Assembly: GCF_026151205.1 (NCBI RefSeq)
Contig: NC_087080.1
Span: 10,711,837 to 10,775,836 of the forward strand
Direction of reading: 5' to 3'
Source: Bolinopsis microptera
Taxonomy: Eukaryota; Ctenophora; Tentaculata; Lobata; Bolinopsidae
Length of the DNA: 64,000 nt
The position numbers and the translations under genes are program-made. Position 1 is the first letter of the stretch. Each line of letters begins with the position of its first letter. Positions 1-64,000 of the stretch are shown here, piece by piece. The notes under the pieces were generated by a model. The model saw nothing but the letters and a program-made list of their open reading frames with translations, did not search any database and was not told where the DNA came from.

Positions 1-351
1 TGGGCCCGCTATAAAAGTTTACAAAGAATGTTTTATAGTAAAATGGGCGTTTATTCTTTTATTATACGTTTACCAGGATAATGACTGCGCACGGAAATAT
101 ACATTAGAGTCTAGAAAGAGATTTAAACTCAGTTCATATCAAAATATCACAAAGAATCATTGTGTAAGTATAATAATTCAAATTGTCTTGAATCGCTAGA
201 TCAGGTAGAATTCCAACTTAGATCAGTCGCTCTGCGAATATTTTACATCTTTTCCATATCTTCACCCCATTCTAAAATCTGATAGAAAATTGAACACATG
301 TCCACCATCTGACTAGATCAATTAACAAATACTAAATTCCCATCCGTGCCT

Positions 352-1960
352 CTAATCCAGTTGAATCCATTTCTGACTCTTAGGAATGGGAAGGCTGCTA
401 GTTAATGACGTTTCTCTCCAATTACACTTGTCGTGTTCGTCGTAAGTGTGGTGTTTACCAGCACAGCCACAGTTCTCACAGACGGGCCGCACTGTGTACT
501 CCTGCAATGCATTTGAGGATTAGGTAATAAGTTAAACATGAAATGGTAGGTATTACAAGGTCACGCTGTGGACCTTCATGGGAATTGGGGATGTGGCACA
601 AGTTTGTTTTGGTACATGTATATGATTCGACGATTTGATTGGTCGATACTGTCAGCTGCTAGGTTATTCAGAGTCAAGTATGATAATAAAACTTGTGCCA
701 AGTCCCCAGCACCACTATATCTACACCAATAAATACTAAAAACGACTATAAAAGACAGTATGTGAAGACTGAAACTAGGGTCAATACTTCAGCACAATAA
801 ATAATGCTCCTATCCAGATATTACAATCCCAGATAGTATCACATCAGATATAACAACCAGATATTATCACATCAGATATTACAACCAGATAATATCACAT
901 CAGATATTACCCTCCCTGTACCTTGTGAGGTTCCTCTGAATCGTCGCTGTAAAAGTCCTGCTCGCTATCTAAACAAGTACTACCTCTCGTACTATTGCTA
1001 CCTCTGCAACTCCAGAATGCTTCGCTCACGTCTGACCTAAAATATAAGATCATGATATCGTCGTATTTGGAATTGGATTTAGGATTTATTTAATTTCTGA
1101 TATAAGTTAGTTGCTGTAAAATTTGAATTTTGAAGGCGACGATTTGTAAGATATACTGTGGTTTTACTGAGGTAACAGCTGTAAAATTAAATCGTTAATT
1201 CATGAGAAGAGTAAGGTAGGTGTAAACATAGTAATCTCAGACAGAATTATAAAGATAGAATAAGGATAGTAAAATACCTGAGGTCGTTGGCGGAGGTAAG
1301 GGTACTCCTCATCCCTTGGGAGAGGGTCTCAAACAAATCGGTATCATTCAGATACCCAAAACTGGCGCTAAATGATCTTTTGTCTGGCTTCATGAAGTCG
1401 TTAGCATAGTAGTAATCGGTACTGAAATACGGTTTTATATGCTTAAAATGGAATAGTTATCAAGAATTACTTAATTAAATTATACTTATAATCCTCTTCT
1501 TATACAAATTATATTGGAGAGCTACAGTTGGAGCCATCATTGTTGATAATCGGGGATTTACGAACAAACCTTCTGAAGATTTCGCTGGTAGATTTAGATC
1601 TGTAATCTAGGCCATGTGTCTGGAATGGTGGTTCCACTGTGTCGTATCCGTTATCTCGGCGACCTACCACAAATAATATTGCAAATTAATTTATTAGCAG
1701 ACCACTAATTTAAAGACGGATGCAATACTTGGAGCACACTGTGCAATATCGAGGTGAAGCTATAGCAATAATCAAACAATCAACCAATTCAGATAATAAG
1801 AGTAGAAATCTACCTGGATTTGATATTCCGTTGAGACTATCTAAATCTCCGGCCCTTGGAGACTCTTCGATGCTATCATAGCCTGACGGTGTGCCGAGTC
1901 TCTTAAAACAGGGGCCGAAACACGACCTCAGTGTTGCTGCGAGCATCCATCTACAGCATC
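352..1960 (-). CDS. C-terminal exons of an unrecognised multi-exon gene
   Basis: Five exons in consistent phase on the minus strand: 1814-1960, 1570-1663, 1278-1421, 922-1036 and 352-501, ending in TAG at 352-354. Each has GT-AG borders and together they encode about 216 residues. The first exon begins CCRWMLAATLRSCFGPCFKRL, a cysteine-rich, basic stretch that looks like the membrane-proximal start of a cytoplasmic tail. The middle is Ser/Tyr/Asp-rich and low in hydrophobics. The last exon carries a Cys/His cluster (PVCENCGCAGKHH, then H..KCNW) that could bind metal. I do not recognise the family. A receptor or channel tail is a guess. Upstream exons would lie above 1960 but I could not find them; the 2.37-3.73 kb foldback sits directly upstream. 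Confidence 0.6.
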
Positions 1961-2373
1961 CTTAAAATAAAAAGGGAGCTTGTTAGTTTACATAAACTAA
2001 ATAAACTTATAAATCGGCGAGTTTTTTAAACAGCTTCCTTGATTGTTGGAATGAAATTGAAGGGAAATTTTGCAAAAGGATCATTGATAACACGAGCGGT
2101 AGGAGCGGTAGGAGCATGACCAGCTAGAAATGTTAATGAAGGTGCAGAAGCTTAAGCACCGCCAGCTATTATATTAGCGACAAGAGAACCGTCATTGTTG
2201 GACGTGAGGAGAGTGAGGACTCCTCAAACTACATTAAATTAAAACTTTTAACTAACGAGGAGGATTTACAGTTATTGTGTTTAGTGTTTGCCCAGCATAT
2301 AAACCAGCTACTTGTATTACAATACTGAGGAAAGTTCATTTCTTTAATTTATTTCTTTTTCGGGACTAATTAA

Positions 2374-3722
2374 GGGGGCATACCCCAAAACAGTGGTTTG
2401 TGCCGTCCAGACCAAATGACCTCATAGGCAGTTCAGTGACCTTCTAGCGCACCGTTTCCACACAAAAAAAATTATTTTGAGAATTCCCATTTTTGTAATC
2501 GACCATTTCCTGGTTAAGAGTGCAATTTTCGGAAAAAATTATTTTGTGGTTGAGACGCTATAAGTTAATCATTTCTTGCGGTATCGGGTTGAAATTTTGC
2601 TCGCCGTTTATTCACATCTATGTCAAGGTGTGTGTAAAATCTTGATATCGTATCTAAAAAGGCTGGTGTGTTATGAATTTTTAAAGTCAAAAAGCTAAAA
2701 TTGTCCTTTTCAGGCTTATTTTAACAATAAGTCAGTCAGAGAAGATCGGATTATTTGATACTTGACATCAAATTGTTCTCTGAATTCTGGCGCAGTTTTT
2801 GATGCCCTCAAAAATGTTTTTACTCATTCACCTTCTGATCTATTGGACCTCAAAGCCAAACAACAAATTTAGGCACATTTTTCGTTTTTAATATTTACTG
2901 ATTTTTCTAAAATTTTGATAGGAATGTGCTAGTGACTTTTTGAAGGGAGCAAAATAACCGCAACTAGCACATTTATATATGAGTTATGAACAACAAAACA
3001 CCCTAAAATGCTTCCCTTTGAAGTTATGGGAGAAAATGTGATTTTTTGGCTTTGCAGATAAAAAATCACATTTTCTCCCATAACTTCAAAGGGAAGCATT
3101 TTAGGGTGTTTTGTTGTTCATAACTTATATATAAATGTGCTAGTTGCGGTTATTTTGCACCCTTCAAAAAGTCACTAGCACATTCCTATCAAAATTTTAG
3201 AAAAATCAGTAAATATTAAAAACGAAAAATGTGCCTAAATTTGTTGTTTGGCTTTGAGGTCCAATAGATCAGAAGGTGAATGAGTAAAAACATTTTTGAG
3301 GGCATCAAAAACTGCGCCAGAATTCAGAGAACAATTTGATGTCAAGTATCAAATAATCCGATCTTCCCTGACTGACTTATTGTTAAAATAAGCCTGAAAA
3401 GGACAATTTTAGCTTTTTGACTTTAAAAATTCATAACACACCAGCCTTTTTAGATACGATATCAAGATTTTACACACACCTTGACATAGATGTGAATAAA
3501 CGGCGAGCAAAATTTCAACCCGATACCGCAAGAAATGATTAACTTATAGCGTCTCAACCACAAAATAATTTTTTCCGAAAATTGCACTCTTAACCAGGAA
3601 ATGGTCGATTACAAAAATGGGAATTCTCAAAATAATTTTTTTTTGTGTGGAAACGGTGCGCTAGAAGGTCACTGAACTGCCTATGAGGTCATTAGGTCTG
3701 GACAGATTTGGGGTATGCCCCC
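2374..3722. mobile_element. 1.35-kb foldback (palindromic) element at TTAA
   Basis: Two arms of about 670 bp are near-perfect inverted copies around a spacer of roughly 12 bases at about 3050. The outer ends read GGGGGCATACCCC on the left and its complement on the right, and each end is flanked by TTAA (2370-2373 and 3723-3726). A TTAA target with G/C-run termini is the signature of piggyBac-type integration, so this may be a non-autonomous relative. No coding capacity is visible. The arms differ at only a few positions, for example near 2403/3700, suggesting recent insertion or ongoing arm homogenisation. Confidence 0.8.
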
Positions 3723-3726
3723 TTAA

Positions 3727-4677
3727 TGATGTACATATTTGGAGTTGCTACTAACGTTGAGTTAATGTTATTGAAGTTCCATTTTTGAAGTCAAATTTTG
3801 CCACACAAGATGCCACAGACGCCATGCGATGAGCGAGAATCAAGATCAGCAATCAAGTGAAAGTGCGAAAGTTTGTGGAGCTTTTATTGCTGTATCAAAA
3901 ACACAGCAAGGAAAATTTGACTACAATCTCACAGTTACTACAGTTCAACATCAACGTCGATAAAAGGATTGCAAAATGGCTGATGTGCGGGATTAATTTC
4001 CAAGAGGTCACTTAAAATTCCACACTTACATAAGGTATCCGTTATAGGTGTACACTTGTGATGTGGAGTGTGGTCTACTTTTTTTTATAGTAATATTACC
4101 GTACGATTTATTATATTGGGTCATACATCCGGATCCCGATGGCACTGTCGCGGCACTCTCGAGGCACTCCCGTGGCACTCTCGAGGCACTATGGCGGCTA
4201 GTGCCAACTTTCAATCATGTTCTTTCAAAAGCATCCGGATGTATACCTTATATTGTAATTTGTACAATGTGCACACTACACAGTGTTTAAATTTAGTGTA
4301 TAATTGGTTCACATGTAACGTTAGGATCCTAGGGGAGGGGATTTCGTAATAATTGGCTGAAATGATGACGTTAATGTATAAATTTGCACACAATGAACAA
4401 GGGATAAACTTGCTGAAGTAAGATGAGTTTAAAATGGCAAAGTGTTGCTGATTTAAAAAGGTGAATATTAAGATCTATTTTTAGAAACCACCTTTCATAA
4501 TTGTACTTGATGACTGATCTAGAGGCGGCAGTATGGAGACGATTTGTACGGAGACGATTTGTACAAAAACAACATTGGAGACTATTAATTGTATTTGTAA
4601 GGAGAGCACAACTCAAGGAGGAACAAACATTAAACATGTAACTCTATGTGAAACATCGGATCATGCACATTCCTTAG
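3727..4677. other. Intergenic stretch, no gene seen
   Basis: Unique AT-rich sequence. The only structure noticed is a short direct repeat of a GGCACT-CTCGAGGCACT type between about 4140 and 4190. Short open frames here overlap on both strands and show no splice-site or homology support. Confidence 0.4.
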
Positions 4678-4850
4678 GGGTCGTTCACATATTACGTAAT
4701 CATTTTTTGGAACATTTTTACCCCCCCCCCCCCCCCCTCTGTAATCAGTTTTACACATATAGCTATTGTGTCAAAATTACACTAGCGTAATCATTCGGAA
4801 AACTACCCCCCCCCCCCCCCTCAGCTGATTACGTAATATGTGAACGACCC
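4678..4850. mobile_element. MITE, 173 bp, with about 25-bp terminal inverted repeats
   Basis: The ends are GGGTCGTTCACATATTACG and its exact complement, about 25 bp each. The interior carries two poly-C runs (about 4721-4737 and 4806-4820) flanking a short unique core. It is non-coding and looks like a miniature inverted-repeat DNA transposon. Confidence 0.75.
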
Positions 4851-4924
4851 GTTATACCAGCATTTAATATTTCGATGATGCAACATTTTTGATGTCATGC
4901 CTCTCTTTAATAACATTACTACAG

Positions 4925-5875
4925 GCAAATAGCCAGATTGCTTCAAACATAAACACTCAAAACTATCCCGACACTCCTAACAACATTTATCAAGACGAGG
5001 AAGATTTGCTTTTAGCTTTACAAATTCACAACAACATAACGCAACAGCACAGCAGCTATAATATCGTGAATAATATCCTGTATCAGGGAGTATATACACT
5101 GATGACACTATGATTGGCTCTGTATAACCACACAAAGCAGTACTAAATCCAACAATACACCAGACAATACAATCTAACAGAACAGATAGCTGGTAGTAGC
5201 TGCGTGACGTCACGTGATGACGTCACGTGATGACGTCACGTGATCTTGTGCAAATAGTACCCCACCGTGTTACGCAATATATATATGGTTGCGAAATTAT
5301 CCTGAGGATGCAGTCACTAAATTGAGTTGGAGGTGCCGCTTCATGCACGGCCCACCTCGTATTAAATATACGATTGTCAGCTGTTTGAAAGCACTGTATG
5401 AGCATATAATATCCTTTATACAATTTTGTACAGTTTATAGACTATACGAGATACCTTAGGCGGAAATATTATGGGGGTCAAATTTGGTTCTTTTCGGGCC
5501 AAAAAACCATATTTATAACAGTCCATTATTTAACCCCCCCCCCCCCCCCCCCTTAATATTACCGACTAAGGTATACAGACATATACAGTGCATACAATAC
5601 ACGGTCATGATTGGCACCATTTCCGGGTCTTCACACTATCTACAACAAAACAAATGTCCTTCACACTAAAAGAAGAGATAAGCAAAGTTTCTCACCGTGA
5701 TCTTTAACGCACATCCAAGGAGAAGAAGAAGAAGAAACCTCCCAGATCAGCTACATCAGTACCACTGACCAGATCTGTAAACAATCTATACACTAGCCGG
5801 CCGCAATATACTGAAACAGCTTCACACACAATCAAACAACGCTCTATCACTCAAAGACTTGAGAGCGAGATGTAA
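4925..5875 (+). CDS. Terminal exons of an unrecognised plus-strand gene
   Basis: Two candidate exons. The first, 4925-5065, follows an acceptor (TTACTACAG) and ends at ATC|GTGAAT. It is 47 codons and contains QDEEDLLLALQIHNN, an acidic-then-aliphatic helix that resembles a ubiquitin-interacting motif. The second, 5720-5875, follows a weak acceptor (CATCCAAG), opens with EKKKKK and ends TQRLESEM-stop (TAA 5873-5875). Both are phase 0, so they can join. The second is basic and Ser/Thr-rich with plausible coding composition. No family recognised and no upstream exon located. The join between the two is inference, and the CRE block at 5203-5243 would then be intronic. Confidence 0.4.
5203..5243. 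promoter_or_regulatory. Triple TGACGTCACGTGA tandem block
   Basis: Three head-to-tail copies of a 13-bp unit that fuses a consensus CRE palindrome (TGACGTCA) to an E-box/CLEAR-type palindrome (TCACGTGA at 5210-5217, 5223-5230 and 5236-5243). CREB/ATF bZIP and USF/MITF-type bHLH-ZIP factors bind these motifs in animals. Function here is inferred from motif identity only. Confidence 0.5.
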
Positions 5876-7386
5876 TATAACACTACACAAGATGCCTCAA
5901 CAGAAATGGGGCATGTTATTTAGGGGATTGGTAGGCAGCTCTCTCTGCTTTATTGTGTTACGTTTTACACTGGATATATTTAGTATATTATGTTGATGTA
6001 ATTTATGAGAGAGAGAGGGCCGGTGAGCTCGTCTTAAATTTGCATAATAAGTAAGTTGTTCATGTGTGTAATTTTATACTATGTTATTGGTTATTTTCTG
6101 TGAGGTGGTGTTTTTGCGAGGAAGTGAATTTTAGAATTGTACGATTGTGTTTTGGTGTGTAAGTGCATATACATGGTATTCTGTATATAGTGTATAGTTT
6201 GTAAATTGAGTTTGTTATACTATTTATTATCGTAATTATGCATGAATTGTGATCATTATGTGCCCATTCTGAGCCGACCAGTCTGCCCTCCTCAGAGGCA
6301 ACTATTAGACCTTATGAGCCCCAAATCATGAAACCACGATTACCTACCTTGTATAGTGTATTGAACCCCGAGTTATATTAATCACTGCAGCGTCATCGCA
6401 TCTTGATTCTTGAATAATATGCGCTATAATGCTCCTAACTCTCCTCGAGAGCCACGCCCCACTGCAGATCTGCAGTCCTGACACATAGTGGGGATCATGA
6501 TGAGGTCTATGTCAGGTAACCATTACAAGAGGAGCTGCTGTTGCAGAGCTTCATGTGATGGATTACAACATGGAATCTGCCTGAAATACAGGACCTGTAT
6601 CTCACATGGGCAGTGGGCATTTGCGCAACTTTGCGATTTTGGTACTAAACAGACGATAACCTTACAACTGTTGGCATCTATATAGACACATTAAGATGCA
6701 ACGGATTGAATCATGCCGCTGGGTGAAACTCGCTAGCACCAATAGTGGTTCACGATTTGACTGTGATTATGGACGATGCAATCTCTCTGGTTTCTTGAGT
6801 GACCCTTTTCGTATTGCACACACTTTAAACTGTGAAAAATCAGCACCCATTTAATTTAAATAATAAATAAATTATTGCTCAAGTGTACAGTGTACCTAGA
6901 AGTGTACCTAGAAGAATTAACAGTTGATTCCTCTTAATACAAGCAAGCAGCATATCAAATGGAGGACCAACTTTTAAATTGTCATACTAAAAAGTCTTTG
7001 AGAGCTCAATCCGAGATCAAAACAACTATATCTACTATATATTGATCTGACGGGTGCTAAGTACTGTGGGAGAAAGCAGGTAGACATACAAGCAAATTCA
7101 ATAACTCATAATAACGGGGAGCAATCAGTAGATGGCTTTATCAAGGTGGTGTAGATATATTGGGAAATCGGTACTGAATATGGGATCATTTACATAATAT
7201 TAAGCAACTTACATTTCTATACATGATCGGCTATGTGTGAAAGGGATTTCGGGGAGGGAATATGCTTGATAATCGGATGCTAGGTTACCCAAACTGGAGT
7301 AAGGCAATCTGTTCTCTTTTGAAAAAGTACAATCCCAATTTTAACTTGAACAGAAAAATATAGAGCACGGATAATTAAAACTCCTA
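5876..7386. other. Intergenic stretch, no gene seen
   Basis: AT-rich unique sequence with a short GA repeat near 6008-6018. No conserved open frame, RNA gene or repeat recognised. Small open frames such as 6488-6685 lack splice and homology support. Confidence 0.35.
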
Positions 7387-7957
7387 GGGGCCATCTACTT
7401 AGGACGTCCGGCAAATAGGAAGGGGGGAGGGGGTGGGTGGTTTTTGAATTTCGGACAAATCCGGTCAGGCCGGGGAGGGTGGTTTCTGAAAATCCGGACG
7501 TCCGGAAATTTTGGCAGAATTAACGAAAAAGTACCATTTATTTCAACTCTTTGACACTATAATTACTCTGTAGGTTTAACTTTAGATCCTGTATTTTGAA
7601 CGAGAAGACGATTCCCAGAGCAGCTCATGAGAGCCGAGACACAACTCGCATATTCTCCTACAGCCTTAAAACTTATTCGATTGGACGGCTACTTAAGTAC
7701 TTAAATGTAACTGTGCTAAACTTGCTCGACACTAAATGTATTATTGTCTATTTTAAGTAACTACACATTTTATTAACAATGAATTTGAGTTGGTTTTATT
7801 TGTACTCTTAAAAGTAGCTGCAAATCCGGACGTCCGGGGGAGGGGGGGGGGGGGGGGGCGGGGGGTGGTTTTGAAAATTCGGACACACCCGGACATGGGG
7901 GAGGGGTGGTCTGAAAATCTGCGATTTTGGCGGACGTCCTAAGTATAAGATGGCCCC
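7387..7957. mobile_element. MITE-like element, about 570 bp
   Basis: Left end GGGGCCATCT...CTTAGGACGTCCGG and right end its complement (GGACGTCCTAAG...AGATGGCCCC). The subterminal regions are G-rich and carry repeated CGGACGTCCG palindromes and a long poly-G run near 7842-7866. No transposase frame is present. Confidence 0.7.
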
Positions 7958-9840
7958 CAGTACGATTTTAAAATCTCGGATTGAAAAGTCTTTAAACAAA
8001 CTCCAGACAACAAACTAAAGCAATCCAAACCTAAAACAAAGCCAAAGATTCGACACCCGCCACTCCAAGTGTTCTGTGTTACCACACTCAACGTCTGGCA
8101 TAAACTCAATCCGGCCATGTCAACCACGTTCACACGTCATCACAATATAATTGGGTTGTATAGCAAGGTTTCCTATTGTCAGACATGAGAGGGTTGGCTC
8201 ACAGTGTGTGTAATTGTAAGTGGGCTGCTATATAATATACTCTCTATTGTTTAAGATCAATTAAATTTTAGAGATTAAATTGTGTACCAGGAAAATGTGT
8301 AATGATAAGTGTCCACGTTAAGTTGCTAAGTGTTGGATCATAAGAAAGGGCTCTGTATAAATTGTGAACCTTGATGCTAAAAACTTTTAAAAAACGATTG
8401 ACAATCGACGGCACTGAAACTAAAATACACGAATGAAATTTCAGTCCAATAAAAAAACGGATACATTAGAAAGGTATAAATAAGTTGTTATTACTAATAA
8501 AATTAGTTCATATGCGAATGAAAACAATACGATCTTAGACTACTTCTCATGCGGACGGAACGGTTACCAACGACCAATGATACAACAAGGTACCACCACC
8601 CTCCGACAACTCACAATCTGACAGAAACCCCTACAACAACCTGACAGGTGTCTCGAGCCAGACTGGGGGTGGAGTGTATCTCACACACACACACATGTAA
8701 AACAGAGCTAAACCGACCATCATGGCTCTAACCCTCCCTGTAAGTGACCACACCCTCACCGAAACAAAGGGAGAGAGGTGGAGTGTTTGTTGAACATCTG
8801 TTGTCACGTCACACTCGCACGCCGCGCGCGCTGTTGTTGTGGGCTGAAAGTGGGGTGACGATGTGTTGCTAAATATAACTTTAAGGGGCGGTATAATGGG
8901 TTCTTAGGAGTTTTTAACTTGGGAGTTTTAACAAGCTTCGACGAATGACTTTACGAGAGCCTGTTAAGTTTATTTTCTATTTATACTATTGTACACCTAC
9001 ATCACGTATATACTATTTATACTTTTGTGTACCAGATTCAATAGTGTAATCTTTTACAATGGTACCACCAGATGTAGCTCTCATACAATGATGCACTATT
9101 GTTTAGTAAGTGATATTGTTCAATAAGTAAAATAAGTAATATAAGTGCTATATGTTCGCATCGGTCGATGGTTACCAGAAATGCTTTTTAGAGATTGCCA
9201 GCCAAGTTAGATTATCAAACCATGATTCGTTAAGTGATATGGTTTCTCTAATAAAATTGGTATACATTTTCAAATGACCCTTTTACCTTTTACCGTACGA
9301 AGATAGTGACATTTTAAGTAGACAGAAATCCAAAATATCAACTTATAGATTAGGTAATAGGAAAGAATCAAACGTTATGAGTATGATCGACACAAACCAT
9401 GCGGATAAACAGCGGATAAACAATATTGAGCGTAACTCGAAACTTATCGGAAAATTAAAATGTTTGATGATAAGGACATCAGACACGGTTCTAATTTCAT
9501 TTTTCTGGGTCCCGTCCAATCATTGCAACAACTATTTCCGTTAACATCAGGCAGGAGCCTGATCAATTTACTGTTATCAGTTAGACTCGGGACAAAATGG
9601 AAATCGCAAATGATAACAATTTGTTGAAGAAATTTAAAACCCAGTACTCAAATCCAACAACCAGTTGAGCAAATCCAACAACCAGTTCATGAGCAAAGTA
9701 TGGTCACACAAACATGCAGAGCTCGTAAAACAGCAGATAAATCATATTCATGGCATAAGAATCGTATACAAAACTATAAACGTATCATGCAAAAGTCACA
9801 ATCACTAAAATAGAATACCACGTTGACACAAACAGTCAAA
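7958..9840. other. Intergenic stretch, no gene seen
   Basis: Mostly unique AT-rich sequence. A CpG-rich patch (GCCGCGCGCGC near 8820) and a purine-rich shoulder at 8760-8790 could be a promoter, but no first exon could be attached. A CA run lies near 8680-8694. Confidence 0.35.
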
Positions 9841-9874
9841 ATGCACATTCATGTAGCACTAGCAGTAGCAGTAG

Positions 9875-10021
9875 CACATGGTTACTCATGGTAACATGTG
9901 GTTACACATATTTGTTACACATGGTTACACATGGTTACACAATACAAATGGTTTATACTCATGGTAACACATGGTTACTCATATTGGTTACACATGGTTA
10001 CACATGGTTACACATCGTTAC
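9875..10021. repeat. Short tandem repeat, CATGGTTACACA type
   Basis: About a dozen imperfect copies of a roughly 12-bp unit (CATGGTTACACA / CATGGTAACACA). The array ends at the stop codon of the minus-strand frame at 10018. Confidence 0.8.
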
Positions 10022-10755
10022 AAGCACACGGCCATGCAGCACTCACTTTTCTTCCTCCGTCTCTTCCCCCGGGAGTTTGTCTGAGTTTCCGCATCACACT
10101 TGATGTTATCAAGCTCTACTGGAGCAGTCAGGTGCAGGGCTGGCTCACTGAAGGTAGTGCAGGTCGGACTGCTGAAGTGAACTGAGACGGGTCTGTGGTG
10201 GGGTTTTGGGGCTGGGTTGGTAGTGGGGGTGGTGGTTGAAGGTTTTAGGATTGTACTTGAGGGAGTATCTTGTGGGGGTGTTCTGTTCAGTTCGTTTGAC
10301 TCTAATTTGGAGTGTTTAACTTTCATTTTGCCGTTCTTGAGTGAAGAGCGAGTGCTTTTCTGCTTTAATGAACTAGATGGACGCTTCTTGATGATACCCT
10401 GCCTGGTGGCTGGCACTGCAGTTGTCTCGACAGTACTGTACGTGGAAGCATCAGCACTCTGTAGGGTGTCATGAGCACAGCTCGTGGAGGCATGGTCACT
10501 GCTTGTGGAGGCATTAGCAGTGATATTTTGGGTATCATTAGTATTCATCTGGGTACCATTAGCACTCTTCGGAATATCACAGGTCTCATCTGATTTGGAT
10601 GAAGAAGGAAACACTGCCACTTTCAAAGTGGCACTGGTACTAGCATGATCTTCAGAAGGTTCGGAAGACAGATCAACTTTCAGATTGACCCTTAAACTTA
10701 CACCTTGCCGGATCAGGAACGACTCAAATAGAGTGACTTCAGAGTTGAAGGATAA
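10018..10755 (-). CDS. 3' exon of an unrecognised gene with polybasic, di-cysteine C terminus
   Basis: The open frame begins at an acceptor (CCACTTCAG|TTATCC, exon start 10755) and ends TAA at 10018-10020, giving 245 residues in phase 0. It starts LSFNSEVTLFESFLIRQGVS and continues through a long Ser/Thr/Lys/Pro-rich, probably disordered region. The tail reads GKRRRKKSECCMAVCL-stop. A lysine/arginine run followed by CC and a further Cys resembles membrane-anchoring tails (polybasic plus palmitoylated cysteines), but it is not a canonical CAAX box. Upstream exons, expected above 10755, were not found. Family unknown. Confidence 0.5.
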   Translation of the reverse strand, partial: LSFNSEVTLFESFLIRQGVSLRVNLKVDLSSEPSEDHASTSATLKVAVFPSSSKSDETCDIPKSANGTQMNTNDTQNITANASTSSDHASTSCAHDTLQSADASTYSTVETTAVPATRQGIIKKRPSSSLKQKSTRSSLKNGKMKVKHSKLESNELNRTPPQDTPSSTILKPSTTTPTTNPAPKPHHRPVSVHFSSPTCTTFSEPALHLTAPVELDNIKCDAETQTNSRGKRRRKKSECCMAVCL

Positions 10756-11902
10756 CTGAAGTGGGTTGGTGTTTCTTCCTCAACATTTACTACGAACAGA
10801 ACTTGTTATCAGAACTCGTTTTAGACTGTGTGGTGTGTTTATGCACAGACACACACAAACACACGCACAGTAAATTCAGTTTTGAAATTAGTAGACTAAG
10901 TTTACACATATTATAAGCTGAAAGGAAAATGATGGACAGACTGTTTACAGTCAAATTGTATTTATAGCTAGTAGCCTTGTTGACTGTCGTGATTCTCTAA
11001 AACTACATATTATTCATTATTCCTTATTATATCAAAGTAAAAAAGACGCTACACGAATAACGCTAATGTAGAAAACGTAGAAAAAAGTCCAACAGACGAA
11101 TGGCGTGCTTGTGAGAAAGCAAGCAAGCAGAATATAATGCACTCAACAACAGTGTACTACTAATCTCTCCTCTTCTACACATGCACGAGCTATCTGGTCG
11201 TGAAACTAACGAGCACTGCACGGTGCGATAGACCGCTCGTAATTACGATAATTAATCGCTTAATTACTAGTTAATCACTCAAAAATTGCTCTAATTACCT
11301 CACAAGTGTTTACCGAAAGACTCAGCCTCTCCGTGATGATCGTTGATCTCACGGGATTATAGCAAACGAAAGTGTAAGAAAATCTGCGTATGTGTTTGTA
11401 ACCCGCGGACCGATCCTTCTCCTCCTCTCCAAGTAGAGGGACAGCTCACACACACATGCACATGCAGATTGTAGATGGAGTGATGGAGTGTAACATATTA
11501 AATAACGGAGCATAGTGACACTAAGCCGTGTTGAGTACTCATACAGCTCATGGGGATTATTCACCTCACGGATTGTAGCTGTATCATTGCGTGTGTGTCA
11601 CGTGGTGTGGGAGTGAGCCACGTGGTGGTGGGAGTGTGTCACGTGGTCTTTGTAACCGTGCGTACGTGGGGGATTGATTATTTTTCTTTTCTAGTTTGTA
11701 GTATGTCAATTGATGATATCAAGTCACAGTGAAGTCGATAAGGTAGATACTAGATACCTTATGAGACATATTTAAAAGGTACGAAATTTTCTTTAATTAT
11801 GACTGTCGATTTACTATATCAATATAGTAAGTTATAAATATGATGCATCTGACAAATGAACACTAGTATTCGATCAGGAATTGCTTTAAAACTTATTTTA
11901 AG

Positions 11903-12123
11903 AAATTTCGGGAGTGGTGGAGGATAAAAAACACCGGCGGTCTCCTATTCCGTCTGGAGGATCGGAAGTCAAGTTAAAACTAACTTTCAAAGGCGCTGGA
12001 AAAACTTTTTATAAGATGAAACCGCTTGTTAGAGGTGCCTACACCTGGGACTCACTGGAGAGAGAAACGTCCCTGAACAGTGAACCAGGAGATCAAGATA
12101 ATCAAGAAGAAATTGACTTGTAA
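11903..12123 (+). CDS. Candidate terminal exon of an unrecognised gene
   Basis: The open frame begins after a possible acceptor (TTATTTTAAG) at 11903 and ends TAA at 12121-12123, about 73 codons. It encodes a charged protein (VVEDKKHRRSPIPSGGSEVK) with an acidic end (DNQEEIDL). A polyadenylation hexamer AATAAA follows at 12185-12190, about 62 bp after the stop, which supports a real 3' end. No upstream exon or ATG was identified and no family is recognised. Confidence 0.4.
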
Positions 12124-12956
12124 TTTTTCAAATTTCATGTTTTATTTAATTGATTTTCTCAAATATTGGGTTTTATTTTTGTAAAATAAAGAAATGAAAA
12201 AAATCCCCAAATACCATGATTTAATTTGGGGTATGAAATGCGGTGGTCTTCGGAAAAAAATCCCATATTTTCGTTCCCAAATCATTAAGGTCACCGGAAT
12301 TATGTCGAATATAAATATGTCTCGTAAGGTGTTTAGTTACAATGATATGGATATTTTATGTTTGTTGTTATGAGAGTATGAGATTAGAGAAACGAAGACT
12401 TCTGGCCAACTTCTTGCAAACAAACTTAATTAATAACAACGAATTGAAGCTGCATCCAGCTTACACGACTATAAACGATGGATCAAGAAATAGTAACTAT
12501 ATGACACAAACCTCTAATAGCCTAGATACAGGCAAATGAGTATCTAAGTTATGCGACAATAGATAAACTACTGAAACCCACAACCCATTTGTTTGGGTAT
12601 GCATAACAAATGTCAGCAGGGAAAAACACAAGGCTGGCTAAACAATCTCTAATTTAACAGAAAAAGTAGCATTTAAGCATTTAGCAATTTCAACGTCGTG
12701 ATCATAGCACAACCGCAATTTTTATCGATTAAATCTGCCTGCATATACATATCACATGATCAATGACCATGATGTGCAAACTGTACACATTTACCTTACA
12801 CGTTCTCCAACAATAAAACTACAGCGACGCTCTCTACTCTGCTCTCGTAGAAAGAAAGACATTATAATAACCACACACTCCCTCGAGAGCAAACTATACT
12901 ACAATGTAGACTATAAATTATAATAAGCAGGTAACCAAGCACCGGCTCAACTATAC
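12124..12956. other. Intergenic stretch
   Basis: Contains the AATAAA at 12185-12190 assigned to the preceding exon. Otherwise no supported feature was seen. Confidence 0.3.
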
Positions 12957-13595
12957 GATATTAGCAACTTAACTATACATTACTAGGCTATATGTTAAAC
13001 AACTTAACTATACATTACTAGGCTATATGTTAAACAACTTAACTATACTTTAGGTTATATGTAAAACAACTTAACTATACATTAGGCTATATGTTAAACA
13101 ACTTAACTATACATTACTAGGCTATATGTTAAACAACTTAACTATACATTAGGCTATATGTTAAACAACTTAACTATACATTAGGCTATATGTTAAACAA
13201 CTTAACTATACATTACTAGGCTATATGTTAAACAACTTAACTATACATTACTAGGCTATATGTTAAACAACTTAACTATACATTACTAGGCTATATGTTA
13301 AACAACTTAACTATACATTACTAGGCTATATGTTAAACAACTTAACTATACATTACTAGGCTATATGTTAAACAACTTAACTATACATTACTAGGCTATA
13401 TGTTAAACAACCTAACTATACATTAGGCTATATGTTAAACAACTTAACTATACATTACTAGGCTATATGTTAAACAACTTAACTATACATTACTAGGCTA
13501 TATGTTAAACAACTTAACTATACATTACTAGGCTATATGTTAAACAACTTAACTATACTTTAGGCTATATGTTAAACAACTTAACTATACATTTA
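12957..13595. repeat. Minisatellite with 35-bp unit and 29-bp variant
   Basis: About 19 head-to-tail copies of a unit containing TTAAACAACTTAACTATACA followed by TTACTAGGCTATATG. A shorter variant lacks TTACTAG-type bases. Copies are nearly identical, implying recent expansion. Intergenic. Confidence 0.9.
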
Positions 13596-13713
13596 ACAAC
13601 ATGTAAACTACACGAACTATTCATTTACCAATATATAAACGAAATGAACTGTACATTAAACAACAAAAGTGTACAGAATACATCAAACGGCACATAAATG
13701 ACAAGAATAAGTA

Positions 13714-13791
13714 TTACCTGGGGACCCCAGGCTATTATGTTCATAAACATTAAAGATTTGGCGGAATGACAGGCTGAGCGCGGCCCAGTAA
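13714..13791. mobile_element. 78-bp MITE with 9-bp target duplication
   Basis: The short element starts TTACCTGGGGACCCCAGG and ends CGCGGCCCAGTAA. It is flanked by the direct repeat GAATAAGTA (13705-13713 and 13792-13800). Related copies occur at 56266-56406 and split around the foldback at 56553-59946. Confidence 0.7.
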
Positions 13792-13800
13792 GAATAAGTA

Positions 13801-15342
<1,542 letters not shown>

Positions 15343-15823
15343 GATCAGGTGAGTCATCATGAGTGCCACCTGGTAAAGCCGGTAAGAGACCTGATGTACT
15401 TGGAACACAACATGACGAAGGGCCTCACATTGTACTCTATAATCATAATACAAGCCACTGATGTGAAATAAAGATAGTAGTCTTGAGCTACACTAAGCTG
15501 GAGCGGAAAATGGGCGCCAATATGCTGGTTAGCAGGATGTACTGCGGGCTAACCTAAAGGAACTAATTAATCGTTCCTGAACTGTGTTTATGATGGTTGG
15601 TGTGTAGGCGGCGTCATGATCCTACCAAATGGCAACACATTATGGGCTTGTGAACAATGTGCCGAGCTGCGGAGCAGTTCTCTCTCTAACGAGACTCTGT
15701 GTTCTGTGGGATAATATCTTAGAGAAGAGGAGATATTATAATGGAGGAGGGATATTAATAGCCAGCCACTCAAAATATCAATATCATGGTTGGAATGTCT
15801 GGTGCTGAGCTGGTCTCTAGATA

Positions 15824-18800
15824 CTACATCTGTCTATTCGATAACAATGAGAGGTCGAGATGAGTCAGGATTAAGATGACTTGTAGCACAGGATGAGGAG
15901 GAATGTGGAGGGGTATTCTCTCTTGGTTATCATCCCTCTCTATCTGATCCAGCACCCACTTTAGCTGAGAAGACGGTGGTGTTAATAACGTACGGTACTG
16001 ATCTTGAAGAGTCCGCGTGAAATTAAATTACTGTAAATGGTAAAATGATGATAATATGTATGGATGACGTGTGTAATATCAAGATTCAAGTCATCTATTC
16101 TAGAAGGTAATAAAAAAGCAGGGATATACAGTTAAATCCAAGAATACCATCTTTGAATGGGGAATTGAGAAATACACGGTAATTGCAATATGCATGGGTT
16201 GAACAATAAACAAAATATCTATTTACCAGAGGTATGTCGTCTCCTTGAAGCGGACCTGGTTGAGGAAGCTAAACTCTCGTTATCTGACATTCTTGGAGAT
16301 AAGTTACCAGGGGACCTTGTTGTCTGCACACTGAGATAGTGGTATGAAATAACGAGGGAGAAGCAAATAACAGATGCAAAATATCAATAATACTTACATC
16401 CAATGTTAAAGGAATACAATTTATATAATTTCCTCTGCAAGTGGCAGCCGGCAGCTGAAAGCACCAAGACACGAAACTAAGGAAAGTTTGAAACATTTCC
16501 ACAATTTGTTAGTGCTACTCACTGCATTGTAGAGTCGAATGTTTGCCACTCTTTTTCTCCGTTCGTAAGCGACATATTGAAATCAATCTCTGAAACAGAG
16601 CATGTTAATTTAAAAATAAGTATAAGGTTTTTATACTTATCAAATAATTCAATATCACTGATGAAACATTCTCGGAGCATTCTAACTAGAGATAAAATAA
16701 CTCGCAAGGAATCTCACTTCGTCTAGCTCTAGGAGTAGAAGCAGTCTGCTGTAGAGTAGAGTTATTGAGTGACTTGAAAGGGAGGGACTGAGCGGGGGTC
16801 GGCTGGTCCACGTGGTTGGCAGGAAAGTAGCCCTGTTGTCCGGCCTTGTTCTCCCCTACCCACCATCTGAAAATACCAAAGTAATGATGACTGTTTTGCT
16901 AGGAACGTTCATATACAACGCTGAATGCTGATGTGGACCAATCTTAAAAGTGGTAAGATATTCTCTCTAATAAATTGTACCGGAAACAATAATATCCCTC
17001 ACCCGTCAGTGTCCATGTATACTAGTTTAACAAACTCTCCAGCCCTCAGTCCTATCTCATCACTACGCTGAGCAGCGTAGTCGTGCAATACTCGTAACTG
17101 GGAGAGTAAAAAGTAAACATCGTCACAAACCAGACCGAATTCGAACCAGCTGAGTCTGTCGACAATATAATCACATTGAGCAACTCATTTCGGATCAACT
17201 TTCTTACGGAAAAATAGAATTAAAATCTTACAAATATACGAAATATATTAGAAAGAAGAACTAGTCTGCATTTAAGTTGAGCGTTGGAAAGTATCAAAAA
17301 TTGCAGAGTATCAGGGTATGGTATCACGTGGCATTTTCAGTTCTTACCTTGATGAAGTTATCCCGAGGAAGGCCTGATATCTGCGCTATACCAGGAGTCA
17401 GGGTGATAGACATACCAGGGTTAATGGGTGTGCTCTGAACCAGACCGCTCTTGTCACCGGGTAGTTTCAGCTTGTTTCTCGTCTCTGCTAGAGCAGCTGC
17501 AGGTTCTTACGGGTTAGATACAATTGTTTTATTTTTGTTCATTAAACCACATGAGTGGGAAATTCTAGGTTTGCAGAAAATTATAATACGATCAGATGAA
17601 AACAGGTAGAATCGGTTCATTATCTAAAATATTTAGAGTGAGTATCGATCTCACAGATCACAGTCGAAATATTAAACTGAAATCTTACTAGAATTACCGT
17701 TAAGACTTCCTTTAGAGGGTGAGACAGTCAGCAGCTTCTCTTTAATCACCTCCATCTTCATACCAGCCCCTGCAACTAGATCGTTAACTTTATAGATTAA
17801 GAAAATTACTTGATTGCATTTTGGAGTTCTTCGAAGTTCGGAATTTTGAATCAAAAAATTGTTGACGAACCAACACTAAATCTTCACCCTCACCAGGAAC
17901 ATTTGCCAGCTCCTGGACAGTATCCTGTCTGTTGTAAAACTGAACAGAGAGAGAGGATCCAAATGCGGAGATGGCCACAAAATTATCATGAGGATGAAAC
18001 TTGACGTCAGATGTGCTGTGTGGGAGACCCAGTTTGTAGGTGTAACTCAGCTCCCCTGAAAGTATTAGGGAATTGTTACAAGTCTTGTGGATGTTGTAGA
18101 ATACTGTTGAGGAACTTTGGGGTGAAGATGTGAAAAAATTAAACAAGATTAAGGGGAGTTCTAGTTCTTAGACGCAGCAGAACAAGTGAACAACAAAACT
18201 TTTCCCAATAATCTAGAGGCACGGCTACAAAAGCGTATAACTAAATATTGTAATAGTTTGTTTTAACGACCGATTCAAATTATTTCACCATAGTTTACAA
18301 CGTAAAATACGTAGTGACGTACCAGTTTCTACGAGCCAGACAAAGACGTTACCATCTTCAGATGCAGATAAGAGATATGTACCACAGGGTGATACCGAAC
18401 ACTGAAGGAACAGCTATAAGTATACATACTATATATATATATATATATATGTAATGAGTTTGTAGAGCAGTCTGGTACCTATGTAATTCCCTCATCATTA
18501 GGGGCTTGGTAGCTCAGTGGCGTGGTTTCGAGCCAGTAATCGAAGGTTGCCGGATCGATACCCGCCATCAGCAAAAACCAACCCTGGTGATTTGAGCCAT
18601 ACTGATGAGTCCTAATAGGACGAAACACTGTGTCTATGGATATATATATATATTAGTCAAGGCGTTGTTTTACTGATAGTTGTGGCTAACTAATAATATA
18701 TATATATATATCCATAGACACAGTGTTTCGTCCTTTTAGGACGTCCTTTAAAGCACTTTGGAGGGATGAACGTTAGAGAAGAAAGATGATTTTCTTCTTG

Positions 18801-19030
18801 CATATTTTATTTTCTCACCTCTACCACTCTTTTGGGATTTCAACCCACCATAACTTGAATTGCTGAGTTACATAAATTTCTAAATTTTAAATTTCTTTTA
18901 TTTGATTGATTGATGGATTGATATTTTGAATAAATTTACTAACATGTCTTTATATCAGGATGACTGTAAAGGTACATTTTACCGACATTTGAAGTCAAGG
19001 CGTTGTTTTACTGATAGTTGTGGCTAACTG

Positions 19031-19119
<89 letters not shown>

Positions 19120-22100
19120 TTTTACAATGCACATGAAATATAGTAGGTTAATAGACAAACCATAACGTCAAGGACAGTTTCAATGTATGCAGAAGAAGCT
19201 ACCATAGCATTTGTTCAATTGGATATTTGATTCAAGAAAGTAAAAGTCTCAAAATTGTCTATTCTACAGACACACCAAGATAACAGTTCCACTAACCCGG
19301 ATGTACTCCCTCGTATTGGTGTGGCCAGTGTAGCGCTGAGTAACCGCCCTGATCCTCAGATCCACCAGTCTCACGTGACTGTCACGTGACTGAACAAACA
19401 TTCTCCGTTTGTTGGGATGCAGCAGTAACACCGAGATAGGCACGTCCTGAAGATGAGTGGTATCAGCTGGGTTCAGGTCTCATAGAGGCATGAAGAGTGG
19501 AAAATGGAAATACTGTTGAAGATTCTAAAGACTTAAAGAAGTCTGAAACACAAGTTTACGACAATTCAGCCTTAAAATTACTAAATAAACCTTTAGTTCA
19601 GGAGGTTGCACTGTTTCGGACTGTGACCAGGCTGAGCCCCCTCCATTCCACTCAATAATCTGACCTTTACTGTCACCACTGAAATTGTGGATTTAAGCAC
19701 CCTCTCTGCTCTTCATTTCACTATATTCTTAATACTTTAATATACATCTAGATAAAATTCGAGCTTAACTGAACTTAGATCTATCTAGCTGAGGATGACA
19801 ACAGAGCAAAGTGTCTGTTAAGTGTTAACATGTTCTCCTAACCAACCTGTAGAGAGTATCGTTTCCCTTGAACACGATAGAGTTGATGTGCCCAGTGTGT
19901 CCGTGTAGCTGAGCTAACAGTGCACAGTTCTCTCCCGCACAGTTCGTATCCCAGATCCGGAGGGTTCTGTCGTAGCTTCCTGAACGGTGGGGTCACCTTT
20001 AGTGGGGTCACCTTTAGTGGGGTCACCTTTAGTGGGGTCACCTTTAGTGGGGTCACCTTTAGTGGGGTCACCTTTAGTGGGGTCACCTTTAGTGGGGTCA
20101 CCTTTAGTGGGGTCACCTTTAGTGGGGTCACCTTTAGCTTTAGTGGGGTCAGTTATCTGTGCTCAGCAGAGAAACGCCAAGACAGATTATTAAATTGAAT
20201 GAGGTTCAAGAAAATAGAAATTGCAGTGAAAAATAATTCATCTCCAAAGAACTGGAGGTCATTTTATTTTAACATTCTTACTACTCACCAGTTATAACCT
20301 TTCTTTTGTCCACCCACTTAGCACTGTACACAAAACAGGGGTGAGCCATTTGTTTTGCTTGTTGACCATTCTTCCAAACTCGAGCGGTACAATCTGGGGG
20401 TAGTGGGTATCAGTTAGTGACTATAGTAACTATAGTGACTATAGTGACTATAGTGACTCCTAACTTAACAACATTCGCCTCAAAACACCAACATTTTTGA
20501 GCTTCGACTTTGTGATTGAATCAGTACAGATTACAGGAAAAAGACGTCTGTGATGTATTAAACAAGAGAATACAATCCAAATTTTAATTAGAGTATAAAT
20601 GATACACTTCAATGATTTTAGAATTTAGAAAGTTAAAATTTGTGTTACAATGTCTTATCAATCTACCACCAAGTACATAAAGATGGGATCATAGTTTTTC
20701 GCTGGTCTGACTTTAAAGTTCGTGGACTCTCAGTCTCTCGTTACTCTTGGCTATTTGATGTAAAGCAGTAAATTTTGACGCGGACCTTTTTTCTTCTGGA
20801 AGTTCAAATTTGCCGTTTCTCACAAAATCACAAAGAGCCGTGAAAAACTTCCTCACAAACAACCCGTAACTCCTGACAGTGAAGCAGTATAACACCGGGT
20901 TGATGGCACAGTTAAAAAGAATCAGGAACGTGCACATGCTGTAGAAAACGGAGAAATGTTTGGAGTCTTTCTGAGAATTCGTCAAAATGTAATGTCTCAA
21001 AACGTAGTATATCAAGGCATAGGGAATATAGGACATCAAGTGGGTTGCAGAAACCAGTAAGGTTGTGATCAGAGACTGTCTATGCAGATGTCCCGTTATT
21101 TTCTTCACGAATTTGCACAACCACACGGTAGAAACGAACAAAACTAACTCCGAGCAGCTCACAATCACTGTTCTCGTATAACGTATTATCCTTTTCAGCA
21201 CCAAATTACCAGGATTTACCACACAATCATAAGTTGCCTCCGGAACTCAACCCTAGGATCTCCACAGAATTGCACCGCCAGGAAGTTGCTCAAACACCAG
21301 ACACCCGAAACAGTCCACGCGGTGCCGGCTACTTTCCGACCCAGTCCCTTGGAGCGAGCCATCGCCCTGAGAGGGCTCAATATGCACGTTAGCTTGCTGA
21401 CACTCAGTGCAGCGACCAGAAGCAGCTCCGTTATGAGGCAGAAATAAGCCCAGGTTCTGAACAAGCCGCAAATAATAGCGGGGTACATGTTATCTTTCTT
21501 TATTATAAGGGTGATCCAGGAGGCTATATACACCGTGAAACCCAGGTTAGAGAGTGCAATGTGCCGGATTAGAATCGTAGATATATTATCTAGATGGATA
21601 GAGTTGTGTTTAAAGGAGGACCACAACACGAATATGTTTCCTGGTAATGCTGTCAGGATGATACTTAGTGTCCATATGATCATGAGATGCCATCCCACTC
21701 CTTCTGGTGGCATGTGCCTGAACTCTAATCCAGTGGAGTTCCTTGTGCCGCTCATTCTGTCATTTAAGAGATATTATAGATTAACTTTTTGTTAATTAAG
21801 TAAATTAATTTAATATTATTGATGTTTGTTAGGATGATAGATTTATGAGGTGCGGGCAAATAAAGATCATGAAACGTGGATTGAGTCAGTTTTCTTGTAA
21901 GATCTGAAAATGTACAGTAATAAGTCAGGAGCAATCGTAGCTTGCTAGTTCATACTTGTCATTACTGATGGTCATTTCAACTTTGGCTGAAATAAAACCC
22001 CAATCTTGAGGAGCAAATATCACACAAATTTAGATGAAATAAGCAGCTGGTATGATTTCTACAGCTGATTTCTAACACCAAATCATGGGGACGAGGAAAT

Positions 22101-24190
22101 AAGCGGTCACAAGGGACAGAATCAATCTCATCAAGACTTTTTATTCATTGAAAGATTTGAGATATATCTGGAGCTGAGTATGGGAATTGTAAAATCTGGG
22201 ATTGGAATATTATTTACTTGTGAATGGGAATTGGGTCATAGTTCATACTGCAGAATTAAATATTCTCATATCATATTACATATTATTGTGTTCTAATATC
22301 ACTATCAGAACGTTATGTCCTTGTTGAGCAAAATCATTCTGAAGCAATGTCGGTTATCAGTAAAGTACTGCAAGGGACTGATCTCGGTCTTAACTTCATT
22401 TACTGTTAAATTAAATGATCTAGATCAGTACGTGAAAGATTTTAAATAAAACTGAGCAGCGTTGGCGATAACACTCGATTAGGTGGGACAATATTAACGT
22501 TAAATAACTGCAATTTTCTCCAACAAAACCTAAACAGAATCATTCAATGGTCTGAGGAAAACAACACGGAGCTGCATGGAAACAAGTTTGAACTAGCTAA
22601 CAGGTTCACGTTCAACAAAAGAAAAAAATCGACTTTATCAAAATCTGATAAAAAGTAGAAAAATGTAGTAAAAAGACACAGCCTACGATCAAGCTTGTAA
22701 TAGATGATAATCTAACCCTGAGATGAGAAATACGTATCGTACGTACTTATAAAACCGCCTGTACGATACGTACTTTTCAATGTTTTCTACAACAAGAACT
22801 TCATAATTTCTATAATCGTCATAATAATAGGATCGTACGTGCCGCGAGCGCAAGAACCAAGATTATTCTGGAACTAATCGAACACGCGCATTGGATCAAA
22901 ATTATTCTGAAAACGTAGATTATGCACCACACCAACCCGGTGACCGACAACTAAGAACCTCTCATTCAGGCTCCCGCAGGTATCACATCACATGGCCCAA
23001 TCAGTGACGTGTCATTTGTAATGTGATCCCTATTCTAGCCATCCTAACGGCCGGACAACCAAAAACCTGGGTATAGGGTTCACAACCCTCCGTTTGCTGA
23101 AAACCTGCTACCTCTTGAGTGGGAGTACGCAGACGACGCAGACTTCACAGACGAGGATAAAAAGAATTTGGAGTCCATGTTACCAATATGCAAGGAGATA
23201 TTGGAGGAGTGGAATCTTTTTGTCAACGAATCAAAAACAGAGTTCACACCTATCTATCTGGCCGAGAAGAACGAAGTTGATGACAAAGGAGAGCCACTTC
23301 GAGGAAGAGAACCTTGGAGATCATCTATCTCACTTGGTTCCAAATTGTGCAGCAACGAGGACATAAAAAGACGATGTATTTTGGCAAATCTTGCTTTCCA
23401 AACCTACAAGAAAGTTTGGGAACAAGGTAAACGCATACCTCTTAAGACCAGACTTAAGATCTACGAAGCCCAGGTGGTCTCCGTCTTAATGTATAATTGT
23501 AGCTGCTGGGCTGCTTCAAAGCAGCTACTGAGTAAACTGGATATTTGCCACAGAAAGCATCTAAGGCAAATCATCAGAATGACTTACCCTAATATAATCA
23601 AAAACGACACCCTTTACAAGAGATGTGAAGTGGTTCCACTCAGTGAGCGTGTTGCATGTGCACGATAGAGGATGCTCGGACATGTCCCTCGCAGTGATAA
23701 CAACTCACCTGCACAGCTTGCATTACACTTTGCAGTAGAGAGTCAGAGTACTAAGGGTTCACATGACAGTTTAATAAGTAGTTGTGTATATATAAGTGTT
23801 CGAGCTCTCGGCATGTGTTCACATATAAACGGTCGTGAGTCAGGTCACGTGTGGCAGTGCAATTGTTTCATATTCTAGCTCAAACCTAGCTCTCCTTCAA
23901 AGTTTTAACAACAATTTCAAAGTTTGGCACTAGTAGTCTCTTAATAAGTTTCACGTCTTTGTGTTTTCAGTCTCGACTTTCCCTCATCCCCTTCATGACT
24001 AATATGCACGGGGAACTATAGGGGCAAATGAAGAAGCGAGGACTATTGTTATGCAGCTGTTACGTACCGACTCAAAAACGGCTGAATCCCCGCCTAGAAA
24101 GAAAACTCATCTCACAGTTTTCTTAGTAACACTAACTGTGTTTTGGAAGAAAATATGATCCACCATACACCCAACGTACTAAGTGTATGA

Positions 24191-24222
<32 letters not shown>

Positions 24223-27200
24223 ATAGCAGTGCACTTACATTGAACATATGTCTGATGAGCGTGACTCCTATTCTGTTTGAGAACATGTAGAGGTAGTGAG
24301 CTAAGTATACAACGACCACTTCGACATCAGGTCGTTCAAGGTTCGCACTGTACGCCTTGAAACAGTCCGATGACCGACAACTACGAACCTCTCATTCCGG
24401 GCGAGGCATACAATCACAAGTACAAGAGTTGATCAGCTGTTAATATACAACAGCACTCCTGGTAAACACTTACAAGTAAGCTACAAGTAAGTGTATACCA
24501 GGAGTGCTGTTGTATATTAACAGCTGATCAACTCTCGTACTTGTGTATATACAAGTAATAATAATACAATTGTATTTTAATCGTGTATTGAGTGTAAATA
24601 GTATAGTATCTGAGCGTTAATTTAATCAATCATTTTATTTACGTTTTACCGAAAAATAAATATTTCGGGGGAAAAATTACATGGTATTTTTCAAGAATGA
24701 AATACGGTTTGTATCGTACGTATTTAACCCCCGGTACGATACGTATTTCTCCTCTTAGATCTAACCGGAGGAAGCGGAAATTTCTTTCATAAAGATTTAA
24801 AATAAAACTGAGCAGCGTTGCCGATGACACCCGAATGGCGAATAGGCGGTACAATATTAACGTTAAATAATGCAATTTTCTCCAACAAACACTTAACAGA
24901 ATCATTCAATGGTCTGAGGAAAACAACACGGAGCTGCATGGAAACAAGGTTGAACTAGCTAACAGGTTCACGTTCAACAAAAGAAAAAATATTTACTATC
25001 TCAAAATCTGATAGAAAAGTAGAAAAATGTAGTGAAAAAGCCACAGCCTACGATCAAGCTTGTAAGATGATAATCTAACCGGAGCAACTAAGGAAGCGGA
25101 AATTTCTTAAAAACCTCCACATAACTATTTTTAATCTATCATCTCATCAAGAAATTTTACTTATCGGAAGATTTGAGATATATCCGGAGCTGAGTATGGG
25201 AATTGGGTCATAGTTCATACGTACTGCAGAATTAAATACTCTCATATTATCATATTGCATATTATTTGTTCTCATATCAGACTGCCATTGTTAATGGAAA
25301 ACATTCTGGAGCAATGCCGGTTATCAGTTAAGGACTGCAAGGGACTGATCTCAGTCTTAACTTTATTTATTGTTAAATTAAATGATTTAGATCAGTACGT
25401 GAAAACTGAAAGATTTAAAATAAAACTGAGCAGCGTTGCCGATGACACCCGAATAGGCGGAACAATATTAAACTTTAACTTATTAACTTTAAATTATAAC
25501 TGCAATTTTTTTCCAACAAAACCTAAACAGAATCATTCAATGGTCTAAGGAAAACAACATGGAGCTGCATGGAAACAAGGTTGAACTAGCTAACAGGTTC
25601 ACGTTCAATAAAGGAAAAAAAATTGACTTTCTCAAAATCTGATAAAAAGTAGAAAATTGTAGTAAAAAGCCACAGCCTTCGATCAAGCTTGTAAGATGAT
25701 AATCTAACCGGAGGAAGCGGAAAGGAGAGAATGCTTGTACCACTTGAGATCGTATACAATGTTGTAGTGTCCAGTAAGGGTGTACTGGTGTATCCCGTCG
25801 GGTATGCTGTAAACCAGAATAGGGTGACTGTCTTTACCCACACATCCGCATGCCAGCCATCTGTAGGGGTGTGAAGTTACTTATTCTGTAGATTTATGGG
25901 TTAGAGATCGTGATAAAAACATAAGCTTTTAATTGTCCCGAAATGTCTTAATAAAACTCCCGAAGCCAGAAATAAATAGCAACAGTCAACATTGATAGCT
26001 CATGGTGACCTGCACGTCCACACGCTGTCTAATGCGCGCGACCAGCCGATAAACTGTTGCACACACTACAGAAATTTACGCTTTTATCATAATAAAATGT
26101 TCGCGTGCGACGCAAACAGCTGATTAACTCTGTGTCGGACTGGTTCCCACAACACAATTGTAGATAAATTTGTTGGGCAACAGAATGCTTTTTGCGGAAA
26201 TCTATTATATAAATAGAGGAACACGAATTTCAGTCGTAAAGCTATGACTTGTTATATACCCACGAAAATGCCAGTAAAAACGTGACTAAGGACAAAATAT
26301 TTGAACATAAGTTATAAGTAAATTCAAAATGATAAACCTGCCATCATTAGAGAAGCACATGAGAAGGCAGCCCATCTCTGGTGTAGGAATCTCAAAATGT
26401 TCTGTTTTTGGAATCTTGCACATCTGGCCGGGGGCGCGACTCCACGTGGGCTTCTGTACTTTTGTTGCAACCTGGTTAAAGAACGATATCTGGGGTTTTG
26501 TTAGTATTGAAGAAATAAAGTAATGAGTTATGTTTGGTAACGGATAGGCCACGGACCCCTATCCACACGGACCACTATGCACACCTTATCGTGGGTTGTG
26601 TCCTGGGTTGAGTGAATTGAAGATTCACGTGGTAGTTATATATACTATTATTGCTAATATAATACTGCACACGATACTTACATTAATATTACTAAGTTAA
26701 CACTGTAAGTTTCTGTCAGAAAAGCTGCTAATTACTAGAGTAATTGAAAGTTCCACAGATACACTCAGGATTTTCAGAGGACAGAGTTGTATTAAATATT
26801 TATTAAATGTGTGTGATAGTGGTCAGTATTGATAAGAGGGGTAACATACAATACACGCTAATCTCAGAGACTTAACGACACAGTGATGCGGAGATTGTTA
26901 AATAAAAGTGTAGGAAAGTACAAGAGAGGTGACACTCTGTCTAGATTCGTCTGCTTGTATCCAACGTTTATTATAATTTGTGTGGCACATTAAACAGCTT
27001 ACATGTATATACATAGTGTGGTGAAGGCATATCACAACATATTTCCCAATAATAGAACAATTGGTCTACTCAAAGTTCAGCTCGAACCAAGTAGCCGGCA
27101 CTATCAGATTGTCTATTAATCACGTGTCCATAACCCTGATATATGATTGAATAAAGTTGACAAGAAATGCCCAGATATTGGAAATATGTTAAATGAGTAG

Positions 27201-30200
27201 ACTTGTAACGAGCCAAGAAAGACTGTAGTTGTGTGTTGCAACACTGTGAAGATATAGCCCAGTTTTCTAGTGTGCTGTTTCGTTTTGTTTTCTGCCGTTT
27301 TGTATGTTGGGTAACGAAATAAGGAGTTTTAATTTTAATAAATAAGGAGTTTTTATTCTTATTTTACTATTTCAATTAGTAGACACTGCATAATTTTCTC
27401 AGGAATAAATACACTGTTCTGCAGTTTGTCGTGAAGTTTAGATTATTTTAAGTAATGTTATTCTCTGCCTGTGTTTTGGTACCACAATTTAACCTCCTGA
27501 CGAACCTAGGACAAATAGGACCATGATTTAGGAAAAACGAACTAAAAAAACGAACTAAGAGTACAAGTACGAAAACTGAGCAAATGTTGGACAAAAAGTA
27601 GAGAATTTAGCAGGTAATTACATCTTTACATCAAAGACAAAAATTATACACAACTACAACATTGTGTTCTTAGTCCTTATATTCTACTATATCTGTAACA
27701 GAAATTTAAATCAACAACAAGGCTGTCAGTAACTGAGTAACTGGTCAAGGTCACGTCTCCATTAAAAAGGATTGTAAATTTACAGCAGTGAGCTAATTCC
27801 TAAGTTATTAAGAAACTGTTTACACCATTAAAATATTCAAAACCCCTAAAAGAAATCAAGTCATCCTAAAATGGTGATCAGTACAGATCAAGACAGCTAG
27901 AGTTAAAATTTGTTTCTCCAAGCAACTCTATCATCGGCTAATATCTTAAGCTTATTAAGATCATTCAAAGAGTTAAGTTTTAAACCTCTACGGGTCAAAT
28001 CATTCACAATAATCTTGAACAAATTCTTACGATGCGCACCGACGCGCCCTTTACAGTTTGTTGTGACAGCAAACTTTAACGCTAATGCAGCGGGGGAGTC
28101 ATCAGCACTACGCAAGATATGACCTAGGAGCTTCCACCTTGCTTTAGGGACACGATCTGATAGCTTAACTGAGTTACATCTTAGGTATAAGTTTGCATTG
28201 GATATTGTTCCATGAGGCCAATAAATGTTCAGTAATGATCTAAGGTGTTTTCTATGGCAAATGTCTAGTTTTTCTAGTGACTTTGCAGTAGGACACCAAC
28301 TACTGCAATTGTACATGATGATTGATACAATTTGGGCTTCGTATACTGCTATCTTTCTGGTAACGGAGATATTCTGCTGAGACCAGATCTTGGTGAACTT
28401 ATAGAAGGCATTGTTCCCAGCAATGCATCGAGCAGCTATATCACTTTCACTACACAACAATGACCCAAGAATCTTACACTTCCGCCAATCTTCATTTCCA
28501 CGTAACATGGTATCATCACGACCAGGGATTGTTTCTCCAACAGGAGCGAGGAAAACATGGGTAAATTCTGTTTTCTCTGTGTTAATGAACAGGTTAAACT
28601 CCTTGAAGACTTCCTTAGCTATTGGTAGGATAGCTTCTAAGGATTCTTTTTCCACGTTCATGAAGTTACAATCATCTGAATACGCTGACTCCAGTGGCAT
28701 ACCTTCTTTTGAAATAGGGGGATTGGGTATGTGTGGGGGAGACTCTGCTAGTCGATGGCGTAGTTCTATAAGAGCTCCTGCTAGGACAAGAGTGAAAAGC
28801 TTGCCGGAGAGACTGTCACCTTGAAAGGACCCAAGAAGACTCTCGAATACAGCAGATAGTTCTCCTTCCACTCTGACCTTGAGCATGGTGTTGGTTAAGA
28901 GGAGTCTTACTAGCCTGAGGTCGTCGTCTGTGCATCCAGCTGTGCTAATTCCTAAGTAATTTTTTTTATTCAATTATTAAAGTTCTTCTGATGAGAATAT
29001 ATCAGGAACTCATTGATTTTGTTGGAAGAATTTTATATCTGTAGAATTTTTGTTTAGACTTTATCGAATGACCGACCAAGTTATTTACGGTGAAAATTTT
29101 TATAACGTGACCTGTTCTTTTTGTAACGTGACCTGTTCTTTTTGTCCTTCTTGTTCTCAGAAATATAGATTTAAAATCATTGCATTATCTCTCAGCCAGT
29201 TTTAAAGCTCGACAATGAATTCAACAGACACCTCAGTTACCACGATGATGCCAGACCCCGAAAATTACTTTAGATACTTCTCCCCTGTCAATCTTACCTT
29301 AGCAGTCTACATTGTGATCCAGAACTCAATGATAATATACCATTATTACAAAGACTGGAAGAGGCTGTCTGTAAAGCAGACCTATTAGTAGCCGGTTCTA
29401 AACCGGCTACTAGCCGGCACTTGAAAAGCGGTCACTAGCCGGCTACTAACCGGCTACTAACCGGCTAGTAACCACCAAGTGGCTACGAACCGGCTACTAA
29501 CCGGTCACTAGCCGGCTCTAAAGCAGACCTATTAGTAGCCGGTTAGTAGCCGGCTAGTGACCACTTTTCAAGTGCCGGTTAGTAGCCGGTTGGTAATGTG
29601 AAGTTGAGGAGCTGTTATTACAAAAGTGGCTACTAGCCGGCTAGTAGCCGGTGTTCATATGGTACTGTGCAGGGACGTTGCATAGACGTTGCATAGACGT
29701 TGCATAGACGTTGCATAGACTGACCGTGCAGGGAGTGTGCATAGAGTGTTCATTGTGCAGGGACGTTGCATAGACGTTGCATAGACGGTTCTTTTGTTGT
29801 TGCATGGACGTTGCATAGACGTTGCATAGACTGTCCGGAGCTAAACGACCAAGTTGCCTGTCTTTTCATTCTGATCGCTGCTGTGGACATAGGAAGTGCT
29901 TGTTGTGCAATGGTGAGGGGATCTGTTGTACTGCTATGCTTGAACCGTTCTTCCTTGAATATGCCCAATTGGATTTTATCAGCATTGAGTTCGATCGGAA
30001 TTCTTTGCTACACCACATCAGCGTTCTTTGGATTGGTACTGACAGTTGTTAAGACCATAAACATAATTAACCCGTTCTATAGTATTCGCGTACGGAGTCT
30101 TATGATTGCTATCATAATACTCCCATTTTTAGGCCTTATTTTGTCCGTGGTTGATACATGGTCTTTGGCGACTCATTTAATACACCCGGGGAACGTGCAA

Positions 30201-33200
30201 TGTACTATTGATGGGTCACCATTTTACTCCGCGGACGTATTTATTGGATATGGCATACTATTTACATATATACGGACAAATTTATATCTTTTAATAATAG
30301 GGGTTACCCTAGTGTTCTTAGAGTACTGTATACCGTGTTTAATTGTACTTGTATGCATGGTTCTTCAAATAGTTTATGTCAAGAAAACTCTCCAGAGTGT
30401 GGATCCACGACAAAGAAGTTGGAATCAAGTAACCATCACAATACTTATAATATCCTTGCTTTATTTAATGAGCTTCGCGGTTTACTCCTATATGTTATTA
30501 AGTTCATTCTTTTACAGCGGGAGCCCTAACACAACATTTTTCAAAATATTTTATCAAATATATATGATTACAAAATACACCCTTCCCTTGGTAAATTCAG
30601 CACTATTCCCGACCATCCTAATCGTGCGTAAACCAGATCTGTGGGCAACGTACAAAGGGTACATGTGGACAGTTATATCCCTACCTGTCACCCTCTTCCA
30701 CAAAGTTTGTCAGTGTAGAAGAGGCTACACAGAAATCTAACTGAAAACTATCAAAACGAAAGGTTGAGTAGTAGTACTGTTATTGTAAGGTTGAAATAGA
30801 AACCTTACTATCATTGGAAATGTGAACGTGTGTGAATGTGATTAATAGACTGATGGAATTTGTTTTACAAGACTTGTTTGAAAATACGAGAAAAACAGTA
30901 TAAAAAGAGACAATTATCATTGTTAAATTATATTAGTAGTTTAGGAGAATAATTGTGTGATTGATTTTAAATATGATTTTGTAAAAAGTAAATTTAGAGA
31001 TAAAAATGGCTTCTATTCGAGATCATTAAGATTGAGAGATTCACGTGTGATTAATGTGATTAGACACAACTGAAGCTAATTTCAACTCTCGATTGACATA
31101 ATGACATTTTGAAATACATTGATTCTTGAAATAGAAATTTCCATATTTGTACATAAACGCAAAAAAAGAGAGAAAAATATATGAAAATCATTATCATTAT
31201 TGGTAATTTGAGAAAAAAAAGTGTGATCGATTCAAGATTTTTATTAGAATAACTAATATGAGCTGCATTGTAAAAAAGTTCATGTCGATTTTAACTGTTG
31301 ATCGATGATTTTTTTAAATGTTATGATTTTTGAAAAGCATTCCAGATTGATACAGTTAAATTACACATAAATCTAACTGAAAACTATCAAAATAAACGTT
31401 AAAAATAGAAACCTTATTATCATTGGAAATGCGAACGTGTGTGTATTGTGTATGTGATTAATAGACTGATGGAATTTGTTTCACAAGAATTGTTTGATAA
31501 TACGAGAAAAATATATAAAAAAAGGAACAGTTATCATTATTATAATTAGTAGTTTAGAAAAATTCTTGTGTGATTGATTCAAATGACATCGTAAAAAGTA
31601 AAAAATAAGATAAGAAATGAGTTCGAGGTTGAGATTTACGTGTGATTATTGTGATTAGGAATACCTAAAGTTCATTTCTAATTTAAACTCTAGATTGATA
31701 TAATAATAATACAATGATTATTAAAATACATCCCAGAATTGATCATTAGCACAAAAAAAAATAATTATCATTATATCATTGGTAATTTGAAAAAATATGT
31801 GTGATTGATTCAAGACTTGTATAATGATAATGTATTTTGGCACACCTAATTATATATAATATACTTTAGTATATATACTAAAGTTCGCTTCAATTTTAAT
31901 TTTAACTCTTGTTTACAGATCTGAATTGCATTCTCGATTTTTACACAGGAAGAAAAGAGAAAAATCTCACATAATATCTATCATTATTATGATCGATTGA
32001 ATACTTGTGTTACAATTAAAATCTTCACATACTTTTCCGTTTTGAAATTTTTTTTACTGAATTACAATTGTTTTCCTGAATAGTTTCCATTGGATACTAT
32101 TGTAAATGAAACATGCGGCGAATTAAAGTTTAATTCATTATGTCAATCTGCATGAATCATTCTTCATAAGATTACAATTTAAAAGAGGTTGAAATCTAGA
32201 AAACTCATCTAACGGTTTAAGGTCTCAGTAGGGCTAAGTATCATCATAATCAACACATTAATACGATAAGAAATATCCCCCGGAGAAAAATTAATAAATG
32301 TGAATCCAATAATATATGGTCTAGGAATCGTAAAACTTCAGACGATCACTGATCGTGGCAGTAGGCATATCATAGTAAAAGTTAGATGAACAATGAAAGT
32401 TAATAGTAAAATTAAGAAAAAAAAGGTTTTAAAAAAATAGTGAAAGTAAGTCATTTATGACTTACTTTCACTATTTTTTTAAAACCTTTTTTTTGTATTG
32501 AAAATATGTCATAATATATTGATGTCGTGATGGTAAGTCATGATGATAACATGACAATGAAAATTTCTTAAGTAAGATACTATCCTGACAACATCTGACC
32601 TGCTCATTCGGTGAAGTAGACTCCTGAACAACCTGCTCAATATACTGGGAGAGAGCCGGGTTCTGGGCCGCTACCTGGTCCACGTACAAGCTGGACAACA
32701 CAGACTTGTCCGTGATGTTACCCACTGTCACGTACATGGTACTGGGGTACTTTGTTCGGCTGAGTCCTAGGAAGATGTCTGATATCTGGAGGGAGAGAGG
32801 TTTGGTTGCCAGATTAAATTTATCTGGTGGCTGTTCATCTCAATATCATTAAAAAAGGTTTTTTACGCGAATAAATCAGAGCATCTTCAATAATCGAATA
32901 ATATAGCTTTTAAGAATTTGAACTCATGATTTGCAGTCTCGACATTGAAATTAGTAAAAGTGGTTTTAACTCAACCCACACTTTGTTCAATGATCGGATA
33001 TCTGAACAGTTGTAGTCTCAGTTTTCTGTTAACATTGTGTCCACCCTGTCCTGATTTTAGTTTCAAGAAGGCCCAAGCTATGAGATTCCATCCTGTCTTG
33101 TGCTTTTTAAGAGCTCGTGCTGGGACTATATCAACTATCTGAAGTTAAGATTTTAATGAAAACATCTTCATCTTCAGGCATGAATTTCAGCAGAGGTGAG

Positions 33201-36200
33201 ACCGTAGAAAAAGAAATGGGTATCATAAAATTAATAGATCTAATTTATCATATTATATTAGATTAATAAATAATTATATATTACCTCAAGGAATTATCTA
33301 TTACCTCGAGAAACAACATAGCGTTATCATTACCAATAATACTATTGTAATGCTCGGGAATAAGAAGCTGCTCCTCCCAACAGGGGGACATAGTCTTATT
33401 AATCCTCAAATCAAACGGCTCTGTCAACAGAGGCTGTATAGTGCTGTACCGTGCATCACCTGCAATTTAAAATGTTTTAAAGCAGCTTATTATACGACAT
33501 ATACAGGATACCATAGTCGTGGGAATTTAAAATAAGTGCCAAATATTCTGAAAAGGGCGAAGAGTTTACATGGAATACCAACCACAGGCTTGGGATGTGT
33601 ATTGTGTTATACCGAAAATTATGGTCTCCATAAAATCCAGAGAGACCAGCACTCAAATAATAACTCACCTTAAGTTGAGGGTAAAGGTTTACCTGTCTTG
33701 CTGTCCAGCACTCAAATAATAACTCACCTAAAGTTGAGGGTAAAGGTTTACCCGTCTTGCTGTCTAGCACTCAAATAATAACTCACCTAAAGTTAAGGGT
33801 AAAGGTTTACCCGTCTTGCTGTCCAGCACTCAAATAATAACTCACCTAAAGTTAAGGGTAAAGGTTTACCCGTCTTGCTGTCCAGCACTCAAATAATAAC
33901 TCACCTAAAGTTGAGGGTAAAGGTTTACCCGTCTTGCTGTCCAGCACTCAAATAATAACTCACCTAAAGTTGAGGGTAAAGGTTTACCCGTCTTGCTGTC
34001 CAGCACTCAAATAATAACTCACCTAAAGTTGAGGGTAAAGGTTTACCTGTCTTGCTGTCCAGCACTCAAATAATAACTCACCTAAAGTTGAGGGTAAAGG
34101 TTTACCCGTCTTGCTGTCCAGCACTCAAATAATAACTCACCTAAAGTTGAGGGTAAAGGTTTACCCGTCTTGCTGTCCAGCACTCAAATAATAACTCACC
34201 TAAAGTTGAGGGTAAAGGTTTACCCGTCTTGCTGTCCAGCACTCACATAATAACTCACCTAAAGTTGAGGGTAAAGGTTTACCCGTCTTGCTGTTCAGCA
34301 CTCACATAATAACTCACCTAAAGTTGAGGGTAAAGGTTTACCCGTCTTGCTGTTCAGCACTCAAATAATAACTCACCTAAAGTTGAGGGTAAAGGTTTAC
34401 CCGTCTTGCTGTTCAGCACTCACATAATAACTCACCTAAAGTTGAGGGTAAAGGTTTACCCGTCTTGCTGTTCAGCACTCAAATAATAACTCACCTAAAG
34501 TTGAGGGTAAAGGTTTACCCGTCTTGCTGTCCAGCACTCAAATAATAACTCACCTAAAGTTGAGGGTAAAGGTTTACCCGTCTTGCTGTCCAGCACTCAA
34601 ATAATAACTCACCTAAAGTTGAGGGTAAAGGTTTACCTGTCTTGCTGTCCAGCACTCAAATAATAACTCACCTAAAGTTGAGGGTAAAGGTTTACCCGTC
34701 TTGCTGTCCAGCACTCAAATAATAACTCACCTAAAGTTGAGGGTAAAGGTTTACCCTGTCTTGCTGTCCAGCACTCAAATAATAACTCACCTAAAGTTGA
34801 GGGTAAAGGTTTACCCGTCTTGCTGTCCAGCACTCACATAATAACTCACCTAAAGTTGAGGGTAAAGGTTTACCCGTCTTGCTGTTCAGCACTCACATAA
34901 TAACTCACCTAAAGTTGAGGGTAAAGGTTTACCCGTCTTGCTGTTCAGCACTCAAATAATAACTCACCTAAAGTTGAGGGTAAAGGTTTACCCGTCTTGC
35001 TGTTCAGCACTCACATAATAACTCACCTAAAGTTGAGGGTAAAGGTTTACCCGTCTTGCTGTTCAGCACTCAAATAATAACTCACCTAAAGTTGAGGGCA
35101 AAGGTTTACCCGTCTTGCTGTTCAGCACTCACATAATAACTCACCTAAAGTTGAGGGTAAAGGTTTACCCGTCTTGCTATCCAGCACTCAAATAATAGCT
35201 CACCTAAAGTTGAGGGTAAAGGTTTACCCGTCTTGCTGTTCAGCACTCAAATAATAACTCACCCAAAGTTGAGGGTAAAGGTTTACCCGTCTTGCTATCC
35301 AGCACTCAAATAATAACTCACCTTAAGTTGAGGGTAAAGGTTTACCCGTCTTGCTGTCCAGCACTCAAACAATAACTCACCTAAAGTTGAGGGTAAAGGT
35401 TTACCCGTCTTGCTGTTCAGCACTCACATAATAACTCACCTAAAGTTGAGGGTAAAGGTTTACCCGTCTTGCTATCCAGCACTCAAATAATAGCTCACCT
35501 AAAGTTGAGGGTAAAGGTTTACCCGTCTTGCTGTTCAGCACTCAAATAATAACTCACCCAAAGTTGAGGGTAAAGGTTTACCCGTCTTGCTATCCAGCAC
35601 TCAAATAATAACTCACCTTAAGTTGAGGGTAAAGGTTTACCCGTCTTGCTGTCCAGCACTCAAACAATAACTCACCTAAAGTTGAGGGTAAAGGTTTACC
35701 CGTCTTGCTGTTCAGCACTCACATAATAACTCACCTAAAGTTGAGGGTAAAGGTTTACCCGTCTTGCTATCCAGCACTCAAACAATAACTCACCTAAAGT
35801 TGAGGGTAAAGGTTTACCCGTCTTGCTGTTCAGCACTCACATAATAACTCACCTAAAGTTGAGGGTAAAGGTTTACCCGTCTTGCTATCCAGCACTCAAA
35901 CAATAACTCACCTAAAGTTGAGGGTAAAGGTTTACCCGTCTTGCTGTCCAGCACTCAAATAATAACTCACCTAAAGTTGAGGGTAAAGGTTTACCCGTCT
36001 TGCTGTTCAGCACTCACATAATAACTCACCTAAAGTTGAGGGTAAAGGTTTACCCGTCTTGCTATCCAGCACTCAAACAATAACTCACCTAAAGTTGAGG
36101 GTAAAGGTTTACCCGTCTTGCTGTTCAGCACTCACATAATAACTCACCTAAAGTTGAGGGTAAAGGTTTACCCGTCTTGCTGTCCAGCACTCAAATAATA

Positions 36201-39200
36201 ACTCACCTAAAGTTGAGGGTAAAGGTTTACCCGTCTTGCTGTCCAGCACTCACATAATAACTCACCTAAAGTTGAGGGTAAAGGTTTACTCGTCTTGCTA
36301 TCCAGCACTCAAACAATAACTCACCTAAAGTTGAGGGTAAAGGTTTACCCGTCTTGCTGTTCAGCACTCAAACAATAACTCACCTAAAGTTGAGGGTAAA
36401 GGTTTACCCGTCTTGCTGTCCAGCACTCAAATAATAACTCACCTAAAGTTGAGGGTAAAGGTTTACCCGTCTTGCTGTCCAGCACTCAAATAATAACTCA
36501 CCTAAAGTTGAGGGTAAAGGTTTACCTGTCTTGCTGTCCAGCACTCACATAATAACTCACCTAAAGTTGAGGGTAAAGGTTTACCCGTCTTGCTGTCCAG
36601 CACTCAAACAATAACTCACCTAAAGTTGAGGGTAAAGGTTTACCCGTCTTGCTGTCCAGCACTCAAACAATAACTCACCTAAAGTTGAGGGTAAAGGTTT
36701 ACCCGTCTTGCTGTCCAGCACTCAAATAATAACTCACCTAAAGTTGAGGGTAAAGGTTTACCCGTCTTGCTGTCCAGCACTCAAATAATAACTCACCTAA
36801 AGTTGAGGGTAAAGGTTTACCCGTCTTGCTGTCCAGCACTCAAATAATAACTCACCTAAAGTTGAGGGTAAAGGTTTACCTGTCTTGCTGTCCAGCACTC
36901 ACATAATAACTTACCTAAAGTTGAGGGTAAAGGTTTACCCGTCTTGCTGTCCAGCACTCAAACAATAACTCACCTAAAGTTGAGGGTAAAGGTTTACCCG
37001 TCTTGCTGTCCAGCACTCAAACAATAACTCACCTAAAGTTGAGGGTAAAGGTTTACCCGTCTTGCTGTCCAGCACGTGAATTCTAACCAGTGGATGGAGG
37101 AGGTAGAGGGTAGGGTAGAGGTGGTCGGCGTAGTGAACCTTTACACTCATAGCTGAGTCTAACTGTCTGATAGCTGGTGAGGAGAGGACTGTTGCTATTG
37201 GTTCCTTTTCTGAGGGAGTTAAAACTAGGTTAACAGTTCAAGTATGTTGTATTATCATGTTGATAGAAATGGATCAGTCAATAATAAATCATCTCCATTA
37301 TAATTCGGAGTTTTCTCCGTGTATGTTTGTATGACCGCCCACGTGCAGATTAGGTTCAAATAAGGGAGCTGCATAGTAACGACGTTGGAACTATATTATG
37401 AGCGGTTTTTTAGTTATTATTATTGTTAAGTAAAGTGACGTGTTTTACATTAAATCGGCTGTATCTTCGGTTGGTATTTATTCATAAACTATTACCTGCA
37501 TTCTTCGGAGACGGCCCTCCTTTGCTCTTTTTATTGGGCATTAATTTCCTGAGGGTACTAGTCTTCTGCTTTTCCGGAGTCTGTGGTTCCTCAGCTTCTG
37601 CTGATAACACTGCTTTGTTTGAGATTATGACATCTTCATCTTTTTCAGATAGGACTGCCCCTGTTAGATATCCAACATAAACTTTTGATATTAAGATTGT
37701 ACAATTATATTGAGCTGAATGTTGCATCTCAGGAATTTACGACCATACTGTTATTGGAATTATGATAATACAAATATTTACCTCCATCAACTTCAGTTTC
37801 TAAACCCTGTTTAGCCTTCTTCTTTCTCCGTTTCTTCTTCTTCTCTCTAGGAGATGGCACCATGTTGGCCTCAGCAGCAGATACATCAGGGGTAGGACTG
37901 CCAGGTGTAGGACTGAGCGGTGCAAGACTCTCTTCTGGAGTTTCCTGACTTTCTGGATCAGGCAGGTCACGCTGGAATCATTTGAGTGAGTCAAAATTGA
38001 GGTCTAAAAAGGACAAGAAAGATTAAATGTTTCACTGAAAGATCAGATTTAAACTTAAACATTATGTAAACAAAACATTACGAGAAAAGATGTGAAACCT
38101 TTCGTCGTCGATTTCTCCTTTTAGGAATATCCTCAGTATGAGATTCAACTGTCTCAACCTTTTTTGACGGCTCAGGTGTTATCACTGTCACTCTAGAATC
38201 ATCCTTCGTCAACTTCCCCTCATCTTCCATTTTTTCAAGAAGTTTCCGTCGGGCCTGCCTCCTTGCTTCCCGAGCATTTTCGAACTTAGAACTATCAGTT
38301 GGTGAGACAGGTGATGTTTCGAGAGTTTGACCAGATGAAACGGTTTTAATTTTTGTTCCCATTGGGGAATCTGGTGTTTTCTCTGGAGTAGCAACTTCTT
38401 GTTCTGGGGGCATCACCAATTAAAATATAGCTAGGCTTTTCGAAACGATAACAAACTGTTTCAACATGTAACAAAGAAATAACATAAAATAAAATTCTAA
38501 ATTGAAAGAGTCACAATTATTGCACAAAGTGATCTGATAAAAAATAATTACCATCTTTGAGTGAAGGTTCCTCTTCGTCCAGTTCTTCCTCAGCTTCATC
38601 TTCACTATCAATCTGTTTAGCTCCAACATCCTCATCTTCTTCTACCTCCACTTTTTCTTCATCCTCCTCCTCTCCCTTGTCCCCATCTGCTTCCTCTTCT
38701 TCAGCCTCCACGAGAGCGTCTTTATCAGCGGTTTTCTGTTAACAAAATAATAAGATGATTTCCATAACGTCGATATTTTGGAAAGGGTACTATACGATGT
38801 ACATCAAATAAACAGGATTTACAAAAAAAAACCAAACTGATAACAGTTATTAAAATACCTTTTTCCCTTTCATTTTGGACTTTCCCTTAGATTTCAACTT
38901 ATTTCCAAGCATTGAAAACTTGTTTTTGAACTTCTTCTTTGCCTTTTCAGATTTAGTTTTGCTTTCTCCCGCGTCTTCCTCTGCCTCATTTGTCTCAGCA
39001 ATGTCGTCTTCTGCAAGGTTGATATTTTTACAGATGTGCATAATGCAAAAATTCAAGATACAAATAATCATCTGTCTAATCATCTCCTAAAACAAGAGTT
39101 TAAAATACACTAACCTAATGGAACAGGTTCATCAATACTTTTACCATCTCTCTCGCTGATATCTTCCTCATTTATAACCTGAAATCAGAAATCACAGTTT

Positions 39201-39981
39201 TAAATTGTAGATAAACTGAAAAGCAATATCAGTTAAAATTAACTACACTAGAATCCATTCCAATTATTAAATTAAGTCAAAATGGTGAATTGTGTGGTAA
39301 GTATGTACGGTGTATAGTTGTACAGTACACACAACAGTACAATCAAACAATTCTTTTAGACTTACCTTACTACTCTCAATTACCAAATCGTCAGCAACAC
39401 TTTCTGATTCGTTTCCAGTCGAACCTTTCTTGGCCTTCCCCTTCATTTTCGCCACTTTCATCTTACCTTTCAGTACTTTCCCAAATTTCATCTTCTTATT
39501 CTTTTTTGAACTAATCAACTCTGATTGGTCAGCTGCAAATACACATGTTGTATGATTTGAAAAAAACAGTGACAACTCAAAAATGAAATATCCTAAGAAA
39601 CAAATACAAAGCCCATTCATATAGAGGTGATATGAAGAGGTTCACCTGTCATTAATCAGTAATCAACAACTGCAGAGTGCAAGCAATCTGTATTTTTAGG
39701 CAGCATCCAAGAAGCCCAACCAGCGGAATTTGGCATGAACCCAAACCACGCCCTACTGCTGACCCTAACCACAACCATATTCCACTTTGAGATATCCATG
39801 CAGGATTTCGCTGGTCAGCCTTCTTGGATAATATTAATGTTTCGTCTGTAGTTGTACCTTGATTTTCTTCAACAATCTCTGCTGCATTTTCCTCAGCATC
39901 GGGGGTAATCTCGATAGTAGGGATTTCTTGTGTGTTTGCTTCATCTAGAGATGGTATAGACTCTTCTTGTAGCTGCAGCAT
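15824..39981 (-). CDS. AHI1: AHI1 / jouberin: ciliary transition-zone WD40-SH3 protein (27 exons)
   Basis: Exons, 5' to 3': 39858-39981, 39366-39532, 39115-39178, 38859-39010, 38552-38735, 38099-38403, 37782-37971, 37496-37660, 37033-37209, 33305-33459, 32980-33138, 32600-32785, 26338-26489, 25709-25860, 20289-20393, 19847-19979, 19591-19678, 19297-19446, 18323-18401, 17894-18055, 17698-17769, 17348-17496, 17003-17097, 16718-16866, 16523-16589, 16227-16291, 15824-16002. All junctions are GT-AG and keep phase; total 3,825 nt, 1,274 aa (human about 1,196). Residues 1-450 are charged and Lys/Glu-rich. Then come a conserved block with LHPLVRIHVLD, LIAWAFLKL and KYPSTMYVTV, WD40 repeats from about 677 to 1016 (DCTARVWKNG, SYDRTLRIWD, SASEDGNVFVWLVE), and an SH3 domain from about 1091 (LHDYAAQRSDE ... 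GYFPANHV). AHI1 acts at the ciliary transition zone and is a Joubert-syndrome gene in humans. The start ATG is the first in-frame one; a further 5' exon is possible. Confidence 0.93.
18501..18662 (+). mobile_element. tRNA-derived SINE carrying a hammerhead ribozyme
   Basis: The head is tRNA-like: a Pol III box A (TGGTAGCTCAGTGG, about 18507-18520) and a box B-like GGATCGATACC (about 18552-18562), about 45 bp apart, starting GGGGCTTGGTAGCTCAG. After a short linker comes a complete hammerhead ribozyme (18597-18639), then an AT microsatellite tail. It lies in the AHI1 intron between exons 18 and 19, antisense to AHI1. The tRNA-head plus hammerhead arrangement recalls schistosome Sm-alpha SINEs; relatedness is not claimed. 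Confidence 0.75.
18597..18639 (+). ncRNA. Type I-topology hammerhead ribozyme
   Basis: All conserved parts are present in order. Stem I is CCATA (18597-18601) paired with TATGG (18635-18639). Core CTGATGA is at 18602-18608. Stem II is GTCC (18609-18612), loop TAATA, GGAC (18618-18621). GAAA is at 18622-18625. Stem III is ACAC (18625-18628, sharing the last A) with GTGT (18630-18633) around one T. The cleavage triplet is GTC, with cut predicted after C18634. Stem III is tiny and self-complementary, so activity as a dimer, as known for newt satellite hammerheads, is plausible. Sequence and pairing are observed; cleavage is inferred. Confidence 0.85.
18663..18752 (-). mobile_element. Inverted, decayed copy of the hammerhead SINE tail
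   Basis: The minus strand carries the same stem II 3' strand, GAAA, stem III, GTC triplet, TATGG and AT tail as the copy at 18597-18639. Where CTGATGA should be it reads AAAGGAC, so the catalytic core is lost. The two copies face each other across the AT-rich segment and a shared ACTGATAGTTGTGGCTAACT segment. This copy is on the same strand as AHI1. Confidence 0.6.
18994..19119. repeat. SINE-associated fragment plus (AT)n tract
   Basis: The segment GTCAAGGCGTTGTTTTACTG (18994 onward) repeats the sequence between the two inverted SINE copies. It runs into an AT dinucleotide tract of about 85 bp (about 19035-19119), inside an AHI1 intron. Confidence 0.7.
19988..20146. repeat. 15-bp minisatellite at the AHI1 exon 16 acceptor
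   Basis: About ten perfect copies of GGGGTCACCTTTAGT plus one variant. The array ends 9 bp before the first base of exon 16 (19979), so it makes up the intron 3' end on the AHI1 strand. Confidence 0.9.
20416..20459. repeat. 10-bp tandem repeat (GTGACTATAG) near the AHI1 exon 15 acceptor
   Basis: Four to five copies of a 10-bp unit lying about 20 bp upstream of the exon 15 acceptor (20394-20395) on the AHI1 strand. Confidence 0.8.
20713..21755 (-). pseudogene. Rhodopsin-type GPCR with one frame break, nested in an AHI1 intron
   Basis: Two overlapping frames, 21755-21216 and 21222-20713, together form one seven-helix receptor of about 347 residues. TM1 has LPGNIFVLW (N1.50). TM3 starts after CGLFRTWAYF. 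The DRY position reads SKL. TM5 has SELVLFVSTVWL. TM6 lacks the CWxP tryptophan (SYIPYALIYY). TM7 has the NPVLY signature. The frame changes near 21241-21250, in extracellular loop 2: frame 1 runs ...RVEF and then loses homology, while frame 2 continues EATYDCVVNP with the expected loop-2 cysteine. A single missing base explains it, so this is either a recent pseudogene or an assembly error. It is intronless and sits on the same strand as AHI1 within its 5.3-kb intron 14. Ligand unknown. Confidence 0.75.
22150..22680 (+). mobile_element. Degenerate LINE reverse-transcriptase fragment, copy 1
   Basis: Broken reading frames carry LINE-RT residues: LNRIIQWSEENNTELHGNKFE and a degraded DDT motif after SSVG. 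This matches the C-terminal RT region of CR1/Jockey-type elements. The same segment recurs at 24790-25080 and 25135-25700, so three partial copies lie in one AHI1 intron. Confidence 0.6.
23094..23880 (+). mobile_element. Non-LTR retrotransposon RT fragment (EYADD)
   Basis: The broken frame reads EYADDADFTDEDKKNLESML (motif C), then NLFVNESKTEFTPIYL, then the C-terminal IYEAQVVSVLMYNCSCWAA ... DICHRKHLRQII ... LGHVPRSDNNSPAQLAL. This is the same family as the frame at 27903-28973. It has a frame break near 23667 (stop before MLGHV) and is truncated at both ends. Located in AHI1 intron 14, antisense to the gene. Confidence 0.75.
24192..24222. repeat. Poly-C run, about 30 bp
   Basis: Uninterrupted C homopolymer. 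Its length is likely unreliable in the assembly. Confidence 0.95.
24428..24537. repeat. Perfect-arm hairpin, about 110 bp
   Basis: Arms of about 45 bp (GTTGATCAGCTGTTAATATA ... on the left and its complement on the right) surround a short centre with two ACAAGTAAG-type repeats. Probably a tiny MITE or hairpin inside AHI1 intron 14. Confidence 0.8.
24785..25085 (+). mobile_element. Degenerate LINE reverse-transcriptase fragment, copy 2
   Basis: Repeats the segment of copy 1 from the AAACTGAGCAGCGTTG word to the GATGATAATCTAAC word, with indels. Confidence 0.6.
25135..25708 (+). mobile_element. Degenerate LINE reverse-transcriptase fragment, copy 3
   Basis: Longest in-frame piece: LEQCRLSVKDCKGLISVLTL ... 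LSSVADDTRIGGT (RT motif C region), then the QWS.ENN.ELHGNK region. Its 3' end directly abuts the 3' border of AHI1 exon 14 (25709), and a similar AAGCGGAAA word occurs at the ends of copies 2 and 3, so the repeat boundary and splice donor coincide. Confidence 0.65.
27903..28973 (-). mobile_element. 5'-truncated non-LTR retrotransposon with open RT C-terminal frame
   Basis: A 356-residue uninterrupted frame. It contains the RT motif B-like SFQGDSLSGKLFTLVLAGAL, motif C YSDDCNF (a YADD variant), KEFNLFINTEKTEFTHVFL, and the C-terminal thumb region IVSIIMYNCSSWCPTAKSLE, DICHRKHLRSLL and LGHILRSADDSPAALAL. The upstream fingers and endonuclease are missing, so it is 5'-truncated as LINE copies usually are; there is no genuine ATG start. 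The C-terminal layout is that of RTE/Jockey-like elements. It sits in AHI1 intron 12 in sense orientation, and 23094-23880 is a relative. Confidence 0.85.
29215..30740 (+). CDS. Divergent rhodopsin-type GPCR nested antisense in an AHI1 intron
   Basis: Two exons: 29215-29370 (ATG at 29215) and 29841-30740 (TAA-type end after RRGYTEI), phase 0, 351 aa. Exon 1 encodes an extracellular N terminus with NxS/T sites (MNSTDTSV, PVNLT) and TM1 (LAVYIVIQNSMIIYHYY). Exon 2 starts at TM2 (LNDQVACLFILIAAVDIGS). The TM3 end has VKTINIINPFYSI in place of a DRY motif. Later helices include IPCLIVLVCMVLQIVYV, ITILIISLLYLMSFAVYSY and PLVNSALFPTILIV (NPxxY degenerate). The intron lies in intracellular loop 1 and is filled with minisatellite. 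If it is not spliced, TAG right after TM1 would truncate the protein. Ligand unknown; it looks like a lineage-specific orphan receptor. Confidence 0.7.
29386..29833. repeat. Two minisatellites forming the GPCR intron
   Basis: About 29386-29655 holds inverted and direct copies of a roughly 10-bp TAGTAGCCGG/CCGGCTACTA word. About 29668-29833 holds an 11-bp ACGTTGCATAG array. A segment AAAGCAGACCTATTAG from the exon-intron border (29373 on) is repeated at about 29520. Confidence 0.85.
30726..31860. repeat. Tandem degenerate duplication downstream of the GPCR
   Basis: The sequence that starts at the GPCR stop (AAATCTAACTGAAAACTATC, about 30732) restarts at about 31369. It shares ATCATTGGAAATG.GAACGTG and TAATAGACTGATGGAATTTG with the first copy. 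Unit about 637 bp, with many point changes and small gaps. Confidence 0.7.
32424..32496. repeat. Perfect hairpin, about 70 bp
   Basis: The arm AAAAATAGTGAAAGTAAGTC and its exact complement meet around the self-complementary centre ATTTATGA, in the AHI1 intron just downstream of exon 12 (32600). It could be a hairpin transposon remnant; a small-RNA precursor is possible but unsupported. Confidence 0.75.
33648..37074. repeat. About 58-copy, 59-bp minisatellite carrying a 5' splice site in every unit
   Basis: Head-to-tail copies of a 59-bp unit; one copy, near 34754, is 60 bp. Read on the AHI1 strand each unit is a copy of the exon 9/intron 9 junction: about 42 nt of exon (encoding LDSKTGKPLPSTL) followed by TTTAG|GTGAGTTATT. 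The most upstream unit is the real exon end (donor after 37033). Sequence variants (CACATAA/CAAATAA/CAAACAA; CTGTCC/CTGTTC/CTATCC) mark higher-order blocks, for example a 295-bp (5-unit) repeat between 35176 and 35471. All copies I read keep the GT and a GTGAGY or GTAAGT donor. Confidence 0.97.
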
Positions 39982-40279
39982 TGTTCTTTTTCTAACAATT
40001 ATTACAAGGTTATTCGGATATGGATTTCAAAGTGGCCACTACTTGAAGTTAATTTACTGATCTACAAATTTATTAAGACTTCAGAATGAGTATTAAGTAT
40101 TGAATCAAGTAAACAAAGAGTTTTTTGAGAGTTCAACGACATTATCAATGTAATAATTAAGTATAAAGCATCCTTCAAAAAATTATAAGAGCTGATGAAT
40201 ACTAATTGGTTGACTGAAACATGATAAATGCATAGAAAATAGTTAATAAATTCAGTATCTCAATAAATTGAACACAGCA

Positions 40280-41212
40280 TCAAGACTCTTTCAGGTCAAT
40301 TGTTATAGTGAGTCGTTTTGTTTTGCTGAACTTAGCTCTGATGCTCTCCTCAATAATCCTTTCAAACTGTGGAATTTTGCAACGAGTTACTGAGAAAGAA
40401 TCAGTTGTCAGAACAATATCATCATCAACTATTTCTAGATCAATGTCATTAAGAGAATCAATAAAATCAATATGAGCTTTCAGCTTGATGCAATGCCTAG
40501 GCTCTGAGAGGATTTCGGTTGAAAATTTGATTTCTTTGAGGTTTGAAGAATTCAGCTCACTGATAAGATTTGTCTTATTTTGCTTTGTGTCACTTGTTAT
40601 CTTGAAGTCCTTGTCAAAGTTCATATCATCTTCATCTTTAATATCATCAAATGGTAGTTTAACCTCAGTGGGTTCAGATTTGCTTGATGCCTTGGTATGA
40701 TTTCGGTCAGTCGGTGATCTTGTAAAGGCAGAATTCACTTTTAAAGGATTTCCCACCAGTTTTTGTGAAAACCCACAATTGTAAGACATATTATATTTCT
40801 TTGTGTCATTGTAAAAATCAATCGCTAGTTTTATAAGCATTTTTTGCAGTGATTTATCAGAACCAACTTCATCTAATACTTTAGGATTGATGCCCAAATA
40901 TTCGATGATGCTTTCTTTTCCGTTAACAACTTCTTCATAACATTCACCGCCATGAACAGAAATTGGATCATCATCGCTTTTCGGCGCAGGTACAGGAGGA
41001 AATCCACAAACATTGATAAACACCTTCTTCGAGTCCTTCTTACTCATGCCATGAATAGAAAATCTAAATTCTGCTACTTTCATTTCTGATTTTCCTTCCT
41101 CCAAGGTTTTCTTAATAAATTGCTGATACTCATCAGGATTGCTCTCGTGCATATCATCTAGCAATTTCATAATCTTTTCAGCTTCTTTCAGCATGTGATC
41201 CGGTGCCGCCAT
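40280..41212 (-). CDS. PIH1D2: PIH1D2-like PIH1 domain protein
   Basis: Intronless frame of 310 aa from ATG at 41210-41212; human PIH1D2 is about 315 aa. The N-terminal signature KLLDDMHESNPDEYQQFI resembles the PIH1D2 start. The PIH1 core follows (KKVFINVCGFPPVPAPKSDD), then a charged linker (about 170-215) and a C-terminal CS/p23-like beta domain with RHCIKLKAHID and RLTITIDL. PIH1 proteins are R2TP-type HSP90 co-chaperone adaptors, several of which assemble axonemal dynein arms. The stop lies about 300 bp upstream of the AHI1 start, same strand. An AATAAA on the minus strand near 40067 may end the transcript. PIH1D3 or another paralogue is less likely given the N terminus. Confidence 0.85.
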   Translation of the reverse strand: MAAPDHMLKEAEKIMKLLDDMHESNPDEYQQFIKKTLEEGKSEMKVAEFRFSIHGMSKKDSKKVFINVCGFPPVPAPKSDDDPISVHGGECYEEVVNGKESIIEYLGINPKVLDEVGSDKSLQKMLIKLAIDFYNDTKKYNMSYNCGFSQKLVGNPLKVNSAFTRSPTDRNHTKASSKSEPTEVKLPFDDIKDEDDMNFDKDFKITSDTKQNKTNLISELNSSNLKEIKFSTEILSEPRHCIKLKAHIDFIDSLNDIDLEIVDDDIVLTTDSFSVTRCKIPQFERIIEESIRAKFSKTKRLTITIDLKES

Positions 41213-41229
41213 GACAAATGTGAGAGCTA

Positions 41230-41640
41230 AAGAATGAAACCTTAAAGAAATAATTAGTCAGAAAGTAATTGATCAAGATATCATGAGAACGGTAAAATTG
41301 TTTATCAATTATTCATTGTTCATACATTAATGAAAAATAATTGAGCAAATGATTATGAACCTATGTAATATACACTACAGTTTAAAATGACAATGAAGAG
41401 AAGACAAGTGAGACATTTGTTATTCCAAATGATAAGGACAGAAGAGGCAGTAAATTTCTCGTTGGTCTGGAACAAGGCCAAGGTTTCAAAACTTGTAAAG
41501 TGGTCTGGGGTCCCTGGCTTGTGACTGGAGTGTGCAACATGCAGTCAGTGAAACAAGAAATTGTTCAATGAAACATTTTACAGAATCAACAAATGTAACA
41601 ATTCATTTAAATATAATGTCCACATGGTGTACACATTTTT
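41230..41640. other. Putative 5' flank of PIH1D2, nothing specific seen
   Basis: AT-rich unique sequence upstream of the PIH1D2 ATG. No RFX X-box or TATA motif could be assigned. Confidence 0.3.
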
Positions 41641-41659
41641 GTCCTTGGCTGCTAATTAG

Positions 41660-41990
41660 ATTGTGGAAGGACAGGCAACTACAAAGCAAGGAATGTGGTG
41701 GCCTGAAAGCTTTTGCACACACTAAAACGCTATTTCAGATGAGATTTTGTAGAACACATTTGGACCAAATATGAACATTTGCTGGCGGAGATAAAGGGTT
41801 TTGTTTAGGGCTGTTACTATGGATTGCATTCTTGTTGTGACATAATGGAAATTCTGCACTAATTGCTTTAATTCATGTTGTGTAATTCGAGGATATAAAA
41901 TGGAAAATGCAACTTGAAAGTAAACATTCTGTAGTAAAGATTATGGCCTTTGTGTTGATGGTTATCATAAGCTACAGATATATTAAACTT
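41660..41990. repeat. Dispersed repeat, copy A (pair at 43822-44110)
   Basis: Shares GCAAGGAATGTG, GCCTGAAAGCTTTTGCACAC, AACGCTATTTCAG and ATTATGGCCTTTGT with the segment at 43822-44110 in the same orientation, with moderate divergence. Non-coding. Confidence 0.65.
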
Positions 41991-42324
41991 ATATATTGTG
42001 TTAATTTCAGGGTGTTCCATCTCCTGTAGCTGTGACCGAAAATCAATCAGGCTTATAAATCAATATTCTAATGTCTAAAAAATTTCACGATTGGAAATAA
42101 ATATACGTAGAGGTAGAGGCTGTAATCTGTATTATATGGCTCAAAAACTTAAAGGAGAACATATATTGTATATAATATAAATTTATTTAATGAATTGATA
42201 AAATGTACTTTGTGTATAATACAACAAAAGTTAAAACCAACAATGCAATGAATATTTGCTAAAAATGTAATATATCAGAAAACAAAAAAATTTGTTGCAA
42301 ATATTAACAAGACTGTCGTTGTAA

Positions 42325-42570
42325 GTTTATAATTGGTTTTGTCAACGGTCTCTAATATTTGGAACAAAAATTATGTACGATCACGAGTATCAACCGCTGA
42401 TAAGACCGTTAATAAAAACTTAACGGGTGATACTCGTAAAATATCTGTTCCAACTCGGCGCGCGTCGGCCCTGTAGGTTGTAAACCTACAAATAAAAACA
42501 CGTTAATAAGACCCATTAATAAAACCGATAACGATTCCATTAACTTGGTGCGCGACTTGATAGATTTTAA
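42325..42570. repeat. Repeat related to the 60.0-60.3 kb segment
   Basis: Words such as CGGTC(C/T)CTAATATTTGGAACA, ACGAGTA.C and GGCGCGCG recur at 60040-60310. It also contains a palindrome CTGTAGGTTGTAAACCTACA. Confidence 0.55.
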
Positions 42571-43162
42571 ACTTACAAAAAAATCCAAATTGCAAAACAA
42601 TTTTTTTGGCTCAAAATATAATTTTAGAAACATGGTTTTTAATTTTTTTAAATAAATTAATTTTAATTTTGTATCGAAAAATTTAAATAAATAGATATAA
42701 AAACAATTACACCAGAAGAATAAAAATAATACATAATATATGATATATATAAATTTAGTAAATCATTTTATTTTTCATTAAATAGAAATTTTAAAATATC
42801 TTTAAAATTTGGGATTTTGGCGCACATTTTATGTTTTAGTTATGCAGTGCTTTAGTACTATTTCGTGGGCAATTGTTTTTATATATTTTGTTATTATTAC
42901 TTATATAAATGCATTTAATACAACTGTAGCTAAAAATTATTTTAAAATGAAACTAAAATTGTAGCCGCGCCGCGCATATTTATACTGTACTATGAAAATC
43001 GAGCGCTGAAGCAATTATTGTCATATTTTCACAAGAATACCTTTCGAGTTTTTAGTGCAATTGGTACATTCCAGCACTCCTTTTGCCTGCTTTTGCTTCC
43101 ATTTGACCATCGTCTCAATGTGTTAGACTGTCGGGACAGTCATTGTTGGCAGCATGCGTTAG

Positions 43163-43437
43163 GATCCACGGGTCCGTATTGCCCGATTTAAGTTATACAA
43201 AAGTCAGTGGATGGCCAGCGGAAGCTAGCGGCCGCCTAACGGAGATGCACTAAAATGCAGCATTTATACCTAGCGGATGGCTAGCGGAGTATAGCGGACA
43301 CCGGCGCAAACTAGCGGAGAATAGTACTAGCTTCATTAACACATCCGATAGTTTCCGCTAGCTATCCGATATTGCTGCTAGGTCCGCTAGTTTTTCTGTA
43401 ACTTAAATCTGCAAAATCGGCTATATACGGACCCGTG
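43163..43437. mobile_element. MITE-like imperfect palindrome, about 275 bp
   Basis: Ends CACGGGTCCGTAT and its complement ATACGGACCCGTG. The subterminal words GATTTAAGTTA and TAACTTAAATC also pair. The interior repeats AGCGGA/TCCGCTAG words. Non-coding. Confidence 0.65.
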
Positions 43438-43601
43438 AGGAGTACCTTTTTAAAACGAATTCTATGAGAGTAGTCAAGAAGCTTAAGTTTTGATGCTATT
43501 GTGCTCCTGATTTTGGTAGATCTTTATATAACATTTCTGACTGATTTCTTTTCTATATTTTTCACTATAACTTGAGGGCACCTCAATGAAACAATAAAGG
43601 C

Positions 43602-43617
43602 GGGGGGGGGGGGGGGC
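43602..43617. repeat. Poly-G run
   Basis: Homopolymer of about 16 G. Confidence 0.9.
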
Positions 43618-43821
43618 AAATCGTCGTTTGAATGTGGGATTATTTTGAAAAACTTATCTCCAGTACTTAACTGCGCGTTTTGCTCTAGAAACACACTTTT
43701 TTAGAGATTTAACCGGCATATCCTCTAAAATCATCTTATTTTTTCAATTTTAGGGAGCCAACATGGGGGCGCTTTTTCAGTGGGGGCGCCAACAGGCAAC
43801 ATTACGCCACTGTCTGTTAGT

Positions 43822-44110
43822 TTGATTTTGAAGGGACAGGTAACTAACGGCAAGGAATGTGCGTGCCTGAAAGCTTTAGCACACACTGAAACGCTATTTC
43901 AGTTAGTCTTTAGCAGACATTATGGGTTCTGTTTATATTTGTTACTATGGGTTGCAGTCTTGTTGTGACAGAAAGTCTACACTATAGTATACTCAAGTTT
44001 ATATTGTATAGTTTGAGGATATAAAATGCAACTTCACGATGGATATTGGTGAGCTGGTGAAAAATTATGGCCTTTGTATCAATGGTTATAATAAGCTATA
44101 AATATCCTAA
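43822..44110. repeat. Dispersed repeat, copy B
   Basis: Second copy of the repeat at 41660-41990, same orientation, lying upstream of the FAM47-like gene. Confidence 0.65.
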
Positions 44111-44505
44111 ACTTTATAGTGCTAATTAAACCTGAGTTTGAGTATTTTGAAGACTTCCACTAAAATATGTTATGAATAATGAATATAGATATTTTCTTGC
44201 ATGAAAAGTGGTTAACAATGCTCTAGTTGGAAGAATGTGTGAACAAGTCAGTAAAACAAATTTATCAGTAAACTGATCATTCAATTGATGCACTTCGACC
44301 ATGTGCACACATGAGTAGAGAAGTGGATCAAATGTTTTGTTAAGGTTAGGGTTTTAAAAGTTTCGTTACCAACCCTTGCTCAGGTTCATAATCAGTCATC
44401 AATTTTAAAAGGATGTCACGAAATTGTGTATATTTTGAATATATGATTATCAATTCCCTTCCTTTATAAATCTGATATTTACTTCAGTTATTATGAACTT
44501 CAGGT

Positions 44506-45855
44506 ATGGCTGAACAAAAATATGAACTATGGACCATCCCATCAAAGAACAAGCTTCCCAAGCACTATCCATGGTATTCTGAGAGACTGAGGCAGAAGTA
44601 TTTGTCAACCAAACCATCTGGTGCATTGCTGTCAAGTAATTGGGTCTTTGTAAAGGATGGTGGTGATGATTACAGGACTGGTATCCCTCGAGAGACAATG
44701 TCTGCTCAACCCTATTTGACAAAGAAAGATGGCTCACGCCATCCAGCAATGGCACCAAGAAATTTACCTCCTCTCAATCAAAACAGGGAGCCCTCTGCAA
44801 GAATCAGCAAAAGCTTAGACAAGCAGACAATTGCATTTTCCAAGAAAGTTCCTCGAAAAGAAGCACAAATGCAGTACATTGATGTTATTGAGGAGGGTCT
44901 GACTGGTCATCCCCTTGCAGTGTTTCCACATTATGAAGATGCTGTTGCACCTGAACTTTTTGAGGAAATCGTGGAAGCTCTAGATCCTGAGGTTCGTCAA
45001 GATAGTTCCAGTGATTTGTCTGAGTCAACTGAAAATGATTCACCAAGAGATGATGCTGTTTCCGAAGCAGAGGAATCAAAAGTGTCACAGGAATCACCAG
45101 TGCCAAACCAATTAGACTCCGAAAGCAAAACGAGTGTTGTCAATGAAAATTCTCTGCCTATTAGCTCTTTTAGATGGTACCCATCAGAGGAACCTTTTGA
45201 TGATAACAATTCTTCTCCAGGAGTCCAAGAGCGAGGCTCAGGGCACACCAAGATTCAAAGTGTCACCAAAGACTTTTGTGACTGGGTAAGAGAACTTGGA
45301 GGGGATCCAAATGATGCTCATATCAATAATATTGAAGAGAGTACTATCTTCAGTTTGTTTGCAAGTGGATATGAAACAAAACCAGCCCTCTCTGTCCCTA
45401 TACATGTTGTTCAACTCTCTGATGTTCCTTTGGAGCTCCGCAATGGAGCAATGGTATCACCTGATTTACCAAGTCTCCTCCAATATGGAATTAAGAATTT
45501 GACAATCAGACGAGGCGACACCCCTAGCAGTCACAAGGGAATTGTTTCCCGGAATCACTGGATAAGACATCAATACGGTGCCTGGTATTTACCAGTTGAC
45601 TTGTGGAGACACAAAAATACTCCAACTGGTTTAAGTGATCCTCAGGAGGACACCATGAAAACTGTCTCTGAAGCAAAACTGAAAAGCAGAGAGCTAGACT
45701 CTACCCTGGCAACGATGCATGGTGCAATGTCTTTCAGAGAGTATGTTGATAGAAAAAACAGACGGCGACCAGATTTTCTTCACTGTGTTGATCCTCTAGA
45801 GAAAGAGGAGATAAACATTAACAGTGCTAAATCAGCGCGTGGCGGATCATCATAG
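44506..45855 (+). CDS. FAM47-family-like protein
   Basis: Single coding exon of 449 aa; ATG 44506 lies just after a likely acceptor (AACTTCAG|GT), so a 5' UTR exon is expected. The N terminus contains SSNWVFVKDGGDDYRTGIP, like the FAM47 N-terminal signature. Later blocks are MQYIDVIEEGLTGHPLAVFP, an acidic Ser-rich linker (about 165-225), FCDWVRELGGDP, and FASGYETKPALSVPIHVVQL leading to DVPLELR. The C-terminal part contains QYGAWYLPVDLWR. Assignment rests on these remembered family patterns and is moderate. FAM47 proteins are poorly understood; FAM47E has been linked to arginine-methyltransferase stability. The gene is 440 bp upstream of DLEC1 on the same strand. Confidence 0.65.
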   Translation: MAEQKYELWTIPSKNKLPKHYPWYSERLRQKYLSTKPSGALLSSNWVFVKDGGDDYRTGIPRETMSAQPYLTKKDGSRHPAMAPRNLPPLNQNREPSARISKSLDKQTIAFSKKVPRKEAQMQYIDVIEEGLTGHPLAVFPHYEDAVAPELFEEIVEALDPEVRQDSSSDLSESTENDSPRDDAVSEAEESKVSQESPVPNQLDSESKTSVVNENSLPISSFRWYPSEEPFDDNNSSPGVQERGSGHTKIQSVTKDFCDWVRELGGDPNDAHINNIEESTIFSLFASGYETKPALSVPIHVVQLSDVPLELRNGAMVSPDLPSLLQYGIKNLTIRRGDTPSSHKGIVSRNHWIRHQYGAWYLPVDLWRHKNTPTGLSDPQEDTMKTVSEAKLKSRELDSTLATMHGAMSFREYVDRKNRRRPDFLHCVDPLEKEEININSAKSARGGSS

Positions 45856-46293
45856 TAAAAGTTTGCTTTAAATTTGATTCCAATTAAAATGTGCTGGAGC
45901 TGTACAAGCTGTGATTTTAAGAATGAAGATTGAGATAGATACAATTAAAGATAAAGTTTGATGAATGATGATTTTGCATCAAACTCTGCTTTTGGTATTT
46001 TGCTGTGCTGTTGATGAACTGTAAAAACTCCGACAGTTATGCCGCTGTGCTGCTGCTGCTGCATGCATATCATACTTATACTTTTGTGTTTATATGATAA
46101 TTTGAGATTATAGAAGTACGACATTATTGAGATTTTTTAGAGTTGATGTGTTTAACTGTATCAACAAGTAGCGATATCAAATTGTATGAAGATCAAATAA
46201 TTTAGCATAAATTGCAATCATATAATTTCATACTTCGTCTGTATAGTAGATTATATCATATCATATACATCATTCTTTTTACATAGTCACGTG

Positions 46294-49200
46294 ATGGATC
46301 ATGCACTCGTCCATCAGCGACCAGATGATTGTTCTAGAGAACCCGTCATGCGGCCTGCCCGCCCATCATCACCAAGAAACCAAGTTAGATCCTTACGAAT
46401 ATTTTGATTATTTAATGTTATAGGATTTAACCATAAGTGCTGCATTCCTGGATGTTTATAGCGTTTCTATCTGTCAATATCTCAAACAGCTCAGTCGATA
46501 AAATAACCTATTTCAGGACGTGTCATATGTGTTATCAAGTGTATTCGGGGATCTGTACTCCCAAGATGTGCTTCAAGACGACACTATCATTAATTTAGAG
46601 ACAAGTAGGACCCACGACCCAGACTTTCATGACTACTATGTTCAACTTCTTAACGAGGTATTACCTTTAACATATAAACCATATCAAACCATATCAAACC
46701 ATATTCTAAGTTATCGTTATATTAAATTATCTTATCAGTGGTGATCGATTGTCGATTTTTCGAACCATGTTTCTATCTTGGGACAAATCAGGCAATCTTT
46801 CTACTGGAGAATTACAAAGATTTTATCCATTCACTAATAGTGAATCACTCCACATCAAATAGTTTCAACATTATTCTAAATTTAGATAAGAACTGAGAGA
46901 ACGGAGAGACTTGCAGCGCTGAAGACAGTAGAGGAGCACATGGTTAGCGCTTTTAACTTGGCGTCAGAGCAAAACATGGTGCTTCAGAGTGAAGAGTCTC
47001 AGAATAATTTGGGGATCCCCGAACGTGAGTCTGAGTAATCGGGGATAATATGGATGGGTCCCAATCTCCATCCCAATCGCCGTCGACCATCAATATTCTT
47101 TCTGTTAATGGGGTTAATGTATTCTTCTTTTCAATAACCACGGTGCAGTTATTGGCCACCACCATTGCTACATGATCAGATTTGTTAAAATTATCCATAA
47201 TTAACAATCTTAAAAGTTGGTGATTAGTAAAAACAACCTCCAAGTCTCCCCAGGTCACGTGGGTATCTCCAGTTATCTTGACGAGGAAATGTTAGCAAAG
47301 TACAACCTTCTGACTCCGGGATCCTACCTCCGACCCTCCCCACCCTCTCTTAACCCTCCCTCTGTTCCTGAACTTCCCAACTTCATGAAAAATACCGAGG
47401 TCAGTGTGTCACACAGGGTAAAGAGTTTAAAGTGGTTTTTAATGTTACAATATCTAAGTTTCCTGCCTGAATTTACTAACACTGATTTGATATTGTGATT
47501 GTCACTGCGGCACTACACCCATGACATAGTAATATGGTTCGCGAGACATGATGTATTGATTATTGAGTATTGAGCCAGGCCATGTACATATGATATCGGT
47601 CGCATAGATAATAAGATAATGTTCGATTAGCCGGAGCTATCGTTAGCCATTACCGAAACTTGAAGTTATGTATAAGAGCTCTAGTAGACTATACATTTTC
47701 AGTTGAATATGTTTTATAAAGAGCCTTCTTATCCTTGTTTGATCTCCTGATAGTAACGCTTAGAATCCCATTAATTTTACACTTGCATTTCCAATGCAGA
47801 TCCAATATAACCCGTACCCAGGTAATGGAGGAACACGAGAGAGCACGTATGATACCCATAAACAGAGACACGGCTCTTTTAGCTCCAGCTAAAATTAAAC
47901 GTTCAACTTTGTCTGCAGGCTAGTAAAGTTCCATCAAATTAGTGTTTTGGTATGTTATTTGTAAATTGTGTAATGAAGTGTTGACTGTGAAATGTTCTAA
48001 AATTCTATTCTGCTCTTGTTTGCAAACAAGTGTAATTCTAACAGTTTCGAGAACTTGTTCTGGAAGAATGACTCTTCTGACTTTTTATTGTTTTTGTTCA
48101 ATTTTTGGAATACCTACTGTCATGTTGGGAATGCTTTCTGTTTTGGTGTACTCTTTGTTCCGGAATGCCAAATATTTTGGAATTCTAACGTCTTATAAAC
48201 AGGTTCTGCAGGTTATATTAAAGTACAGGCTCCAACAAGGAATGCCTGGAGAGATAGTATGCATCCTGATGTTCGAATCGAGGAACAAAAGGTAAACAAT
48301 AATTTTAAATATTTGCAAAAAATGAGCTCCTGTTCTGCTGATTCGTAATATTACTACATAGTATGTATTGTCTTGTCACTAGTGTGAGACCAGTTACGGT
48401 AACTAATTACTTCCAGGGACTTGAGAAACTGCAAGCAAAGAGTCATTTCTTGAAGACGAAAAGATTCGGAAAAGATGAGACGGAAGAACAAATCTTCTGC
48501 ACCGTACCATCTAAGATACATTTCGAAAACTACAAGATTGGCGAGGTAATATTATCAGCTTATCAGTTATGAGTAATTACACTTTTAGTACTTCCATTTT
48601 GAGAAGCCTGGGACTGATTTGTCTTTTACGGCTGTTATTGGGCAAAAATATGAAATTTAGTTTAAATGAAATATTTTTTCGCAGAATTATGAACAGAAAC
48701 TGAAGATAAAGAATGTCAGTAATTCTAGTAGACAACTAAAAGTGTTGCCACCCAGAACGAAGTATTTTACTATTAGCAAAAGTAAGTTATATTAAGCAAA
48801 AGTAAGTTAAGTTGAACTTTGCTCTTAAAATTTTAAACTGCATTCGATCGGAAATCATTTCATGTATGAGGTGACACAGGTATCGACTAAAAACTACACT
48901 TTTCTATTTCTAAACCTACACTATTATATTTCTATGACTCACTAGTCACTACTCAGTCCAGTAAACTACCAGTAAACTTCAGGTGCTGACCCTTCACAAG
49001 GTGCTATAGCTCCGGGACTCTCAGTAGAGTACACGGTCACATTCCTGCCCGGGAGTCTGGGACTCCACCTAGACGAGTTACAGATCATACCACAGGGTGG
49101 TGCTCTGACTAATGTACCGCTAGTTGGAGAGCGGCCCCCACCCAAACTGTCACGTGAGTATCATGTGGTTATCTGTTATCTTCCGCTTAGTTCTGTTGTT

Positions 49201-52200
49201 TATTATCATAATATACTAGCTGTATTATACTGTCAGTTTAGACTGTCAGTTTGTTTACTTCATTTTTTGTGACATTGGTTGTTGGGGACGAAATGAGTGG
49301 AGACTCTCGTTTCGTCCCCAATAATCAATTACGATATACCCACTCACGAGAGCGAAAAAATATACTTTTTTTGTGATAATCAAAACCTCACAGTACCTGA
49401 CATACTGGATTGTGGTTATTGTCTTGTTAACGGCACTTTAAAGACACAGTTTAGATGTAAAAACTCCGGAGGACACGGAATCTTCCAACTCTACCCTCAC
49501 GGTGCGAAATATTTGTTATTGTCACGTGATTTGTGTTAGTCCGACTTCCGTTCTATCTAACTTCACTGCAATAGTCTATGTATGTACTAAGGAATATGCT
49601 GCCTTGGCAACAGCCAATTAGTAAAAAACAATTATATAATTTGTCTCAACACAGTGTATGTAAGTAGTTTATGATATGAGTGAATACACAGCTAATGTTC
49701 AAATACTTAAATTCATCTCTCTCAGGCACTATTTCGGATCCGTTCCTGTTCAATGACCTACTTCCACCCAAGTTCACTTTTGAAAGTAACGGTTTTACAG
49801 TGACACCCACTTCCTTTGCTCTGGATACTGGAGATGAAGTTGTTATTGATGTAGAGTTTCGGCCGGGTGAGGTGTGTAGTAAGATGATTTCAGAAATTGT
49901 GGGTGAAAAATATCAGATACATTAATATTAGAAAGAAAAATGAATTCATGAAAATAATAAATTTGAATATGAAAGAGTCAATTATGAGAAATTTGTTTAT
50001 TTAAAGAGGAAAATATAAGATAGTAAAAAACCTTGGATTTAGGTTGCACGCAGTACAACAAAGTTCACTCTGACAGTGGACAATTGTACACAACATGACT
50101 ACTCGCTTACTGCCGAGTCTCAATCTTGTAGAGTTCAAACCATTGCTGTCAGCGGAGGTTAGATATTGTTTCTTTATTTAGTTACTGACAAGAAACTGGA
50201 CTGTTCAAGTAAATTGTTTGAGTTTTGGACCCAGGTCTGAGAAACAAGGTGATACAAAATTGACATTAACAGGTGAAAGTACAGTGGATTATGACATTAG
50301 AAATGAGGAATCTGTCGAGCCTGTCACCATCAACTTTGAGGATCAAAATCCTGGCACCACAGAGGAGAAAATATTTATTCTAAGAAATTGCGTGTAAGTA
50401 ATAAACATGGATGGAACCATTTTCTGTTTATTCATGTTCAAGTTAACTCTTTAATGAATTTCATTGGACTATTTAGCTTGATAAGTCGTATCATTCCTAT
50501 CTAAATTATTAGTATTTTTTCAGGAACGTTCCTCTTCATTTCAACTGGGAGGTCTGTAAAATATTGACGGAGGAAGAGAAAGGTGAATCTGTCCTGCTGA
50601 GTGCTGATCCTCAAGCTCCTTTCCAAATATCTCCTGCCATTGGAATACTTGATCCAGCCGCTGAAGCTACCTTCTCCATCACATGCAATCCTCAAAATGT
50701 TCGTGCACCACTTAACACTAATTATTATAAATGTGTCAACACATATAGTTAGGATTGATATATCAAGCATTTTTTGATTAACTGTTCGAATATATACATT
50801 GTTCGGACAACTCTCACTTTTTTTAGGCAGGAAAATACGAAAACATGGCACGCCTCTGGGTTGACGACATACCAGCAATGTTGCCATCTGGCATCGTTCT
50901 AGAACGATTTGACGCCTTGCACATCACCCTGACTCACCTGACTCAGCCACACCAGATAAAACTAGATCCTCCAGCTCTGGTAATTCCTGGTGAAAATGTT
51001 GTGGGTAACATGGTGTCCAAAACTGTCAAGATTGTTAATGAGAGTTTGAGTGATACGAATGTGAGATGGTCATGGCCGGAAGGAGATCTCAAAGTGTGTG
51101 TTCACCCTGAATCTCTTACTGTCGGTATGTTGATTTATTAGCCAATTCAGTTGATTATAAGAACTATTTGCTTGTTACCGTTCCCTTAGTCCTAATTAAG
51201 CGTATAATGTAACTGATGATTACTATTCTTTCAGGAGCGGGATCAAGTCGAACCGTACAGATTGATGTTGAGAGCCTATCAGCGGGTGATAAGGAGATAC
51301 ATCTTACTTGTTCATTGGAAAATGTTGACAAGCCTCTGAAACTCTTCCTCAAGGTATTATCAAATCTTGTTTACGACCTTTCCATACCACATGTTTTCTA
51401 TTGCTAGTTTTTGTATATTTTAGGTATCAAAGTACCCCTATTTTCGCGCAATATTGGACGCGCGCGGTCTTATCTCCATGGTAACAAGCGCGCACCAAAC
51501 TTTGTAACTAAATTTAAATTTCTCACAATTTTTAATATAACCGCTACAGCCTACAACTTACAAGCCGAAATAAATACGGCAGTTACCAGCCATGTAAACT
51601 AATAAGCAAAGATAACTGAAGCCACGGCCCACGAAGTTATAAAACTCCTTTTCATCCCAGGCCAAATTCCGTGGACCACGGGTGACGATTTCCGGAGATA
51701 GAGAGGATCCGGCTATAGACTTCGGCTTCATTCACTTCAGAGAGAACTGTTCAGTACAGCGACAGTTTGAGATAATCAATCATGACGGAGTTCATGCGAA
51801 ATGGAGTTTGGCTGAAGTTGATCATTGCGTCGACAAAGATTATGTAAGACTTTTAACTGATTCTGATCTATTGTCATAGTTTAAGAATTTTCAGGTTTTA
51901 TATTTAATGAATGGAATTGAAATGATTCCTACTATTCATAGTTATGTTCAAGTTTGTTGTTCCGATTGAATATCTGTGTATTTTTCAGGGTCAGTCCGAG
52001 TTCCAGTTTTCAGAGACCGGGGGTGAGATTGGACCCTACGAAGTTAGAGCTCTTCATGTTATCTTCCGACCTCATCTACCAAGATCCCTTAAGTCTTTCA
52101 TTGAATGTACCGTAGAAAACGGGACCGGAAAGTGAGTTTTAGTTCGGTATTCTATTGGCTTCCATCGTCTCCTGAAGACGGATATTTTTGATAAATTGAG

Positions 52201-55200
52201 ATTAGTTTTGTCATACTTTGCGGATTGTTTTAATGTACTTATTGGCCAACTATTTTTTCAGCAAACTGAGGGTGGTAGGAGAAATTCAAGAGCCAAATGT
52301 GGTACTAAAACAATCTTCTATCGACCTTGGTGTGATTTATATGGGTGTGCCAGTCAAGAGCCAAATTGTTTTTGAGAGCTTGAACTTTGCAGATTCGTCC
52401 TTTACTGTAGCAAGTGTAAGTTTTGTGATACTGTTTATCATCCCAAACCTTTCTGACTGATTCAGCTCTTGTTTGACTTTATTATTATGCATATAAAATT
52501 TCGAAATATAGATTAATTTTAAACATTTTCAGGCTGAAGGAAGAGATAAACAGTTTGGGCACATCGAATTCGATAAGATGAGTAGCTCGATATACGCAGG
52601 GGGCACCCACACTATCCCCTTCAAATTCACGGGCCGAGAAGCAGCTAAAATTGAAGACTTTACTGTGGTATTCAACATGGACGGCGGGAAAGTTCTAGCT
52701 CTAGGAATCAAGGCAGAAGTTCGGGGTCTGCACATCGTACACGAGACCCCTGATGTTGACCAGATAGCACCAGAAACAGGAGCTGAGCAGCTTGAAGCAC
52801 CCATCTTGGACTTCGGCACTACCGAAATACTGACACCAACATCCAGAGTCCTGAAGATAATCAACAAGTCCCACATTTCAACCAGCTTCAATCTCCGAGT
52901 GATTCATTTCGATGGGGCAGGATCTGTGCCACCACCCCTCTCTGCTAGAGGCATGACAAACTTGTCTGAACGAACGTTCAGGTCCGCTTCAAACCTACTG
53001 ACCAGGAGCAATGCTCTACTGGATCCCAAGTCTAAGAGCAGGAAGCAAAACGATCAGGAATACTGGAAAGGACAACTGAAAGACAACAAAGGAGCGTGTT
53101 TCATTGCCAGCCCTGCTTCTGGATACCTTCCTGGTAATGGAGTTACCATAGTAACAATACACGCTAACTGTGATATGTGGGGTCAGTACAGTGACGTTTT
53201 AGTATCTCAAGTCGGAGATATGGAAGCTGTCGAGATACCGATCAAGCTAAACGCGATTAACTCACCCCTGTACTACAAGCTCTCCAACAACAATAAACCT
53301 ACGGTCAGATTTGGAAGCTACCCGCTCAACGAGCAGCCAGTGTCTCGCACGGTCCATATTAGCAACCAAGGTCCGGTAAATATCAGACTTGATTGGGAAA
53401 CCTTTAATATTGTCCCAGAGGATGATACACTAATAGATTTGAACTTCCATATCGGAGATGCTTTCCCAGACAAGTCCGGAGATAAAGAAGAAGTGGAAGA
53501 GGACGGTGATTTGATACGTTTGAAAGTGGTGCCCCACGAAGGGGAACGCTCTACCGGCCCCTTCAGTTTCTCTCCGGACCAATGTGTTATCCCTGCTAGG
53601 GGCAGCTCCAAGGTTACACTGCTATTTGACCCTAAATACGGAATTGGGAAATGTGACGGAAATTATCACTCATTCGCTTTGGCTTATCAGAGTCTAAAGG
53701 GGAACAAAAACTCAGGTCTCTGCACCAGATCACAAGGCGAGCAGGTTCCTCCTCTGAAGATCATGATGACAGGCAAAGTCGAGGTACCAGAAGTGGTGGT
53801 AACAGCTGAGGAGCATGGATTCACGTTCAAGCTCATGGCTGGAATCATCAACTCCAGGGTTAGGGAGCACACCAAGATTCACAAGATGTCACTCTTAAAC
53901 GGCAGTAAGTTGCACCTCCTGTTTAAGATTTCAGCATCCCTGCCGTTCACCCTGCTGGATGATAAAGTAGAGTACACTCTGACACCCAGACAGAAGATAA
54001 AACTTGATCACGGTCTTGTGCTCTCTGAAAAACTTCTCTCGTCCCTTCTTGGCTCTTCTAAACAATCGTTCCGTTTGGAGTTCAATAAATCAGAGGGTAC
54101 GTATAGCTATTAAGATATAATGTAAGTTGCGCTTTTGACATTGTTTGAGATCGGTTGAAAACTGTATTTATCTAAAAATTGATTTATAACTTAGTGTTGA
54201 AAAGATTTCGTGAGTTGAAAGTTGGAACATAGTGCTGGTGGAAACAGTTACTAAGGAAATATCAGTTGTATTTTGGTTTTTGGTATGTTATTACCAGAAT
54301 AATTCGATTGCAGGTGGTTTTGTAGAGTCAGAGGAAGGAAGGGTTGAGGTAAATGTCGAGGAACAATTACTTCACAAAACGCACGAGGTTAATCTTTCCG
54401 ATGGATCTGTTGAGACTATCGTTCAACAGGTTTGTGCAATTAAATGAGATCCCGGGATTTTGGTTAATATTAGTTAAATTGCAAAATTACGAATTGATGG
54501 AGTAACAACAAATTAAATTGTTTATTATCTGTACAGCTGTTCGCCTTGTCTCTATGAAACCAGAAACACAGAACTTATTCTAATCTGTGTGATCACGTGA
54601 CCTAATCTGTGTGATCACGTGACCTAATCTGTGTGATCACCTGACTTAATCTGTGTGACCACGTGACCAGGTACCAGAGAAACGTTACCACCTCCACTCA
54701 CACCTCCTCCTCAACTACAACAACGGACACCAGCAGAATATCCCAGTTCACTGCAGGATCGTGCTGCCCACTTTCTACATCTCCCCAGGAACTGTACAGT
54801 TTGGGACATGTCTTGTTGGACAGACCTCCCACCTGACTGTCAGATTGATTAATCCCAGTAATTCTCCTCTGAGGTGGACATCAGTGTACTCTGGTGATAC
54901 CGGTAAGTTTGATTTTCTTATTGTTTCGTTTTTTCACTCCAGAAAATAAACTCGACAAATTCGGTTAATATTTCCCCTTTTTCTTTGTTCTCCGCATTCC
55001 CAGCTGACTTACTGTTTTGTTCAGCTGAAGGAGACTTTGTGATCAGCCCTTCCTCCGGAGAGTTTACCAGAGCAGACAGTGTGCTCCTCAATCTGACTTT
55101 CACAGCCAAATCCTGCAAACCCTCACGGGGAACTTACACATTTACCGGTGAGCACTTTATCTAAATCGACAACTTTCCTAAAAAAGTTTTTGGAGAAATC

Positions 55201-55343
55201 CTCAATTTCTGATGCACTCATATTCCTTAGATATTCAATTTGACGAAGTTAATGTTTTGTCAGGTACCCCAGGAAACAGAACTCTACACTTATCCCTTGA
55301 AGGTGTCGGGTCACATGATGAGCGTATGCAACGTCTTCTGTAG
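46294..55343 (+). CDS. DLEC1: DLEC1 / CFAP81 axonemal protein with ASH/MSP-type Ig repeats
   Basis: Exons with consistent phase: 46294-46383, 46517-46657, 46886-47024, 47254-47399, [unresolved], 48212-48291, 48417-48545, 48685-48781, 48983-49153, 49394-49501, 49726-49871, 50043-50157, 50273-50393, 50524-50698, 50827-51124, 51235-51353, 51661-51843, 51989-52131, 52262-52415, 52533-54096, 54314-54429, 54671-54902, 55025-55147, 55264-55343. About 1,560-1,590 aa (human 1,755). Matches include QDVSYVLSSVFGDLYS at the N terminus, DILDCGYCLVNG, NIRLDWETFNIVPEDD and the C-terminal end GVGSHDERMQRLL. Repeated beta-sandwich modules of HYDIN/ASH type make up most of the protein. DLEC1 (Chlamydomonas FAP81) is an axonemal component and a reported tumour suppressor in humans. 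Exon 5 is uncertain: a 22-nt micro-exon 47800-47821 fits phase, and a longer option reads RTQVMEEHERARM. Exon 20 (1,564 nt) is unusually long. Confidence 0.93.
49278..49322. repeat. Short hairpin in a DLEC1 intron
   Basis: TTGGGGACGAAA and its complement TTTCGTCCCCAA flank a 17-nt loop, about 70 bp upstream of the acceptor of the 49394 exon. The GACGAAA word is not part of a hammerhead: no CTGATGA is nearby. Confidence 0.6.
54577..54670. repeat. 22-bp array forming a DLEC1 splice acceptor
   Basis: Four copies of TAATCTGTGTGATCACGTGACC. The last copy (TAATCTGTGTGACCACGTGACC) is followed directly by AG and the exon at 54671. The intron end is therefore repeat-derived and lacks a long polypyrimidine tract. 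Two copies hold the TCACGTGA palindrome. Confidence 0.9.
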
Positions 55344-55427
55344 CCATAACAACCATAGTCCTTGTGATCAACTGTAAAAACGTCAGCTTTCTAATCTTCT
55401 CTTGGCTACCAATCTTCTTTGTTCTCA

Positions 55428-55433
55428 ATAAAC
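55428..55433 (+). terminator. DLEC1 polyadenylation signal AATAAA
   Basis: Canonical hexamer 85 bp after the DLEC1 stop codon. Confidence 0.7.
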
Positions 55434-55499
55434 TATTCGACAAATTTTAGGACTTGAAAGAGTAATCATAAATCATAAATGACAATTTCCGCTCCTACT

Positions 55500-56260
55500 A
55501 AATCGCTCACCCAAATTTTAAGAAAATTCTTTTGAAAAGGTCCTTTGGGGTATGAAATTGATCCAAATCGGTGTATTTTTGGACGCTGATTCCGAATCAC
55601 CCCCATGACGTAGGGTAAAAATGCTTCCCTGGAGAGTTATGGGCAAAAAACCGTTTTGGTCACGTGACAGGCTAGTAAAACATGAATTCGATTGTTTAGG
55701 GCTCGTATTAGGGTTACGGTTGAGATAAGGGTTATGGATAACTTCGGGGTTATGGTTAGGGTTAGGGTTGGGATTAGGGTTTATGTAAAACCGTTCTGTA
55801 CGGCTGCAAAACCATAAAAACCAAAGTCACGTGAAATTTTTGGGTGAGCGAATTTATCGTAAGAGCCGACAATTTCACCTCTTTAGAGGATGTAAATCAA
55901 TACCTCCGAAAGACTGTAGCAGCTTTAGTTAAAAAAACATGCACACACTTTGTACTAGCCCATAGCAATTCTACTACTGTCTACTTGCACTATTATTTAT
56001 AGTAACGAAAACAAATTAAAATATGTTCAATGTTATTTAAAACTCACAACTGAACAGTGTAATATTAATAAACTATTTAAAGGAGAATCATTTTATCATT
56101 TCTTGATCTTGATTCTCCTAATTTGTTTACCAAATTTTTACTTGAAATTTAAAGTTTCTTCATTTTTTATTTTCAAGTTCAAAGATTGGAATTTGAACTT
56201 ATAACAAAAAAGTAGCAGATTTTCCAACTGCAGACATTGCATTTACCTAGCTTGATAGTC
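55500..56260. other. Intergenic stretch with a short telomere-like run
   Basis: Contains a degenerate GGGTTA/TTAGGG run (about 55695-55780: GGTTATGGTTAGGGTTAGGG), and two TCACGTGA sites (55660-55667, 55827-55834) bracketing it. No gene seen. Confidence 0.5.
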
Positions 56261-56265
56261 TATTA

Positions 56266-56406
56266 CTTACTGGTATGGGCGGCGCTAAGCCTGTCATTCG
56301 GCCGCCAAATCTTTATTCTATTATAAACATAAATATAATAGCCTGGGGTCCCCAGGTTGCAGGTATAATAAAGCGGTCCCCAGGTATAAAGCGCCGCCCA
56401 GTAAGT
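56266..56406. mobile_element. MITE related to 13714-13791
   Basis: Ends CTTACTGG and CCAGTAAG. The interior carries GGCTATTATGTTTATA-type and CCTGGGGTCCCCAGG words shared, in the opposite orientation, with the 13.7 kb MITE. It contains two copies of the CCTGGGG palindrome region. Confidence 0.65.
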
Positions 56407-56507
56407 AAGTGTAAAATAATTAATCATCATGATCATCTCTTTTTGCACTAATTGAGAAATCAGAAAAGCAAGCAACAAATTAATAAGCTCAAAGCTAGGC
56501 AAGCTTT

Positions 56508-59500
56508 ATTTTACTTGGGGACCTCAGGCTATCATGTTCATAAACATAATAGAATATACTCTAGTAGCAGAGCATAGTTGAGTGTGCACTTCGATGTACA
56601 CGATTTCTGACAACACAGGGTTGTTTGTTAGGTCATTCTAAACCAGAATCGTTTAGGTGGACAATTTCTTTCGCTAGAGACAACCCTACAGGGCAAATTT
56701 TCTAAATTACCCTCAGTCGCGTATACGGGATTTTTGTATTTCGGCTCCTGAAGGTCATGGAGACTTTATTTTTGGCGTAAAATTACCGCAGTGGCCACAT
56801 TTATATACAACTTATTAATCAATGTATGGTCTAAAATTGTTTGTTCCCGAGATATCTGCAAAAAACTAATTTAAGCTCAGGCGTAGGCACAAATTTCATC
56901 AAATTCGTATCTCAGCTTCTGAAGGTCTTAGCGACTCAAACTTTGGCTTAAAATGACCACAATGCACATGTTTATATTGACACTATAAAGGTCATAAAGG
57001 TCCAAAATGCTTGCTTTTGGAAAAAACCCAGAAAAACTGATTTTCACTGAGGCGAGTGAAAAAAATCTACTCTAGAAGCTAATTGAAATCGAGTATGCAG
57101 TTTGGTGTCTACAACTTTTCTAAAAACCAGGTCCTTTGTAAGGTCATTCTGGATCAGAATTGATAAGGTACGCAATTTCTATCAGTAGTTCCAACCCTAG
57201 GGGGAAAATTTCTAAATTACCCTCAGGCGCAAATATATGACTTTTGTATCTCGGCTTCAGAACGTTGTAGGGGCCTCTTTTTTAGCTCAAACTAACTGCA
57301 AAAGCCACATTTACATACTAGCAACAAAGCAACATAGGGTTTATAGTGCTTAGCTTTGGAGATATTCATTAAAAACTGTTTTAACTTTCGTGCATCCTAA
57401 AATAGTAACATCAAACATGTAATTAATTTTGGTATCCTGGGCTAAAACAGTCTTACAGACACTTTACTTGCAGCACAGCAAAATTTTCAGCATGAACACA
57501 TTCAGATAAAATTTATGGAGCAACACAATTCAGTTTCAGAAGCTCCTTCCAGCTATCTTATCTTATTCCCAAATGTATACATCTAACCGTCTCTCTGGCT
57601 ACTTCAAACTATTTCAATACCCAAATTTATACATGAACATCTAACTATCTCGTTATAGCTACCACAAGTTGGGCTCTCTCCAGTACTGTTTGACTATTAT
57701 GGCTAATCAACTTGAATCCCACCTCATGAAGTAGAATCTACTTCTAGCTACCTTTAATTCTGCTACCTCCATGCCATGCCTATATCTACCTAGCTACCAC
57801 CAGCACGTTATAATTTTAGCTCTTTCTAGCAACCTCTGAATGCTACCTCCTGATCTATACAGGTACCACCAGTGGGCAGAAACCACTAATTCCAGCTCTT
57901 TTGACCTACTTCGGCTACATTTATTTAGCTACTAATGCAAGGCCCCCTGGCCCCTCCAACCTCTGCTCTTTCTAGCAAACTTAACTTAAGCTACCTCTTG
58001 CCTTTTATAGTACCGCCAGCAACAATTTATTCTGGCTCTTTCCGGCTGCCTCAGCTGCATTCAACAATTCCCAGCTCATTGAGGAAGAGGAAACCTGCTA
58101 TTTCTAGCAACCTCTGAATGCTACTTCCTGCTCTATCTAGCTTCCACCAACACCCACTAATTATTGTTCAGCTACCACCAGCACCTGCAAATTCTAGTCC
58201 TATCCTGCAAACTCAGACTACATTATGCTATATAATACAGAAAGCACAAGCACCCTCAAATTCTAGCTGGAGCCTGCAGAGGTAGCATGAATTAGGTAAA
58301 AACAGATAGAATTTGAGAGTGCTCAACCAACTGAATATGGATGGATGTAGCCCGAAGTAGCTAGAAGAAGCTAAAATTTGTGGGTACCGTTTGCTAGTGT
58401 TAGCTGGATAGAGCAGAAAGTAGTCTGAGGTTGCTTAATAGGGCTAGAATTTGCAGGTGCTGGCGATAGCTGAACAGAGTAGGAGTAAATCTTAGGTTGC
58501 TGGATAGGGCTAGAATTTGCAGGTGCTAGTGGTAACATTTAAACAACAATTATTGGGTGTTGGTGGAAGCTAGATAGAGCAGGAAATAGTATTCAGAGAT
58601 TGCTAGAAGGAGCTAGAGTGGAGGTAGCAGGATTGAAGGAAACTAGAAGTAGATTCTACTGCATGAGGTTGGATTGGAGTTGATAAGCCATAATAGCCAA
58701 ACAGTACTGGAGAGAGCCCAACTTATGTTAAGACCGGGATCCCGGCTTAATCCCGATCCCTAATCCCGGTCCCAGTCTTAATCCCGGTCCTGGCACTTTT
58801 TCCCAGTCCCAGTCCCGGCCAAACAAGCGGTCCCGGTCGAGCCTTAAAAGCAACCAGGGAGATGGTCAGATGTATAAATTTGGGTATTGAAATAGTTTGA
58901 AGTAGCCAGAGAGACGGTTAGATGTATACATTTGGGGATAAGATAAGATAGCTGGAAGGAGCTTCTGAAACTGAATTGTGTTGCTCCATAAATTTTATCT
59001 GAATGTGTTCATGCTGAAAATTTTGCTGTGCTGCAAGTAAAGTGTCTGTAAGACTGTTTTAGCCCAGGATACCAAAATTAATTACATGTTTGATGTTACT
59101 ATTTTAGGATGCACGAAAGTTAAAACAGTTTTTAATGAATATCTCCAAAGCTAAGCACTATAAACCCTATGTAGCTTTGTTGCTAGTATGTAAATGTGGC
59201 TTTTGCAGTTAGTTTGAGCTAAAAGAGAGGCCCCTACAACGTTCTGAAGCCGAGATACAAAAGTCATATATTTGCGCCTGAGGGTAATTTAGAAATTTCC
59301 CCCCTAGGGTTGGAACTACTGATAGAAATTGCGTACCTTATCAATTCTGATCCAGAATGACCTTACAGAGGACCTGGTTTTTAGAAAAGTTGTAGACACC
59401 AAACTGCATACTCGATTTCAATTAGCTTCTAGAGTAGATTTTTTTCACTCGCCTCAGTGAAAATCAGTTTTTCTGGTTTTTTTCCAAAAGCAAGCATTTT

Positions 59501-59997
59501 GGACCTTTATGACCTTTATAGTGTCAATATAAACATGTGCATTGCGGTCATTTTAAGCCAAAGTTTGAGTCGCTAAGACCTTCAGAAGCTGAGATACGAA
59601 TTTGATGAAATTTGTGCCTACGCCTGAGCTTAAATTAGTTTTTTGCAGATATCTCGGGAACAAACAATTTTAGACCATACATTGATTAATAAGTTGTATA
59701 TAAATGTGGCCACTGCGGTAATTTTACGCCAAAAATAAAGTCTCCATGACCTTCAGGAGCCGAAATACAAAAATCCCGTATACGCGACTGAGGGTAATTT
59801 AGAAAATTTGCCCTGTAGGGTTGTCTCTAGCGAAAGAAATTGTCCACCTAAACGATTCTGGTTTAGAATGACCTAACAAACAACCCTGTGTTGTCAGAAA
59901 TCGTGTACATCGAAGTGCACACTCAACTATGCCCTGCTACTAGAGTAATAGAGATTCGGCGGAATGACAGGCTGAGTACGGCCCAGACCCCAGTAAG
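56508..59997. mobile_element. MITE copy split by the large foldback
   Basis: The left half (TTGGGGACCTCAGGCTATCATG ... to 56552) and the right half (AGATTCGGCGGAATGACAGG ... to about 59997) align end to end with the intact MITE at 13714-13791. The foldback lies between them. Confidence 0.65.
56553..59946. mobile_element. 3.4-kb foldback element with 5-bp target duplication
   Basis: The outer arms (about 56558-57760 and 58630-59946) are close inverted copies, for example AACCAGAATCGTTTAGGTGG at 56641 and its complement near 59850. The inner part is a more diverged inverted repeat rich in GCTACCTC/GAGGTAGC words. A unique segment near 58735-58850 is made of repeated ATCCCGGTCC-type words. Flanking direct repeats AATAG lie at 56548-56552 and 59947-59951. 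No long reading frame. Confidence 0.8.
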
Positions 59998-60039
59998 CTT
60001 TATTTGATTGAATATATGTCACAACCGTTAATTGCATGA

Positions 60040-60760
60040 TCAATCATTCCTATAAGCGCGAGCGATTATATTTTTACTCTTAGCGGTTTAGTTGTAAGTT
60101 TATAACATACCAGGACGCGCGCCGAGTACAGTTGGACCCGTCGACGGTCCCTAATATTTGGAACAAATATTTTACGAGTACCACCCGTTTGCTCTCACCA
60201 AAGCCCTCTCGCTTGCAGTAGCGCGCGTGAAACAAGCGCAGTAAGCGTATACACATAACACATGGCTATGTGAATCACCCGTTAACGGTTTAGCCTTGAT
60301 TCACGATCTGTCAATCCTTCGTAGCTCGGCGAGGCCCAATTATGGTGCACCTCGCCGATCTACCGAGATCTATCTTGCGAGAAGAATTATCTGATGTGCG
60401 GCCCAGTTAGTAGTGCATCGCGCTACAAACTTAGCCCAGCTAATTTATTTAATCGATATTGTTGCTAAGCTAAAATGAAAAAGCTTGATTGACGATGTCA
60501 ATTCTTTGTAGCTCGGCAAAGCCCAGTAGCTTGCTCTAACCAGAGCCCTCTCGCTTGCAGTAGCGCGCGACCGCCGGAGGTTGACATACGTTGCATGCCA
60601 CTTTTCGCGCGCGAAGCGCGCGCCGCCGAAGGCGGAAAAAGGGGCATACCATGAAGGGAATCGGACTTTTTGGAGGGACGCATATTTTGCGTCCCTATTA
60701 TCCAATTTGACCAAATATGGGAGTAATTGACTGAGATGGTGCGCGCGCGCCACCAAAACA
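60040..60760. repeat. GC-rich repetitive segment
   Basis: CpG-rich patches (GCGCGCGCCGCC, about 60608-60625) in an otherwise AT-rich genome. An internal near-duplicate (GCCCTCTCGCTTGCAGTAGC at 60203 and 60545) is present. The 60040-60310 part resembles 42325-42570. Probably a transposable element remnant. Confidence 0.5.
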
Positions 60761-60765
60761 GTTAA

Positions 60766-61194
60766 ATGTTATCTCTGATATTGGGATACGAAACATGTAT
60801 CAAGCCGGAGGCGGCAAAGAGGGCTCTATCCATGGCCACAACTGGCACCACAAATCGTGGTGCCAGATTTCCTCCCATATTTCTGATGCCGCGCGGGACG
60901 TGTCAGTCATTTTTAGTCATGTCCGTGGATTGTGATTGTAATAGCGGAAAACAATATTTTCTCATTGGATTTGATTTTTGTAGAGAGCTAATATACTTTC
61001 TTTGTTCACGCACTCCATTTAACAAATTTGAAATTTTGCTTGTTCCTTTGTTTGTTGCAATCATTCGGTTGATCATTCGGCGGATGCTCCAAAGGGCCGG
61101 GACATATTTTAATGTTAAATTCTCAATAACCAGCAGACTTGTTACCAGTTACCTTGCTAGTGCTACTCTTTTGTCGTTTGCAATTGGACTTTAG
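60766..61194 (+). other. Open frame of uncertain origin
   Basis: 142-residue frame. Residues around ATTGTTNRGARFPPIFLMPR weakly recall the PP(M/I)F(I/L)FPR segment of pogo/Tigger-type DDE transposases, but the rest does not continue the domain. Possibly a decayed transposase piece; a host gene is unlikely. Confidence 0.25.
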
Positions 61195-61484
61195 ATTAAT
61201 TTTCTCATGACAATATACACATAATATAGCAATGGCCAATTGGCTGACTATAAGGTCATGGCCTGAACAAACAATTTTTTTAAATAGTCAAGTGATGCTA
61301 AAGCAGAGCACAAATGTGTAATAAGTTAATAGATTAAAAACTGATTCATGTGATGCATTACGCAGAGCACAGATAAAAATACTGATTCAATGATTAAAAT
61401 TATAGCTGTGAGTGTCAATAAATTAAAAGGAACGATGTACACGTGATCTGAAATACCAATATCTCAATATCAAAAGGATAGTGT

Positions 61485-64000
61485 CTAGAAACATTCATAG
61501 TCCATGGTGGCAGGTATCAAGTTAAACGAAGTTACACTGACTGGCAATGTATACGATTGCCGTCTCCCTCTCTCACCCCTGACCGCTATCAGGGTGCTCC
61601 TGAGGATTGAGAATCTAATCCTGGTGCGCATGTAACACATAATAGCCGCATAGTCTTCTCCTCTCTTCTGGGATAGTTTTTCAGCGAGTCTCTTGTGGTA
61701 TCTTGTGGCTTGTTGACCCCATCCGCCATTTGTTGAGTATATAAGTGGAGTAAAGGTGCCTTTTTCCACCTGGATGATTCTGTTGTTGTACTTTTTCATT
61801 TTCCTCATTTCATGAGCTTTATAGATCTGTTCCATATCTTTTTTGTCATATGTGGGTGAGTTGGGGTGGGTAACACAGACATCAAAGAATGTTCGTTCAA
61901 ATGTGCTCCAGAGACCTCGTGAGGATACATCAGGTGCAGCTCTATCAGCATTGGTACCAACAATTTCTTCATTATCAAGGGGTATCAATGCTGGCTCAGT
62001 CACTACATCTCTGCATACTTCACGCTGCAGCTCTGCATTTAGATCGCGGATGTTGTTGTGTCTCATAGAAACATAGCCACCTTTCTTGCATATAAGTGTG
62101 TGATTCACATTATTTCTCTCTCCACAAGCACAGTGAAATGGGGTGTTAGGGATCTCCCAACCATAACGCAAGTACAGAGCATCACGGAACTCAATCTTGT
62201 TCAGGGAGTAGCCAAATCTCTTCAATGGAAGTGCAGTAAGCCAACATCCTGAACCTTTCTCTTTGATGAACTGGAGAGATCGCTTTAGGTTGGGATCTCT
62301 TACACTGTCCTCTATTGATTTGCTAACCGTAAATAAGTGTTTCTCCTTGATTGCCTTGAGACTTTTTATAGTGTCATTTTGAATTGACATGTTGTAATGT
62401 TCAAGGGTGTTTTGCTGGTTGATAATCAGGTCTGTGAGGTCTTTTGTGATGGTGACTGAGGCTGTGAATTCTCTATTGCAGTTTTCAACTGGGTTGGAGA
62501 TACCTAGGCCACCATGTCTGACTGGCAATGCAAATATGGAGCGGTCCAAGTCTGATACGTTCTTACCCAAGATTGCTGGAATAAAATCTGTTCTGATGCA
62601 ATCCTCCAATGGTTGAAACAAGTGACTTATACCCGGGATGGTCCTCTGAATGAACGTCCACCGGTGACAAATTCCCTTAGTATATGCAGTCAAAGCAGCT
62701 TGGGGCTCCTCAATAGCAATTGATGACAACAGCTTGATGTCCTGACACCATTTATGGACTTTATCTGAGACATATTTGTTCTTAAAAGCTTCGCTGCCAA
62801 TTGCTGCACCCAAATGGCGTTCTCCTTCAGACTCGATTTTAATACCAGTGCCTGAGAATACTTTCTGCGCAAGATCTAGGTCCTCGCTATTCTTCACAAT
62901 CAGGACGGTCTTACTGGCTTTTGGGTAATATCCATACTTTGGTCCTTGCTCCAACAGCGTATCCCACCATATCTTAATACCTTTAATCTTTCCACCAGCA
63001 CTACTGTCGTCAGCATACCAAGACTGTTTGCAAACACTGGGCTTGGAGGCTGTGGCTAGGTCATCTACTAGAGGCTTGATCCCTAACGCATAGAATGCCA
63101 TTGCTGCTACATCTCCCTGAGTTGAACCTTCCTCAGACTTAAGTTGGTAGTGGTCCTCGGTAGTATTAATGATCAGGTCTGCTGGCTTTTGGTAGTGGTT
63201 CTTTAGATACTGATAGAGCGGAGGACAGATCTCATGAACATTGTGAAGGGCTGCTTCTCTATTAAGACGATTGAACGCATTATCAGCGTCAACCTGTAGT
63301 ATTGCTTCAGTGTCACTGTCTTCCCAGATCTGTCTCATTGCATGAATGGAAGCCTCTATTCCTGATTTGAGCCCTGCACAGGTCTGCAGTGGGCCAGCAG
63401 CATATTGTATATCAGTTTTGAAAGACATTATAACTGCTTTTCCAATGATTCTGCGCAATATCTCGCCGATTCCAATTGGTCTTACACCAGGTTTCCCGTT
63501 CTTATCCTGGCCTTTATCAAGAGGGATTAATCTGCATGCAGTGAACTCTTTCAGACAGCTATGATGGATATCTTCTCTACAAAGGCGCCTTGCAACAATT
63601 GCTATAGACTCAGCAAGTGTCACCGATGCTTTGCCAAATGATTTGCTGCAGATGATATGCTTCCACAAATCTGAGTCCGTTAGTGTTGGGCCGCCTGATC
63701 CATCCAAATATAAACAAGCCCTCTTGACAGTCTCTGCGTCAATCCTCTCAAATATCACTTCCTGAGGTGGAGGAGTACTGTGAGGGTGCAGAACAACTGG
63801 ATCTGCTTTAACAGCTGGAGGGTGTTTCTCCCCAAGGACCTGTTTAATGTTTGCTGTTAGGCTGTGAACTCCTAAGGTGTCATTGGAACTGTCAACATAT
63901 TTGGTGGCTTGTTTAACTTTCCCAAGAAGCATTAGTCGGCAGAAACTCTTCTTCCTGGATTCCTCGCTGATTTTTTGTTGCTGCACCAAGGCTTTCTGAA
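61485..64000 (-). mobile_element. Non-LTR retrotransposon ORF: reverse transcriptase + CCHC + restriction-like endonuclease (partial)
   Basis: An open frame of more than 834 codons runs off the window end; the 5' part is missing and the apparent start at 63989 is a TTG. RT motifs: RLIPLDKG ... GVRPIGIGEILRRIIGKAV, motif A LQVDADNAFNRLNR, motif B EEGSTQGDVAAMAFYALGI, motif C WYADDSSAGG, then GYYPKASKTVLIV. C-terminally comes a CxC-x7-H-x3-C knuckle (HCACGERNNVNHTLIC). Next is a PD..(11-14)..DV pattern (APDV ... FFDVCV) followed by KMKKY, matching the PD-(D/E)XK restriction-like endonuclease of R2/NeSL-type elements. No frame breaks, so it may be a recently active copy. The 3' UTR (about 61200-61484) contains a diverged direct repeat of a GATGC.AA.GCAGAGCACA word. 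Confidence 0.85.

Follow-up and report, generated by a model that had tools for sequence, protein, structure and literature searches.

Tandem repeats lying over exon-intron boundaries, at the 5' or the 3' side, have been described in lancelets as mirages, with examples in Adh3, the globins BflGb6 and BflGb9, troponin C and PGBD5; as reported, many of their units contain AG/GT, and the repeats show concerted turnover and length instability (PMC3087553, PMC3902484). Splicing is described as undisturbed by such repeats according to RT-PCR (PMC3087553). Ratchet points combine a juxtaposed acceptor and donor with a short exon of ∼50 nt that is followed by another donor (PMC8605326); in flies they are reported to sit in very long introns (PMC6110457). 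In the open-access literature searched, mirages have so far been a lancelet curiosity, and no paper on ctenophore minisatellites was found among the matches listed. An origin of human introns from tandem arrays was reportedly described by Zhuo et al. in 2007.

A comparable array occurs at an AHI1-like gene of the ctenophore Bolinopsis microptera, within a 64-kb stretch of DNA that was analysed as a whole (hereafter the window; Table 1). TRF applied to the window returned a period of 59 with 58.1 copies and 96% matches, and a minus-strand walk from 37075 to 33646 resolved 57 units of 59 bp, a single unit of 60 bp and a tail of 7 bp. The units share a mean pairwise identity of 96.7% and fall into 18 types. 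Each consists of 43 nt of AHI1 exon end followed by 16 nt of intron start, and unit 1 is the true exon end with the true donor, which bears out the proposal of an earlier note on this DNA that an exon-intron junction of AHI1 had been amplified about 58 times, the first copy being the real exon end. The same note was right that the exon end had been amplified and wrong about the length of this part (∼42 nt), and the exon number in its label "exon 9" is arbitrary. The gene lies on the minus strand.

Table 1. Features of the AHI1-like locus in the window (a slash marks a splice junction)
Feature	Position	Strand	Basis
Array, 58 units (59 bp; unit 40 = 60 bp) with GTGCTGG tail	33646..37075	-	TRF and unit walk
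Unit 1, true exon end (43 nt) with donor TAG/GTGAGT	37017..37075	-	Unit walk, exon joining
AHI1-like exon, 177 nt, unit 1 at its 3' end	37033..37209	-	Open frame with acceptor CTCAG/ and donor GTGAGT, joined in frame to the next exon
Intron of 3573 nt, made up of array (3387 nt) and unique tail (186 nt)	33460..37032	-	Exon joining
Unique intron tail, 186 nt, acceptor TTTTAAATTGCAG/	33460..33645	-	Exon joining
Next AHI1-like exon (DARYSTIQPLLTEPFDLRINKTMSPCWEEQLL...)	33305..33459	-	In-frame join, tblastn
Second minisatellite of the gene, 15 bp x 10	19987..20137	-	Ends 7 nt before acceptor of WD40 exon 19979..19847
Third minisatellite of the gene, 9 bp x 4.9	20415..20458	-	Ends 21 nt before acceptor of exon 20393..20289

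The identity of the gene was addressed by tblastn with a human AHI1 query, which gave collinear matches to 12 pieces downstream on the minus strand, and the joined exons match the Pfam WD40 and SH3 profiles. The array-bearing exon has no match of its own with this query; its putative placement in AHI1 rests on the in-frame join to the next exon (...HPLVRIHVLDSKTGKPLPSTL/GDARYSTIQPLLTEPFDLRINKTMSPCWEEQLLIPE...) and on a likeness, judged by eye, to human AHI1. The in-frame position of unit 1 as the real exon end, also part of the earlier reading, is confirmed by the joining of exon 37209..37033 to exon 33459..33305. When any internal donor is joined to the next exon instead, a stop is reached in 57/57 cases at the same codon, the in-frame TAG that closes unit 2, so that the predicted loss of frame from later donors holds, with TAG in place of the TAA that had been named.

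Among the donors, GT is kept in 58/58 units (in line with the earlier report of intact donors), AG/GT in 56/58 and GTRAGT in 56/58, and 54 of the 58 match CAGGTRAGT at 8/9 positions. Given near-consensus donors, of which all internal ones lead to one premature stop, the array might act as a poison-donor regulator, in which some transcripts would use an internal donor, gain the stop and decay, with copy number tuning AHI1 output; this is distinctly unlikely, since the donors lack conservation and lancelet mirages are reported to leave splicing undisturbed (PMC3087553). Substitutions affect 13 columns of the 59-bp unit: 3 belong to the motif AGGTGAGT, which spans 8 columns, and 10 to the remaining 51 (probability of ≤3 inside the motif, 0.94). 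The donor GT columns are without substitution, an outcome with a chance probability of 60%. A count by cells leans the opposite way, the motif being less variable (5/464 vs 64/2958 elsewhere), but it tallies inherited duplications many times over; the retention of donors, previously taken as a hint of selection, was rejected as evidence for it on the column test. The variation of the array is neutral-looking, with no sign of donor protection.

The units also carry acceptor-like sequence. CTTTAG closes most of them, which places acceptor-like AGs alongside the donors, and the juxtaposition CTT[TA]AG/GT[AG]AG with a donor downstream is found in 56/58 units. These AGs, together with similar arrays at other genes and the lancelet precedent, had gone unremarked in the earlier note. 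From donor to donor, most units read as GTGAGT...CCTTTACCCTCAACTTTAG, a 59-nt GT-AG cassette in which CTTTAG/GTGAGT is followed by a donor 59 nt on, with a branch-like TTTAC upstream of CTTTAG, a layout much like that of a short recursive-splicing exon. The array could then be a self-erasing ratchet, in which each intra-array splice would drop whole units and remake exon/GTGAGT, so that removal would proceed stepwise and mistakes would be corrected; the AG/GT of nearly all units and the design of known ratchet points speak for it. We hold this to be unlikely, because the polypyrimidine tract is weak, the branch site is marginal, being so near the AG, the intron is only 3.6 kb long and the motif is unconserved, no column-level depletion of changes having been found in the AHI1 array, where this was tested. 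Minimum intron size is near 59 nt, so the cassette is close to that limit, and several other mirages (L009, L016, L018 and L023) have units that are purine-rich before the AG.

Similar arrays were sought in the 264.65-Mb B. microptera genome as three-copy word arrays with gaps of 35-65 on both strands. The words AGGTGAGT and AGGTAAGT gave 1456 and 1732 matches, against 13 to 196 for five control words, all without AGGTA (TGAGTGGA 196, TGAATGGA 13, ATGGATAG 13, AGGAAAGT 162 and TGAAAGGA 158). As single words, AGGTAAGT and TGAATGGA occur 10758 and 7965 times, so that the array excess of AGGTAAGT is not due to word frequency. The reversed word GATAGGTA, kept apart from the controls because it contains AGGTA, had 453 array matches. 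The acceptor-like word TTTTACAG had 835 vs 112 for its reversed word, which indicates that junction arrays are not confined to the donor side.

Among the matches listed for AGGTGAGT on C1 up to 21.73 Mb, 8/9 arrays stand at a called splice junction, five in sense at the donor side (L009, L012, L013, L015 and L016) and three at the acceptor side of genes on the opposite strand (L010, L011 and L014), while the ninth (L017) continues into a CUB-coding frame. Of the five AGGTAAGT arrays listed within the first 3.11 Mb of C1, just two are at exon ends. No junction was seen at the array end or ends viewed for L020, L021/L022 (two places that share a single dispersed array family), L027, L028 and L029, and L025 and L026 were left out of the verdicts, their array ends lying outside the sequence viewed. 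An initial reading of L010, L011, L012, L014 and L024 as off-exon or unclear was overturned by viewing both ends and strands. Arrays of the control word AGGAAAGT were at junctions in 4/10 cases (10 of the 12 listed loci), at the donor side in L030, L031 (sequence viewed in part) and probably L032 and at the acceptor side in L033; L035 and L036 were read as in-frame coding repeats, and nothing clear was found at the ends viewed in L034, L037, L038 and L039. The association with junctions is therefore not special to donor words. Exon calls at loci other than AHI1 were mostly made by eye. Pfam matches exceed the cut-off only for the UCH, LIM and CUB loci; those to sushi, dynein, copine and SH3 fall short of it, and some other loci (L010, L014) have none. 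The genome yielded 111 homeodomain matches, of which 110 lie on C1-C13, but none to the zf-C4 profile, which indirectly fits a ctenophore; a search for COX1 gave no match. In the sushi-like gene L009, chosen for its own exon-end array, which is excluded here, 6/9 other minisatellites lie ≤25 nt from a splice junction, compared with 0.88 expected at random (p 1.5e-4), with hand-called exons and distance limits (10, 25 and 65 nt) picked after the arrays had been seen.

With its 58 copies, the AHI1 array is an extreme example of a kind of array that is common in this genome, and the clustering of arrays at junctions is not accounted for by neutrality alone. A rather improbable reading is that the spliceosome licenses such arrays: where the exon ends in AG, units would start with GT and end with AG, and intra-array splicing would always remake the junction, permitting boundless growth, unlike that of other minisatellites. 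If so, mirages would have arisen independently in this genome and in large numbers, and the AHI1 array would be a ratchet of 58 steps from which pieces of 59n nt are taken out. The wider survey also bears on the suggestion of a U1 sink or of protection from premature polyadenylation, for which the 58 near-consensus 5' splice sites in 3.4 kb could be adduced; with no selection on the donors, comparable arrays at several unrelated genes and acceptor-side arrays contrary to what a U1 function predicts, it is very improbable, and the roles in U1 titration, telescripting or circular RNAs put forward earlier find no support. Long arrays of this kind are difficult to assemble, and a collapsed or inflated repeat could be suspected; given the chromosome-size contigs (C9, 17.4 Mb), the ordered differences among the 18 unit types and the similar arrays at several loci, an artefact is highly unlikely.

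The AHI1 array is probably a nearly neutral mirage in which the exon-proximal donor is the one spliced. Its origin may have been an initial tandem duplication. The two repeats between which this took place may have been copies of the 7-bp GTGCTGG, which stands on the exon side and again where the array ends towards the intron, although the latter copy may equally be a mere partial unit. Copies would then have multiplied by unequal exchange, which is indicated by block duplications inside the array (FJKLH x2 and NINND-type x2); these suggest turnover and agree with the recent spread proposed before. It is proposed that the array persists because the exon-proximal donor, transcribed first and closing the 177-nt exon, would still yield the correct mRNA, whereas use of a later donor would lead to an early stop and probably to decay.

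Mirages in a ctenophore would extend their range well beyond lancelets, and their presence at several ctenophore genes would mark exon-intron junctions as recurrent minisatellite seeds in distant animals. An array of the AHI1 type amounts to a natural competition experiment, with dozens of near-identical 5' splice sites facing one acceptor, in which cDNA alone could tell whether the first, the last or a random donor wins. Models in which introns are gained via tandem duplication can, in addition, draw on junction arrays as raw material. In the tandem duplication of AGGT segments described for intron gain, units likewise carry AG/GT and splicing could remove whole units (PMC4974935). There the duplicated unit becomes the new intron, whereas the structure of the AHI1 intron in this single genome has no unit in that role and instead includes the unique tail with an acceptor of its own. 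Drosophila ratchet points resemble the AHI1 units in juxtaposing an acceptor-like AG and a donor, with the next donor ∼50-60 nt on (PMC8605326), but the AHI1 array differs in its short intron, weak tract and lack of conservation. With lancelet mirages it shares junction-spanning tandem repeats with AG/GT in many units; its host is a ctenophore, outside the cephalochordate range known for mirages (a difference of taxonomy, not of structure), its evidence is genomic sequence, in contrast to the RT-PCR reported for lancelets, and its 58 copies compare with 3 and 6 in two BflGb6 haplotypes of lancelet.

The earlier note had described an exon-intron junction of AHI1 amplified about 58 times, and the unit walk along the minus strand bore this out, with each unit made up of the final 43 nt of the exon and the initial 16 nt of the intron, at a length of 59 bp in 57 units and 60 bp in one. 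The 58 units share a mean pairwise identity of 96.7% and fall into 18 unit types, strings of which repeat along the array as blocks of at least five, the trace expected from unequal exchange. Joining any of the remaining 57 donors to the following exon leads to the same early TAG every time, so that the loss of frame and the stop anticipated for the later donors hold throughout, with TAG in place of the TAA that had been named.

Human AHI1 used as tblastn query has collinear matches on the minus strand between 33439 and 16779, and these matches can be assigned to exons bounded by splice sites. Against Pfam, joined exons give WD40 (5e-23) and SH3 (3.6e-15). The array-bearing exon has no tblastn match of its own to the human sequence and, joined to the following exon, no Pfam match; it contains HPLVRIHVLD, which by eye we take to resemble human AHI1. 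Its probable assignment to AHI1 rests on frame, splice sites and this likeness. The AHI1 introns also hold open frames that by eye are seven-helix-receptor-like (29745-30740, plus; 20713-21773, minus), one of them on the strand opposite AHI1, two mutually similar frames that by eye look like retroelement reverse-transcriptase fragments (27903-28973, minus; 23048-23668, plus), and a long inverted repeat, perfect-looking by eye (32400-32530; AAAGGTTTTAAAAAAATAGTGAAAGTAAGTCATAAATGACTTACTTTCACTATTTTTTTAAAACCTTT). The frames of the adjoining gene (44497-54949, plus) are DLEC1/Hydin-type ciliary-protein-like by eye alone.

Features of the AHI1 array and gene (window positions), and minisatellite loci elsewhere in the genome (L numbers) with the side of the junction at which the array lies
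Feature	Position	Strand or side	Remarks
Array-bearing AHI1-like exon	37209..37033	minus	ends ...CCTCAACTTTAG, then GTGAGTTATT
Junction array	37075..33646	minus	58 units + 7-bp tail
Array-bearing intron	37032..33460	minus	3387 nt array + 186 nt unique tail, ending TTTTAAATTGCAG
Following AHI1-like exon	33459..33305	minus	in-frame join solely from first donor
AHI1 minisatellite, 9 bp x 4.9	20415-20458		21 nt upstream of WD40-exon acceptor
AHI1 minisatellite, 15 bp x 10	19987-20137		7 nt upstream of WD40-exon acceptor
L009	C1:396500-404500	donor, sense	sushi-like
L013		donor, sense	ubiquitin-hydrolase gene, Pfam UCH 3.8e-14
L015		donor, sense	gene with LIM exon, Pfam 1.3e-8
L012, L016		donor, sense	open exon
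L011		acceptor, other strand	copine-like, 1e-4, below cut-off
L010, L014		acceptor, other strand
L018		array starts at exon end	sushi-like
L019		array starts at exon end	dynein-like, 3.5e-4, below cut-off

Retention of the donors had been taken as a hint of selection, for which there is no support. Substitutions occur in 13 of the 59 unit columns, 3 among the 8 of AGGTGAGT and 10 among the remaining 51 (probability of at most three in the motif, 0.94), and at similar rates in exon-derived (9/43) and intron-derived (4/16) columns. The GT is unhit across the array, as expected by chance in 60% of draws. Counted per cell, the motif is quieter (5/464 vs 64/2958 elsewhere in the unit), a count that scores inherited duplications many times over.

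Across the genome (264,652,675 bases, 232 contigs), three-copy arrays with gaps of 35-65 on both strands gave 1456 matches for AGGTGAGT and 1732 for AGGTAAGT, matches overlapping inside arrays, vs 196, 13, 13, 162, and 158 for five control words without AGGTA and 453 for one containing it. From the places listed, this corresponds very roughly to a hundred arrays per donor word vs 1-20 per control word. Counted singly, the words AGGTAAGT and TGAATGGA number 10,758 and 7,965, so word frequency is not the reason for the excess. The acceptor-like word TTTTACAG gave 835 array matches vs 112 for its reversed form.

With exons called mostly by eye, five of the nine AGGTGAGT arrays on contig C1 up to 21.73 Mb begin in sense at an open exon's donor, three terminate at the acceptor of an opposite-strand exon, and one (L017) continues from a CUB-coding frame (Pfam 2.1e-14), its junction not placed. 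Two of five AGGTAAGT arrays on C1 up to 3.11 Mb begin at exon ends and three (L020, L021, L022) lie elsewhere. Among seven of nine further listed loci viewed, L023 and L024 begin at exon ends, L027, L028, and L029 showed no junction at the array ends viewed, and L025 and L026 were left out of the tally. Control-word arrays, viewed at 10 of 12 listed loci, lie at junctions in four cases (L030, L031, probably L032, and L033), are in-frame coding repeats in two, and lack clear assignment in four. Junction association is thus general to minisatellites of this genome, and the donor-word arrays follow from it. L021 and L022 (C1:37500-39200, 762000-763600) carry one 32-bp array with similar flanks, a dispersed repeat with a donor-like word. 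At L019 (C1:883900-885600, positions 783-1314), the 3' part of the dynein-like exon is duplicated in tandem and in frame within that exon, beside a 57-bp exon-end array.

Independently of any word, nine minisatellites in the 8-kb locus L009 (junctions hand-called; the array that led to the locus excluded) lie 19, 18, 801, 10, 1, 0, 65, 21, and 62 nt on the intron side from the nearest junction. By distance limits chosen once the data had been seen, six of nine are within 25 nt (0.88 at random; p = 1.5e-4) and eight within 65 nt (1.7 at random; p = 5e-5), and in AHI1 an acceptor lies no more than 25 nt away from two of five other arrays (random expectation 0.21; p = 0.015). Neutrality alone is insufficient to explain this clustering. 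Many intron ends of the sushi-like gene carry minisatellites, next to donors as well as acceptors. Two related sushi-like exons separated by 27 kb (L009 and L018; C1:401 kb, 428 kb) each have an exon-end array with differing units (34 and 54 bp), as if one junction had been amplified twice.

The analysis shows the anatomy and frames of the AHI1 array, its lack of donor protection, and the similar arrays elsewhere in the genome. We propose that the array probably started as a tandem duplication over the exon-intron junction, was then enlarged through unequal exchange, and is tolerated because the exon-proximal donor remains usable. Most units read GTGAGT...CTTTAG, so a splice anywhere inside the array would delete whole units and restore the same junction; each unit, with an acceptor-like AG, a donor immediately after it, and the next donor 59 nt on, resembles a short recursive-splicing exon as described in PMC8605326. 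We consider such intra-array splicing improbable, given the weak tract in the AHI1 unit and the purine-rich ends of several other mirages (minisatellites whose unit spans an exon-intron junction) in this genome.

Duplication and unequal exchange remain our preferred account, and the array's structural features place it with mirages, which were reportedly first described by Canestro and colleagues. In the ctenophore Bolinopsis microptera, 13 scaffolds are of chromosome scale and the haploid genome is estimated at ~254 Mbp (PMC10232365). The homeodomain has 111 matches genome-wide, 110 of them on contigs C1-C13, and the nuclear-receptor zinc finger has none in a genome-wide search without a positive control of its own; ctenophore nuclear receptors are described without this finger in PMC3038971. 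COX1 also has no match. We take the DNA to come from a ctenophore, probably Bolinopsis; if so, the AHI1 array is a mirage in a new lineage distant from lancelets. According to PMC3087553 and PMC3902484, lancelet mirages are tandem repeats across exon-intron boundaries of Adh3, globins, troponin C, and PGBD5, often with AG/GT in their units, with unstable lengths and splicing reported as undisturbed, and the AHI1 array, known here from the DNA of one assembly, shares their structural features.
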